A stretch of DNA of 47,853 nt, taken from a virus. The notes beneath the pieces are model-generated. The model did no database searches, was not told the DNA's origin, and was given only the letters and a program-made list of their open reading frames with translations. The DNA is taken from positions 1-47,853 of IMG/VR virus record IMGVR_UViG_3300005589_000045, one strand, 5' to 3'. The position numbers and the translations under genes were made by a program. Positions 1 to 47,853 of this stretch are shown piece after piece; the first letter of the stretch is position 1; every line of letters begins with the position of its first letter.

Positions 1-13
1 GTATGTTGCGAAT
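1..13. repeat. 13-bp direct terminal repeat, putative cos end (left copy)
   Basis: The first 13 bases, GTATGTTGCGAAT, are identical to the last 13 bases at 47841-47853. The repeat lies about 125 bases upstream of the small terminase gene, where lambda-like phages with GpA-type terminases carry cos. A cohesive overhang written at both ends, or a short assembly overlap, would give this pattern. The sequence alone cannot separate the two. Confidence 0.6.
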
Positions 14-48
14 TCCGTTTTGTCTCTTTTTGACATATTTTTGAAATT

Positions 49-77
49 TTGTAGTACGTTTTGTAGTACTACATTTA
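49..77 (+). promoter_or_regulatory. Possible promoter of the terminase operon
   Basis: TTG at 49-51 is followed 18 bases later by TACATTTA at 70-77. This is one base from the Bacteroidota -7 consensus TAnnTTTG. It overlaps the TACTACA repeats, so a protein bound there could also control transcription. Confidence 0.35.
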
Positions 78-132
78 AAAAAACACTACAGAATGAGCAA
101 AAAATACTACAGATGTTTTAAATAATACTACA
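50..132. promoter_or_regulatory. Phased TACTACA repeats, putative TerS-binding (cosB-like) array
   Basis: The heptamer TACTACA occurs at 67-73, 105-111 and 126-132, with a one-base variant (CACTACA) at 84-90. Inverted copies (TGTAGTA) lie at 50-56 and 62-68, so 62-73 is a perfect palindrome. The copies at 84, 105 and 126 are exactly 21 bp apart, which is two helical turns. In lambda, the repeats bound by the small terminase lie in the same place, between the cut site and the small terminase gene. That role here is inferred from position and spacing. Confidence 0.5.
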
Positions 133-139
133 ACCAGAA

Positions 140-718
140 ATGGCGATATATACAATTAGACAATTTGCAGATGAGATTGGGAAAGAACCAAAACATGTTC
201 ATTCGTACATTGCCAGAAAGAAATTGATAAAGAATGGTGATAAGAAAATTGATACCTCAGAATTAATTAATGATGCATTCTTAAAAAAGTATTCTCAAAA
301 GCTTGCTGCAAAAACTATTCTTAAACATGAGACACCGATTAATAGTGATGAAAGTGATGAAAAAGAAATCCCAAAACTAAAAGACACAAATGAATATTCA
401 CAGCTTGAATTACAAGAAAAGCAACTTCGGATTGAAAAGCTAAGACGTGAAGTTGATTTGAAGAATGAAGAATTAAGGAAAAAGAAAGGTGAAAGCATTG
501 ATTTGAATCCAGCTTTAACAATTGTTAAAACGTATTCTGTTAAACTGAAGAAGGAATTAGCAAATGGTGTTCAAATCTTAATTCAGGATATTTGCGCAAG
601 GGAAGGTGTTGATCCAGGAAGGGCAGGTGAATACAAGCTAAAAGTGAATGATATTATTAATTCAAGCAATAAGACCAGTATTGAAGAACTGTTAAAACAA
701 TTTACAGATGGAACTTAA
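140..718 (+). CDS. Terminase small subunit (Nu1-like)
   Basis: This 192-residue protein should recognise the packaging site and recruit the large terminase. Residues 1-50 look like a winged-helix/HTH module (TIRQFADEIGKEPKHVHSYI), as in lambda Nu1. Residues about 90-115 form a charged helix (EKQLRIEKLRREVDLKNEEL) resembling the Nu1 dimerisation helix. The C-terminal part is helical and probably contacts the large subunit. It is the first gene after the putative cos and repeat array. The next gene starts inside its last codons. The assignment rests on fold-like pattern, size and position; sequence identity to Nu1 is low. Confidence 0.7.
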   Translation: MAIYTIRQFADEIGKEPKHVHSYIARKKLIKNGDKKIDTSELINDAFLKKYSQKLAAKTILKHETPINSDESDEKEIPKLKDTNEYSQLELQEKQLRIEKLRREVDLKNEELRKKKGESIDLNPALTIVKTYSVKLKKELANGVQILIQDICAREGVDPGRAGEYKLKVNDIINSSNKTSIEELLKQFTDGT

Positions 719-1181
719 TGATTTTGAAAAAGGATATTTAACATCGATAACGGAAAACGCTGTTTTTAGTATTACCAGAAATAAAGCATCTGGAAATTCT
801 ATCAAAAAAAGATACACGTATGATCCGATTATTCATTATAATTTTAAAGATGAATTAACTTTGATAAAAACTAGTGACTGTTTAAAGAAAATAAACATTT
901 CACATTCTATTAAAAAAATATTAAATAAAAAAAGAATGCACTTTGAATATAGAATTGATATTGGAGGCATCTATAATGTGCATGGTTTAATTGAATATCT
1001 TGAAGTAATAGAAAATTTACAACGGCCAAATATTGTTTATAGATATACTAAGCTTAGAATAGAAAAATTAAAAATCAGTAAAAAAGCTAGATATGACATG
1101 CGTGAAATTGAATTGTACAATGAGCTTTTTAAAATAAACAATCCATTTTCTAATATTGAAAGAATTGAATGTAATGGATAG
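708..1181 (+). CDS. Unknown protein between terminase subunits
   Basis: I do not recognise this 157-residue protein. It is rich in Lys, Ile and Asn, strongly basic, with no membrane segment and no clear motif. Its start overlaps the end of the small terminase gene by 11 bases and its end overlaps the start of the large terminase gene by 8 bases, so the three are probably co-translated. By eye its DNA is more AT-rich than its neighbours. Lambda has no gene at this place. It could be a late insertion or a packaging accessory factor. Confidence 0.7.
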   Translation: MELNDFEKGYLTSITENAVFSITRNKASGNSIKKRYTYDPIIHYNFKDELTLIKTSDCLKKINISHSIKKILNKKRMHFEYRIDIGGIYNVHGLIEYLEVIENLQRPNIVYRYTKLRIEKLKISKKARYDMREIELYNELFKINNPFSNIERIECNG

Positions 1182-3204
1182 TATTCAAAAATTAATAGCT
1201 GCACTTGATAATGATCTGACTTATTTAACACCGGTTGAATGGGCCGAAAAGAATAGGGTATTAACACCAGACATAACAAATTGGCCTGGACCAATGAATT
1301 ATTCAAGAACACCATACCTGAAAGAAATTGCTAATTCCATCATGCCAAATGATAGTGGGCAAATATTTGCAGTAATGAAAGGAAGTCAGATTGGTTTTTC
1401 TATTGGTGGTATTTTCACAATGATGGGTTGGGTAATTGGTGAAAGTCCTGCAAACATGTTATTCATGGTGAATAATGATGATGGATTAAAAAGAGCTATG
1501 CAGGGACCAGTAGACCAGATGATTAATAGTTCAGGCATTGCTAATTTGATCCGGGCAACAAATACAAGGGGAGGCAGGAACCAAAAGACAGGTGATACAA
1601 CAAAGGGTAAAACATTTCCAAATGGTAATTTGTACACATGGTCAGGACAGGCAATTGGATCATTATCACAGATATCAGTTAAATATGGGTTTTATGATGA
1701 GCTTGAAAGATATCCTGTTGCAGATAAAAAGGCCGGTAGTTTAATTTCACTGATTGAAGAACGACACAAATCATTTGCTGATACAAGAAAGCTTTATTTC
1801 ATATCTACACCTGAAATAAAACAAACATCCAACATTGAACCAATATATCTGAAAGGTGATCAACGTAAATATCATATACCATGCAGGTGTTGTGGTGAAA
1901 TGATTAATTTGGAATGGCAAATAAACGTAGATCATTTAGATAAAAAAGCAGGTGTTTGTTTTGATCGAAAACCAAACGGTGAATTAATGCCGGAAACAGT
2001 TAGGTATGTTTGTCAAAAATGTGGCGATGCATTCCATAACACACATCTATATGATTGCTATGAATCGGATTTAGGACAATGGAAACCAACAGCAAAGCCA
2101 ATAAGCTCAATTTATCGATCATATCATATCAGTGCACTATATGCGCCTGCCGGCATGTACAATTGGACTTACTACGCTCAAAAGTGGTGTGAAATACATC
2201 CAATTAATAAACCAACTGAAATTGAAGAACTAAAAACATTTATCAACCAATGTTTGGGGCAAACATGGGAATCTATTGCATCAGAAATTGAGATTAAACA
2301 ATTGATGAAAAACACACGCAATTATGATATTGATATTGTTCCAACAGCATTATCACAGGAAGATGGAAATGGTAAAATTGTACTATTGACATGTGCAGTT
2401 GATTTAAATGGAAAAGAAGATGATGCCAGGTTAGATTATGAAATTGTTGGGTGGAGCAAATCAGGATCGAGTTATTCAATTGCCCATGGAAGTATTGGAA
2501 CTTTTCAACGTTCCAAAACAGTCCGAAGTGGACAGGCAGAAAAATATGCAAAGAAAGATGAAGACCGTGTAAAATGGACTTACAGACATAATTATCCGAA
2601 CAATGTGTGGGAAGTTTACGAAAAAGAAGTAATGGTGAAGATATTCCAAACGGATGATCAAAGCAGAAAATACAGGGTTGCATTTCATGGAATAGATACA
2701 GGACACTTTACCCATCATGCATATGCGTTTGTTACAAAACATAGAAATGTAGTTGGGTTAAAAGGAAAGGTTGATAATAAATACACAAAACATGATGCAG
2801 ATAAATCATTCTTCAAAAAATCAACCACACAGGATAAATTGTATTTAGTTGAAGGTGATAGAATCAAAAGTGAATTAAATGGTCAAATTCAATTAGTTTG
2901 GAATGAAGATTTGGCAATTGATCAACCTGATGGTTTTATGAATTTCCCAAATCCTGATGGCGAAAGGTATATGTTAAAATCATACTTTAACCATTACGAA
3001 GGTGAAAAAATGGAAGCAGAAATGAATGCTGCAGGAACTTCTGTTGGTTTCCGGTGGGTAAAAAAACATTCAAGCTCTGTTAATCACTTCTTTGATTGTA
3101 GAGTTTACAATATGTGTATCAAATACATTTTTACTGAAATAGTATGCAAGTCTGCAAAGGTCCCTGTTAGTTGGGTTAACTTTATGGCGCTATTCAATAA
3201 ATAA
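1174..3204 (+). CDS. terL: Terminase large subunit (GpA family)
   Basis: This 676-residue protein is the packaging motor and cos-cleaving nuclease. The ATPase domain has a variant Walker A (KGSQIGFS, residues 69-76), like the deviant loop of lambda gpA, and a Walker B with the family pattern FYDELERYP. Two Cys pairs (CRCC and CQKC) after the ATPase domain form a zinc-ribbon-like insert. The nuclease domain carries DTGHFTHHAYAF, matching the family's D-S/T-G segment. I chose the ATG at 1174; an in-frame TTG lies at 1156. A terminator follows at 3319. Confidence 0.93.
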   Translation: MDSIQKLIAALDNDLTYLTPVEWAEKNRVLTPDITNWPGPMNYSRTPYLKEIANSIMPNDSGQIFAVMKGSQIGFSIGGIFTMMGWVIGESPANMLFMVNNDDGLKRAMQGPVDQMINSSGIANLIRATNTRGGRNQKTGDTTKGKTFPNGNLYTWSGQAIGSLSQISVKYGFYDELERYPVADKKAGSLISLIEERHKSFADTRKLYFISTPEIKQTSNIEPIYLKGDQRKYHIPCRCCGEMINLEWQINVDHLDKKAGVCFDRKPNGELMPETVRYVCQKCGDAFHNTHLYDCYESDLGQWKPTAKPISSIYRSYHISALYAPAGMYNWTYYAQKWCEIHPINKPTEIEELKTFINQCLGQTWESIASEIEIKQLMKNTRNYDIDIVPTALSQEDGNGKIVLLTCAVDLNGKEDDARLDYEIVGWSKSGSSYSIAHGSIGTFQRSKTVRSGQAEKYAKKDEDRVKWTYRHNYPNNVWEVYEKEVMVKIFQTDDQSRKYRVAFHGIDTGHFTHHAYAFVTKHRNVVGLKGKVDNKYTKHDADKSFFKKSTTQDKLYLVEGDRIKSELNGQIQLVWNEDLAIDQPDGFMNFPNPDGERYMLKSYFNHYEGEKMEAEMNAAGTSVGFRWVKKHSSSVNHFFDCRVYNMCIKYIFTEIVCKSAKVPVSWVNFMALFNK

Positions 3205-3381
3205 TTGTACATTACATACTCTAAAAATGCTGTAAAGTATAAAACAAACAAAATCGTTGCTTATGAATAAACTTTAAAAGGCAGATTGTAATTCCATTAT
3301 TTTTTTCTTTAAGTATTTAGCCCTGATAATAATCGGGGCTTTTTGTTTATAAAATTTCATAACTTTGAAAAAAACAACACT
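3205..3381. other. Intergenic region terL to gpW-like gene
   Basis: This holds the terminator at 3319-3345 and a TAACTTTG at 3360-3367 that fits the Bacteroidota -7 consensus, although its upstream TTG is badly spaced. I see nothing else. Confidence 0.5.
3319..3345 (+). terminator. Rho-independent terminator after terL
   Basis: AGCCCTGAT and ATCGGGGCT form a 9-bp stem with a 4-base loop, followed by five T. It ends the terminase operon and argues against a start upstream of 3382 for the next gene. Confidence 0.8.
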
Positions 3382-3678
3382 ATGGCTATATACTCAACGT
3401 GTATTGAATACATTAGATGTTCCACCAATACAAACGATAAGATTAAACGAATTAATGCAGTCATTGAAGCACTGGAAGATTCAATGTTAGAAGGTGCATT
3501 AAAAGCGAATATTGAAGAATATTCATTGGATGATGGGCAAACCAAAATTAAAACTGTATTTAGAGACATTAACACAATTGAAGATTCAATTGTTGCATTA
3601 ATAAGAAGGCGAACAAGTTTAATTAATTCATGTATTGGGCATAGATACGGCTTGATGGATGGTAAAAACATAATATAA
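3382..3678 (+). CDS. Putative head-tail connector (gpW-like)
   Basis: This 98-residue protein sits directly between the large terminase and the portal, the place of lambda gpW. It is mostly helical with acidic and basic patches (IKRINAVIEALEDSMLEGAL) and a central turn with 'DDGQTKIK', similar to small gpW-type connector proteins that bind below the portal. I chose ATG 3382 because an upstream in-frame ATG lies inside the terminator tail. Its stop overlaps the portal start (TAATG). Assignment is mainly by size and position. Confidence 0.55.
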   Translation: MAIYSTCIEYIRCSTNTNDKIKRINAVIEALEDSMLEGALKANIEEYSLDDGQTKIKTVFRDINTIEDSIVALIRRRTSLINSCIGHRYGLMDGKNII

Positions 3679-5276
3679 TGGGACTACTTGAATATTTTAA
3701 TTTTCCATTTGGAAATAAAGAAAAGGATGATTGGAGCGAAAGAGCCGCCAAAGCTGCAACATACGAAAACGAAGTAAAATCACAGTATAGGAATACGGAA
3801 TATCAAATAATAGAAACAATTTTCGATGGTGAAAAAACTGAAGGTGGATTAGGTGCACCGCTTGCTTATTTACCAGATTACACCGCGTTATCATACCGAA
3901 GTTGGAAAGCATTTACTGACAGTGATTTGGCGCAAATACTTGTTAAGGCCACTGTTAATTGGGTGATTGGTTCCGGTTTAAAATTACAATCAGAACCAAA
4001 TGAAGCTGTAATTGATTCTGAAGGTTTTGATTTTAATAGGAATGAATTTACAAAACAGGTTGAAGATAGGTTTAGATTGTATGCAAGAACAAATAGTGCA
4101 TCATATTCAAATATGGATAACTACAATAAAACACAAAGGACTGCATATTTTAATGCAATTGTTGGTGGTGATGTATTGTGCATCCTTAGAGTTAAAGATG
4201 GTTTACCAAACGTTCAATTAATTGATGGTATTTTTGTTCAAACACCTGGATTTGATGAAGTAGAAGCAGCAAAAGCCAGAAATAACGAAATCATTCATGG
4301 TGTTGAAGTTAATAACAAAGGAACGCATGTTGCTTTTTACGTTCCAAAAAAAGGGGGCGGTCATACTAGAATAGAGGCATTTGGAAAAAATACAAAACGA
4401 CCAACAGCGTTTTTATTATATGGTACTGAATATAGAATTGATTCAGTTAGAGGTTTGCCATTATTATCTGCAGTATTGGAGAAAATAACAAAACTTGATC
4501 GATATAATGAAGCAGTTGTTGCTGGCGCAGAAGAATCTGCAAAGGTGCCTTGGTTTTTTGAACATAAAGAATTCTCAACAGGTTTAAATCCTGATTTAGG
4601 ACATGTTACAAACATGTTAAGTGACCCTGAAAGCCAAACATCTGAAAGTCGTGAAACTGTAGACATGACGGAACAGGGCACCATTATAAAAAAAACCTAC
4701 GAGAAACAACCGATAAACATGCCAATTGGGGCAACAATTAAGAAATTAGAAAGTGGAATGGCAAAAGATCAAGATGTCTTTACAACTGGAAATTTCATTT
4801 ATATTAGTGCAGCCTTGGAAACACCATATGAAGTTGCATTGATGAAATATGTTAATAGTTTTTCATCATCAAGAATGGCATCACAATCATATTTAACTAT
4901 CCTAAAGATTAAAAGATCATTATTTAATGATGCATATAATAATAAGTTCTTTGAATTGTTTTTGGATCTTCAAATACTAACTGACAAAATAAAGGCGGAT
5001 GGTTATTTTTCAGCAAAGAATAAGAATGATGTAATTTTATTGCAAGCTTATAGAAATGCACGTTTCACAGGTCATGGTGTACCACAGGCAGACCCAAACA
5101 GAGAGGTTAACGCAGAAGTAACAAAAATTGCAAATAATTTATCTACACATGAAGCATCAATTGAAAGATTGGATGGTAATGATTTTGACACTACAGTAAG
5201 AAAGCTTGGAAAGGAACATGAATTGATAGATGAAGTAATGCCAAAAGAAGAACAAAATACAGAGGGGGCCGATTAG
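3678..5276 (+). CDS. Portal protein (lambda gpB-like)
   Basis: This 532-residue protein should form the dodecameric portal through which DNA enters and leaves the head. It has the lambda-family features: a 'YRSWKAFTDSDLAQILV' type N-terminal segment, the sequence 'VQLIDGIFVQTP', then 'RGLPLLSAVLEKITKLDRYN', and a long helical region around 'GNFIYISAALETPYEVALM'. Its position between the connector and the S49 protease matches lambda B. It overlaps the antisense gene at 5273 by four bases and ends at a terminator hairpin. Confidence 0.9.
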   Translation: MGLLEYFNFPFGNKEKDDWSERAAKAATYENEVKSQYRNTEYQIIETIFDGEKTEGGLGAPLAYLPDYTALSYRSWKAFTDSDLAQILVKATVNWVIGSGLKLQSEPNEAVIDSEGFDFNRNEFTKQVEDRFRLYARTNSASYSNMDNYNKTQRTAYFNAIVGGDVLCILRVKDGLPNVQLIDGIFVQTPGFDEVEAAKARNNEIIHGVEVNNKGTHVAFYVPKKGGGHTRIEAFGKNTKRPTAFLLYGTEYRIDSVRGLPLLSAVLEKITKLDRYNEAVVAGAEESAKVPWFFEHKEFSTGLNPDLGHVTNMLSDPESQTSESRETVDMTEQGTIIKKTYEKQPINMPIGATIKKLESGMAKDQDVFTTGNFIYISAALETPYEVALMKYVNSFSSSRMASQSYLTILKIKRSLFNDAYNNKFFELFLDLQILTDKIKADGYFSAKNKNDVILLQAYRNARFTGHGVPQADPNREVNAEVTKIANNLSTHEASIERLDGNDFDTTVRKLGKEHELIDEVMPKEEQNTEGAD

Positions 5277-5288
5277 CCCCTTTTTTTT
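5265..5288 (+). terminator. Terminator at end of portal gene
   Basis: GGGGC and GCCCC form a short G+C stem around the portal stop codon, followed by eight T. On the other strand there is no T tract. It separates the portal gene from the antisense gene behind it. Confidence 0.6.
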
Positions 5289-5491
5289 ATCTCATTTTTT
5301 AATAAATCTAATTCATCATCATCCAATTCATCCAGGTATTGTGTGATGTTTTGCTTTTTGTATGAATTATTTTTCATTCTTAGTGCTGATTGGATCCAAT
5401 AACTTCTGGAAGCACCATCCATTTTTCTTAATTTTTCCATTTCGTTCCAAAGGTCTGTATCCATGGAAGCTGCAGTTGTTATTGTCCCCAT
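5273..5491 (-). CDS. Ribbon-helix-helix (CopG-like) DNA-binding protein
   Basis: This 72-residue protein is the only clear minus-strand gene in the window. The segment TAASMDTDLWNEMEKLRKM, followed by SRSYWIQSALR, fits a ribbon-helix-helix fold: a short strand, helix A, turn, helix B. Such proteins bind operators as dimers, often regulating their own gene or a small number of targets. The acidic tail (DELDDDELDLL) could bind a partner. It lies between the portal and protease genes, facing against the head operon, with its own promoter-like box at 5508-5515. That is the layout of a moron gene. Confidence 0.65.
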   Translation of the reverse strand: MGTITTAASMDTDLWNEMEKLRKMDGASRSYWIQSALRMKNNSYKKQNITQYLDELDDDELDLLKNEIKKRG

Positions 5492-5507
5492 AAAAAAAGT
5501 GTTTTAA

Positions 5508-5515
5508 CAAAGATA
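5508..5515 (-). promoter_or_regulatory. -7 promoter element of the antisense RHH gene
   Basis: Read on the minus strand, this is TATCTTTG, an exact match to TAnnTTTG, 16 bases upstream of the RHH start codon. The upstream minus-strand DNA is AT-rich. It would let this gene be expressed independently of the late genes. Confidence 0.55.
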
Positions 5516-5571
5516 ATATAAATCATTTATAACTAAAAAGATAATTCTCAACCAATAAACGCCCCTTAGAC

Positions 5572-5579
5572 TTAATTTT
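5572..5579 (+). promoter_or_regulatory. Possible promoter of the protease-capsid operon
   Basis: TAATTTTG, followed by GATAC, lies about 25 bases upstream of the protease start and matches TAnnTTTG. No convincing TTG lies at the usual distance. Because the terminator at 5265 and the antisense gene break the operon here, a new promoter is expected. Confidence 0.45.
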
Positions 5580-5603
5580 GATACGAAATAAGAGCATAAT
5601 AAC

Positions 5604-6863
5604 ATGGATATAAAGTTAGCTAGGGAAGTTTACGGAAGTGTGTGGATGGTGGACCATTTGACGTTTACGCAGTATTCACAAATGTTAAGTTACTTTTCAA
5701 ACGGTGGTAAATTTGAAAAGCCAGAAGTTATTGGAAATGTTTTTGGAGTAATTCAACAGGACCAGGTATTTAAGGCAGGACGCATTAAAAGGATGGATGC
5801 TGTACCTGCAGGAACCATTGCCCAATACAATTTTGATTCAGTAATAACCAAAAACGGCGGCATGTCGCATAATGGTACAAAAACAATTGCTGAACAATTC
5901 ATTGAAATGGAATCAAATGAAAATGTTATTGGTCACATTTTTAAGATTGAAAGCGGTGGTGGATCTGCAAATGCTATTAAATACATTCGTGAAGTATCAG
6001 CCAAAACGAAAAGAAAAAAACCATTAGTTGTTTTTGCTGAAGATGTGATGGCAAGTGCTGCAATGTATATTGCAAGTGATGCAGATTATATTATTGCAGG
6101 TTCAAATGATGCAATGGTTGGTTCAATTGGTACAATGATACAATTGGATGGTTACAAAAGCGGAACTGAAGACAAAAATGGGAAAAGACATTTAAGAATT
6201 TACGCAAGTCAATCCATCAATAAAAATGCTGAATTTGAAAAGGCAATAAATGATTATAACTATGATCTGATAAAAGAAAAAATATTAGATCCATTGGCAT
6301 CTGAGTTTATTGCAGACATGGAGGCAAATAGGCCAAAAATCACAGCTACCCAAAAAACTGGTGCAATATTCAGAGCAGAAGAAGTTGTTGGAACATTAAT
6401 TGATGAAATCGGATCATTTTCAATTGCAATTGATAAGGTTCATGAATTAGCATCACAAACAAGTAATTCAAACAGCCCTAAAGGGGTAATTAATAATTTA
6501 AATTCTAAACAAATGGATTTAGCAAAATTAAAAGCTGAACACCCGGCAGTATATCAAGCGGCGAAAACCGAAGGTATTAACCAAGGAACAACACAGGAGC
6601 GTGAACGTGTTGAAGCATGGGCAGTTTACAATGAAGTCAATCCTGAAAAGGTTAAGGCCGGTATTGAAAGCGGAAAACCAATGTCAGCAAAAGACATGGC
6701 AGAAATGAATTTACAGATTGCTAAAGGTGGTCAGGTAGAAGCAATTGAAAAAGAAAACCCAGAAGGCACAGCAAAGCCTGTTGAAGCTAAGACTGAAGCA
6801 GAAATTAAAGCTGCAAAACAAAAAGAAGAAATGGACAACCTTTTCAAAAAGGAGGATAACTAA
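5604..6863 (+). CDS. Head maturation protease, S49 family (lambda gpC-like), with scaffold-like C-terminus
   Basis: This 419-residue protein should cut head proteins during capsid maturation. Residues about 135-175 show the SppA/S49 pattern, with the nucleophile serine in 'EDVMASAAMYIASDADYI' and then 'GSNDAMVGSIGTM'. The domain ends near residue 290. Residues 304-419 are charged, helical and low in aromatic residues, like the Nu3 scaffold fused to lambda gpC. An in-frame ATG at 6513 could start the scaffold alone. The stop codon overlaps the decoration gene start. Confidence 0.88.
   Translation: MDIKLAREVYGSVWMVDHLTFTQYSQMLSYFSNGGKFEKPEVIGNVFGVIQQDQVFKAGRIKRMDAVPAGTIAQYNFDSVITKNGGMSHNGTKTIAEQFIEMESNENVIGHIFKIESGGGSANAIKYIREVSAKTKRKKPLVVFAEDVMASAAMYIASDADYIIAGSNDAMVGSIGTMIQLDGYKSGTEDKNGKRHLRIYASQSINKNAEFEKAINDYNYDLIKEKILDPLASEFIADMEANRPKITATQKTGAIFRAEEVVGTLIDEIGSFSIAIDKVHELASQTSNSNSPKGVINNLNSKQMDLAKLKAEHPAVYQAAKTEGINQGTTQERERVEAWAVYNEVNPEKVKAGIESGKPMSAKDMAEMNLQIAKGGQVEAIEKENPEGTAKPVEAKTEAEIKAAKQKEEMDNLFKKEDN
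6513..6863 (+). CDS. Putative nested scaffold protein (Nu3-like internal start)
   Basis: The ATG at codon 304 of the protease gene, preceded by a very AT-rich stretch, would give a 116-residue product beginning MDLAKLKAEHPAVYQ. It is rich in Lys, Glu and Ala and predicted helical. In lambda, the scaffold Nu3 is made from an in-frame start inside gene C in the same relative position. Internal initiation here is inferred, not shown. Confidence 0.45.
   Translation: MDLAKLKAEHPAVYQAAKTEGINQGTTQERERVEAWAVYNEVNPEKVKAGIESGKPMSAKDMAEMNLQIAKGGQVEAIEKENPEGTAKPVEAKTEAEIKAAKQKEEMDNLFKKEDN
6850..6856 (+). promoter_or_regulatory. Strong Shine-Dalgarno site of the decoration gene
   Basis: AAAAAGGAGG stands about seven bases before the ATG at 6863. 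Most genes in this window lack such a site. It fits high expression of an abundant capsid protein. Confidence 0.7.
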
Positions 6864-7330
6864 TGAAAAGAGAAGTTACATTAAGGGATGAAACCCGAAA
6901 TCAAGCAACGTTTGACTATTTGTTGAAAAAGTTGCTGTTAGGCAAGTATACCACGCGACGCATTGATTATGCAAACATATCAGGAGCATTAGAAACTGTT
7001 GTGTCAGGCACTGTGATGGGTAGAGTTGACACCACACAAAAACTGGTTCCTATGGTTTCAACAGCAACAGATGGTTCACAAGAGCCAGTTGCAATATTAC
7101 TTGATGAATTAACTGATATTGGCATTGCAGCAACTGTTGATCAGGTGTTGGTTTGTGATGGTGGTGAGCTTGATAAGGCAAATATTGTTTTTCAAAATGG
7201 TACTGATACACTTGACACTGTAATTACAGCAACTTCTGGTGCTAAAAAAACAGTGGCGGACTTTCTAATTCAAAATGGTAATAGTTTTGAATTTCTTACA
7301 GTTAATGATGCATCTGAATTTGACAACTAA
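6863..7330 (+). CDS. Head decoration protein (lambda gpD-like)
   Basis: This 155-residue protein is of the right size and place, just before the major capsid gene, for the gpD family of capsid-stabilising trimers. The C-terminal two thirds match the family style: 'VSGTVMGRVDTTQKLVPM', then 'EPVAILLDELTD' and 'VLVCDGGELDKANIVF', a small beta-rich fold. It has one of the few strong Shine-Dalgarno sites in the genome. The N-terminal 45 residues are basic and may reach to the capsid. Confidence 0.82.
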   Translation: MKREVTLRDETRNQATFDYLLKKLLLGKYTTRRIDYANISGALETVVSGTVMGRVDTTQKLVPMVSTATDGSQEPVAILLDELTDIGIAATVDQVLVCDGGELDKANIVFQNGTDTLDTVITATSGAKKTVADFLIQNGNSFEFLTVNDASEFDN

Positions 7331-7341
7331 TAATTTATAAA

Positions 7342-8427
7342 ATGAGTATATTCGATTTAACTTATGCATTTCAAGAATTCTCATCGAGAGTTGTTCAAAT
7401 GGTAGATATTAAACCCAAAGTTGATGTGGGTTTTTTAAACTTTTTCGGCCAACGAGTTGAAAAAACGAAAGGGTTTAACTTCTTTGTAAGAAGGCAAAAC
7501 CGAGATGTTGCTGTTGATATTAATCCTTACGAAAGAGGAAATATCAATTCTTTAAATAAAAGCACCAATAAGTTCTTCATTCCACCAACATATGATGAGA
7601 GCGTTGTTTATTCTGCATTTGATGAATTCAACACAATCATGGGTGCCACGGATAGCCGTGTTGACGGCGAAATTTATAGGCAATTAGTTGAAAAAACGGC
7701 TGCAGAAATGCAATTGTCATTAGATAAAATTGCCAGGCGAGAAGAATTGCAGCGTTCACAAGCTTTATTAGATGGCATTGTTACATTAAAAAATGGTGAC
7801 AATATTGTATTTAATCGTAAGGCAGCTTTATTGGTAGCTTACAATGCATCATTTGGATGGGATGTTGAAACAGTTAATCCTGAAGCAATATTGATAACTT
7901 TGATTGAAAACATGATTAAAGAAGGATCTATTGATGCAACAACACCATTAAATGTAATTGTTGGTTCTGAAGCGTGGTCTGCATTTAAAACAAATCCGAT
8001 AAGACAGAAAGAAGGTGATATCAAAGATCAAACCTTTATGTCATTATCAACTGGTGCCACAATGAGAGGATTAACACCACAGGGTTCTTATGCGGCTGGT
8101 AACTATCGTGTTAATTTTTGGGGTTATACTGGATATTTTGATGATCCTGATAATTCAGGCTTAACAACTCCATACATGCACCCAAAAAAGATTGTTGTAT
8201 TACCAAATACTGTTCCTTTTGAAATGGTTTATTGTGGAACAAAAGGGTGGTCTGATGGTGATGGTTTAACAAAAAATGCAAGACCAAGAATTATCAAGGG
8301 CGCACGTAATTTCTATAAGGTTAGAAATATACGTGAAGTTTCTGAAGAAATGGGTGTTAGGTCTGCAGTTGTTGCATCACTAAGAGAAGTTGACAGTGTT
8401 GGAACAGCACAAGTTGTTGAATCTTAA
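7342..8427 (+). CDS. Major capsid protein (lambda gpE-like, HK97 fold)
   Basis: This 361-residue protein should build the icosahedral shell. Its start (SIFDLTYAFQEFSSRVVQMV) and the central 'NINSLNKSTNKFFIPPTYDESV' resemble the gpE family. The segment 'LLDGIVTLKNGDNIVF' and the C-terminal 'MVYCGTKGWSDGDG' also fit. Size and order (protease, decoration, capsid) match lambda. No delta-domain is present, consistent with a separate scaffold. Confidence 0.9.
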   Translation: MSIFDLTYAFQEFSSRVVQMVDIKPKVDVGFLNFFGQRVEKTKGFNFFVRRQNRDVAVDINPYERGNINSLNKSTNKFFIPPTYDESVVYSAFDEFNTIMGATDSRVDGEIYRQLVEKTAAEMQLSLDKIARREELQRSQALLDGIVTLKNGDNIVFNRKAALLVAYNASFGWDVETVNPEAILITLIENMIKEGSIDATTPLNVIVGSEAWSAFKTNPIRQKEGDIKDQTFMSLSTGATMRGLTPQGSYAAGNYRVNFWGYTGYFDDPDNSGLTTPYMHPKKIVVLPNTVPFEMVYCGTKGWSDGDGLTKNARPRIIKGARNFYKVRNIREVSEEMGVRSAVVASLREVDSVGTAQVVES

Positions 8428-8437
8428 AAATTGAACT

Positions 8438-8731
8438 ATGAAAAAAGGCATAGTAATCGCATTAACATTAAGTCATAAAAACGGAAATAATATTTTACGT
8501 GATGGCGATAAGGTCACAGAAAATGATGTTGTAAATTTTGATCATCTTGTTAAGAAAGGTTTTATTGAGGTAGAAGGCAAACCATCAGATTCTGATGATG
8601 ATGTTCCAAACATGACTTGGCTCAAAGATGATTTGAAGGCTAAATGCGATGAGCTTAAAATCACATATGAATCTTCTGATAATAAAGAAGATTTATTGGA
8701 AAAGATTGAATGTGTTTTAAATCCTGAATAA
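8438..8731 (+). CDS. Small head protein with HeH/SAP-like C-terminal domain
   Basis: This 97-residue protein follows the capsid gene. The N-terminal half (GIVIALTLSHKNGNNILRDG) looks like a short beta domain. After an acidic linker (SDSDDD), the last 40 residues (WLKDDLKAKCDELKITYESS) fit a helix-extended-loop-helix or SAP-like domain, often found in small phage proteins at this place. Lambda has FI here. The role in DNA packaging or capsid assembly is inferred from position. The stop overlaps the next start. Confidence 0.55.
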   Translation: MKKGIVIALTLSHKNGNNILRDGDKVTENDVVNFDHLVKKGFIEVEGKPSDSDDDVPNMTWLKDDLKAKCDELKITYESSDNKEDLLEKIECVLNPE

Positions 8732-9096
8732 TGGGATCAATCAAAGATTTGGCAATAGCTAATGCAAGGGAAATACTTAATGGTGGGTTCAGTGATGAGC
8801 TCACCATTAAGCCAAAAAACTTGGATCCTGTAACAATTAACGGATTAACCACAAGGCATAGCCAAGGATTTGACTCTGAAGGATTACCAACAATTGGTGA
8901 TAATGCACACTGTTCTTTTTCAGAAAAAGATTTAAACGACTTAGGCATTACAACAAGGGATGCAAAAGGTAATTTGAATATTAAAGATTGGAAAGTTTCA
9001 TTTCCTGATGCAATTTCAGTTAGTGATTATAGGATAAGTGAAACAATGCCTGATAATACATTAGGTTTAATTAGGGTAATACTTTCGATTATATGA
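8731..9096 (+). CDS. Putative head-tail joining protein
   Basis: This 121-residue protein lies between head and tail genes. It has a start like a membrane-free attachment protein (IKDLAIANAREILNGGF) and a beta-rich body ending 'DNTLGLIRVILSII'. The size and place fit lambda FII or a similar stopper, but I see no diagnostic motif. It overlaps the next gene by four bases (ATGA). Confidence 0.5.
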   Translation: MGSIKDLAIANAREILNGGFSDELTIKPKNLDPVTINGLTTRHSQGFDSEGLPTIGDNAHCSFSEKDLNDLGITTRDAKGNLNIKDWKVSFPDAISVSDYRISETMPDNTLGLIRVILSII

Positions 9097-9797
9097 GCTT
9101 TATACAGGGGATAATTGAAGAAGCAAATTTTGAATTGATCAGATCTAGAATTGCATCTATATTGACAGATGAATTTGCAAATCAGATTGCATTAAATCAA
9201 ACAGCTTTAAATGCTGAATTAGCAAAGCCAACACCAGATCCTGTTATTGTTGCACAATTAGAATTGAATTTATCAGCATTACCATCAAAAGTTTGGGAAG
9301 AAAGATTCAGAAGGCCGGAACCGAATGAATATTCAGAAGAACCATTGGTTAATGTCATTTTCACAAACTCACCATTGAATGAATTATCAAGTGTTTCTAG
9401 CCAAATAGGTGATTGTGTTTATCCGATTGAGGTATATGCAGGATCCAAAGCAGCAGAAAACGAAGATGATTTGCCTGGTGATCAAGTTGCATCAATTAAG
9501 CTTCAAAGATGTTTGGCAATTATTAGAGCTATTATCATGAATCCAAATTATCAAAGTTTAGGATTTGATTATAAAACTAGTCCTGTTGGAAAAGTTAATG
9601 CTAATAGTTTGCAAATAGGTCAACCGGATGATGGTGGTGACAATGCACAGAATGGGATCAGAGGACAGATAAATATTCAGGTTAAGATATCAGAAACAGT
9701 TGAACAAATTACAGGTGGATCTTTAACCCTTAGTGAAACCACTTTCAAACTGTTTGATTCAGAAAAGGGTTATTATTGGACTAACGAATCAAATTAA
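9093..9797 (+). CDS. Putative tail terminator / tail completion protein
   Basis: This 234-residue protein precedes the sheath gene. The body has the pattern of tail terminator proteins: 'PLVNVIFTNSPLNELSS', 'YPIEVYAGSKAA', a helix 'LQRCLAIIRAIIMNP', and a strand-rich end. An insert of about 40 residues rich in Asn, Ala and Pro (residues 30-65) is unusual. In Mu-like tails a protein of this type caps the tube. Assignment is by style and position. Confidence 0.5.
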   Translation: MSFIQGIIEEANFELIRSRIASILTDEFANQIALNQTALNAELAKPTPDPVIVAQLELNLSALPSKVWEERFRRPEPNEYSEEPLVNVIFTNSPLNELSSVSSQIGDCVYPIEVYAGSKAAENEDDLPGDQVASIKLQRCLAIIRAIIMNPNYQSLGFDYKTSPVGKVNANSLQIGQPDDGGDNAQNGIRGQINIQVKISETVEQITGGSLTLSETTFKLFDSEKGYYWTNESN

Positions 9798-9799
9798 TT

Positions 9800-11323
9800 A
9801 TGGCAGCAATAAGCACATCAGTAGATTTGAACAGGGTATCAGCTATAGTTGGTTATGAAATACAAGCCACATTAGAAGGTATTAAAGCGGGTAATTTACC
9901 GCAAAGAATCGGAGTTTTGGCAGAAGCCAATTCATTAAACCAGTCAGGATTACCAAATTCATTAAACTTTACTACTTCAAAAGAAGTTGGTGAAATAATG
10001 GGTTATGGTTCACCGGCATATCAGATTGCACGGATATTAAGACCAATATCTGGTGATTTGCTTGGTGGTATTCCTACGGTTATTTATCCAGTTGTTGAAG
10101 ATGGTACGCCAACGGTTACAACATCAACAATAGCCATCACTGGCACTGCATCCAAAACAGCAACACACAAATTGATTATCAACGGACGCGAACAGGTTGA
10201 TGGTGCAAATTATTCTTTTGTTGTTGAAAAGGATGATGCACCTGCAGCAGTTGCACAAAAGATAATTGATACAGTTAATGCAGTACTAGGTGCACCAGCA
10301 ATTGGAACTTTGTCAACAAATGATGCTGTATTAACCTCAAAATGGAAAGGTTTAACATCTGCAGAATTGAATGTTGTAATTGACCAACAAGGAGAGGCAG
10401 CAGGTTTAGATTATGCAGTTGTTAATGTTGATGGTGCCGGAACACCTTCAATTGCAACAGCACTTGGAAATCTTGGTGATGAATGGACTACATTGTTAAT
10501 AAATGCAATTGGTACGGACACAACAACACTTGATGCACTTGAAGGTGTCAATGGTGATCCAAATGCCAAAACAGGACGATATGAACCAACATTCTTTAAA
10601 CCTTTTGTTGCTTTGGTTGGGTCCACATTAAGCACGTTAACCGGATTAACTGCAATCACAGATGCAAGAAAATCAGAAGTAACAAATGCAATTTGCCCTG
10701 CACCAAATTCAACTGGATTTAGTTTCGAGGCACCAGCAAATGTTGCATTCATTTATGGTAAGATTGCACAGGATACACCGCAATCAGATCCAATTAATCA
10801 ATTGTATCCTGATATGCCAACACCAGATGATATTGGTGAATTTTCAGATCCGTCAAAGCGTGATCAATTGGTTAAAGTCGGATCATCAACTGTAAAGATT
10901 AATTCAAGCCGTTATCAAATTGTTGATTTAGTTACAACTTATCATCCAGATGAAGAACCAGCTACAGCAACATTGTTTAGATGGGTTCGTGATTTGGTTG
11001 GATTAGATTGGAACATTAAATACTCTTATTCATTAGAGGAAGAAATTTTTGTTGTTGGTAAAACAATAATTCCAAATGGAAAAACTGTTTCAGCAGCGAA
11101 CACAATTTCACCAGACAGATGGAAAGCAAGGTTGAATGGTTTAGCTGATGAATTAGAAGATCGTGCATTAATTGCAGATGCAAAATTCATGAAGGAATCA
11201 TTACAGGTGCAAATAGGTGAATCAAATCCAAATAGATTTGAAACAACCTTTAAGGCTCAAAGAACAGGCATTGCACGTGTACTTGCAACCACTAATCAAA
11301 CATTATTTAAATTTGGAGGATAA
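9800..11323 (+). CDS. Contractile tail sheath protein (Mu gpL-like)
   Basis: This 507-residue protein should form the contractile sheath. It follows the Mu gpL pattern: N-terminal 'SAIVGYEIQATLEGIKAGNLPQ', 'RIGVLAEANS', a variable Ig-like insert, then 'AFIYGKIAQDTP' and the C-terminal core with 'RDLVGLDWNIKYSYSLEEE' and 'DRWKARLNGLADELEDRALI'. The presence of this gene defines the tail as contractile. The tube gene follows after five bases. Confidence 0.93.
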   Translation: MAAISTSVDLNRVSAIVGYEIQATLEGIKAGNLPQRIGVLAEANSLNQSGLPNSLNFTTSKEVGEIMGYGSPAYQIARILRPISGDLLGGIPTVIYPVVEDGTPTVTTSTIAITGTASKTATHKLIINGREQVDGANYSFVVEKDDAPAAVAQKIIDTVNAVLGAPAIGTLSTNDAVLTSKWKGLTSAELNVVIDQQGEAAGLDYAVVNVDGAGTPSIATALGNLGDEWTTLLINAIGTDTTTLDALEGVNGDPNAKTGRYEPTFFKPFVALVGSTLSTLTGLTAITDARKSEVTNAICPAPNSTGFSFEAPANVAFIYGKIAQDTPQSDPINQLYPDMPTPDDIGEFSDPSKRDQLVKVGSSTVKINSSRYQIVDLVTTYHPDEEPATATLFRWVRDLVGLDWNIKYSYSLEEEIFVVGKTIIPNGKTVSAANTISPDRWKARLNGLADELEDRALIADAKFMKESLQVQIGESNPNRFETTFKAQRTGIARVLATTNQTLFKFGG

Positions 11324-11328
11324 GAGCT

Positions 11329-11724
11329 ATGATAAAAGCAGGTGATTTAAAAGAATTATCATGTGAACATACTGAACTTGGTTCAAGAGTATTCGAGCCA
11401 AAAAGCGGTGAAGATCATAACATGATGCCCGGAGGTTTTAAACAAAATGATGATGATGGTAACATTACATCAGCAGGGCAGCGAATAGGACAACAAAACC
11501 GTTATCCTTGGTCGTTAGAACCAACAATTGGAGCAATTGAAGGTGATATTGATTACTTACAAGCATGTTCTGAAAGCTCATTGGAGGGCCAATGGACAGC
11601 AGTATTCGCCAATGGTGAGACGCGCACCGGTCGCGGAATGCCTGTTGGAGATTTGACGGAAAACAGAAACGCAGGTTCAATTGGCTTTAAATTGGCCGGA
11701 TCTGGAAGATTTGAATTAATTTAA
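11329..11724 (+). CDS. Tail tube protein (Mu gpM-like)
   Basis: This 131-residue protein should form the inner tail tube. The pattern 'QNRYPWSLEPTIGAIEGDID', then 'ACSESSLEGQWTAVFANG' and the C-terminal 'GSIGFKLAGSGRFELI' match the Mu-type tube family in length and order. A strong Shine-Dalgarno site (GGAGGA, 11315-11320) precedes the ATG by eight bases and fits high expression. Confidence 0.88.
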   Translation: MIKAGDLKELSCEHTELGSRVFEPKSGEDHNMMPGGFKQNDDDGNITSAGQRIGQQNRYPWSLEPTIGAIEGDIDYLQACSESSLEGQWTAVFANGETRTGRGMPVGDLTENRNAGSIGFKLAGSGRFELI

Positions 11725-11736
11725 TACAATTACCCC

Positions 11737-12213
11737 ATGGAAAAACAGTTGATTAATAAACAGAATGAATTGCCAAAAGGAGCTGTGATGGCAAAAGAAG
11801 TTGCTGAAAAAGAATTAGAAGCGTGGTTTGATTATAGACGCGTAAAAGAAAAGGTACGTAATAACCCTGATGAAAATTTGGGTTATGACGTTACCAGAGA
11901 AGCTTTAGTTGATGGATTTATGTATGGTTTTTTAAGGTTTGATTCAGAAACAGGTGTTTTAATACAGTCATTAGAATGGCCTGTTGAAAATGAATCAAAA
12001 GAAGTGATATTAAAAGAGTTAAATTGGAAGCCACGCATTAAAGAGCGCGAATTAACAGAACCAATGAAGGGTGTGAAAGCAACGGATACTAATGGACGTA
12101 TGAAAGCATATATTTCAGCTTATACTGGCGTAGTAAAAACAAAGCTTGGTGCATTGGATTTGGCTTCAGATTACGCATTGGCACAGTCAATTAATACATA
12201 TTTTTTGCTATAG
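11737..12213 (+). CDS. Tail assembly chaperone, short form
   Basis: This 158-residue protein lies between tube and tape measure genes, the place of lambda G, P2 E and Mu gp41. It is helical and charged (EVAEKELEAWFDYRRVKEKV). Near its end the sequence T TTT TTG at 12201-12207 lies in the zero frame as X XXY YYZ, so some ribosomes should slip back one base and make the long form to 12377. The short form ends two codons after the slip site. Confidence 0.8.
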   Translation: MEKQLINKQNELPKGAVMAKEVAEKELEAWFDYRRVKEKVRNNPDENLGYDVTREALVDGFMYGFLRFDSETGVLIQSLEWPVENESKEVILKELNWKPRIKERELTEPMKGVKATDTNGRMKAYISAYTGVVKTKLGALDLASDYALAQSINTYFLL

Positions 12214-12377
12214 AGAGATATGAACTTGATAATGTTAGGGCTGTTATTGGCTTGCAAATGCACATGACGCCCTGGCAAATATCAAATTTATATCTTGATG
12301 ATCTGGATATGTATGGCATCTATTGGTGGGCATCTAAAATAGATGAAGAAAATTCTAAAATTAAACCTAAAAAATAA
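11737..12377 (+). CDS. Tail assembly chaperone, -1 frameshift product
   Basis: A -1 shift on TTTTTTG (12201-12207) continues the reading with codons GCT ATA GAG from 12207 to a TAA at 12375-12377. The extension is 56 residues and includes MHMTPWQISNLYLDDL and DMYGIYWWASKI; it is open and well formed, unlike a random frame. The fusion is 213 residues. In lambda (G/GT), P2 (E/E') and Mu the same design makes a minor fusion that links tape measure and tube. The tape measure gene starts eight bases later. Confidence 0.85.
12201..12207 (+). promoter_or_regulatory. -1 ribosomal frameshift slippery site
   Basis: T TTT TTG is in the correct register with the upstream reading frame (TAT|TTT|TTG). It is a canonical slippery heptamer in tail chaperone genes. 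I see no strong stem-loop directly downstream. Confidence 0.8.
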
Positions 12378-12385
12378 ATTCTGAT

Positions 12386-14257
12386 ATGGGTGCAACATAT
12401 ACAGCATCAGCAGTATTTAAGGCCGTAGACAAAGTGAGTGGCATTATGTCCAAAATGTCACGTTCAACACAGTCATTTGCAAAAAGATCCGAATTAGCTT
12501 TTGCACGCATTGAAATGCAATCCAGAAGGCTAACGAAGCGATTTAACAAATTAACAGGTGTTGTTGGGAAACTTGGTTTAGGCTTTGGTGCATTAATGAT
12601 TGCACAACAGATTGCAATAGCAAACACAGAACTTGATGCAAGCCTTGCAAGCTTATCAGCCATAACAGGAAAAACTGGTGAACAATTTGTTGCATTTGAA
12701 AAACAAGTTGACGCCGTTTCAAAATCACAAAAAGCCTTTGCAGGAGACACTGCAAAGGCTTTTGAGGTTGTGGCAAGTGCACAGCCAATACTACTTGAAA
12801 ATGCTGATGCTTTAGGAAAAGTAACAGAAGCTTCATTGATATTGGCAAAAGCATCAGGTGATGAACTTGCACAATCAGCTTTATCATTAACCGGTGTAAT
12901 GAACCAGTTCAATCTGGAAGCAAAAGATTCATCAAGGGTAATGAATGTGTTAGCTGCAGGATCTGTTGCAGGTTCTGCAAATATTTCAAACGTTGCTGCA
13001 TCAATGAAAAACTTCGGTGCTGTTGCAAATGCTGCAAATATATCTGTTGAAAAATCCGTTGCATTAGTTGAAGTAATGGGATCCAAATCAATCTTCGCTG
13101 AAGAAGCAGGAACAAAACTACGCGGTGCAATTTTAAAACTTCAAAAAGCTGGCGTTGGTTATGAAAGTGGATTATTCAACATTAATGATGCATTGACAGA
13201 AGCAAAAAGCAAACTTGATACTTTTGCAACTGCACAACAAAAAGATGCTTTTCTATTAAAAACATTTGGGGCTCAGAATATAACAACAGGTCAGATATTA
13301 TTAGGCAACATTGCAAAGTTTGAAAGTTTAACAAAAGCAGTTACAGGAACAAATACAGCATTTGAACAAGCTGATATAAAATCAAACACATTGCAGAATC
13401 GATTAACTGAAGTGCAATCTGCATTTAAAAATGCTGTAACATCTACCAATTCAGAAAATCAAGCATTAGAAAGTTTAAAAAAGATATTAGTGTTGGTTGC
13501 TGATAATATGGATAAAATAATTGCTACTGTAATATTGGCTGTAAAAGCGTTTGTTTTATACAAAGCTGTTGTTATAGGTGCGATTGTTGCGCAAAAAGCA
13601 CTATTAGCAGTAATTGCAATTGCAAAGTTTGCAAAGTTTATAAAAATCATCATGCTGATGGCTAAGGCTAAAGGAATATGGACGGCTGCACAATGGGCGT
13701 TAAATGTTGCTTTAAATGCAAATCCAATTGGTTTAATTATAATTGCAATTGCAGCTTTGATTGGTATTGTGATATTAGTTATTAAGAAGTGGGAAACATG
13801 GGGTGGTGTTATATCATTAATGATGGGGCCGTTGGGATTTGTCATTTCATTAATACAATCATTCAGGAAAAATTGGGATTTAGTAAAGGCATCATTTTCA
13901 CAAGGTGGAATGTTAAAGGGATTAATAACAATTGGAAAAGTGATACTAGATGCAATCTTACTTCCTATTCAAAAAGTGCTGGAATTACTTGGAAAAATAC
14001 CGGGCTTAGATATTGCATCAACCGGGGCGCAAAACATTGAAGCTTTTAGGAATCGATTGTTTGAACAAGAAAGAGCATTAACGGGTGATCAGGAAGGATT
14101 GCAAACAACAAATGCAACAGTTGCACAGGAAAACATTAAAAGAGAAGAACGGATAAGCAAGCAAACAGCAACGCTGAATATTAATAATAACACTGGATTG
14201 AATACATCACTGGATAATCCACAAGGTGCAGCAATTCAACTATCAACAACAAACTGA
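12386..14257 (+). CDS. Tape measure protein (TP901-type core)
   Basis: This 623-residue protein sets tail length and is probably ejected ahead of the DNA. Residues about 85-330 resemble the TP901 core (TELDASLASLSAITGKTGEQ, 'VMNQFNLEAKDSSRVMNVLA', 'FAEEAGTKLRGAI'). Residues about 375-475 contain two to three long hydrophobic segments, as usual in tape measures, which may insert in the host membrane. If about 0.15 nm per residue applies, the tail would be near 90 nm. It is Ala-rich and largely helical. Confidence 0.9.
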   Translation: MGATYTASAVFKAVDKVSGIMSKMSRSTQSFAKRSELAFARIEMQSRRLTKRFNKLTGVVGKLGLGFGALMIAQQIAIANTELDASLASLSAITGKTGEQFVAFEKQVDAVSKSQKAFAGDTAKAFEVVASAQPILLENADALGKVTEASLILAKASGDELAQSALSLTGVMNQFNLEAKDSSRVMNVLAAGSVAGSANISNVAASMKNFGAVANAANISVEKSVALVEVMGSKSIFAEEAGTKLRGAILKLQKAGVGYESGLFNINDALTEAKSKLDTFATAQQKDAFLLKTFGAQNITTGQILLGNIAKFESLTKAVTGTNTAFEQADIKSNTLQNRLTEVQSAFKNAVTSTNSENQALESLKKILVLVADNMDKIIATVILAVKAFVLYKAVVIGAIVAQKALLAVIAIAKFAKFIKIIMLMAKAKGIWTAAQWALNVALNANPIGLIIIAIAALIGIVILVIKKWETWGGVISLMMGPLGFVISLIQSFRKNWDLVKASFSQGGMLKGLITIGKVILDAILLPIQKVLELLGKIPGLDIASTGAQNIEAFRNRLFEQERALTGDQEGLQTTNATVAQENIKREERISKQTATLNINNNTGLNTSLDNPQGAAIQLSTTN

Positions 14258-14258
14258 T

Positions 14259-14726
14259 ATGCTAAACAATACTTTATTTGAAGATGGTAATGGGGGTCAA
14301 TTGGTATTGCGAAACAATGAAATTTTGCAAACAAGATCGCTTGCAACGCTTGCATATATTTTAATGTTTGGCGGAAATGTCAATGCAAGTACACAAAAGG
14401 AAAATGCACCAGGTGAATTAAAGTATGATTGGTGGGGCAATGATCCTAATTTACCTTCAGAGACATGGATTAATTCAAAAACAGAAAAAACATTAAGGGG
14501 GATTGAATTAACAAGCAGCACAAGGTTTACGATTCAACAAGCTGTTCAAGATGATATTGCATCATTAAGTCAATATGGTGAAACAAGTGTTGATGTATCT
14601 TTTGTATCTTTGAATAGAGTGAAAATAGTTATTACAATATCAGAACCAAGTATTGTTAATGATAGTCGCTTAACACTTGTTTGGGATGCAACGAGAAATG
14701 AAATAATTGAAAAAAACATACTATAA
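14259..14726 (+). CDS. Baseplate protein (Mu gp46-like)
   Basis: This 155-residue protein follows the tape measure. The segment 'LATLAYILMFGGNVNA', then 'YDWWGNDPNLPSETWINSKT' and 'IQQAVQDDIASL' match the Mu gp46 family (a gp25-like wedge part). I chose ATG 14259, two bases after the tape measure stop. Its stop overlaps the gp47-like start. It should join the baseplate wedge with the next two gene products. Confidence 0.82.
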   Translation: MLNNTLFEDGNGGQLVLRNNEILQTRSLATLAYILMFGGNVNASTQKENAPGELKYDWWGNDPNLPSETWINSKTEKTLRGIELTSSTRFTIQQAVQDDIASLSQYGETSVDVSFVSLNRVKIVITISEPSIVNDSRLTLVWDATRNEIIEKNIL

Positions 14727-15922
14727 TGGGTGTACAAATTCCAACATTACAAGAATTAACAGATCAGATTTTAAATGATATTGCAACAGAATTTGATGTT
14801 GATGTTTCTGAATTGGGCACAACTTACACTGTACCTGCAAAAGTGCAAGCTGCATTAATATATCAACAATATTTAGCATTAAGTGGTGTTCAGAAAAATA
14901 TCTTCTATGATCTGGCTGAAGAATCAGTGTTGATAAGATACGGTGAAATAATACTTGGAAGAAGACCAGCACCTGCAGAAGCTGGTGAATACAATGTTGA
15001 AGTTACCGGGCAAGTTGGCGCCACTATTCCTGCAGGTACGCAATTCAGGGCCAACGATGATACATTGGCGGCTGGTGCATTGTTTATTGTGGATTCTGAT
15101 TTTGAATTGTTATCAACAACTGACACATTATCAATACGCGCATTAGAAGCAGGTACAGATTCAGCATTGGTTGTTGACAATGAATTAACAGCAACGGCAC
15201 CAATTGTTAATGTGAATAGTGAAGTAATAGTTACATTAATCACAAAAACACCAGTTGCTGCAGAATCGATTAGTAATTACAGAGCAGATGTTATTGAACA
15301 GGCACAAATTGAACCACAGGGTGGAAGCCCTGGTGATTATCGTTTATGGTGTTCAGAAATACCAGAAATAAGAAATTCATTTGCCTATGCAAAGTTTGGA
15401 AGTCCTGGTGATATTGAAATTTACATTGAAGCAACAGCAGAAAACACAGCACCAGCAGAAATAAGAGGTGTACCAACACAGGCAACTATTGATGAAGTTT
15501 ATTTGAATAATGGTGTGGATCCGGAAAGCGGAATTGTTGTAATTAATCCAATAACAGGAAAAGGAAGAAAGCCAATAGGCGTATTTACAATTAATCCATT
15601 ACCAGTTAACCCAATTAAAGTTGATTTAAAATTCACTGATTTATCAGATGAATCTATTGCACCAACAATAAGAACAACAGTTGATGCATTGTTGTATGAA
15701 ATAAGGCCATTTGTTGCGGGTGCTGATTTAGCAATTAATAAAAATGATACTTTAACAATTGGGCAAATTATCGCTGCAGTAATAACGGTGTTAGCTGGAA
15801 CAGGTATCACATACACAAATTTATTAATGGATGTTGATGGAACTGAGGTTTCAATTTTTCAGTTTTTATTAGGCAATTACCCATATTTAGGTGAAATTAG
15901 AAATAACGGAAATCCAATATAA
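14726..15922 (+). CDS. Baseplate J-like protein (Mu gp47-like)
   Basis: This 398-residue protein should be a wedge component. It shows the family pattern: N-terminal 'PTLQELTDQILNDIATEF', a middle domain with 'AGTQFRANDDTLAAGALFIV', and the conserved 'GGSPGDYRLWCSEIPEI' with 'PGDIEIYIEATAEN'. Stop and start overlap with the next gene (TAATG), so gp46, gp47 and gp48-like proteins are probably made in step. Confidence 0.9.
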   Translation: MGVQIPTLQELTDQILNDIATEFDVDVSELGTTYTVPAKVQAALIYQQYLALSGVQKNIFYDLAEESVLIRYGEIILGRRPAPAEAGEYNVEVTGQVGATIPAGTQFRANDDTLAAGALFIVDSDFELLSTTDTLSIRALEAGTDSALVVDNELTATAPIVNVNSEVIVTLITKTPVAAESISNYRADVIEQAQIEPQGGSPGDYRLWCSEIPEIRNSFAYAKFGSPGDIEIYIEATAENTAPAEIRGVPTQATIDEVYLNNGVDPESGIVVINPITGKGRKPIGVFTINPLPVNPIKVDLKFTDLSDESIAPTIRTTVDALLYEIRPFVAGADLAINKNDTLTIGQIIAAVITVLAGTGITYTNLLMDVDGTEVSIFQFLLGNYPYLGEIRNNGNPI

Positions 15923-16734
15923 TGGTTGATGTAAGTAAGCAAATAAAAGAACTAAACAAACAACTTTACCCAACAGGCCGTGCATGGGGTTATGTTCATG
16001 GATCGGAACAATCCGAAACTATTGTAACACGTTTCGTTGATGGGATAGGCAATCCGTTCGTTGATGGGTTGGGCAATGCTTTTATTCAAACATTTGGATC
16101 AGAAGCATCACCATCAAAAAGATTGGTCAATGCATTTCTAAAATCACATGAAAGATACTATGTTGATTTGCTTTCATTACTAAATGAGCTATTAGCAGAT
16201 AATGATGGCTTTGATGCTATTGATGCTAGTAATTGGGAAAGAGTGTTTGGTTTAATTTCAACAGGCTTAACATTAGATGAACGTAAAGCGAATATATTAA
16301 GAAGACAAGCATATCCATCAGGCGTTGAAGAACGTGGTAATTATTTATTAATCCAGGATGAATTGCAAAAAGCAGGATTTAATGTTTACCTAACAGAAAA
16401 CAGATTTGCAGACGGTGCAGGATGGGAAGTACAAACACCAACTTTGCCATTTACACTTTGTGCTAATTACATTGATGAATCATTAGATGCAACTTATTTT
16501 GACAACATTTTTTCATCATCAGAAATGGGTATTGCAGAAAGTGGTGTTGCAGAAATGGAATTTTTGGAACAACCACCAACAGACATTCAACTACGACAAA
16601 CATTTTTCATTGGGGGGTCATCTTTTCCTAGTACTGTAAATGTAGCATTAGTAAGAAAGGATGAATTCAGACAATTAATATTAAAATTAAAGCCGGCTCA
16701 AACAGTGGCATATTTGTATGTAAATTATATTTAA
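15922..16734 (+). CDS. Baseplate/tail protein (Mu gp48-like)
   Basis: This 270-residue protein has the gp48 family start (LNKQLYPTGRAWGYVHGSEQ) and a long helical centre with 'GLTLDERKANILRRQAYPSG'. The C-terminus 'LILKLKPAQTVAYLYVNY' fits the family, which connects the wedge to tail fibres. Residues 35-60 contain a short internal repeat (FVDGIGNPFVDGLGNAF) that is not typical. Confidence 0.85.
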   Translation: MVDVSKQIKELNKQLYPTGRAWGYVHGSEQSETIVTRFVDGIGNPFVDGLGNAFIQTFGSEASPSKRLVNAFLKSHERYYVDLLSLLNELLADNDGFDAIDASNWERVFGLISTGLTLDERKANILRRQAYPSGVEERGNYLLIQDELQKAGFNVYLTENRFADGAGWEVQTPTLPFTLCANYIDESLDATYFDNIFSSSEMGIAESGVAEMEFLEQPPTDIQLRQTFFIGGSSFPSTVNVALVRKDEFRQLILKLKPAQTVAYLYVNYI

Positions 16735-16739
16735 ACGAT

Positions 16740-17324
16740 ATGAGAAAATTAACAGCTGCACAAAACGTTAATGCACCGAATGCTGATTATCCAAAAGGAA
16801 GAAGCAGAGATAAAACAGTAACCGAACCTGGTACAATATTTTCGGAAATATTGGCCGGTGATATTATTCAATTTTTTCAAAAATTGATAATAAGCGCATC
16901 AATAACAGAAAATGATTTACCTGATAATGTTACGAACGGGTATCAATTATTTGAAGCTTTGGTATATGCTATAAATGAGAATTTAAATGATAGCGGATGG
17001 ATTGACTTATTGCCCAGCGAAAAAGTCAACATGGTAGACGGCAAAGCAAAGCAAGTTGGAAAGGTGATAACTATAAAAGCCACATTTGATGTTACAGATC
17101 CAACAGGTGGAAGTATTACAATTTTTACATTGCCAGAAGGTATTGATGCGCCTATTATTGATGGAGTTGGAATACCTGGCTCAGCAGTTCAACAACAACA
17201 ACTTGGTTCACCTGTACCGCCTGTTGTAGTTAGAGCAAACAGTGATGGATCTTTAAGAGCAGTTCAAATTGAGGATTTTGTAACTGCAAAGACATACGGT
17301 TTATTTATAACATATGTTGTATAG
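16740..17324 (+). CDS. Tail-associated structural protein, unknown family
   Basis: This 194-residue protein follows the gp48-like gene and precedes the metalloprotease-like gene. The N-terminal half has a helix pattern (DIIQFFQKLIISASITENDL) and the C-terminal half (residues about 100-190) looks like a beta-rich domain (KVITIKATFDVTDP, 'GLFITYVV'). It may be a short fibre base or collar. No known family is evident. Confidence 0.6.
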   Translation: MRKLTAAQNVNAPNADYPKGRSRDKTVTEPGTIFSEILAGDIIQFFQKLIISASITENDLPDNVTNGYQLFEALVYAINENLNDSGWIDLLPSEKVNMVDGKAKQVGKVITIKATFDVTDPTGGSITIFTLPEGIDAPIIDGVGIPGSAVQQQQLGSPVPPVVVRANSDGSLRAVQIEDFVTAKTYGLFITYVV

Positions 17325-17326
17325 AT

Positions 17327-17722
17327 ATGATAATAAGGAATAAATATATACCATTTAAAGGTTTTGATAGGATTGCAATTTATCCTTTCATATTCATCAA
17401 AACTAATTGTGTTTTAACTAATGAAAAGTTAAGGCATGAATTAATACATATAGAACAGCAGAAAGAAATGATTGCATTAGGGGTTTTAATGGCTGTTTTA
17501 TTGACTTTACTATTTGGATTCAATTACTGGTATGTATTAATAGCTTTAGGCTTGTTTTATGGGGTCTATATTGTTAATTGGGTATTTGAATTGATTAAGA
17601 TTCCATTTGAAGATAAAGAAGCATACAAAGATCTGTTATTTGAAAAGGAAGCAAAGCAGAATGAGAAAAACATTAATTACTTGAAGAATCGAACCCGCTT
17701 CGCGTGGATAAAATACATTTGA
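17327..17722 (+). CDS. Membrane protein with HELIH zinc-protease motif
   Basis: This 131-residue protein carries HELIH at residues 37-41 in 'LRHELIHIEQQKEM', the HExxH signature of zinc metallopeptidases. Two hydrophobic segments follow (about 50-65 and 68-90). 'FEKEAKQNE' near residue 105 could give the third ligand, Glu. Similar proteins with RHExIHxxQQ then FExEA occur in Bacteroidota genomes as uncharacterised proteins; this is from memory. It lies inside the tail operon, two bases before the large tail gene, which is unusual for a membrane protein. Substrate is unknown. Confidence 0.6.
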   Translation: MIIRNKYIPFKGFDRIAIYPFIFIKTNCVLTNEKLRHELIHIEQQKEMIALGVLMAVLLTLLFGFNYWYVLIALGLFYGVYIVNWVFELIKIPFEDKEAYKDLLFEKEAKQNEKNINYLKNRTRFAWIKYI

Positions 17723-17723
17723 T

Positions 17724-20700
17724 ATGTTAGATCAAGAATTATTTGATGGTGAAGTAAGAACAACAATTGATGATGATGAAAATTTATCATTCAGACGTGC
17801 AAATCCTGCATCACCTGGAAGCCGTGTAATATCATGGGCAAATTTTAAAAATTTATTAAGAACTTTATTTGTTGATAAATCCACGGATCAAATCATAGAT
17901 GGTGAAAAAACATTCAACACATCACCAAAGGTGCCGGATCCAACTGAAGATTTGGGTTCAGTAAATTTAAGAACATTAAATGCTGCAGCCGCAAACACAG
18001 GACAGAAGGCGGACATATCAACCGGTGTTGTTTTTGGCGGCGAAATATCATTAAATGTAGATCCAACAAAAATAGATATTGAAGCCGGTGAAGCTTATGT
18101 TGTTAATTCATATACAAACCCACAAAACACGACATTTGTAAAATTAACATGGGCAAAACAGATTGGTATTTCAATAACTAATATTAATACTCAATTAATT
18201 ACTTACATATGTGTTAAAGATGATGGGACCGGGAACCCTGAATTTCTGCAATCACCATCAACACAAACAACCATTGAAAGCAGATCCGTTGTAGAATTGG
18301 GTTTAGCTGTTCATGATAATTTATCAACAGTTTCAAAAGTCACATCCTTTGCAAATAGGACAAAGGATATTGATTTAAAAATATTAGATTTTAGCGTTGC
18401 TTTTGGCCGTATTAATGTGCAGGGTGGAAATGAATACACTTTCAATGGTGCAAATTTACAGATCAATAAATCTGCAGGTCGCATGTTTGGTCCTGGCGCT
18501 AATTATGGCAACAGCAAAGAGGATCCAAACTACATCAACTCACCAGCAGAAACAGGTTTAATATTCAAAACAGTTTATAATAATTCAGGAACACAGGTTG
18601 GAGAATCAAACACTGTTGATACTAGTAATTATAATCCACTTGGAGAAGGTGGTTTGGTTCCAATACCTAGTAAATTATGGACAACTATAGGCATATTTTT
18701 TAGTCCTGAAACAGGTTTAACTATTCTTCATTATGGACAATATTTATATGATTCAGGTAAAAATGCAATTGATTCATGGAGGCGTGAAAAATATAAAATT
18801 GTGCCAGAATTATCAGGTGTTGCATTACGTGGTGTTATAGCAGTCAAAAGTGGTGCAACTGATTTATCAGATCCTGAACAGGCAAAGTTTATTGATCCGG
18901 GCTCATTAGGATTGTTAACAAATGAAAATATAAACACTTATTCACGATATGCAGAGCCGGTTGAATTATTAAATGGTTTATCAAGTTTTTCAGTAGATAT
19001 TGATTTAATTGAATCAGGTGGTGTAATATATGCTGAAATAGAACGTGACGGTGGCGGTGATGTTGATTACGTATTCAATCAACGTGAATATCCATTAAAT
19101 TGTACAACAGGACCAGGTACAGGAGGAAAAGCACGAATTGCACTAACAGCAGGACCAAGTGCAACAGTATCACAAACCAATTGGATTTATGCAATAAGAA
19201 GTGGTGATGTTGCAATATTGCAAGTTTCATCATCAAGACCAACAGGAGAATTTGCATACATACACTTATGCGAATTGCCAAATGTTGCCACGTTTTTAAC
19301 TGATGATGCAGATTTAGAACAAAGATATAATGATGCCAAAAGTTTTGATGGTAGGTCAGCCGTTCAAAGATCTAGTGAATGGATCAGAACCAGAAGACCA
19401 GAATATGAAAATGGAATGGTGCAAACTGTTTCAATCAACACAACACCATCACCTGATTCTATTGATTATACACAATCTGTTGGATCTGCATGGCAAAAAC
19501 ATCTGCAAGCAAACGTTCCTGAATTACAGGTAAGTGTTGATGGAATAAAAATTGCGAACCACCCAACAACACCAGGTTTAAAGGTTACTGATTTAAACTC
19601 TGTTGAATTATTGCAAGATAGTGCAGGAAATTCACTTAGTGGTGCGTCATTCAATTGGGTTATATGGGTTAGTGTTGGGTATAAAGGCAATTCAAAGCTT
19701 TGGATTAATTTACCAGAATCAGCAGATTCATCTGATGCTGCAGCAGTATCAAAACAAAATAATGGTGATAGATCAATTCCGAAAAAATATAAAAGTGTAG
19801 GGGTATTGGTTGCATCTTTGCCATTTAAACATTCACCATCAGGTGGTGGAACTTACACAAACTTAGCTGCAACGTTATTATCAAAACAGGTAATTGATAT
19901 AAGGGGAGAAATGCCCGGTTCAAATACTGGTGGAACATCAGGAACATCAATTGTTAATGAATTTTTAGATTCATTATTCAGAATAATATCAAATACAACA
20001 GGGTTTAAACTTAGGGCCATATTAAATGCTTTTACTGCAGACAGAAATATTGAATTTCAAGATAAAGATGGCACGGTTGCAATGTTGGATGATATTGGAG
20101 CATCAACGCCTGAGTGGCCTTTAAACGCTGTAACACCTTTGGATAGCTCAAACTACGCGCCTGACTTAGCAAAAAGCGACGTAGACGACAAAGCAGTGGT
20201 GAACGGCACCACTGAATTAAATTTCATTACACCTATCAACGTTTCAACTACAAAAGGCCGAAAGAAATACATTGTTATTGATAATAGCGCAAATAGTTCT
20301 GATATTGATGCTATTAACTTTACAGGGTATAAATTTATTGATGGGTACATACCTCAAAAAATAGCAGCAAATAGTAATGATAGCCTTATAATTGAGATAT
20401 TTAATAACTTAGGCGTCGTCAATGCAAAAGTTATTTCGAATAAATTGGCATCTGTAGAGAAGCCATTTTCAGAAACAATTTCTATTGCAGAATTATTAAG
20501 TCATTCACTAAATTACACGCAAACTACCATATTAAATATAATTAAAGGAACAGGTGTATTTATTGGCGGAACTTATCAGGTAGTAATAACAACAGACGGT
20601 AAAGCTATTAATTTCAGCAACGACTTTATTATATTTAATAATGACTATTCATCGCTAGATATAGGCGAGTATTTATTTGTGTTCGCTTACTTGCCTGATG

Positions 20701-21521
20701 GAAGGATAGGTGCTAGTATATCTGCAACATCTTCTGATGAAATACCGCCAACAATCACAGGCTTTAATGACACAGGATTGAATCTAAGTATATTAGTTAA
20801 TTTTAATGAAGGTATATATGGCGCTGACGATGGGTTAACCCCCATTGATGCAGCGGATTTAATTGTTACTAATTTCGTAGCAAGCGGAGCCACAGCTGTA
20901 TCTATTGCAAGTGTTGAAAAGTCAGCAGGGGGGGCATTGACAGGTGGTGAAACTTCAGTAAAATGCAATCTATCAATTACAGGTACGGCAGATGGTACGG
21001 AAACCTTCCAGATACAGCCAGCAGATGGAGTGAGCGTATACGACAAAGCAGGTAATGCAATGTTAGCAACCGAAACAACTGGAACTATTACACTTAACGT
21101 TGGCTTAACAACACTAATAGATAAAACATTTGAAGATCTAACGGGGTGGACGGCTTCAGCAGTTAATCCAGAAGATAGCGCAGAGATTGCCGACGATTCA
21201 GGCACAAATAAGTTATTTTTAGACTATCAAAGTCTTGATCTAAACGGCCCAGTTGCATTTAAAACTGGAATTTTTACCGTTAACGATACAATTAAAATCA
21301 CCGTTGAGGGGGTTAATCTAGTACAGGGTAATTTAGTTGTATTTGTTGGCGCATCAAGTGGCGCTGATTTCAGTTCTAATATTACTACAAATGGCACAAC
21401 AGTAATTGATAATATCGACACAACAGGTTTCGGAGGTGATTATATAATTCTAGGAACTAGAAAGAATCAGGCTAATATTGACACAGGTTACATTCGTAGA
21501 ATAATAGTAGAAAAGTATTAA
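17724..21521 (+). CDS. Large tail protein, probable tail fibre
   Basis: This 1265-residue protein is probably the receptor-binding fibre. The N-terminal 60 residues probably attach to the baseplate. The middle is a series of beta-rich domains with no known enzyme motif. From about residue 1005 there is an Ig-like domain (PPTITGFNDTGLNLSILVNF, 'GETSVKCNLSITGTADGTE', 'DKAGNAM'), then a last beta-sandwich domain (residues about 1130-1265) that could bind sugars. Codon choice and wording change near nucleotide 20103 (residue about 793), suggesting a newly acquired 3' part. Confidence 0.75.
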   Translation: MLDQELFDGEVRTTIDDDENLSFRRANPASPGSRVISWANFKNLLRTLFVDKSTDQIIDGEKTFNTSPKVPDPTEDLGSVNLRTLNAAAANTGQKADISTGVVFGGEISLNVDPTKIDIEAGEAYVVNSYTNPQNTTFVKLTWAKQIGISITNINTQLITYICVKDDGTGNPEFLQSPSTQTTIESRSVVELGLAVHDNLSTVSKVTSFANRTKDIDLKILDFSVAFGRINVQGGNEYTFNGANLQINKSAGRMFGPGANYGNSKEDPNYINSPAETGLIFKTVYNNSGTQVGESNTVDTSNYNPLGEGGLVPIPSKLWTTIGIFFSPETGLTILHYGQYLYDSGKNAIDSWRREKYKIVPELSGVALRGVIAVKSGATDLSDPEQAKFIDPGSLGLLTNENINTYSRYAEPVELLNGLSSFSVDIDLIESGGVIYAEIERDGGGDVDYVFNQREYPLNCTTGPGTGGKARIALTAGPSATVSQTNWIYAIRSGDVAILQVSSSRPTGEFAYIHLCELPNVATFLTDDADLEQRYNDAKSFDGRSAVQRSSEWIRTRRPEYENGMVQTVSINTTPSPDSIDYTQSVGSAWQKHLQANVPELQVSVDGIKIANHPTTPGLKVTDLNSVELLQDSAGNSLSGASFNWVIWVSVGYKGNSKLWINLPESADSSDAAAVSKQNNGDRSIPKKYKSVGVLVASLPFKHSPSGGGTYTNLAATLLSKQVIDIRGEMPGSNTGGTSGTSIVNEFLDSLFRIISNTTGFKLRAILNAFTADRNIEFQDKDGTVAMLDDIGASTPEWPLNAVTPLDSSNYAPDLAKSDVDDKAVVNGTTELNFITPINVSTTKGRKKYIVIDNSANSSDIDAINFTGYKFIDGYIPQKIAANSNDSLIIEIFNNLGVVNAKVISNKLASVEKPFSETISIAELLSHSLNYTQTTILNIIKGTGVFIGGTYQVVITTDGKAINFSNDFIIFNNDYSSLDIGEYLFVFAYLPDGRIGASISATSSDEIPPTITGFNDTGLNLSILVNFNEGIYGADDGLTPIDAADLIVTNFVASGATAVSIASVEKSAGGALTGGETSVKCNLSITGTADGTETFQIQPADGVSVYDKAGNAMLATETTGTITLNVGLTTLIDKTFEDLTGWTASAVNPEDSAEIADDSGTNKLFLDYQSLDLNGPVAFKTGIFTVNDTIKITVEGVNLVQGNLVVFVGASSGADFSSNITTNGTTVIDNIDTTGFGGDYIILGTRKNQANIDTGYIRRIIVEKY

Positions 21522-22517
21522 TTATGATGTTATTTTTTCAACAACTAATATCAGGGGGTGGTAGTCAACCAGTGCCACCACTGATCGAATCAGTTTTTGA
21601 CACTGATTTTATAAATAGCATTGTTTATTCGCAAGAAGCTGACTACCAAATAAGGTCAGCGGCTAGTGAGTGGCGTTTTCAATACTCAGGCACATACTTA
21701 GGATTGAAAGTTAAGCCAACCGCATACAATACTTTTCCGCAATGGTCACAAATCGCAATTATAATAGATGGTGTATATTGGAGCTTCGAAAGCTTCAGTG
21801 ATGAGACGCTGCATGAAATTACACTACCATCAGGAAATAAAACTATCGAATTAATTGAGGGCTTAACGAGTAAACCTACTACTATAATAGGGACATTTTT
21901 AACTGATGTAATACTTGATTCAACTAAGTTTACAAAAATTAATGAAACGACAGTAAGTGAAAAACTTTTATTTTTAGGGAATTCAATTACTGTTGGAGCA
22001 AATGCAACCATCCCAAGTACACAAGGATATGCACAGCTATTTAAGTACGAAAACAGTAAGCAAATAGGGATATTAGGTTATGGATATGGTAAAGTGAAAG
22101 ATTTTGGCGAAACACAACAAAAGAGGGACGATGTTGTTGCCGATATTGTTGAAATGTTTTCAAATGTCACAACAACTAAAAAGTTAATCATATCTTTAGG
22201 TACTAACGACGGCGCTTTGGATGGTACAACAGGAACAACATTAAGACCTTGGTATGATGCTTTACTTGATGATATTAACGCGGCTGATAGTTCTATACAA
22301 ATATATTGTATAACTCCAATTATACGTAGTTCAGATGGGGCTTTATATGATGGCATTAGAAGTGAGATAACAGCCTCCGCAAATGCAAGAGCTTATTCAA
22401 CTCCAATAGATGGCAAATCTATTTTAACAACAGGAGACTTAGCCGATGGTGTTCATCCGACTGTAGCCGGGCATAAAAAGTATAAGGACGCTGTTGAATT
22501 GGTCATATTGCCTTAGC
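20103..22517 (+). other. Putative exchanged receptor-binding module
   Basis: From about 20103 the DNA changes style: AGC, TAC, GAC and GCG codons become common, while the GCA/TCA/ACA-rich style of the upstream tail gene fades. The new style covers the C-terminal third of the fibre and the whole SGNH esterase gene and ends at its stop. The old style returns immediately in the stub at 22518. Boundaries were judged by eye. Confidence 0.5.
21524..22516 (+). CDS. SGNH-hydrolase esterase with jelly-roll-like N-domain
   Basis: This 330-residue protein is a likely tail-associated deacetylase. Residues about 20-135 form a beta-rich domain. The SGNH domain begins at residue 148 and has all four blocks: LGNSIT with Ser154, glycines in 'GYGYGK' (185-190), GTND with Asn228, and DGVH with Asp308 and His311. 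A beta domain followed by SGNH recalls CE2-type acetyl esterases. It starts two bases after the fibre gene, so it may trim acetyl groups from host surface glycans during adsorption. No signal peptide is clear. Confidence 0.8.
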   Translation: MMLFFQQLISGGGSQPVPPLIESVFDTDFINSIVYSQEADYQIRSAASEWRFQYSGTYLGLKVKPTAYNTFPQWSQIAIIIDGVYWSFESFSDETLHEITLPSGNKTIELIEGLTSKPTTIIGTFLTDVILDSTKFTKINETTVSEKLLFLGNSITVGANATIPSTQGYAQLFKYENSKQIGILGYGYGKVKDFGETQQKRDDVVADIVEMFSNVTTTKKLIISLGTNDGALDGTTGTTLRPWYDALLDDINAADSSIQIYCITPIIRSSDGALYDGIRSEITASANARAYSTPIDGKSILTTGDLADGVHPTVAGHKKYKDAVELVILP

Positions 22518-22598
22518 CTAGATGTTGATTTGATGGTAGTTTATGGTTCTGTTGATTCAACATTGGTAGATGTTAAGCCAACAATTACAAATATTTAA
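22518..22598 (+). pseudogene. 3' stub of a displaced tail gene
   Basis: Starting two bases after the esterase stop, one frame is open to a TAA at 22596-22598 and reads LDVDLMVVYGSVDSTLVDV and then KPTITNI. It has no start codon of its own at the front. Its wording (GTT GAT, TCA, ACA, CCA) matches the original tail gene rather than the module before it. I read it as the former C-terminal end of the fibre or a neighbour, cut off when the new module came in. Confidence 0.5.
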
Positions 22599-22629
22599 TA
22601 CATTTACATATTTAAATCATATAAATAAA

Positions 22630-22728
22630 ATGAAAGTAATACCAGGAGTAAAACCAATGAGATGTACATGTGGTGATGATGAGGAAGAAAAAGACACGGA
22701 ACCAGTTAAACCACCGCCAGGTAAATAA
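22630..22728 (+). CDS. 32-residue acidic/proline-rich small protein
   Basis: The product starts MKVIPGVKPMRCTCGDDEEE and ends PPPGK. It has a CTC pair, an acidic patch and a proline-rich end, but no signal peptide or membrane segment, so it does not look like Rz1. The stop overlaps the next start (TAATG), which suggests translational coupling with the membrane protein gene. AT-rich DNA precedes its start. Function is unknown. Confidence 0.5.
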   Translation: MKVIPGVKPMRCTCGDDEEEKDTEPVKPPPGK

Positions 22729-23213
22729 TGAAATTTATTCTTAAAAATATAATAGCTCTGTTGTTGATTCTGATATCATGTTTTTCAGAATTTACGGTGG
22801 AGCTATTTGCAAATTTTCCACATAGCATGATTGATGGATATAAATACACATATGGTGAATTCATTTATTATTTTATCATTCAACTTGCTTGGCTCATCGC
22901 AGTGATTCATATATATAAAATAACTAAAAACAGAGAATCAAAAATATTGTTTTTAGGTTTATCGATATGGCACACAATGGAATTGATACAGGAATTCAAT
23001 TCACTATTTAAATTAAATATAGAGTTTCTAAATAAGTCTGATTCAACAGCTAGTGATGTTATGCAAATTATATTCATTACTTTAGTGACATTAGTAATTT
23101 ACCTTGCACACACGAAATGTACATTATTATTCCGTTTATTGGCGCACTCATTGTTGCTTTATTTGCAGGGATTACAACGTATAAAAGTGAAGTTGAAAAA
23201 GAAGTTAAATTAA
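22728..23213 (+). CDS. Membrane protein, possible holin or lysis accessory
   Basis: This 161-residue protein has about four hydrophobic segments (residues 5-25, 45-65, 75-90, 110-135) and a basic tail (IKVKLKKKLN). It stands upstream of the muramidase, in the lysis area, so a holin-like role is possible. The last 97 bases overlap the next gene in another frame, and the tail sequence may be shaped by that. No family is recognised. Confidence 0.6.
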   Translation: MKFILKNIIALLLILISCFSEFTVELFANFPHSMIDGYKYTYGEFIYYFIIQLAWLIAVIHIYKITKNRESKILFLGLSIWHTMELIQEFNSLFKLNIEFLNKSDSTASDVMQIIFITLVTLVIYLAHTKCTLLFRLLAHSLLLYLQGLQRIKVKLKKKLN

Positions 23214-23608
23214 TTGAAATACGAAGAAAAATAAAATCGGGTGAAATGGATGATAAACTAATTGAATTCATACAGGATACAGAAAGGCGGTTTGGTGATC
23301 TTGAATTGAATAATGAAAAAAGGTTTAATAAGTTTGAAAAAAGCGTTTCTAATATTATTAACGGATTTAAAGAAGAAATTGTAAAAACCGTTAAAGAAGA
23401 AGTTGTGACAATAATTGATGATAAATTAAGAACTCGAGAATCAAAGAAAATAAAAGGTTTGAAAGCCTTTGCAATTGGTATTGCTGCATTTTTAATAACT
23501 GTTGGATCAAATATTGGGGTTGGAATTGTTGTTTATAAATATCAAAAAAACTACGACATAAAGGTTGAACAAAGTCAATCAAATACAAACCGCACTTATA
23601 AAGACTAA
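23117..23608 (+). CDS. Two-segment membrane protein with coiled coil, possible holin/spanin-like
   Basis: This 163-residue protein has an N-terminal membrane segment (IIIPFIGALIVALFAGITTY), a charged coiled coil (residues about 25-110) and a second membrane segment near residue 120-140 (GLKAFAIGIAAFLITVGSNI). Its place directly before the muramidase suggests a lysis role. It starts inside the upstream gene. The coiled coil could bridge membrane and peptidoglycan. The exact role is open. Confidence 0.6.
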   Translation: MYIIIPFIGALIVALFAGITTYKSEVEKEVKLIEIRRKIKSGEMDDKLIEFIQDTERRFGDLELNNEKRFNKFEKSVSNIINGFKEEIVKTVKEEVVTIIDDKLRTRESKKIKGLKAFAIGIAAFLITVGSNIGVGIVVYKYQKNYDIKVEQSQSNTNRTYKD

Positions 23609-23619
23609 AATCATAAAAC

Positions 23620-24147
23620 ATGGCAGACATTAAAACAGCATTAAAAATCACATTCCTGCATGAGGGTGGATACGTGTTTGATCCAGATGATCCAGGTGGT
23701 GAAACATTCAAAGGAGTTGCAAGAAAATCCAATCCAAATTGGATCGGTTGGAATTATCTTGATGAGATGAAAAGTAATAGTGATTTTCCAGAATGTTTAA
23801 ATGATAATAGAAGATTGCATGATGCTATTGTTGATTTATACAAATCAAATTATTGGGATCGTGTAAAAGGTGATTCAATAGAAAACCAATTGATTGCAAA
23901 CAAAGTTTTTGATATTGCAATTAACATGGGACCAGGCACGGCTGCAAAACTATTGCAATTAACATTAGATGTAACTATTGATGGCAGGATAGGAAATCAA
24001 ACATTAAATGCATTAAATGCGGCTAATTTTGAGTTATTTATGTCTGAATTTCGTTTAGTTATCATTTCGCGTTACATGGCTATATGTAAAAATCGTTATA
24101 AGTCGCGAAAATTTTTGTATGGTTGGATTAAAAGAGCATTATCATGA
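23620..24147 (+). CDS. Endolysin, GH108-type N-acetylmuramidase
   Basis: This 175-residue protein should cut the glycan backbone of peptidoglycan. The start 'FLHEGGYVFDPDDPGGETFK' carries the GH108 signature with the catalytic Glu at residue 15. The C-terminal half (residues about 80-170, 'IAINMGPGTAAKLLQLTL', 'DGRIGNQTLNALN') fits the peptidoglycan-binding domain usually joined to it. No signal peptide is seen, so export by a holin is expected. It overlaps the next gene by four bases. Confidence 0.92.
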   Translation: MADIKTALKITFLHEGGYVFDPDDPGGETFKGVARKSNPNWIGWNYLDEMKSNSDFPECLNDNRRLHDAIVDLYKSNYWDRVKGDSIENQLIANKVFDIAINMGPGTAAKLLQLTLDVTIDGRIGNQTLNALNAANFELFMSEFRLVIISRYMAICKNRYKSRKFLYGWIKRALS

Positions 24148-24551
24148 GCATATTTACAAAAATATTTTCTGGAGAAGGAACCAGCATCATTAATTCTGTT
24201 GGTGGTATATTGGATAATCTTGTTACAACAAAAGCAGAAAAGCAAGAATTATCCAATGAAGAAGCGAAAGCGGAACGCAATTTCATTCTAGAACAAAAGA
24301 AACTAGGCATCAAAGAGCATGAAATGTATTTGCACGATGCTCAAAATGCACGAGATAATGAAACAAAGCGTGATACATCAGAGCATTCAAGTTGGTTGAG
24401 TAAGAATATACATGAAATAATTGCATTAGCTGTATTTGGGGCTTGGATAACATCATTATTTGTGAAAACGGAAGTTTCTTCTGATGATATTATGCCAATA
24501 ATGTTAATGGTTGGCGGTTATCTATTTGGAAGAACAAAACCACAATCTTAA
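24144..24551 (+). CDS. Putative holin (membrane-anchored C-terminus)
   Basis: This 135-residue protein has a charged helical N-terminal half (EKQELSNEEAKAERNFILEQ) and a C-terminal half with two membrane segments (EIIALAVFGAWITSLFV and DDIMPIMLMVGGYLFG). This layout resembles the three-TM holin family found after phage muramidases. It is coupled to the endolysin gene (ATGA overlap). It is the last gene before a terminator. Confidence 0.65.
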   Translation: MSIFTKIFSGEGTSIINSVGGILDNLVTTKAEKQELSNEEAKAERNFILEQKKLGIKEHEMYLHDAQNARDNETKRDTSEHSSWLSKNIHEIIALAVFGAWITSLFVKTEVSSDDIMPIMLMVGGYLFGRTKPQS

Positions 24552-24617
24552 CTTTTTATTTATCTATAACAGAAAAAGAAATTAAAGATCTGTTTTTTTA
24601 TGGGTTAGTGGATGATT

Positions 24618-24650
24618 AGCCGCGTGTGATTTATTGCACGTGGCTTTTTT
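24618..24650 (+). terminator. Terminator after lysis genes
   Basis: AGCCGCGTG and CACGTGGCT form a 9-bp stem (one G-U pair) with a 10-base loop and six T behind it. Confidence 0.85.
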
Positions 24651-24685
24651 ATGCAATTCATGTTGCACAACATATAATCAAAATA

Positions 24686-24714
24686 TTGCAAATTCAGTTG
24701 CATTGTTATATTTG
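24686..24714 (+). promoter_or_regulatory. Early promoter before the nuclease gene
   Basis: TTG at 24686-24688, an 18-base spacer and TATATTTG at 24707-24714 match the Bacteroidota consensus. The start codon lies 28 bases downstream. Confidence 0.75.
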
Positions 24715-24741
24715 CAAAAAGCTAATAATTAAAACATAAAC

Positions 24742-25620
24742 ATGACAGAACAAAAACAACCAACTGCAGAAGAAGTTGCAGCTGCAATTGAAGTAAAATT
24801 TGCAAAAGAAATCGAAATGATCATGAATGGTGAAAAAGCACTTTCATTTAGTTCATTATCACAATTCATGGAAAGTCCGAAGCATTTCAAAATTTACAAA
24901 ACCGCAAAACAAGAAGCAACAAAAGCCATGGAAGAAGGGAAGATGTTTCACATGGCATGTTTGGAACCAGAAGAATTTAAGAAAAAATATTATATTCTTG
25001 ATGATTCTGAAATTATTGAAGAATTAAAGAAAAAAGGAGCTAAAAACCCACGTGCAAAAAATGAGTACAAAGAATGGTTGCATCAAACTGAAGAGAAAAA
25101 TTCAGGGCGCGAACATATTGATGCAGATTTATATGAAACATTCATTGCAATGGGAAAAGCATTGAATGCAAATCATGCATCAGGTCCATTGATGGCTGCA
25201 TTAACTGAAAAGGAACAAGGATTCAAGTTCATGCATCATGATCAGCTGTTGGTTTCAGGAAAGATTGATGGATATGGAGTTATAAAAGAAAATAATACAA
25301 TATATGAAGCCGGTGAATTTACTGCAGATCTTAAAAAAGTTGCAGATGCACGTTTTGCAAAGCTTAAATGGAAGATTAAAGATTTAAGATATGATGTTCA
25401 GGGCGTTATATACAACAAAGCAAAAAGCATAAAACGACATTATCTTATTTGCATTGATATGAATTGCAACATTACTGTTATTCTAATATCAAATGATGCA
25501 TGGGGCCGTGCAGATGAGTGTTTTCAAGATGCAATGGAAAGATTCATTGATTGTGCAGAAACAGATCAGTGGGATGCATCATATGAATTTTGGTCACAAC
25601 AAGCTTATCAAATACTATAA
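24742..25620 (+). CDS. PD-(D/E)XK nuclease, RecE/DUF3799-like
   Basis: This 292-residue protein is a probable DNA exonuclease for recombination. It shows 'LSFSSLSQFMESPKHFKIY' at residue 35, a His in 'GKMFHMACLEP' (70), the catalytic Asp in 'SGKIDGYG' (176), DLK at 196-198, and 'YDVQGVIYNKA' with Gln at 220. This order fits phage nucleases of the DUF3799 group. I find no clear RecT-like annealing protein next to it. Confidence 0.85.
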   Translation: MTEQKQPTAEEVAAAIEVKFAKEIEMIMNGEKALSFSSLSQFMESPKHFKIYKTAKQEATKAMEEGKMFHMACLEPEEFKKKYYILDDSEIIEELKKKGAKNPRAKNEYKEWLHQTEEKNSGREHIDADLYETFIAMGKALNANHASGPLMAALTEKEQGFKFMHHDQLLVSGKIDGYGVIKENNTIYEAGEFTADLKKVADARFAKLKWKIKDLRYDVQGVIYNKAKSIKRHYLICIDMNCNITVILISNDAWGRADECFQDAMERFIDCAETDQWDASYEFWSQQAYQIL

Positions 25621-25622
25621 CC

Positions 25623-26390
25623 ATGGATAAATACGCGAATAAAATAATAATGGCCATTGTTTTATTATTGGCTTTTGATCTTTGGGGAGTACATGCAAAA
25701 TTGCTTTATCAATTGAATCCTGATAAGGTTGGAAATATTGCATCAACATTTTCATATGTTGCAATGAATGAAAACACTATTACAGCAATGTTGTTTGCGC
25801 TTGTATTTGCTTTTGTTCCTGTTCTGGTACTTACTACCATTTCACCAAAGTTAGAGCAGTATTGGTTGTTTGTATTGCTTTTTGCATTATTCGATGGTGG
25901 TGCATGGTTTATTTATTACAATAAAACTGCAATTGCACATTTTGAAACATATGGTGCAGGGTATTATGGATTGTTTGTTGTATTCATCGTTGCAAGTGTT
26001 GGATTTATCCGGATGCGACTGGAAGAACTTGAAGAAAAACAACCGGATAAACAAATGCAATTCCGAACACAGGAACAACAACAGAAATTAAGAAATGATG
26101 CACAATCTAATCTACCAAATAATCATCATGTTGATACCTCTTTTGTAAATGAAGAATTCATTAGTGATACCTTCAGGAAGATGGAAGAAAAAAAAGTTTT
26201 TCACGTGAGTAAGCCGGCGATAATAAACAATAGTAATGATGATAAAATAATTACAGATGAAGATAAGATTGTGATGTTGTTAAATGATAATTGGGCACAA
26301 AAAGATATTGCCGATTCATTAAAATGGCACCCATCTAAAGTAAGTAGAACCATAAAAAAACTAAAAGAGAATGGAAGAATTGAAACCTGA
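25623..26390 (+). CDS. Membrane protein with C-terminal HTH domain
   Basis: This 255-residue protein has four membrane segments in residues 5-150 (such as IIMAIVLLLAFDLWGV and YYGLFVVFIVASVGFI), then a polar linker of about 60 residues, and ends in a helix-turn-helix (LNDNWAQKDIADSLKWHPSK, 'VSRTIKKLKENGRIET'). The fold is that of a DNA-binding domain tethered to the membrane. The start is ATG 25623, two bases after the nuclease stop. It may tie replication or transcription to the membrane. I know no named family. Confidence 0.7.
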   Translation: MDKYANKIIMAIVLLLAFDLWGVHAKLLYQLNPDKVGNIASTFSYVAMNENTITAMLFALVFAFVPVLVLTTISPKLEQYWLFVLLFALFDGGAWFIYYNKTAIAHFETYGAGYYGLFVVFIVASVGFIRMRLEELEEKQPDKQMQFRTQEQQQKLRNDAQSNLPNNHHVDTSFVNEEFISDTFRKMEEKKVFHVSKPAIINNSNDDKIITDEDKIVMLLNDNWAQKDIADSLKWHPSKVSRTIKKLKENGRIET

Positions 26391-26571
26391 AAATTATGTT
26401 GCTAAAACTGAAATCAATGAATTATCCTGTTATGGATGCGCCTTTGATTCAGAAAATCACTTTTATAGCTGCACACTTACCAAAGAAGAAAAAACAAAAA
26501 TGATTGTAAAACATGGTGATTGTATTCCTAATCGCTATATTTACACTCTCATAAACGCTAAAAGCGTATAG
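26371..26571 (+). CDS. Small Cys-rich protein (CYGC family)
   Basis: This 66-residue protein contains SCYGCAFDSENHFYSCTLTK, followed by a basic stretch with KHGDCIPN. The Cys pattern CxxC, C, C could hold a metal. It resembles the small protein at 39930 (TCYGCIFNT, then 'IIMKHG'), so the two are probably paralogues. It overlaps the end of the membrane HTH gene by 20 bases. Function is unknown. Confidence 0.65.
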   Translation: MEELKPENYVAKTEINELSCYGCAFDSENHFYSCTLTKEEKTKMIVKHGDCIPNRYIYTLINAKSV

Positions 26572-26606
26572 TTTCTTTCATGAAACGTGTTTTAGATTAT
26601 TACACT

Positions 26607-26641
26607 AAAAAGGTGCATTCAAATGTGGATGCACCTTTTTT
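26607..26641 (+). terminator. Terminator after early operon 1
   Basis: AAAAAGGTGCAT and ATGCACCTTTTT form a 12-bp stem with a 10-base loop, and a T tract follows. It could work on both strands. Confidence 0.88.
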
Positions 26642-26676
26642 TTATATCAATTTTTAAAAAAATAATACCAAAACAC

Positions 26677-26719
26677 TTGCACTGTTTTAAAATGTCATTA
26701 CATTTGCTGATGTAATAAT
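26677..26719 (+). promoter_or_regulatory. Early promoter with shared 21-bp element (copy 1)
   Basis: TTG at 26677-26679, a 19-base spacer and TACATTTG at 26699-26706. The 21 bases from 26699 (TACATTTGCTGATG, then TAATAAT) are identical to those from 40554. Within it ACAT..ATGT forms an inverted pair. The shared bases include the expected transcription start. Confidence 0.75.
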
Positions 26720-26735
26720 TATTAAAACGAAAATC

Positions 26736-27005
26736 ATGAAAGTTGTATTCATTGAAAACAGGCATTGGAAAGCTTTAAACCGCTTATTGCAGTTATCAGA
26801 ATCATTAGTTGAAATTTCAATTAAAACATACATCATTAATGAAGACTTCATTACTGGTGATGTAGCTGAATTATGCGATTATTTATCAGAAACACAATTG
26901 GGTGAATTGGCATTAAGGTTTGAGATTGAAACCGGTATTGGTTCAGGATCAATTGTTGATAAATTACAAAGCATCAGTTTTAAGTTTGTTGAATCTAATG
27001 AATAA
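26736..27005 (+). CDS. Unknown early protein
   Basis: This 89-residue acidic protein (MKVVFIENRHWKALNRLLQL) is mixed helix and strand by pattern, with no motif I recognise. It follows the early promoter by about 20 bases and precedes a 55-residue gene. It is probably part of an early regulatory operon. Confidence 0.6.
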   Translation: MKVVFIENRHWKALNRLLQLSESLVEISIKTYIINEDFITGDVAELCDYLSETQLGELALRFEIETGIGSGSIVDKLQSISFKFVESNE

Positions 27006-27008
27006 GCT

Positions 27009-27176
27009 ATGCAGATCATTCAAATCAGAATTGGTGATGTACTTTGCCAGTTTAAAAGCTTAACAAACATTGGTGCTGATTTTATACAGCATAGGATGAT
27101 CCGAGAAAAAGCAACAGATGCAATGATCAAATCAATGATTAAAGCAAAGCATGTTGCATTGTATTTATCTAATTAA
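27009..27176 (+). CDS. Small unknown protein, 55 residues
   Basis: The product begins MQIIQIRIGDVLCQFKSLTN and is basic at its end (IKAKHVALYLSN). It starts three bases after the upstream stop, so it is probably co-translated. No motif is seen. Confidence 0.5.
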   Translation: MQIIQIRIGDVLCQFKSLTNIGADFIQHRMIREKATDAMIKSMIKAKHVALYLSN

Positions 27177-27181
27177 AAACA

Positions 27182-27242
27182 GGGCTGCATATCTTAATGT
27201 TTATTGCTCATTTTGAATTGTCCAAACCAAGGTGTGCAGCCC
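27182..27242. repeat. Inverted repeat GGGCTGCA/TGCAGCCC in leader of HTH gene
   Basis: GGGCTGCA (27182-27189) and TGCAGCCC (27235-27242) are perfect 8-base inverted arms 45 bases apart. No T tract follows, so it is not a normal terminator. The arms could be operator half-sites or a long-loop leader RNA stem just before the HTH gene start at 27257. Confidence 0.45.
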
Positions 27243-27256
27243 ATTAAAAAACGCAT

Positions 27257-27556
27257 ATGACACAAGGCGAAGTAATCAAGCGAATTATTAAATCAAGAGG
27301 TTTATCCAATGCTGAAGTAGCAAGAATTGCTGGTATTGAAAGGATGTATATTACCAACATAACACAGGGTACATTGAAAGGCGGTAAAAAGTATGATGCA
27401 TTGTTAAAAGCTCTTAATGTACCAAATCAAATTATCATGTTTAAAACTTTGGTAGTTGAAAATATTGAAGATCCTGCACAGAAAACATTAATGGAAAAGA
27501 TTTATGCAGGAATGATTGCAGAACTTGATATTGTGTTTAACTGCAAAATTGATTGA
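27257..27556 (+). CDS. XRE-like HTH regulator
   Basis: This 99-residue protein has an HTH in residues 1-45 (IIKSRGLSNAEVARIAGIER, then 'YITNITQGTLKGG') typical of XRE/Cro-type repressors. The C-terminal half is helical and may form dimers. It is the best candidate for a lysogeny or early-gene regulator, as no CI-like protein with a peptidase domain is visible. The inverted repeat in its leader may be its operator. Confidence 0.7.
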   Translation: MTQGEVIKRIIKSRGLSNAEVARIAGIERMYITNITQGTLKGGKKYDALLKALNVPNQIIMFKTLVVENIEDPAQKTLMEKIYAGMIAELDIVFNCKID

Positions 27557-27560
27557 ATCA

Positions 27561-28274
27561 ATGAAATACACAGTATTCATAAATCAGAAAGCAGTTATTG
27601 ATAATGATTTTGATTTGGATTTTAATGATATGGCAATCTTTGACTTAATGAAGGATGCATCAAACGGTCCTAGAATTAAAAAAATGTTCTTTGATGATTG
27701 TACATATTATGAATTCAGATGGAAATGGATCATTCAACAATTGCCTATGCTAAAAATAAAGACAAGGCAGGGGATTAATAAAAGAATTCAAAAATTGATT
27801 GATGCAGAAATTGTTATTGGATATCCAAATAATAGTGCTGAAAACACTGCATTCTTTAGGTTTGGAAGAAACTATGAATTATTCATTTATGCTGATGCAA
27901 AACGTGTAAACAAAAACTTACAACCTGTAAACGAAAGTTACCAAACGTGTAAACAAGAATTTACACAACCTGTAAACGAAAGTTTACACAATAAGAAAAT
28001 AAATAATAAGAATAATAAAACAAGTAAGTTTATTGCACCAACAGAATCTGAAGTAATTGAATATTTCAAAGAACATGGACAAACTGTTGAATTAGCAAAA
28101 AAGGCTTTCAAACATTATCAAATTGGTGAATGGCATGATGCCAATGGCAGGAAGGTAAAAAACTGGAAACAGAAAATGCATACTAATTGGTTTAAGGATA
28201 AAAAGACTATATTAAATCAAGGTTCTTTGTTTCAAGAATCAACAGTTTCAAATTATTCATTGACAGATGACTAA
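27561..28274 (+). CDS. Putative replication initiator / replisome organiser
   Basis: This 237-residue protein starts at ATG 27561. Residues 20-110 look like a winged-helix domain (ASNGPRIKKMFFDD, 'KTRQGINKRIQKLIDAEIVI'). A polar linker with a short repeat (LQPVNESYQTC and TQPVNESLHN) follows. The last 80 residues (SEVIEYFKEHGQTVELAKKA, 'KVKNWKQKMHTNWF') resemble the C-terminus of many phage replication proteins. Four bases of overlap join it to the helicase loader gene. The origin may lie in the gene, at the linker repeats, as in lambda O. Confidence 0.65.
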   Translation: MKYTVFINQKAVIDNDFDLDFNDMAIFDLMKDASNGPRIKKMFFDDCTYYEFRWKWIIQQLPMLKIKTRQGINKRIQKLIDAEIVIGYPNNSAENTAFFRFGRNYELFIYADAKRVNKNLQPVNESYQTCKQEFTQPVNESLHNKKINNKNNKTSKFIAPTESEVIEYFKEHGQTVELAKKAFKHYQIGEWHDANGRKVKNWKQKMHTNWFKDKKTILNQGSLFQESTVSNYSLTDD

Positions 28275-29127
28275 AAATAACTTAATTAGCAAAGAAGATT
28301 ATATAAAGCCAAAGCAAAGCAGGTATTATGTGCCTAAGATAAATAAGAAGCTAACACAAAACGCTATGAATAAAACAACCAGATACATACAGACAATGAA
28401 ACCACTTTATGGTGAAAAATATGTGGTTGAGGCAAATAAGGTATTAAACATTGCAGAATCAATTGAAACCCAATTTACAATGCAAGTTGAAGCACCTGAA
28501 GCGCATAAAATGGCAATCCGTGTAAATTCATATCTTGAACAAGAAGCAAAAGAATGTGGAACAAAGTTTAAACCGATTGATTATGAAGTTGTATTAAAGA
28601 TTCTTGAAAAGAATAGAAATGTGTATAGGAATCTGTTGTTTTATTTTCGCGGTTATGAATCTGGTGCATACTCTGTTGATAAAGGGATATACATACATGG
28701 TGGTACAGGTTCAGGAAAAACATTAGTAATGCAGGTGTTTAAAGAGTACACAAAAAAATGCTTACAGCAAAATTCATTTAGAAAGGTTCAGTGTTCAGAT
28801 ATTTCTGATAAGGCAATTAAGCGTGGTATTGATGCAATGGATGAATTTATAAGAACACCTGTGACACATATTCCAATCAACATGTACATTGAGGATTTTG
28901 GGGCAAGTGCCAAACATGTAAAATGGATGGGAAACAACATTGAGCCAATGGGTGAGTTAATTATGAGGCGTTACCGGTATTATGAGAAGTATGGAACATT
29001 AACACATGTATGCACTAACATCAAGCCTGAAGATATATCAAAGCATTTTGATCCACGCGTTAGTTCAAGGATAAATAAGATGTTTAACTTTATTAATTTT
29101 CATGGTTTTGATTGGCGTAAGATTTAA
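28267..29127 (+). CDS. DnaC-like AAA+ helicase loader
   Basis: This 286-residue protein should load the host replicative helicase. Walker A is GGTGSGKT (145-152), Walker B is MYIEDFG (206-212), sensor 1 is in 'THVCTNIKPEDISK', and a basic 'SSRINKM' lies near the end, a likely arginine finger. The N-terminal 100 residues are helical. With the gene before it, it makes an O/P-like pair. It is followed by accessory cluster A. Confidence 0.88.
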   Translation: MTKNNLISKEDYIKPKQSRYYVPKINKKLTQNAMNKTTRYIQTMKPLYGEKYVVEANKVLNIAESIETQFTMQVEAPEAHKMAIRVNSYLEQEAKECGTKFKPIDYEVVLKILEKNRNVYRNLLFYFRGYESGAYSVDKGIYIHGGTGSGKTLVMQVFKEYTKKCLQQNSFRKVQCSDISDKAIKRGIDAMDEFIRTPVTHIPINMYIEDFGASAKHVKWMGNNIEPMGELIMRRYRYYEKYGTLTHVCTNIKPEDISKHFDPRVSSRINKMFNFINFHGFDWRKI

Positions 29128-29134
29128 TTATTTA

Positions 29135-29275
29135 CTAACGTCGGGCGGTAAATTCAGTTCAGCCCTGCATTTGAGGAACGAAAATGAATAAAGGGCTTAA
29201 TTGGATTTAATGTTTGTTAGGATTACGTCCGATCGATCGACCACGAAAGTAAATAGAAACACCGCCCGACGTTAG
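29135..29275. repeat. 141-bp attC-like element with 15-bp inverted arms
   Basis: CTAACGTCGGGCGGT (29135-29149) and ACCGCCCGACGTTAG (29261-29275) are perfect 15-base inverted repeats around 111 bases. Inside, AGCCCT (29161-29166) and AGGGCT (29192-29197) form a second stem, and GATCGATC occurs in the spacer. Ends of the form TAAC...GTTA and the length of 141 bp recall integron attC sites, though the core does not fit the strict GTTRRRY rule. It could also be a structured RNA. It starts eight bases after the helicase loader stop. Confidence 0.5.
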
Positions 29276-29541
29276 GGCTTATTTTTAACATTGGGAATTT
29301 AAAATTTATATCATGAAAATATTTGGAAAACACATAAGAAGAGCAAAAACAATCCGAAAAATATTACAATCAAGGCCAGTAGATTATCAGTACTTTGATC
29401 GTTTATTGACAATATATGAATGCAGGCTATTCGGATTGTGTATTTATAGAACCACTCATTCGTTCGATAAACTTAAATATAAATTTATAAATGGAGATGT
29501 TAATAGTGAGAGAGGAACGAGCGATCGTATTAAGCCCTAAC
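29271..29541. repeat. 11-bp inverted repeats flanking small gene
   Basis: GTTAGGGCTTA (29271-29281) and TAAGCCCTAAC (29531-29541) are perfect inverted copies on both sides of the gene at 29313-29540. The right copy contains the gene's stop codon. The gene is therefore bracketed like a cassette. Confidence 0.55.
29313..29540 (+). CDS. Small basic protein of cassette 1
   Basis: This 75-residue protein (MKIFGKHIRRAKTIRKIL..) is basic and has no known motif. The stop TAA is part of TAACGG, a wording shared by other genes of the accessory clusters. The gene is bracketed by 11-bp inverted repeats and follows the attC-like element, so it may be a mobile cassette. Codon choice (CGA GCG) differs from the phage core. 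Confidence 0.55.
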   Translation: MKIFGKHIRRAKTIRKILQSRPVDYQYFDRLLTIYECRLFGLCIYRTTHSFDKLKYKFINGDVNSERGTSDRIKP

Positions 29542-29579
29542 GGTTTGGTATATGAACTGAAATTAAAATTTTTTAAGCG

Positions 29580-29804
29580 ATGGATGATTTAAATAAAGAA
29601 CTAGCAATTTACAATGATAAAGTAGGTGAAATATTAGTAACTGAACAAGGGCAGAAGTTTAAGATACTCAGCCGAACTAAAACAACATTAACAATTGAAC
29701 CATGCAGCGAATTATTATGCATAAAGGAATACAATATGGATAAACAACAGGAATTAACCACTTTTATAAAAGATGGTAAGATTGTGATCGAAACGAGCGG
29801 GTAG
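29580..29804 (+). CDS. Small protein of cassette 2
   Basis: This 74-residue protein (MDDLNKELAIYNDKVGEILV) has a beta-rich SH3-like pattern (GQKFKILSRTKTTLTIEP), but I cannot name a family. The start context AAGCGATGGA is shared with genes at 36466 and 37582. It ends in TAG and is followed by a 257-base region without a gene. Confidence 0.55.
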   Translation: MDDLNKELAIYNDKVGEILVTEQGQKFKILSRTKTTLTIEPCSELLCIKEYNMDKQQELTTFIKDGKIVIETSG

Positions 29805-29940
29805 GCAATTTTAATTTTTGTTTATGTACCGTGTTGTATTGAGCACAGCGGCGTTTTAATGCAATACAACGGTTTGAATATGTTGCGTGGCGAATTAACC
29901 CACTTAAATAACAACGAAGCACTGACGTAGTTTTCTTTTC

Positions 29941-29958
29941 TTTTTGTGCGTTGGCAAA
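29941..29958. repeat. 18-bp repeat TTTTTGTGyGTTGGCAAA (copy 1)
   Basis: It matches 36950-36967 at 17 of 18 positions. Both copies lie after a small accessory gene and shortly before a promoter and the next gene. Confidence 0.55.
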
Positions 29959-30007
29959 CAATTTTAGAATAAAATTAAGTATTTACTGAAAAAAATTGTT
30001 AAAACAC

Positions 30008-30038
30008 TTGCATTGCATTAAGTATATGCTTATATTTA
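30008..30038 (+). promoter_or_regulatory. Promoter in cluster A
   Basis: TTG (30008-30010), 20 bases, TATATTTA (30031-30038). The upstream words AAAACACTTGCA.TG equal those of the promoter at 26677. Confidence 0.55.
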
Positions 30039-30061
30039 CACTATAATTAAAAACAAACAAG

Positions 30062-30283
30062 ATGAATATACAGGCTAAAGAACTTAAAACAGGGATGACA
30101 GTAAGAAATGGATATTGGACTGTTGATGTTGAGAATATTACAGAAGGTAAGCTGAAAAACGGAAAAAAGACTTTTACTATAAGCGGTAAAGGCGTGATGA
30201 AATATACAGCAAGTAATAAAACTCGAAACTACGACTTAGTTGAATTTACTTTTAAGGAAAATACCAAAGTAGACGTAATATGA
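30062..30283 (+). CDS. Small unknown protein of cluster A
   Basis: This 73-residue protein (LKTGMTVRNGYWTVDVENIT) has a beta-rich pattern that recalls small SH3/KOW-like folds, but no family can be named. It stands after its own promoter and overlaps the next gene by four bases (ATGA). Confidence 0.6.
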   Translation: MNIQAKELKTGMTVRNGYWTVDVENITEGKLKNGKKTFTISGKGVMKYTASNKTRNYDLVEFTFKENTKVDVI

Positions 30284-30627
30284 AAATACAAGAACTAAAA
30301 AAAGAAACTGGGCTAACTCAAAAAGACATAGCCCAGTTTTTTAACATGACTTACGGAGCATTTGCTAATAGTAGTGCAAAAGAACGCTATGAAAATGCAC
30401 TATGTAATTTTTACTCCTTTTTGAGGGGAGAAAAAGAAAAGAAAACGGGCGAACAGCACGAACCTAACAACGAAGCAAAAAGCCAGCCATGCAATATATA
30501 CGATGTTAGCTTTAGCGAGGAACGAGCGGAGGTTTGCACTTGTCAAGACCCTGAGAATGGTTTTAAAAGCAACGACTGCCCGATACACCATTGGAAGTAT
30601 GATAATAGCTTATTTAAGCAAACTTAA
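30280..30627 (+). CDS. HTH-like protein with Cys/His tail
   Basis: This 115-residue protein has an N-terminal helix-turn-helix pattern (TGLTQKDIAQFFNMTYGAFA) and a C-terminal Cys/His cluster (CTCQDPENG, then CPIHHWK) that could bind metal. The middle is polar. Two TAA codons follow, the second inside TAACGG. It may be a small regulator gained as a cassette. Confidence 0.6.
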   Translation: MKIQELKKETGLTQKDIAQFFNMTYGAFANSSAKERYENALCNFYSFLRGEKEKKTGEQHEPNNEAKSQPCNIYDVSFSEERAEVCTCQDPENGFKSNDCPIHHWKYDNSLFKQT

Positions 30628-30689
30628 AGCTAACGGTTACAGATATACACAGTTCGGATTAAATAACAATAACTTAAATAATAGATAAA

Positions 30690-30899
30690 ATGAATGAAAA
30701 TGCAGAAAATTCAAATGAAACTCAGGAATCCGAATTGGGTATATCTGATGTTAGAACACGTAATTTTATGATACGTGATAGAGCAAGATTAATGAAAGAA
30801 AGTTACACTAATTTAGGAAAAAGAGATACAGAATGGGAAAAAGAATATTACAAAGGAGTACTTACACTGATTGATGATATAATGAAATTGACTGAGTGA
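30690..30899 (+). CDS. Small unknown protein, 69 residues
   Basis: The product (MNENAENSNETQESELGISD) is acidic at the start and helical after it, with no motif. It is the last gene of cluster A. The leader-like repeat at 30911 follows. Confidence 0.5.
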   Translation: MNENAENSNETQESELGISDVRTRNFMIRDRARLMKESYTNLGKRDTEWEKEYYKGVLTLIDDIMKLTE

Positions 30900-30910
30900 T
30901 TATGTGTTCT

Positions 30911-31001
30911 AACTAGCTCTTACATACATTCCATATAAAAAGCAAGTAATCAAATAATTAAAACAGCATAATTGTGCAGTAAACTAATTTTTGAACAAAA
31001 T
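30911..31001 (+). repeat. Decayed copy of the integrase leader and first codons
   Basis: These 91 bases align without gaps to 38318-38408, starting with a perfect 17-mer (AACTAGCTCTTACATAC); I count 59 identities of 91. The TTG at 30972 aligns with the integrase ATG at 38379, and the reading LCSKLIFEQNK compares with MCKVKLFEQQL. It is in frame with the RuvC-like gene behind it. I read it as a relic of a duplication or recombination event. Confidence 0.6.
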
Positions 31002-31004
31002 AAA

Positions 31005-31571
31005 ATGAACAAAATACAAACCATTTCAGACATCTACGCGATAGATAAAATCATTGCAATAGATCCTGGTAAATCAGGCGGCATTGCTATTTGGACGCCA
31101 AATGAACTGCAGGTGATAAAAATGCCAGAAACCACAAAACAATTTTCTGATATCATTATTGGAGAAAAGAAGAAAACACCAAATCTTATTGTTGCAATGG
31201 AAAAGGTTCAATTAAGGGATGATGACAACATACCAGGCAAACAATACAGAATTGCAAAAATGATGAAAAACTATAATTCATTAATTGCTGCAGTTGAAAT
31301 TGCTGATATTGCATTATGGAATATTTATCCTATAACATGGCAAAATGGATTGTATTTCAAACATAAAGGGTTTTCAAAAGAAGATCGAAAAAACGCTTAT
31401 AAAGAATTTGCACAAAAAACATTTACAGACATTAGGGCAACTTTATGGAATGCAGATGCATTGTGTATTTTAGAATATTCAAAACGCCAAGTCAGCAAGA
31501 ACTTTGCATGGGTATTAAAGCAACTTCCACAAAACATGCTGTATAACATACGAATAGCAAATGCAATTTAA
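31005..31571 (+). CDS. RuvC-like Holliday junction resolvase
   Basis: This 188-residue protein has the RNase H-fold acidic residues of RuvC: Asp in 'IIAIDPGKSGGIAIW', Glu in 'VAMEKVQ', and Asp in 'WNADALCILEY'. It probably cuts branched DNA made in replication and recombination before packaging. I start at ATG 31005. An in-frame upstream extension to the TTG at 30972 is similar to the integrase N-terminus and probably not part of the original gene. Confidence 0.85.
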   Translation: MNKIQTISDIYAIDKIIAIDPGKSGGIAIWTPNELQVIKMPETTKQFSDIIIGEKKKTPNLIVAMEKVQLRDDDNIPGKQYRIAKMMKNYNSLIAAVEIADIALWNIYPITWQNGLYFKHKGFSKEDRKNAYKEFAQKTFTDIRATLWNADALCILEYSKRQVSKNFAWVLKQLPQNMLYNIRIANAI

Positions 31572-31583
31572 ATACTAACTTAT

Positions 31584-31591
31584 TACATTTG
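31584..31591 (+). promoter_or_regulatory. -7 element before SMC-like gene
   Basis: TACATTTG matches TAnnTTTG and lies 22 bases upstream of the start at 31614. There is no TTG at the best distance, so the promoter may be weak. Confidence 0.45.
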
Positions 31592-31613
31592 ATAATCACA
31601 AAAAAACAATAGC

Positions 31614-33014
31614 ATGTTAAAGAAATTACAATTGCACAATTTCAAAATAATAGAAGATTTTGAAATGGAATTCAACGGTGGTGTGTATTTAGTCACCGCA
31701 GAAAATGAATTTGGCAAATCAACAGTCATTGGAAGTATATTCAAACTTTTAACAGGTGATAGGTCTGATAATCTATTGCAAAGAGGCAAAGCAAAAGGTT
31801 TTGCGAAAGCTGAATTTGAACACAATGGTAAGGTTTGGATTGTTGAGTTGAGATTTACTACGAAAAACAAACGAGGCCGTTTAATTATTACTGAAAAAGG
31901 CAGCCATTTCACATCAAACAATAAAAGCGTTTTGGAATCTATTTTTGGTTATTCAGATTTTGATGTATCAACATTCATTGATTGGTCAAATTCAAAACCA
32001 GGTAGAAGAAAGCAGGTTGAAATGATCAAATCATTGTTTTCTGAAAAAGTGGTTAAAAAGATCAATGCAATGGATGCAAAGATTGAATCAATCATGGAAA
32101 AGCGCAAAACTAAAGGAAAAGAAGCGTACACACAGAATGCAATTGTAAAGAATTACCAAATTGATGATGAATTCATTAATGAGTATTCAAAGCCATTACC
32201 ACTTGAACCAATCCGTGAAAAACTTGATAAGTGCAACGCAAGAAATGCCAATATTGAAAATATTCAAATATCCAGCAAAGGGAAAAAATCACAATTAGAT
32301 AATTGGGATCAATACACCAATGAAATATTAGATCCATATTCACAAAAGGTTGATGAAGCTGTTTTGAAAATCACTATGTTAGAAGCCGAATTAAAGAATG
32401 CAAAAGAACAGCATATATTGAGGGAGCGAGAACAGCAGGAAAAGCAGGATGAATTGGAATTGGAATTTATTTCAGAATCAGAACAACTCAAAAATCAGGA
32501 AGAATGGTTAACTAAAAATAAAGTTGAACCAATGTCCGAATTGAATTTACAATTAGAAGCAGCTATTGAGCACAACAACAACAATAAAAAACTTGATGAA
32601 TATCACAAAAGTGTTGAAAAGCTTAATAAACTGCAGGAGCAGCATGATAAATTTGATTCAGAGATTGAAAAAAAGCGTGAAGAAAGAACAGTAATTGTTG
32701 CAGCAAATCCACTTCCTGTTTCTGGATTAACATTTGATCTTGATCAGCTTTATTTAAATGGCATACCATTCACTGAAGATGAAGTTAGTACATCGCAAAT
32801 CATGGAAACATGTGTACGTTTAATGATTGCAAAGAATCCATCATGCAAAATGTTTAAAATAGGCCGAGGTGAATCATTGGGTGCAGAAAAATTTAAAGCA
32901 ATCGTTGATTTTGCAAGAAAAGAAGGTTTTCAAGGATTTGTTGAAGAAGTTGTAAGAGGTCAGAAGGAATTAAACGTTTTTGAATATACAGAAGAAATAG
33001 AAGATGAATCATAA
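31614..33014 (+). CDS. SMC/SbcC-like ATPase
   Basis: This 466-residue protein has a split ATPase head: the N-terminal part has a variant Walker A (AENEFGKST, 29-37), a long coiled coil covers about 200-365, and the C-terminal part has 'VSTSQIMETCVRLMIAKNP', in place of the ABC signature. The Walker B region is degenerate (MFKIGRGESLGAEKF). Phages often carry such small SMC-like proteins beside recombination genes. The role is probably DNA end processing. It overlaps the next gene by 11 bases. Confidence 0.8.
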   Translation: MLKKLQLHNFKIIEDFEMEFNGGVYLVTAENEFGKSTVIGSIFKLLTGDRSDNLLQRGKAKGFAKAEFEHNGKVWIVELRFTTKNKRGRLIITEKGSHFTSNNKSVLESIFGYSDFDVSTFIDWSNSKPGRRKQVEMIKSLFSEKVVKKINAMDAKIESIMEKRKTKGKEAYTQNAIVKNYQIDDEFINEYSKPLPLEPIREKLDKCNARNANIENIQISSKGKKSQLDNWDQYTNEILDPYSQKVDEAVLKITMLEAELKNAKEQHILREREQQEKQDELELEFISESEQLKNQEEWLTKNKVEPMSELNLQLEAAIEHNNNNKKLDEYHKSVEKLNKLQEQHDKFDSEIEKKREERTVIVAANPLPVSGLTFDLDQLYLNGIPFTEDEVSTSQIMETCVRLMIAKNPSCKMFKIGRGESLGAEKFKAIVDFARKEGFQGFVEEVVRGQKELNVFEYTEEIEDES

Positions 33015-33432
33015 ATTATATCTTTCTGGTGTAATTACTAATGATGCAAAGTTAAAAACATATGAGGCTGGTGAATATGCGGCGTTTTTAAAGGACAATA
33101 AGGGCAAAAGGTTCACAATGGTACTAGATGCAATAGATATTGAAAAAAAACGGGCTTATTTGGCTTATTATTGGGCTGTAATCATACCGCGAATATATGA
33201 AGGATATAAAAATACAGGTGTTTCAACAACAAAAGCAGATACTGAAAGAAAAATGCGCGTTATTTGCCAACTTTATCATGAAACACCAAAAGATGATCAT
33301 TCTGGCTATGAAAAAAGGTTACTTTCAGTCAGTGAATTGAATGATGTTGAATTGTATGAATATGCATTTCGATTAAAGATTATATCAAACGAATTTTTAA
33401 ATGTGGATTTTGATGATCCAATTACTTACTAA
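33004..33432 (+). CDS. Unknown protein, possibly NinB-like
   Basis: This 142-residue protein has a central segment (KKRAYLAYYWAVIIPRIYEG) and a following Cys/His/acidic stretch which recall the NinB-type recombination proteins in size and style. The match is weak. It overlaps the SMC-like gene and precedes another unknown gene by 13 bases, inside the recombination module. Confidence 0.45.
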   Translation: MNHKLYLSGVITNDAKLKTYEAGEYAAFLKDNKGKRFTMVLDAIDIEKKRAYLAYYWAVIIPRIYEGYKNTGVSTTKADTERKMRVICQLYHETPKDDHSGYEKRLLSVSELNDVELYEYAFRLKIISNEFLNVDFDDPITY

Positions 33433-33445
33433 TAAATTTTAAAAA

Positions 33446-34021
33446 ATGGCAAAAAAAAGCATTGACAATGGACCCGGCTTAGGGCATTTTACTGTTCAGA
33501 AAATCAACAAACAGACTAATGGAGGATTGCACATTGAACACACCTCAGTTTATCCAATGGGTGATGATCAATTTGATGATGAAAACGATAAAAAAACATC
33601 ATCAAGGGCACCAATAGATGAATTTAAAAAGGAATTGAATTCACTAAGTGTGTATGTTGCAAAGATCCTGAATTACTCTAGTATTTTGAACATTTCATCA
33701 GACACGAAACTGAAGACAACACCACAACAATCAAAATACATTACATCTTTATGGAATGACTACGTGAATAAAATCACTATTAATGGCGTGAAGATTTGGA
33801 TGGCAGGAATGATGGTCACATCATGTGAAATTAATTATTCAATTATTGGTTTAAGCAGTCAGAGCATGGACCATAAAACCTATAAAATTGATGTTGCTGA
33901 GGGTTGTGATTTTGTTCATAAATTTGAAGATGAATTACGTGATTCATTGCAAAAATTGGTTGTTTACTCATATGACTATGTTCATAAAAGAGTAGGTGCA
34001 CAATTACAAGTAATAGAATAA
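33446..34021 (+). CDS. Unknown protein of recombination module
   Basis: This 191-residue protein (MAKKSIDNGPGLGHFTVQK) has a mixed alpha/beta pattern, with no catalytic motif I can see. Its stop overlaps the HNH gene start (TAATG), so it is probably coupled to it. It could be a DNA-binding partner of the nuclease module. Confidence 0.55.
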   Translation: MAKKSIDNGPGLGHFTVQKINKQTNGGLHIEHTSVYPMGDDQFDDENDKKTSSRAPIDEFKKELNSLSVYVAKILNYSSILNISSDTKLKTTPQQSKYITSLWNDYVNKITINGVKIWMAGMMVTSCEINYSIIGLSSQSMDHKTYKIDVAEGCDFVHKFEDELRDSLQKLVVYSYDYVHKRVGAQLQVIE

Positions 34022-34470
34022 TGTACCCAATTTTAATAAATACCAAGTCCGATTACAACCTTGTGTTGGGCTTGGGTTTTTCTCCATTAAATGATTGGCA
34101 AAGATTCAAGATCGATATTTTATTAAGGATTGAATTACAACGTGCAATATTTGGTCATACAATCTTAGGACCCGGTAACATTCCACAGGCAAATCAACGC
34201 TTTTATCATTTTTGTTGGGAACATTCAATAGTAAAATGCTGTGAAGAATGCCAATTACCATTGAGTGAATATAGTGCTGTTTTTATTTCTCATATACTAA
34301 GCCGTGCAGGTTATCCAGAAATGGCACATGATCCACGCAATCACAATTTATTATGTGGAACATGTCACCATAAATGGGAAAAAGACAACAACAGCAGGTC
34401 ATTAATGAAGATTAGGAAAAAGAATAATAGAATCATAAGACTTTTAAATGCAGATTATAAAACCATCTAA
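34021..34470 (+). CDS. HNH-type nuclease (NinG-like layout)
   Basis: This 149-residue protein has CCEECQLPL, then 'FISHILSRAGYPEMAHDPRN', and 'LLCGTCHHKWEKD'. The two CxxC pairs and the SHILSR...HDPRNHN segment make an HNH zinc-finger nuclease fold. NinG/Rap-type phage proteins with this layout act in recombination at branched DNA. The location in the recombination module fits. Confidence 0.72.
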   Translation: MYPILINTKSDYNLVLGLGFSPLNDWQRFKIDILLRIELQRAIFGHTILGPGNIPQANQRFYHFCWEHSIVKCCEECQLPLSEYSAVFISHILSRAGYPEMAHDPRNHNLLCGTCHHKWEKDNNSRSLMKIRKKNNRIIRLLNADYKTI

Positions 34471-34481
34471 AAAAAGAAATC

Positions 34482-35012
34482 ATGCAAACATTTTCAAAAA
34501 AACCGGATCCGGATAGAAATGATCATTTCAAAGCAATCACTGTTAAACAACCATTTGCTGATGCTTTGATTGATGGTATGCGTATCGTATTGCGAGAAAA
34601 ACCAACAGAATTCAGAGGTGTTGTTGTTGTCTGCAGCTCATATGATGTAATGCCTGGAATTATAGGATCAAAACATTACAAATTAGGAAGAACGATTTGT
34701 GTTGTCGAAATTAAAGATTGTGTAAAAGTCTCAGATATGAGCCCATCAGATTGGCGCAAGCATTCAAAACTTTCACTTTCTGATAAAACAAAATATAAGC
34801 ATACATATGCATTAATAATTGATTATCATCGTGCATTGGTCAATATACCTGTTTTGGAAAAAAAAGGCATTTGGAACCTAACAGTCAAAAAAGGATCTTT
34901 AATATGCATTGAATCAATCGAAAATGAAAAATACTTTCCAATTAGCACTTGGACTTTGATTAGTGTTTCAACTTTAATTATATTGATGATAATTTTGATA
35001 TTAACAATATAA
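34482..35012 (+). CDS. ASCH-like domain protein with C-terminal membrane anchor
   Basis: This 176-residue protein has an ASCH/PUA-like domain in residues 15-140: KAITVKQPFADALIDGMRIV, 'LREKPTEFRGVVVVCSS', 'GRTICVVEIKDCVKVSDMS'. ASCH domains bind RNA or modified nucleotides. The last 23 residues (TWTLISVSTLIILMIILILT) form one membrane segment, so the domain would be tail-anchored on the inner face of the membrane. I do not know this combination from other phages. Confidence 0.7.
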   Translation: MQTFSKKPDPDRNDHFKAITVKQPFADALIDGMRIVLREKPTEFRGVVVVCSSYDVMPGIIGSKHYKLGRTICVVEIKDCVKVSDMSPSDWRKHSKLSLSDKTKYKHTYALIIDYHRALVNIPVLEKKGIWNLTVKKGSLICIESIENEKYFPISTWTLISVSTLIILMIILILTI

Positions 35013-35021
35013 CCCTAAGTC

Positions 35022-35288
35022 ATGCAATACGAAAAAATCATTATCAGAAAGGACAATACAAAAATTAGAATTATTGTAAAAATCAATGAAACAGCTAAAA
35101 AGATTAGTTTGCTTCATATGGTTAGAGTAAGAACAAAAAAGGGCTGGAATAAGCCAAAAACCAACATTGTGTCCGATAATGAAATTTTACAAGCAAGAAA
35201 AGAAGCAAAAGAATTTTTAAAACTTAAATCCAAACCTCATGAATGTGATAATAGTAAAATGCACAAAGAAAAAGTATTGGTATCATAA
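35022..35288 (+). CDS. Unknown small basic protein
   Basis: This 88-residue protein (MQYEKIIIRKDNTKIRIIVK) is basic and beta-rich at the start, with a helical end. No motif is recognised. It lies nine bases after the ASCH-like gene. Confidence 0.55.
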   Translation: MQYEKIIIRKDNTKIRIIVKINETAKKISLLHMVRVRTKKGWNKPKTNIVSDNEILQARKEAKEFLKLKSKPHECDNSKMHKEKVLVS

Positions 35289-35322
35289 ATATATTGGTCA
35301 TACATTTCAAATAAAATCAGAC

Positions 35323-35415
35323 ATGAAAGAAGGTAAATTTGAAGTAGTAAACAATGAACAGTCTAATGATGCGCTTTTAATAGATCCATCTGATTGCACA
35401 TTGAAAGATGATTAA
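35323..35415 (+). CDS. Very small acidic protein, 30 residues
   Basis: The product begins MKEGKFEVVNNEQSNDALLI and ends KDD. The start has an AT-rich leader, and a terminator follows. It may be real, but the length is short. Confidence 0.35.
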   Translation: MKEGKFEVVNNEQSNDALLIDPSDCTLKDD

Positions 35416-35446
35416 TATTAAAACATGTTGAATAACATATGATTGA

Positions 35447-35479
35447 ATGGTGTATTTATGGATACACCATTTTATTTTT
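35447..35479 (+). terminator. Terminator before DUF3850-like gene
   Basis: ATGGTGTAT and ATACACCAT form a 9-bp stem with a six-base loop, then TTTATTTTT. The T tract overlaps a promoter -7 box. Confidence 0.8.
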
Positions 35480-35480
35480 G
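35473..35480 (+). promoter_or_regulatory. -7 element before DUF3850-like gene
   Basis: TATTTTTG fits TAnnTTTG, 21 bases upstream of the start at 35502. It shares bases with the terminator tail. Confidence 0.45.
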
Positions 35481-35501
35481 TATAAACTTAATATATAAAA
35501 A

Positions 35502-35948
35502 ATGGCAGTTCATATTTTAAAAATAATGCCGGAGTACTATGTTGAAATCGAAGCTGGCAATAAATCTTTTGAATTAATAAAAAATGATCGTGATTTTAAA
35601 GTTGATGATGTAGTAATAATGGAGGTTGTCAAAGATGGCACACCTACCAATGAAAAGACAGCGCCAAGGATAATAACTTATGTATTCAAAGGTGGTAAGT
35701 TTGGTTTGTCATCTGATTATTGCATTTTTGAAACAAAGCCAATCGGATCCATAACAAAACCACAACCAATCTTACCTGAAATTGACCTTGCTTTTTCACA
35801 ACAAGCAATTGGAAATTGTGAATTCATTACCATTGCCAAAGAAAAGGGCTTTGATCCTGAAGATGATGTGACAATTACATTGTTTTCGATGATCTTTTTT
35901 GAAGGTTATCAAATGGCAAAATCAATTGTTGATAAACTAACCAAATAA
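35502..35948 (+). CDS. DUF3850-like (ASCH/PUA superfamily) protein
   Basis: This 148-residue protein follows the DUF3850 pattern: 'HILKIMPEYYVEIEAGNKSF', 'ELIKNDRDFKVDDVVIM', 'RIITYVFKGGKFGLSSDYCI'. The usual ELR is ELI here. The C-terminal 55 residues (after residue 90) are an added helical part. DUF3850 proteins belong to the ASCH/PUA group and may bind RNA or nucleotides. It is the second ASCH-like protein within 1.5 kb. Confidence 0.78.
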   Translation: MAVHILKIMPEYYVEIEAGNKSFELIKNDRDFKVDDVVIMEVVKDGTPTNEKTAPRIITYVFKGGKFGLSSDYCIFETKPIGSITKPQPILPEIDLAFSQQAIGNCEFITIAKEKGFDPEDDVTITLFSMIFFEGYQMAKSIVDKLTK

Positions 35949-35950
35949 CC

Positions 35951-36184
35951 ATGGCTTTGATCGTAAGAAAAGGTGATTATTTGAAATATGAATTAAAAAG
36001 ACCTGATTTTGATAATATTTCAGTGAATTCAATAACACCACCGGATGATGCACCTGAAGATGATGTTGTAATTGTAGATGTAGAAGTTTTACAAACAGAT
36101 GGTTATTCATCATTGATAATATTTTACAATCCTTATACAGGTCAGAAAAACAACAGGGCCATTTCAAATTCAAGACTAAAATAA
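35951..36184 (+). CDS. Unknown small protein, 77 residues
   Basis: The product (MALIVRKGDYLKYELKRPDF) is acidic and beta-rich. It starts two bases after the DUF3850-like gene and its stop overlaps the next start (TAATG). Probably co-translated. No family recognised. Confidence 0.55.
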   Translation: MALIVRKGDYLKYELKRPDFDNISVNSITPPDDAPEDDVVIVDVEVLQTDGYSSLIIFYNPYTGQKNNRAISNSRLK

Positions 36185-36387
36185 TGGAAGAAAAGAAATT
36201 ATATTGCAATGATGGTAAAATTTGCAAACACTTTTTATTTGCTAAAGGAATAAAAGGCAATATAGATCATTTGTTGTGTAAAAAATATAGATTAGTACCA
36301 AAAGGCAAACAACCAAAAGAAAGAGTGCAAATCTGTATTGATAAAAATAGCTTTGAAGTATTAGAGATTAAAGGGGATTTATTTTAA
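36184..36387 (+). CDS. Small Cys-containing protein, 67 residues
   Basis: The product (MEEKKLYCNDGKICKHFLFA) has Cys at residues 8, 14 and 32, and one near 51, which could bind metal. The stop TAA is part of TAACG, as in the accessory clusters. It is the last gene before cluster B. Confidence 0.55.
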   Translation: MEEKKLYCNDGKICKHFLFAKGIKGNIDHLLCKKYRLVPKGKQPKERVQICIDKNSFEVLEIKGDLF

Positions 36388-36465
36388 CGTAAAAATTTAT
36401 GATGCGGCTACACTTAGAACTTATAGAAAGTAAATAGAAAATTATAACCAAATAAAACATTAGCG

Positions 36466-36882
36466 ATGGATAGCATTACATTAACAAGACAACAAATTTT
36501 AGATTGGATTAAGGAAAATAATGATAGTATCGAAGAGAATAAGGAGAACGCCAGAGCAGACAAAAGCGAGAATGATAGTGAAGGTTGGCAATTTTATATG
36601 GACGATAATAAAAAATTACATGGAGAAAACGACGCCCTACGACAGCTTTTGAATATGATGGATACGAGCGATGGCAAGAAGCAACAAGAAAACATAAGTA
36701 GCTGCATTATAAATAGTGTTAGCCACTGTGCCTTTCAATTATGCCCGAAATGTAACGGACAGGGTACAATGAGTAAGCCGCCCCATATACCTGGCGATGT
36801 TAATGAATGGACTAGTAGCCAAACTTCTTTTACTTGCGATGTTTGCAACGGAGAAAAAATACTCAAAACGCATAGTGGGTAA
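36466..36882 (+). CDS. Protein with DnaJ-like zinc finger (cluster B)
   Basis: This 138-residue protein has a helical, charged N-terminal part and a C-terminal Cys cluster: CPKCNGQGTMSKPPH, then 'TCDVCNGEKIL'. The CxxCxGxG repeats are like the DnaJ zinc domain. Similar C-termini occur in small Bacteroidota phage proteins. The start context TTAGCGATGGA and stop TAACGA link it to the other cassette-like genes. Codon choice is richer in G+C than the phage core. Confidence 0.65.
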   Translation: MDSITLTRQQILDWIKENNDSIEENKENARADKSENDSEGWQFYMDDNKKLHGENDALRQLLNMMDTSDGKKQQENISSCIINSVSHCAFQLCPKCNGQGTMSKPPHIPGDVNEWTSSQTSFTCDVCNGEKILKTHSG

Positions 36883-36949
36883 CGACCTGTGTATGTTGCT
36901 GTATTTTGTTTTTCACAAAATATGCAATATTACACTTTGTTATACCCCG

Positions 36950-36967
36950 TTTTTGTGTGTTGGCAAA
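36950..36967. repeat. 18-bp repeat TTTTTGTGyGTTGGCAAA (copy 2)
   Basis: See the copy at 29941-29958. Here the element closes the 85-base stretch after the Cys-rich gene at 36466, with a promoter 28 bases further on. Confidence 0.55.
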
Positions 36968-36995
36968 AATAATTTACAGAAAAGTGTATTTTTAT

Positions 36996-37026
36996 TTGGT
37001 AGTTAATACAGAAAGCTGTATATTTG
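36996..37026 (+). promoter_or_regulatory. Promoter in cluster B
   Basis: TTG (36996-36998), a 20-base spacer and TATATTTG (37019-37026) match the Bacteroidota consensus. The gene starts at 37055. Confidence 0.7.
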
Positions 37027-37054
37027 ATGTATAGAAATTTAATAAACAGAAATT

Positions 37055-37258
37055 ATGACAGCTTTAGAAAACATCACAAACCAAATGAAAACTTTAGAGG
37101 TAGAAATTGCAAGACAACAAGCTTACATTGCAAAACACGGAGATTCAAATAACGCTGGCGAATACGATGAGCAATGGGAACAATACAAAGAAGAAGCTCA
37201 ATACAACCTAAACAAATGGGATGCAATGAAACAAATGAGAGATGGACTCAAAAACTAA
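37055..37258 (+). CDS. Small coiled-coil protein (cluster B)
   Basis: This 67-residue protein (ITNQMKTLEVEIARQQAYIA) is predicted as one long coiled coil. It overlaps the next gene by 17 bases. No family recognised. Its own promoter lies upstream. Confidence 0.6.
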   Translation: MTALENITNQMKTLEVEIARQQAYIAKHGDSNNAGEYDEQWEQYKEEAQYNLNKWDAMKQMRDGLKN

Positions 37259-37502
37259 CGAAGAAATAATAAAACGCCACGCACCTGATTGGGTGCAGTG
37301 GCACGACCATTGTAAAAAACAAGTATTAGAAGCTATGGCAGAGAAAGACAAAGGAATAATTAATTGGCACGAATTAAGTAGAAAATTATCTGGTAATGGT
37401 CAAAATATTCGACCAAATAAAATACCCCAAAAATACGAACGAAAAGTAAAAAGATTACTGCTACTGTTGAAGTTGTGGGAGCGTTGGGCTAATGGGGTAT
37501 AA
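37242..37502 (+). CDS. Unknown helical protein (cluster B)
   Basis: This 86-residue protein (KTNEEIIKRHAPDWVQWHDH) is helical and basic at its end, with two Trp-rich patches. The stop TAA is in TAATGG, a variant of the cluster stop word, and the repeat at 37511 follows. It is coupled to the coiled-coil gene by overlap. Confidence 0.6.
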   Translation: MDSKTNEEIIKRHAPDWVQWHDHCKKQVLEAMAEKDKGIINWHELSRKLSGNGQNIRPNKIPQKYERKVKRLLLLLKLWERWANGV

Positions 37503-37551
37503 TGGCTACAGGTATGGTTAGTTGCCTGTTGAATAACCCACTAACTTTAAA
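37500..37551. repeat. Cassette-end repeat (copy 1)
   Basis: After TAATGG come GGTATGGTTAGTTGCC and TGTTGAATAACCCAC. The same words AGTTGCC and TGTTGAATAACC stand after the stop of the gene at 37582. GGTTA and TAACC form an inverted pair. Confidence 0.5.
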
Positions 37552-37581
37552 ACAATAGTAAAAACTTAAAAATAGCGAGCG

Positions 37582-37884
37582 ATGGAAAGTATAGCAATAG
37601 ACGTGCTTAGAGATAAGTTAATAGAAATTGACAAAGGCTTAGATGGCTGTAATAAACATGGAGACTCCTTTAAAATGTTAAGACATATTAGAACAGAATT
37701 AAATAGCGCCATAACTATACTAGAAAGGTGTGGTGGGAAAATGACAAAACAAGAATTTGGGCAATTAACTATACCTGATGTTATGCTTTTGCGCTGTTAT
37801 GTGTGTGATGGTGTAGGGTTAATGCCTCATGACCATATGCTAGGGTGTAATTGTTGTGGCGGCAAGGGGCAGCGTAAAGTATAA
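37582..37884 (+). CDS. Protein with DnaJ-like zinc finger (cluster B, second)
   Basis: This 100-residue protein has a helical N-terminus and a C-terminal Cys cluster: CYVCDGVGLMPHDHM, then CNCCGGKGQ. It is like the gene at 36466 in its CxxCxGxG pattern but not in the N-terminus, so a shared finger on different bodies is likely. The start context GCGAGCGATGGA and the stop TAACGG fit the cluster. Confidence 0.62.
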   Translation: MESIAIDVLRDKLIEIDKGLDGCNKHGDSFKMLRHIRTELNSAITILERCGGKMTKQEFGQLTIPDVMLLRCYVCDGVGLMPHDHMLGCNCCGGKGQRKV

Positions 37885-37925
37885 CGGTTTAGGTAAGTTG
37901 CCGTTGCTTGTTGAATAACCTACCA
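37882..37925. repeat. Cassette-end repeat (copy 2)
   Basis: TAACGG, then TTTAGGTAAGTTGCC and TGTTGAATAACCTACC. TAGGT and ACCTA form an inverted pair. It is a diverged copy of 37500-37551. Confidence 0.5.
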
Positions 37926-37962
37926 AAGATAATGCGAGATATAAACTTCAAATAAAATTTTT

Positions 37963-38307
37963 ATGGCCAGAATTATAGAAATATTGCAAAAAGAATACGG
38001 CAGATTGGAATATGCAATGAAATTAGGTAAAAGCATTGGAAAAGAAAATGCACCTGAATACAAACAACTTGAAATTGAGCTTAAAGAAACAGGTGAAGCA
38101 ATAAAAATTTTACGCACGAATGCCGATACGGGAGAAAAGCAATGCAATTTACCTGTTGTTGTATGCAGTACTTGGTTATTCTTCTACGAAGGCGAGAAAG
38201 ATAAACCACAATTTAAAGTACAGGCAAACACACAATGGGAAGCCTACCAAATAGCAGCTGAAACTTATGGCCCGCAAGTTGAAGACATGATGTATTGTAT
38301 GATTTAG
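37963..38307 (+). CDS. Unknown protein at the end of cluster B
   Basis: This 114-residue protein has a helical start (RIIEILQKEYGRLEYAMKLG) and a beta-rich end (WLFFYEGEKDKPQFKVQANT and 'YGPQVEDMMYCM'). No family recognised. It is the last gene before the integrase leader. Confidence 0.6.
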   Translation: MARIIEILQKEYGRLEYAMKLGKSIGKENAPEYKQLEIELKETGEAIKILRTNADTGEKQCNLPVVVCSTWLFFYEGEKDKPQFKVQANTQWEAYQIAAETYGPQVEDMMYCMI

Positions 38308-38317
38308 TATTGCATAC

Positions 38318-38408
38318 AACTAGCTCTTACATACTAACGTTTTAAAAGTGTAATAATCAATAATATAAAACAGTGTTTATGTGCAAAGTTAAATTATTTG
38401 AACAGCAA
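38318..38408 (+). repeat. Integrase leader, intact partner of the 30911 copy
   Basis: The 17-mer AACTAGCTCTTACATAC (38318-38334) and the following 74 bases, which include the integrase start codon, align without gap to 30911-31001. This may hold a control site or part of attP, but no core site can be named. Confidence 0.55.
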
Positions 38409-39182
38409 TTAAGATTGAATAAGTCAGAACAAACAGTAAAGAATTACACTAAGCAATTTAAACTGTTTGTTGATTACTTCAAAAGTCAAGACATCAGGTA
38501 TTTATCAGACCAATCCATTAAAGAATATATTCTTTTCTTACATACTATATATGGATATTCTGCAATTGTTCATGCTATTTCTGCAATCAAGTTTTATTAC
38601 AAGCATTTAAACAGTAGGAAAAGACAATTAAATCTTCCATTACCAGCTAAACCAAAAATAGTGCCGGCTGTATTAAGCATCGATGAAGTAAAAAGAATGA
38701 TCAAGTACACTATGAACTTAAAACACAAAGCAATTATTGAAACAATGTTTTGTCATGGTTTACGTAGATCTGAATTAATCAATCTTAAAATAACAGATAT
38801 TGATTCAGCAAATATGGAACTGAAGGTTATTCAATCGAAAGGTTTGAAAGATCGAAATATCCCATTATCAAGATCTTGTTTGAAAACATTAAGGGATTAT
38901 TACAAGGCATTCAGGCCAAAAGAATACATGTTTAATGGTCAATCTTCAAAACAATATTCAACCACTTCACTTTGTAACGTAATTAAACAAGCCGCAAAAA
39001 GAGCAAGTATAAATAAAAACGTTCACCCACATACACTAAGGCATTCATTCGCTACTTACTTAGTTTCTATTGATAAAAGTTTGGCAAAAATAAGTGATTG
39101 GATGGGACACAGTAACACAAAAACAACTGAAATATATTGCCACATAGTACATGAAGATAATCCAGTTAATTTAGTCGCATAA
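38379..39182 (+). CDS. int: Tyrosine recombinase (phage integrase)
   Basis: This 267-residue protein has an N-terminal SAM-like core-binding domain (residues 5-85) and a catalytic domain with the full set: Arg in 'CHGLRRSEL' (R129), Lys in SKGLKDR (K154), HTLRH (H218, R221), 'WMGHSN' (H244) and Tyr in 'TEIYCH' (Y253). It resembles XerC/D-type phage integrases. It suggests a temperate phage or recombination with a host dif-like site. The ATG at 38379 was chosen; an upstream GTG at 38373 is also in frame. Confidence 0.93.
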   Translation: MCKVKLFEQQLRLNKSEQTVKNYTKQFKLFVDYFKSQDIRYLSDQSIKEYILFLHTIYGYSAIVHAISAIKFYYKHLNSRKRQLNLPLPAKPKIVPAVLSIDEVKRMIKYTMNLKHKAIIETMFCHGLRRSELINLKITDIDSANMELKVIQSKGLKDRNIPLSRSCLKTLRDYYKAFRPKEYMFNGQSSKQYSTTSLCNVIKQAAKRASINKNVHPHTLRHSFATYLVSIDKSLAKISDWMGHSNTKTTEIYCHIVHEDNPVNLVA

Positions 39183-39200
39183 ATATAGGAGGAACAAAAG

Positions 39201-39689
39201 ATGAATGAAAAAGTATTATTATTCGTATGGGGTGCTTCATCGGCATCTGTATTGTGGGGTTTACTCTTTTTATTGTGGTATAAGGCCAATTTAACTGCAA
39301 GAAAAAGAATGTCTGAAATGATAAAGTTCAGCTCTAATTTCACAGAAGCTTCAAACAAGGCTGTTGAGACAATGAAAGATCTTCAAACATCATTTAGTGA
39401 TATTTCAAAACTTCCTGAAGCACCTAAAGTGATTAATATATTTCATTCGAAGCCTTCAAAGGTTGCGCTATCATTCACCACTAAACAATGTGTTAAGATA
39501 ACAACAAAAGAACAATTCAATAAAATCCGTTATTTAATAGGAGCTGATGAAATAACAGATTCTTTGGTTGATATTCTTTATTTGGAACATAGGAAAGATA
39601 AAATACGATTCTCATTTACACCACTCAATTCAATAACTGGTGATAAATACGAAGTTGTATCATTTGAAAAAGCAGTTGTTTATGAATAG
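39201..39689 (+). CDS. Membrane-anchored protein of unknown function
   Basis: This 162-residue protein has one N-terminal membrane segment (VLLFVWGASSASVLWGLLFL), a short coiled coil (residues about 40-65) and a C-terminal mixed domain. A strong Shine-Dalgarno site (AGGAGG, 39188-39193) precedes the ATG. Function unknown. It overlaps the next gene by eight bases. Confidence 0.6.
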   Translation: MNEKVLLFVWGASSASVLWGLLFLLWYKANLTARKRMSEMIKFSSNFTEASNKAVETMKDLQTSFSDISKLPEAPKVINIFHSKPSKVALSFTTKQCVKITTKEQFNKIRYLIGADEITDSLVDILYLEHRKDKIRFSFTPLNSITGDKYEVVSFEKAVVYE

Positions 39690-39930
39690 ATTGGTGCCTT
39701 TTAGTAATGGTAATGAGTTTTTAACATGGAAAAACAGGAATTGTGATAAATGCCATAAGTATGAAAACACATCAACATCATACAAAACTGCAAATTGTCC
39801 TGCAGCGTTTGATATTGACATGGGGTCTATATGTGGATCAATCCGATATAGAACAGCAATTGATATTGGTCATTCAGGAATAACTGGTGATTTTGTGAAC
39901 TTGAATGATAAGTGTAAAATGAAAAAATAA
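39682..39930 (+). CDS. Cys-rich phage protein
   Basis: This 82-residue protein has the pattern FLTWKNRNCDKCHKYEN, then 'TANCPAAFDIDMGSICGSI' and a last Cys in 'NDKCKMKK'. Such W..NC..C proteins are common in phages of several hosts, and probably bind zinc. The start is ATG 39682. The stop overlaps the next start. Confidence 0.62.
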   Translation: MNRLVPFSNGNEFLTWKNRNCDKCHKYENTSTSYKTANCPAAFDIDMGSICGSIRYRTAIDIGHSGITGDFVNLNDKCKMKK

Positions 39931-40085
39931 TGTTCAATATTAAAAGAACCGGTGATGATTGCGGATTCAATACGTGTTATGGATGTATCTTCAACACCAT
40001 TGGTTTTTGTAGGGAACAAATAATAATGAAACATGGCAAAAAAGAGCAGCGACCAAAAGCAAAAAGAGCTTCAAAAACAAATTGA
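39930..40085 (+). CDS. Small CYGC-family protein, 51 residues
   Basis: The product begins MFNIKRTGDDCGFNTCYGCI and goes on FNTIGFCREQIIMKHGKK. The Cys spacing and the words CYGCxF and IxxKHG match the small protein at 26371, so the two are probably paralogues. It overlaps the upstream stop (TAATG) and the next gene. A metal-binding role is possible. Confidence 0.55.
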   Translation: MFNIKRTGDDCGFNTCYGCIFNTIGFCREQIIMKHGKKEQRPKAKRASKTN

Positions 40086-40155
40086 TGAAGCTAAAAAGAA
40101 GTACATCAATTGGTATGATGTAGTCTATAAGAAATCGAAACCAATTTCACGTTGA
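40033..40155 (+). CDS. Small basic protein, 40 residues
   Basis: The product (MAKKSSDQKQKELQKQIDEA) is a charged helix. It starts inside the CYGC-family gene and its TGA overlaps the next ATG (TGATG). The tight coupling on both sides supports it. Confidence 0.45.
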   Translation: MAKKSSDQKQKELQKQIDEAKKKYINWYDVVYKKSKPISR

Positions 40156-40409
40156 TGGATTTTGAAAGCCTTCCATATAACATTCAATTACTAAGCTATA
40201 AGAATGACGCAAAGCATCATTATCAAAAGCTTTATAAAAAAGGTATTCGTAAAGGCATGAAAAAACAATTTGCAATTCAACGTTCTGCATCATGGATAAA
40301 CAAACAATTTGGAAGAACAATTGATTGGTCAACTATGAATGGGCTTAACATTGAAGATTGCAAAAGAATTATTGAATTGATTAAACCATATATAAAGGCT
40401 TATAAATAA
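40155..40409 (+). CDS. Unknown protein, 84 residues
   Basis: The product (MDFESLPYNIQLLSYKNDAK) is helical and basic. A TTG upstream is also in frame, but ATG 40155 fits the overlap. No motif recognised. A terminator follows at 40458. Confidence 0.55.
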   Translation: MDFESLPYNIQLLSYKNDAKHHYQKLYKKGIRKGMKKQFAIQRSASWINKQFGRTIDWSTMNGLNIEDCKRIIELIKPYIKAYK

Positions 40410-40457
40410 CCAGATGAACAAAACCATTTTGAGTAGGTGTGTTTTTGTGAATGGTTC

Positions 40458-40499
40458 CAGGTGTATTGTGAAAGCTTTACACCTGTTTTTGTTTTTTTT
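40458..40499 (+). terminator. Terminator after integrase-region operon
   Basis: CAGGTGTA and TACACCTG form an 8-bp stem with a 12-base loop, followed by two T tracts. Confidence 0.78.
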
Positions 40500-40531
40500 A
40501 AATAAATAATAAAAAATAAATACGAATATGC

Positions 40532-40574
40532 TTGTGATGTTTTAAAAAAGTACTACATTTGCTGATGTAATAAT
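40532..40574 (+). promoter_or_regulatory. Promoter with shared 21-bp element (copy 2)
   Basis: TTG (40532-40534), a 19-base spacer and TACATTTG (40554-40561). The 21 bases from 40554 equal those from 26699. It drives the gene at 40594. The two operons may therefore be controlled together. Confidence 0.75.
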
Positions 40575-40593
40575 GAAACAAAAAAACACAATC

Positions 40594-41364
40594 ATGGCTT
40601 ATATCGCAGCAACAGAAGCAAAAGAGATTAGAAATAACATTAAAAAACAATTCACTGCAAAAGAAGGTTGGAAATTTTCAATCCGCGTTCGTCATCATTC
40701 ATGTTTAGATATCACAATACTAACTGCACCTTTTGATATGAATTCAGAAGACAATGCAGAGAAGGCAAGTAAAGTGAAACAACAATTGGATACTTTAGGA
40801 AAAGGAAATGATTGGTTTGATAAGTCTGATTCAATGACTGATTATTTTCATGTAAAGCATTATGTGTCTGTAACCGTTGGATCATGGGATAAAGAATTTG
40901 TTGTTGTTGAGCCCAAAGCAAAAAAAGCTGAAAAGCTAGTTGAAGCACCTGTTGAAGCAATTGATTATTCAACGATTGATGATCAATCATTAGCTAACAC
41001 ATATCAACCAATTGAAGCACATGAAGAAGTAGTTATTGAAGTTGAAGCATGTGTTGAAGATTCACAAAGTGATTATTGGGCTGTATTGGATCAGCCAAAA
41101 CAAGAAAAAGAAATCGTTGAAGCTAAACAGGCGCCGGTTGAATATGAAAAGAATCTTGAAATCATTGAAACAATCATCCGTGAAGATTCAAACAGTTTAA
41201 GCCAGGTAATAATTCAACTTTATAAAGGATTAACACACATTGGTTCATTCAGAACAGAACATGCAGCAAAAAAGATTGCTTCATATATGGGAACAGGGAT
41301 GTATAATTTGATTTGTCGGGATGGATTTAAATTTCATTCATCTTTTAGGGTTGCTACTTCTTAG
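40594..41364 (+). CDS. Protein with LPD29-like N-terminal domain
   Basis: This 256-residue protein has an N-terminal domain (TEAKEIRNNIKKQFTAKEGW, 'KFSIRVRHHSCLDITILTAP') that resembles the LPD29 domain of polyvalent phage and mobile element proteins. The middle (residues 115-195) is acidic with 'VEAPVEA' and 'VVIEVEACV' repeats. The C-terminus is helical. Start: ATG 40594, as an earlier ATG at 40573 falls almost at the expected transcription start. The role is unknown; LPD proteins often enter the host with DNA or act early. Confidence 0.6.
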   Translation: MAYIAATEAKEIRNNIKKQFTAKEGWKFSIRVRHHSCLDITILTAPFDMNSEDNAEKASKVKQQLDTLGKGNDWFDKSDSMTDYFHVKHYVSVTVGSWDKEFVVVEPKAKKAEKLVEAPVEAIDYSTIDDQSLANTYQPIEAHEEVVIEVEACVEDSQSDYWAVLDQPKQEKEIVEAKQAPVEYEKNLEIIETIIREDSNSLSQVIIQLYKGLTHIGSFRTEHAAKKIASYMGTGMYNLICRDGFKFHSSFRVATS

Positions 41365-41408
41365 CGGCCCATCTATAAACAATTATTTAATCATATAAAA
41401 CACTTATC

Positions 41409-41816
41409 ATGTCGAAACAAACCTATCAACAAGCAGTTGAAAAAGTAGTTAACTTTTGGATTGAAAAAAGTTTTAAAACATTATTTAATCAAAACAATGG
41501 GGATGACACACCAAGTGGTGGTGTAACTTTTGCTTTAATGAATCTTGTTTCATCTTCTGTAATGGAATCAGTTAATGATGAAAAGATTGAAAAGTTTAAA
41601 ACTTTCTTAACACAATCTTTATTGGAAATAGAACATCAGCACAGAGGTAATGCAACGCTTTATAATGATTATCATCCTGAACCATTATTGGCGAAAGCTG
41701 CAGAACATGCAGAAATAGACACTGCATGTTTCCCTTGTAAAACCTGCAGTTGGATTGATGAAAACAATGTTGCAACTGCATCATATCAGTATGGCGGTTC
41801 AATTCAAACACTTTAA
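41409..41816 (+). CDS. Unknown protein with Cys pair
   Basis: This 135-residue protein (QAVEKVVNFWIEKSFKTLFN) is helical, with a CFPCKTC cluster near its end. No family recognised. It follows the LPD29-like gene after 44 bases and is near the next gene by four. Confidence 0.55.
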   Translation: MSKQTYQQAVEKVVNFWIEKSFKTLFNQNNGDDTPSGGVTFALMNLVSSSVMESVNDEKIEKFKTFLTQSLLEIEHQHRGNATLYNDYHPEPLLAKAAEHAEIDTACFPCKTCSWIDENNVATASYQYGGSIQTL

Positions 41817-41819
41817 GCT

Positions 41820-42044
41820 ATGAAACAAGGAATAAGCATTGAATTAAATAACGTGAATTCAATATTTGAAGAAGCAATAGAACATGGTATTCTTTCTTCG
41901 GTTGAAAATGATGAAAACTATGTTGGCATGTTTATGTACATGTACACGAAAGATGAGACAGGCACCCATTTTTTCAAGCACAAAGAAACTAGAAAATATG
42001 GATTTGATAAATCATCAATAATTGATGCATGTAAAACATGTTAG
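41820..42044 (+). CDS. Unknown protein, 74 residues
   Basis: The product (MKQGISIELNNVNSIFEEAI) has a mixed pattern and no motif. Its start lies four bases after the upstream stop. Confidence 0.55.
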   Translation: MKQGISIELNNVNSIFEEAIEHGILSSVENDENYVGMFMYMYTKDETGTHFFKHKETRKYGFDKSSIIDACKTC

Positions 42045-42092
42045 GATATTTAACCCAACACGTGTTGATTATGAATTAATACCATTAAACAA

Positions 42093-42629
42093 ATGAGAAA
42101 AATATTATTCAGAGGTAAGGACCTTGAAACCGGAGAATGGAGGTTTGGAAATTTAATACTAACCAATAAAGGCAAAGATGCATCCATTGGTGCTCAATAT
42201 CCAGATTTGGAAACATCTGCATTTTTCACTTATGATGTAGATCCAGAAACCGTTTGTCAATCAACAGAAATGTATGATGGCACAAAATGGGATGATTTAA
42301 CATCTTCTGAACAGTCTGATGAAAGTTTTGAATGTTGTGGTGGTGATCATTATGCAGGTATAAGAACGGCTGAAATACATTGGAATGGTAGATTGATTTT
42401 TGATGGTGACATTGTAAAGGTTTCAAGCAGTTGTGCATGTATGGCTGAAAAAGGAATTTTTATTGTGAAAATAATGATAGAACATGATTTTGCTGGTTTT
42501 GCTCTAGTGTCTGATTATAAACAAAACTATGAAACATATCCAATGTGTGGTTGTGATCAATCCCACTATAAAAAAATTGGTAATATATTTGATAATCCTG
42601 ATATACTAAACAATCATGAATTGGACTGA
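42093..42629 (+). CDS. YopX-family protein
   Basis: This 178-residue protein begins with the YopX start (KILFRGKDLETGEWRFGNLI), has 'VDPETVCQSTEMYDG' in the middle and 'GRLIFDGDIVKV' behind, which is the family order. YopX proteins are common in phages of Gram-positive and Bacteroidota hosts; the function is unknown. An insert of about 35 residues with four Cys is unusual. It overlaps the next gene by 14 bases. Confidence 0.82.
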   Translation: MRKILFRGKDLETGEWRFGNLILTNKGKDASIGAQYPDLETSAFFTYDVDPETVCQSTEMYDGTKWDDLTSSEQSDESFECCGGDHYAGIRTAEIHWNGRLIFDGDIVKVSSSCACMAEKGIFIVKIMIEHDFAGFALVSDYKQNYETYPMCGCDQSHYKKIGNIFDNPDILNNHELD

Positions 42630-42864
42630 ATTAAAAGAATTTTGTAATTCATTAGATGAAGCGCAATTAAAAAAGAAGGTCATACTATGGAGAGAAGATG
42701 AAGCTATTTCTGATATTGATTCCATGAAGCTTGAAGAAGATCATTATATTAATCCAGATATGCATGAAGAAGGTTGTTATCCAGAAAGCGAAGCATTGGA
42801 ACCAATTGATCAATTGAAAAAGGTTTATAAAAAGGGTGATCCAATACTTTGGGAAATATTTTAA
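42616..42864 (+). CDS. Unknown acidic protein, 82 residues
   Basis: The product (MNWTELKEFCNSLDEAQLKK) is acidic with one helical part. Small proteins starting this way are seen in Bacteroidota phages. No function known. It ends the operon before the terminator at 42962. Confidence 0.58.
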   Translation: MNWTELKEFCNSLDEAQLKKKVILWREDEAISDIDSMKLEEDHYINPDMHEEGCYPESEALEPIDQLKKVYKKGDPILWEIF

Positions 42865-42903
42865 ATAGTTTAGAAAATGAAAAAGACAGTCAAACGTGAC
42901 TAA

Positions 42904-42956
42904 CTCCACGCTATTATTAATCTTAATAATGGAAAGATTCAGAACCTTCTGTGGAG
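42904..42956 (+). other. Possible structured leader/trailer RNA
   Basis: CTCCAC (42904-42909) and GTGGAG (42951-42956) can pair, enclosing a hairpin ATTATTA-ATCT-TAATAAT (42913-42930). It is directly upstream of the terminator at 42962. It could be a small RNA or an mRNA trailer. No known family matches. Confidence 0.35.
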
Positions 42957-42961
42957 CTGTG

Positions 42962-42990
42962 GCCCTGATGCAATGCATTGGGGCTTTTTT
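42962..42990 (+). terminator. Strong terminator before tail-completion operon
   Basis: GCCCTGATGC and GCATTGGGGC form a 10-bp stem (two G-U pairs) with a 3-base loop, then six T. Confidence 0.85.
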
Positions 42991-43012
42991 GTATTTCATA
43001 ATCAAAAAGTTG

Positions 43013-43020
43013 TAAATTTG
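43013..43020 (+). promoter_or_regulatory. -7 element of the right-hand late operon
   Basis: TAAATTTG matches TAnnTTTG. It ends four bases before the ATG at 43025, so the transcript might be leaderless or start very near the codon. Confidence 0.5.
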
Positions 43021-43024
43021 ATGC

Positions 43025-43777
43025 ATGTCAAGAAATATAATTAATATCAATTCAGATGATTTTGTTTTACTTGCCAACAGGCTTGAAAGAATAGGACGCG
43101 CTGAACTTCCTGTTGTTGTTAGGAGCACATTAAATGAAATGGCATTTAAAATGAAAGGTTCAGGTGGCAAACGTGGTCAAATAGACAAAAGAGCAGAACA
43201 AGATTTTGACTATAGAAGAAACAGAACACTATTTAAAGTTCTAACAGGTGTTGATAAGGCCAAAGGATTAGACATTGGAAAAATGAAATCAGAATCAGGT
43301 ATTATTGAAAAATCTGGATTAACTAAAGTTGCTGAAGGATTAGCAGACCAACAAACAGGAGGGACAACACCACAAAAGGCAACACCATTGACAGGATCAA
43401 GGACCGGGCGCAGCGTTTCAAAACGTGTAAGAAAACCATCAAGACTTCAAAATCTTAATTCCATGGATTTAAGGCATAGAAGGAAAGGACGTTTTATTGC
43501 TTCAGCTGACAGGGCATTTGTAACAAATAGAACTGTTATAATATCAGGCAGGGGTGGAACTGGTATTGTTGCCAGGATAAGAAGAATCAACAGATCCGAA
43601 CGCGGAAAAGTAAAAATAAGAATGGATTGGTTGTATAGGCTTAATGATAATGGTCAGGTTGCGTTGAAAACAAAAAGACCATTTGTTAACAGAGCAGCCC
43701 AGGAAGTAATGAAATCAATGCCAAATGAATTTATAAGACAAGCAAACAAACGCATACAAAAAGCAATGAAAAAATGA
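43025..43777 (+). CDS. Putative tail completion protein (Z-like)
   Basis: This 250-residue, strongly basic protein begins with a helix (NSDDFVLLANRLERIGRAEL) and a 'VVRSTLNEMAFKMK' segment that resemble minor tail Z-type proteins. The middle is Gly/Thr/Arg-rich and the end is helical. It opens the operon with circulation protein, hub and spike. A role at the head-tail joint is likely. An out-of-place Lys/Arg-rich insert could bind DNA. Confidence 0.5.
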   Translation: MSRNIININSDDFVLLANRLERIGRAELPVVVRSTLNEMAFKMKGSGGKRGQIDKRAEQDFDYRRNRTLFKVLTGVDKAKGLDIGKMKSESGIIEKSGLTKVAEGLADQQTGGTTPQKATPLTGSRTGRSVSKRVRKPSRLQNLNSMDLRHRRKGRFIASADRAFVTNRTVIISGRGGTGIVARIRRINRSERGKVKIRMDWLYRLNDNGQVALKTKRPFVNRAAQEVMKSMPNEFIRQANKRIQKAMKK

Positions 43778-44235
43778 AAAAGATATTCCAAACAGTAATT
43801 GATAAAACAAAAGGGAATTGCACACAAGCTGCAATTGCATCATTATTTGAATTAGAACTAAATGATGTTCCAAACTTTATTGAAATGGAAAATTCAAAAT
43901 GGTATTTAGAATTTATGGCATTCTTCGTAGAGCAAGGATACAATACCCCAACACCATTTAATATAAATTCACACAGTTTTTCAAAAGAAGAAAAATTAAG
44001 AATATTAAAACATGATCAAGGGGTTAAAGGTTATTTTTATGCATCAGTACCTAGCCAAACTTACAAAGGAGTAACCCACGCAGTTATAATTGATCAAGAA
44101 ATGAATGTTGTACACGATCCAAATCCAAATCAACTTGCACTAAAATTGAAGCCTGAAGACATATTGGAAGTTGATGTAATAAAGGATGATTGGCACATAA
44201 ATACTGAAGGTGAATTTATAATCGAAAATAGATAA
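43774..44235 (+). CDS. Papain-like (C39-type) cysteine peptidase-like protein
   Basis: This 153-residue protein has GNCTQAAIASLFELELNDVP with Cys16, 'GVTHAVIID' with His102 and 'VVHDPNPNQ' with Asp115, the order of a papain-like Cys-His-Asp triad. Similar phage and bacterial proteins start with GDC..A..ASLL and end HDPxP. The function is unknown; it may cut a tail protein or a host surface peptide. It overlaps the upstream gene by four bases and precedes the circulation protein by two. Confidence 0.68.
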   Translation: MKKIFQTVIDKTKGNCTQAAIASLFELELNDVPNFIEMENSKWYLEFMAFFVEQGYNTPTPFNINSHSFSKEEKLRILKHDQGVKGYFYASVPSQTYKGVTHAVIIDQEMNVVHDPNPNQLALKLKPEDILEVDVIKDDWHINTEGEFIIENR

Positions 44236-44237
44236 TC

Positions 44238-45503
44238 ATGAGTTGGTTGGATAGAATAAACAACATTAAGTTGAAAGTTGTAACAGGTGATGGTTCAGAA
44301 TTCACACCACTTTACAAAAATGCATCCAGGAATAGAGACATGAATGCAAGTGTATTTAATTTCAATGAAATTGAAGGGTCATTGGTAAGAAGGGGCAAAG
44401 CATCATCAATGGTTTATCCTTTTGAATTCCACTTTACAGGTGATGATCATATTGAAGAATCAGAAAGATTTAACAAAGCATCATTAGACACTAGACCATG
44501 GACCATGACACATACAGTATATGGTGATATATTGGTTCAGCCCGCAAAATTAAACTTTGATGATTCAAAACAGAATGATACGATTGTCACCGGTGAATTA
44601 TTTGAAACAATACGTGATTCTTTTCCTGATTCATCAATTGATGTTAAGTCAGCAGTTTTGAAAGCTGTTGAAATATCCATTGATAACATGGTTGAAAACT
44701 TCGGAACAATTGAAGCTGTAACACCTGCACTTGTTTCAAAAGCAGCAATTACAACAAATCAGATAACACAGAAGTACAAATTGGCAGCAATAACTGATAT
44801 TGATTTGCAGACCGTTCAAAACAAATCAAATGAAGCATTGGCCGCACTAAACAATATTACACAGGATCCATTAACATACATGCGTAAATTGGCAGAATTA
44901 GCACGCACGCCGGCAAAGTTCTATGCACGTGTACAAGATCGGATTGTAACATTGGACGAAGCCTATCAAGATTATAAATTAGCAATTGGTGCAGAATCTA
45001 CAGTGCAGAATAAATTATTGTTTGAATCGGTTACAGGTGTTTTAATATCTGCTATAGCTGAAACTTCAGTTGTCGAAACACAAGAAATTGCAGATGATCA
45101 ATTCATTGAAGACAATACTATTGTGGATTACAGTACAAGGTCAGATGTTTTAAATGTTGCTGATTCAGTGAAAAACAGTTTGGATGATTATACAAACACA
45201 CTTGGAAGCTTTCAAAGTGATGTAGATGCAACGCCGGACAGCTATACGCCAAAACAAAAATCATTGAATTCAGCAAAAGATGCAGTTAACAAATCAACCG
45301 GGCAATTATTACAGATAGCAGTTCAAACAAAACAGGAAAGAAAATACACTATTCAATATCCAATTGGACTTGTAATGCTAGTGCATAGATTATTGGGAAC
45401 AACGGATGATCAAACAATCAGAGATTTTGCAGAAAACAATCAAATAACAATGGATGAGTGGTTGCAATTACCACCGTCACGTGAAGTAATTTATTTTTTA
45501 TGA
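44238..45503 (+). CDS. DNA circulation protein (Mu gpN-like)
   Basis: This 421-residue protein has the N-terminal domain of the DNA circulation family ('LYKNASRNRDMNASVFNF', 'EGSLVRRGKASSMVYPFEFH', 'TRPWTMTHTVYGDILVQP'). The rest is helical and longer. In Mu it is a baseplate protein located after the tape measure. Here it stands 14 kb away, on the other side of the terminase genes. It overlaps the hub gene by four bases. Confidence 0.85.
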   Translation: MSWLDRINNIKLKVVTGDGSEFTPLYKNASRNRDMNASVFNFNEIEGSLVRRGKASSMVYPFEFHFTGDDHIEESERFNKASLDTRPWTMTHTVYGDILVQPAKLNFDDSKQNDTIVTGELFETIRDSFPDSSIDVKSAVLKAVEISIDNMVENFGTIEAVTPALVSKAAITTNQITQKYKLAAITDIDLQTVQNKSNEALAALNNITQDPLTYMRKLAELARTPAKFYARVQDRIVTLDEAYQDYKLAIGAESTVQNKLLFESVTGVLISAIAETSVVETQEIADDQFIEDNTIVDYSTRSDVLNVADSVKNSLDDYTNTLGSFQSDVDATPDSYTPKQKSLNSAKDAVNKSTGQLLQIAVQTKQERKYTIQYPIGLVMLVHRLLGTTDDQTIRDFAENNQITMDEWLQLPPSREVIYFL

Positions 45504-46555
45504 TTGAACTAAAAGTAAATGGAAAGGATTTTAAGCACTTCAGCGGTGTTGATGTTAATCTAGGTATTAACACAATTGCATCAACATTTAACTTTAGTGG
45601 CGTATTCAATATCGATGATTCGACATTAAAAAGCACATTCAAACCATTATCATATAATTCATGTGAAATTTGGATTGTAGACCAGGACAAAGGAATCAGA
45701 GAAAAGATAATAACAGGTACAATATTAAATCCTGCATTATCAACACAAAGAAAAATTAAACTGACAGGTTTATCCGGATACTCAAAAACAGGCGTATTGG
45801 AAGATTCAACGATACCACAAGAACTATATCCATTGCAGTTTGATGGGTTGGGATTGGATGCAATTACAAAAAAGATTTGTGATTACTTTGGTATTCAACT
45901 ATTCATCTTTGACAATGCAAAAGCAGATGCAGCAAAAGTGTTTGAAAAAACAAAAGCAGAACCAGGTGAAACGGTTAAGGCATTTTTATCTAAAATAGCA
46001 AGGGATAGAAATATCACAATATCACATGATAACTTGGGCCGTTTGTTATTGTACAGGATATTGAACCAAACACCACCAAAGATAAAAATCAATGAAAATG
46101 ATTTTGGTGTTAATAGAATTTCATTTACTCCAAATGCACAGGCAATGCATTCAAGTATAACAGTAATAAAACAAGCATCAACAAAAGATCAGAACGAAGG
46201 AAAAGCAACAGTTGAAAGCCCATTTGTTAAAGGCATAAAAAGACCATTAACAAAAATGTTATCACATGGATCAGGAACTGATACGGTAAAGGCTGCAAAT
46301 GCAATCGCAAGTTCAGAAGCAAAAAACCTTCCAATCACAATAGAGCTCGAAGGGTGGACATTCCAAAACAAAATTGTTAGAGCCGGGTTTTACATTGAAT
46401 TAACCGCACCATCAATTTTTATTCAAACAACAAAGCTTGTATTGGAAAAGGTCAACTACAAAGCAGATCCGAAAAAGGGAAAAACATTAACATTAACTGC
46501 AGTATTACCTTGTGTGTACACTGGTGAATTACCTGCAAAAAATCCATTCGTATGA
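45500..46555 (+). CDS. Baseplate hub protein (Mu gpP-like)
   Basis: This 351-residue protein follows the gpP/late control D pattern: an N-terminal beta domain (IELKVNGKDFKHFSGVDVNL), 'YFGIQLFIFDNAKADAA', then 'EPGETVKAFLSKIARDRNIT' and 'GRLLLYRI'. It forms the trimeric hub under the tube. It overlaps the spike gene by four bases. Confidence 0.88.
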   Translation: MIELKVNGKDFKHFSGVDVNLGINTIASTFNFSGVFNIDDSTLKSTFKPLSYNSCEIWIVDQDKGIREKIITGTILNPALSTQRKIKLTGLSGYSKTGVLEDSTIPQELYPLQFDGLGLDAITKKICDYFGIQLFIFDNAKADAAKVFEKTKAEPGETVKAFLSKIARDRNITISHDNLGRLLLYRILNQTPPKIKINENDFGVNRISFTPNAQAMHSSITVIKQASTKDQNEGKATVESPFVKGIKRPLTKMLSHGSGTDTVKAANAIASSEAKNLPITIELEGWTFQNKIVRAGFYIELTAPSIFIQTTKLVLEKVNYKADPKKGKTLTLTAVLPCVYTGELPAKNPFV

Positions 46556-47070
46556 AACTATCATGGATTAACAGTACTTCTTTAAAAGAAGGATACAGGA
46601 TGATAAAATCAAGCATAACAAAAGGTCTTGTAAATACCACAAAGGTGTCACATCCATTTGGCTTTGATTCAAATCCTACTGAAAACTACATGGCTATCAT
46701 TGCAGAAACACAAAGCAATGATGAACCTGTAATTGTTGGATATTTAAACCCACGTGCAATTGAAGCCTTATCACCTGGTGATTCTGCACTATACTCAACA
46801 GATGCCAATGGAAATATTATTGCATCAATCGTAATGCGGAATAATGGCACTGCAGAACTATTGGGAACAGGTGATAATGCAGTCAGATTTGCACCGCTTG
46901 ATTCAGGATTACAAGACTTTAAAACTGGCATACAGCAAGAACTAACTAAAATTCAAGTGGCAATTGCAGGTGTGGGTGGGGCCTATACACCTGGAACATT
47001 AACGGTTGATATTAATGGGGCAAAGATTGATGAAATAAAGACAACACCAGAGCCAACAGAAGAAGAATAA
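46552..47070 (+). CDS. Baseplate spike protein (Mu gp45-like)
   Basis: This 172-residue protein has the gp45 style: 'ITKGLVNTTKVSHPFGFDSN', 'EPVIVGYLNPRAIEALSPGD', and a C-terminal beta part with 'MRNNGTAELLGTGDNAVRFA'. It forms the puncturing tip. The acidic end (EPTEEE) is unusual. A strong terminator follows. Confidence 0.85.
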   Translation: MKLSWINSTSLKEGYRMIKSSITKGLVNTTKVSHPFGFDSNPTENYMAIIAETQSNDEPVIVGYLNPRAIEALSPGDSALYSTDANGNIIASIVMRNNGTAELLGTGDNAVRFAPLDSGLQDFKTGIQQELTKIQVAIAGVGGAYTPGTLTVDINGAKIDEIKTTPEPTEEE

Positions 47071-47094
47071 ATCAAGTCATTATAACCATGAGAT

Positions 47095-47134
47095 AAAAAG
47101 GTGTAATTATATAATATATAAATTACACCTTTTT
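47095..47134. terminator. Bidirectional terminator after spike gene
   Basis: AAAAAGGTGTAATT and AATTACACCTTTTT form a 14-bp stem with a 12-base AT loop. The A and T runs let it work on both strands. Confidence 0.9.
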
Positions 47135-47166
47135 GTTTCTTCAATAATTAATAATTTATACATTTG
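47133..47166 (+). promoter_or_regulatory. Possible promoter before right-end genes
   Basis: TACATTTG (47159-47166) is an exact -7 match; TTG at 47133-47135 gives a 23-base spacer, which is long. Confidence 0.45.
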
Positions 47167-47184
47167 CTGGAAACAATATAGACT

Positions 47185-47367
47185 ATGTTATCAAATGCTA
47201 TTATTATTCAACCAGTGACAGACCCGTTTAATGTTGATTTGTATTCAAATTTAAAATTGACTTGCGATATAATGGGATGGTCCTATCATTATTTGAAAAG
47301 ACAAAAACTACCATTTAGATACAAGGAATATTATATACAAAAACAAACAGTGCAAAAAATAAAATAA
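47185..47367 (+). CDS. Small unknown protein, 60 residues
   Basis: The product (MLSNAIIIQPVTDPFNVDLY) ends with a basic part (YKEYYIQKQTVQKIK). It may have an HTH-like pattern (NLKLTCDIMGWSYHYLKRQK), though weak. Its stop overlaps the Shine-Dalgarno site of the next gene. Confidence 0.5.
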   Translation: MLSNAIIIQPVTDPFNVDLYSNLKLTCDIMGWSYHYLKRQKLPFRYKEYYIQKQTVQKIK

Positions 47368-47372
47368 GGAGG
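47366..47372 (+). promoter_or_regulatory. Strong Shine-Dalgarno site
   Basis: AAGGAGG lies six bases before the ATG at 47379. Few genes here have one. Confidence 0.7.
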
Positions 47373-47378
47373 CTAACT

Positions 47379-47729
47379 ATGATTAATGCAATACTAAATT
47401 TCTTAATGAATATGTACGGCTACATAAGATCGTTGTGCATAATGATTTTAATACCCGAAAAGAGCCGTTTATTTTATGGATGGAAGTGTATGTACTATGC
47501 AAAGAGATATGCAGCCAAACGGCACAAGAATTGGTCAGATCAATATGATCAGAAAGGAAAGCATCAAGGCGTGTTTGATCTTACAGCAGATGGTGATGAT
47601 AACAAAACATTCATGGTGTTGTCTGCACTTGAAATCAAGTACTATAAGAAGCGCAAGATGATACACAACCAGCAGTCATTTAATAAGATATTCAAGCGCG
47701 AAAGCATATGGAATACATTGAATCAGTGA
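47379..47729 (+). CDS. Unknown basic protein at the right end
   Basis: This 116-residue protein (MINAILNFLMNMYGYIRSLC) has a hydrophobic start and a long basic body (YYAKRYAAKRHKNWSDQYDQ). No family recognised. It is the last gene before the putative cos region and has a strong Shine-Dalgarno site. Confidence 0.6.
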   Translation: MINAILNFLMNMYGYIRSLCIMILIPEKSRLFYGWKCMYYAKRYAAKRHKNWSDQYDQKGKHQGVFDLTADGDDNKTFMVLSALEIKYYKKRKMIHNQQSFNKIFKRESIWNTLNQ

Positions 47730-47840
47730 CGCGCGCGCGGCCCATATATAACCCTCTTATGATGGCGAAGCCATTAATTTTTTTTAAAAAGCAGGGGGAT
47801 CAAGTGCGTAGGTACTCCTGAGAGCGTGCATTATAGCGTA
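47730..47840. other. Right-end non-coding region, possible left part of cos
   Basis: It holds the alternating run CGCGCGCGCG near 47730-47739, a hairpin terminator and a G+C-richer stretch (GCAGGGGGATC, GTAGGTACTCC, GAGAGCGTGC) up to the terminal repeat. In lambda, the end region on this side of cos carries the Q/IHF-type signals. No direct match is visible. Confidence 0.45.
47762..47785 (+). terminator. Terminator at the right end
   Basis: ATGGC-GAA-GCCAT forms a short hairpin, followed by TAA and then a run of T. It would end transcription before the genome end. Confidence 0.6.
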
Positions 47841-47853
47841 GTATGTTGCGAAT
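47841..47853. repeat. 13-bp direct terminal repeat, putative cos end (right copy)
   Basis: This is the exact copy of bases 1-13. Joining the two copies makes the genome circular and places the right-end genes directly before the small terminase gene. Lambda cohesive ends are 12 bases, so 13 is a plausible overhang length, but no nick site can be proven from sequence. Confidence 0.6.

Follow-up and report, generated by a model that had tools for sequence, protein, structure and literature searches.

The window, that is, the whole 47,853-nucleotide stretch of DNA analysed, is a virus record. It contains two clusters of small genes, and the second cluster is followed by a gene encoding a tyrosine recombinase (Table 1). 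Three clear attC-like hairpins are present. The first of these opens cluster 1 directly after the core gene at 28267-29127; its bottom-strand DNA fold has z = -4.2, with 0/200 shuffles as good, and its coding strand folds at -28.3 versus -24.8 kcal/mol. The second reached a finder score of 45.7, against a shuffle maximum of 29.7, was also found by the repeat search, and holds the start codon of the next ORF in its loop, so that its right arm and box encode the ELGISDVRT of that ORF, a peptide comparable to LNISDVRSS of cassettes in two other viral loci (L155 and L173). In the third, folding is no better for the coding strand. The arms that surround the whole gene at 29580..29804 possibly form a further hairpin with a gene in its loop, which the hairpin finder did not detect. 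The cores at 36385, 37500 and 37882 lack a convincing right half, and part of the array may therefore be decayed. A search of NCBIfam gave no family match for the ORF at 29313..29540, and nothing above a family cut-off was obtained for the ORF at 36466..36882.

Table 1. Features of the two clusters and of the adjoining recombinase gene, in window coordinates
Position	Strand	Feature	Details
29134..29276	+	attC-like hairpin 1	core ACTAACG; 15-bp perfect outer arms CTAACGTCGGGCGGT and ACCGCCCGACGTTAG
29313..29540	+	cassette ORF, 75 aa, unknown	from ORF list; stop overlaps core CCTAACGG at 29536
29536..29845	+	core CCTAACGG and arms around whole gene	arms 29547-29570 and 29807-29830, 83% complementary; repeat search
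29580..29804	+	cassette ORF, 74 aa, unknown	start inside GCGATGGATG
29941..29958	+	leader word TTTTTGTGCGTTGGCAAA	after attC sites in viral loci L004, L024, L087, L099, L100, L112
30062..30627	+	cassette, two overlapping ORFs, unknown	30062-30283, 30280-30627
30629..30755	+	attC-like hairpin	core GCTAACGG, right box GTTAGA; 21-nt arms, 90% complementary
30690..30899	+	cassette ORF, 69 aa	
30911..30927	+	attI-like array end, copy 1	TTCTAAC/TAGCTCTTACATAC; exact 17-mer, two copies
36184..36387	+	ORF, 67 aa, opens cluster 2	ends in core TTTTAACG (36385)
36466..36882	+	cassette ORF, 138 aa, unknown	paired CxxC motifs (zinc-finger-like); start in GCGATGGA
36878..36949	+	attC-like hairpin	GGTAACG ... 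TTTGTTATACC; fold z = -3.9; 0/200 shuffles as good
36950..36967	+	leader word TTTTTGTGTGTTGGCAAA	
37055..37502	+	cassette, two overlapping ORFs	37055-37258, 37242-37502; core-like end TATAATGG
37582..37884	+	cassette ORF, 100 aa	paired CxxC motifs; ends in core TATAACGG
37963..38307	+	cassette ORF, 114 aa, unknown; last in array	
38318..38334	+	attI-like array end, copy 2	TATTGCATACAAC/TAGCTCTTACATAC; 61 nt 5' of recombinase start codon
38379..39182	+	tyrosine recombinase, 267 aa, proposed cassette integrase	Pfam PF00589, 1.4e-33

A preliminary description, made from the sequence alone, had drawn attention to words shared by the starts and ends of these genes. The repeated ends are real: of the 29 forward-strand copies of TAACG, seven coincide with a CDS stop or are no more than about 12 nt away from one (p = 0.0006, circular shift test), and the TAACG words at 29538, 30631, 36385, 36880 and 37882 and the TAATGG at 37500 are where they had been placed. 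The shared start word GCGATGGA occurs exactly three times (29577, 36463, 37579), always at a gene start. Related words after the stops are also borne out, TTTTTGTGYGTTGGCAAA being present twice, at 29941 and 36950, and GTTGCCTGTTGAATAACC within a 24-nt pair that is 88% identical (37521/37903). A composition differing from that of the core was not upheld, since the clusters have a GC content of 0.32-0.35 versus 0.29-0.39 elsewhere, no clear difference. A TAACG close to a stop is not always a boundary, the copy at 37256 being located in an ORF overlap. GCGATGGA and GTGYGTTGGCAAA appear to be forms of a single leader, which accompanies attC sites in some other viral contigs; the leader is not general in recombinase-bearing arrays (6/105, versus 8/525 at random), and 15 of the 17 records found through leader patterns, many of them fragments, lack a recombinase. 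A profile of the left core alone did not separate the window sites from shuffles, the signal being carried instead by the hairpins and by the array-end repeat. That repeat, the 17-mer AACTAGCTCTTACATAC, is found at 30911 and at 38318, closing both clusters, with a chance expectation of 0.00; it is the most telling of the shared words and is absent from the preliminary description. Also absent from that description are that the shared words are the cores of attC-like hairpins, that the hairpin goes with the downstream gene, that both clusters share an attI-like end, and that the family of the adjacent tyrosine recombinase neighbours such arrays.

To which enzymes is this recombinase related? 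The closest in fold and sequence are XerA and other Xer-type tyrosine recombinases (PDB 5hxy, 4a8e), and the catalytic R-K-H-R-H-Y set is conserved as R129, K154, H218, R221, H244 and Y253 (alignment A2). An AF2 model with a mean pLDDT of 88, compared with the XerA and IntI4 folds, has no IntI insertion, and alignment with IntI4 leaves IntI4 residues about 210-244 unmatched. The NCBIfam profile TIGR02249 reaches 131 bits, with a cut-off of 265, in two stretches covering profile positions 9-179 and 240-303. Intact related recombinases are 265-268 aa long. The window enzyme is only 35-41% identical to other members of its family, and its attI-like site diverges from the attI consensus of its relatives.

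We surveyed 60 viral loci encoding related recombinases, and they show an association of recombinase, attI-like site and array. On the recombinase strand, 137 hairpins lie upstream in 243 kb and none lies downstream in 315 kb; they are present in 41 of the 42 loci having at least 2 kb of upstream sequence, and control viral loci contain 0.045 hairpins per 10 kb per strand. The low rate of hairpins on the opposite strand is no evidence of orientation, because the finder motif is asymmetric. The coding strand is the better folder in 101 of 105 hairpins (p = 1e-18), an outcome that was unchanged when the comparison, in which G.T had been scored and A.C had not, was repeated with symmetric scoring. 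An attI-like site, NNTAAC/TATTATATATA, precedes nearly every recombinase, and in 36 loci it lies 37-55 nt before the gene. Eight comparisons of sibling loci gave 94-100% identity over the 400 nt rightward of AAC and 18-55% in the 60 nt leftward.

These observations bear on the possibility, which we consider improbable, that the clusters are a CALIN like those of Qi et al. 2023, made of ordinary cassettes acquired from an integron of the host, and that the recombinase is merely the lysogeny integrase of the phage. CALINs that carry methyltransferase cassettes have been documented in phages, Polaribacter phage P12002L among them (PMC9892861), and several cassette-bearing phages have no recombinase, as this explanation would allow. 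It does not account for arrays that are found only upstream of the related recombinases, whose start codons are closely preceded by a conserved attI-like site, or for sibling divergence exactly at the AAC of that site; the polarity of attC relative to the ORF is reversed compared with classical cassettes, and several of the related records are 250-360 kb long and include a large terminase, a setting in which one would not expect a role in lysogeny.

The preliminary description had viewed the clusters as a pool of single-gene units with common ends and had proposed asking whether gene content between the words differs among relatives. It does so in cultured relatives, and the idea is essentially right. 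Four Flavobacterium phages and two Polaribacter phages differ in methyltransferase and other cassettes. In the Muminvirus phages, 12 of 12 in-array breakpoints are at NNTAAC, with flanks that are 99-100% identical, and the hairpin moves along with the downstream gene; the pattern in Polaribacter P12002L/S is the same, and both arrays of P12002L close with one common 68-nt flank. Between siblings the hairpin varies with the downstream gene and the crossover is at the end of the upstream ORF. Every resolved in-array breakpoint is at or just inside NNTAAC. No PF00589 recombinase is encoded by P12002L/S or the Muminvirus phages, and the enzyme there must therefore act in trans.

One Polaribacter junction (L 1292 / S 376-1473) crosses slightly inside the hairpin, within a shared stretch, rather than exactly at AAC, and could be taken to support the view that the hairpins are boundary sequences of the kind proposed for lambdoid phages, directing homologous recombination from one phage to another with no site-specific enzyme. 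We regard this as very unlikely: at the junction most recombining partners have only 4-7 nt in common, and these are always the NNTAAC core; the hairpins retain their architecture despite very different sequences; and the tight link to one recombinase family would be left unexplained. That the hairpins are terminators or regulatory stem-loops between small early genes, the common words being promoter or leader sequences, is scarcely credible, for although the hairpins sit between co-directional small genes, and the AT-rich attI-like motif could, we infer, also contain the recombinase promoter, start codons and coding sequence lie inside the hairpin at 18/100 sites (30690 in the window) and breakpoints between sibling phages are located at the left core. 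None of these three alternatives, capture as a classical CALIN included, was retained as the main explanation.

The relatives have the attI-like site, the upstream hairpins and the breakpoints at NNTAAC, and the two window clusters are therefore, in our confident assessment, cassette arrays of a phage-borne, integron-like system. As read from sequence, the order of recombinase, putative attI and cassettes is that of an integron-like array. The common ends of the small genes are recombination sites, apparently run by the adjoining recombinase gene. A cassette unit would consist of an attC-like hairpin, a short leader and one or two small ORFs, and would end at the next core NNTAA/CG, which often contains the stop codon of the ORF. 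The ORFs run towards attI, and it is therefore the hairpin 5' of a gene that travels with it. The recombinase, or a relative supplied in trans, may cut single-stranded hairpin sites at the core, as well as the core of the attI-like array end (AAC/TAGCTCTTACATAC), which would then be joined to the hairpin site. New cassettes would enter the array at the recombinase-proximal end, and cassette loss or swap would be possible anywhere in the array. The benefit is probably a rapid exchange of host-adaptation genes, for which DNA methyltransferases are the named examples in relatives. Catalysis by the window recombinase, the coding strand as the folded substrate and the exact cut AA/C are inferences, no recombination having been measured and no bench work done.

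Past or present activity of the window's own arrays is likewise inferred. Gene turnover at its exact sites is inferred from the relatives, because no window sibling with other cassettes was found: the 17-mer matched only an identical phage (L215, 100%) from another sample. Neither the 36466 cassette protein, the 37582 protein nor the recombinase alone led to close viral or phage relatives of the window, and its SbcC-like protein has only distant phage homologues. A scan of genome contigs gave an unrelated match, and searches of Rfam and of plasmids found nothing.

Integrons are known chiefly from bacterial chromosomes and resistance plasmids. The layout seen here is an integron-like gene-capture layout, unnoticed until now, that is widespread in viruses of Bacteroidota-type bacteria, and the literature searched contained no description of this combination of recombinase, attI and polarity. 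The lineage would be missed or called stray CALINs because tools seek the IntI domain and classical attC polarity. We lean slightly towards the broader view that viruses of Bacteroidota-type bacteria contain a separate integron class, with a Xer-like integrase lacking the IntI domain, its own attI, and reversed-polarity cassettes in which attC can overlap the gene start and encode an N-terminal peptide; this class may have its origin in Xer recombinases, separately from IntI, and virulent phages may share it as a gene pool, some borrowing the enzyme in trans. If this is true, virulent phages, apparently including very large ones, operate their own gene-capture platform, which would explain how entire methyltransferase genes come to distinguish closely related phages that share their hosts. 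With cultured, harmless aquatic phages, mosaicism by way of site-specific cassettes becomes directly testable, and the question arises of whether integron chemistry evolved from Xer more than once.

The system of the window and its relatives is reminiscent of the integron: the 5' end of a tyrosine recombinase gene points to an attI-like site, beyond which is an array of units that end in hairpin sites with RYYYAAC/GTTRRRY-like boxes, and there is turnover at attI, with breakpoints at AAC/GTT. Three integron criteria are met: an attC hairpin array, in the window and its relatives; cassette exchange with AAC/GTT-core breakpoints, in the relatives; and, as far as sequence can indicate, a putative attI site beside the integrase gene. 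Unlike in the classical integron, the hairpin is 5' of its ORF, so that the criterion of an attC 3' of the cassette ORF fails in sibling comparisons, and the 265-268 aa recombinases do not satisfy another criterion in use, the IntI additional domain (PMC2426708). Cassettes bearing attC and methyltransferases were already known in virulent phages, including P12002L, which was classed as a CALIN whose attC sites have 'divergent directions', with no resident recombinase tied to it, and one of whose attC sites underwent IntI1-mediated recombination with attI1 in the laboratory (Qi et al. 2023, PMC9892861); the recombinase family, the attI and the consistent reversed polarity are added here. The definition of a CALIN, at least two attC sites with no integrase nearby, does not cover the window, which has attC-like sites but in which 61 nt separate the array end of cluster 2 from the recombinase; cluster 1 by itself would fit a CALIN. 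Lambdoid phages have conserved short boundary sequences at module junctions and are alike in that respect, whereas in the present system the hairpin is structured, the breakpoint is fixed at AAC and a recombinase is linked to the sites. The arrays argue, with no dif search behind the argument, for a role other than Xer dimer resolution: Xer enzymes use a single dif site to resolve dimers, whereas the window recombinase belongs to a family that adjoins attI and cassette arrays.

What do the shared words of this 47.9-kb virus record, in which the genes are co-directional and no tRNA was found, actually mark? The words listed in the preliminary description are present at the positions it gave, and the association of TAACG with gene ends that it proposed exceeds chance (7 of 29 lie near stops, p = 0.0006). 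The start word GCGATGGA has three copies in the window, every one at a gene start, and TTTTTGTGYGTTGGCAAA has two. The supposed difference in base composition between the clusters and the core was not borne out on a composition check. The decisive feature is one absent from that description: AACTAGCTCTTACATAC closes both cassette arrays, cluster 1 (30911) and cluster 2 (38318), where chance predicts none. These may be two attI copies used by one enzyme.

Hairpins in the window clusters
Feature	Positions	Evidence
Strong hairpin	29132-29276	Folding, z about -4
Strong hairpin	36876-36950	Folding, z about -4
Hairpin, 21-nt arms	30629-30755	Hairpin search, score 45.7 vs shuffle maximum 29.7

All three hairpins are shaped like integron attC sites, with NNTAACG at the left end, often overlapping the stop of the preceding gene, and GTTRNN at the right. 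At cores 36385, 37500 and 37882 only the left half was recognised, and the array may be partly decayed. An additional small palindrome lies at 29833-29876 (GTTGTATTG..GCGTTTTAATGC..CAATACAAC); its loop word CGTTTTAATG also occurs in attC loops of Polaribacter phage P12002L and viral contigs L014, L128 and L131. Repeats scattered within or close to intergenic regions of the window (5276-5306, 26607-26719 and 40492-40574) are 77-88% identical and possibly represent shared promoters or terminators.

Directly after cluster 2 lies a 267-aa tyrosine recombinase that keeps its catalytic residues and groups with XerA and IntI4 by sequence, profile and fold. A cassette array precedes this enzyme and two others from viral contigs (L087:2663-3463 and L143:1459-2265), and a search of viral contigs with a profile built from these three enzymes gave 63 loci, of which 60 are clear relatives; within this family the window enzyme is divergent (35-41% identity). 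Hairpins are present in 41 of the 42 recombinase loci having at least 2 kb upstream, numbering 137 in 243 kb upstream and 0 in 315 kb downstream; the rate in control viral contigs is 0.045 per 10 kb per strand. In nearly all relatives, NNTAAC followed by TATTATATATA lies about 37-55 nt ahead of the recombinase. Sibling loci share 94-100% identity over 400 nt rightward from the AAC of this attI-like site and 18-55% over 60 nt leftward, a divergence that, judged from sequence, is cassette turnover at the site. An extra CTAACG (38335) sits shortly 3' of the window's attI-like site, ahead of the recombinase start. Large terminase is detectable in 11 of 36 records tested, some of 250-360 kb; in contig L004 an intein seems to lie within the large terminase ORF (5241-7265), overlapped by an HNH-type ORF (6611-7135).

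Gene content between the words varies among relatives, as anticipated for single-gene units: cassettes differ between P12002L and its sibling P12002S, and among four Muminvirus phages of Flavobacterium. In P12002L, TTGCAGGT is followed by AACGTTTGGTTATATGG and a methyltransferase; in P12002S, TTGCAGGT is followed by AACGTACTTG, another methyltransferase, GTTGCT, then AACGTTTGGTTATATGG and the P12002L methyltransferase. The left flank is common as far as AAC, and the hairpin varies with the downstream gene. NNTAAC is the site of all 12 resolved in-array junctions in the four Muminvirus phages, which come from two Flavobacterium strains and whose junction flanks are 99-100% identical; exceptionally, one P12002 junction crosses over slightly further inside. 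Since the P12002 and Muminvirus breakpoints fall at the left core, the mobile unit is the hairpin plus the downstream ORF, in agreement with the coding strand folding better than its complement in 101 of 105 hairpins and with start codons within the loop at 18 of 100 sites. Where a hairpin holds the start codon, the site encodes an N-terminal peptide; one, LNISDVRSS, recurs, with ELGISDVRT as its counterpart in the window ORF at 30690.

Scanning viral contigs with leader and box words uncovered genuine attC sites with their leader in the phage contigs L004, L024, L087, L099, L100, L112, L124-L125, L128, L131, L134 and L142, and also reached P12002L, a cultured, virulent phage. attC sites had already been found in P12002L, one of which was shown to recombine with attI1 by IntI1 (Qi et al. 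2023, PMC9892861); the mere presence of attC cassettes in phages is thus no novelty. An earlier description of this recombinase, attI-like site and polarity is not excluded by a literature search without preprints and most subscription journals. The window's own phage recurs in a different sample (L215, contig IMGVR_UViG_3300027980_000082), 10,066 bases of which are 100% identical to window 20969-31034, a stretch that takes in the whole of cluster 1; no sibling with different cassettes was found in the collections searched. That these phages infect Bacteroidota is inferred from the known hosts of relatives (Polaribacter, Flavobacterium) and is not shown for the window.

The reaction is inferred to be of the integron type, no activity having been measured. 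The recombinase would bind the folded single-stranded attC, coding strand, cut it between NNTAA and C, and join it to double-stranded attI or to another attC; new cassettes would enter beside the recombinase, and phages without the gene would have to borrow the enzyme. P12002L has two arrays that both end in one 68-nt flank, a likeness to the two putative attI copies of the window.

Methyltransferases are the clear case among cassette cargo, which is otherwise mostly unknown. At their N-termini, otherwise unrelated cassette proteins have short peptides in common, among them MSKEMREHIDxFKNFLxE, MKDLxHIKRFNESEEN and RKFIATTIREYLNEQ, collected from cassette ORFs of viral loci L155, L160, L167, L173, L174, L175, L186, L187 and L087. 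T4-type internal proteins have capsid-targeting N-termini, which these peptides may resemble; if the likeness is true, cassette products would be packaged or injected. Unlike IntI, the phage-array recombinase lacks the IntI-specific region, and whereas the hairpin of a classical integron cassette follows its ORF, the phage cassettes are reversed, with the hairpin before the ORF.
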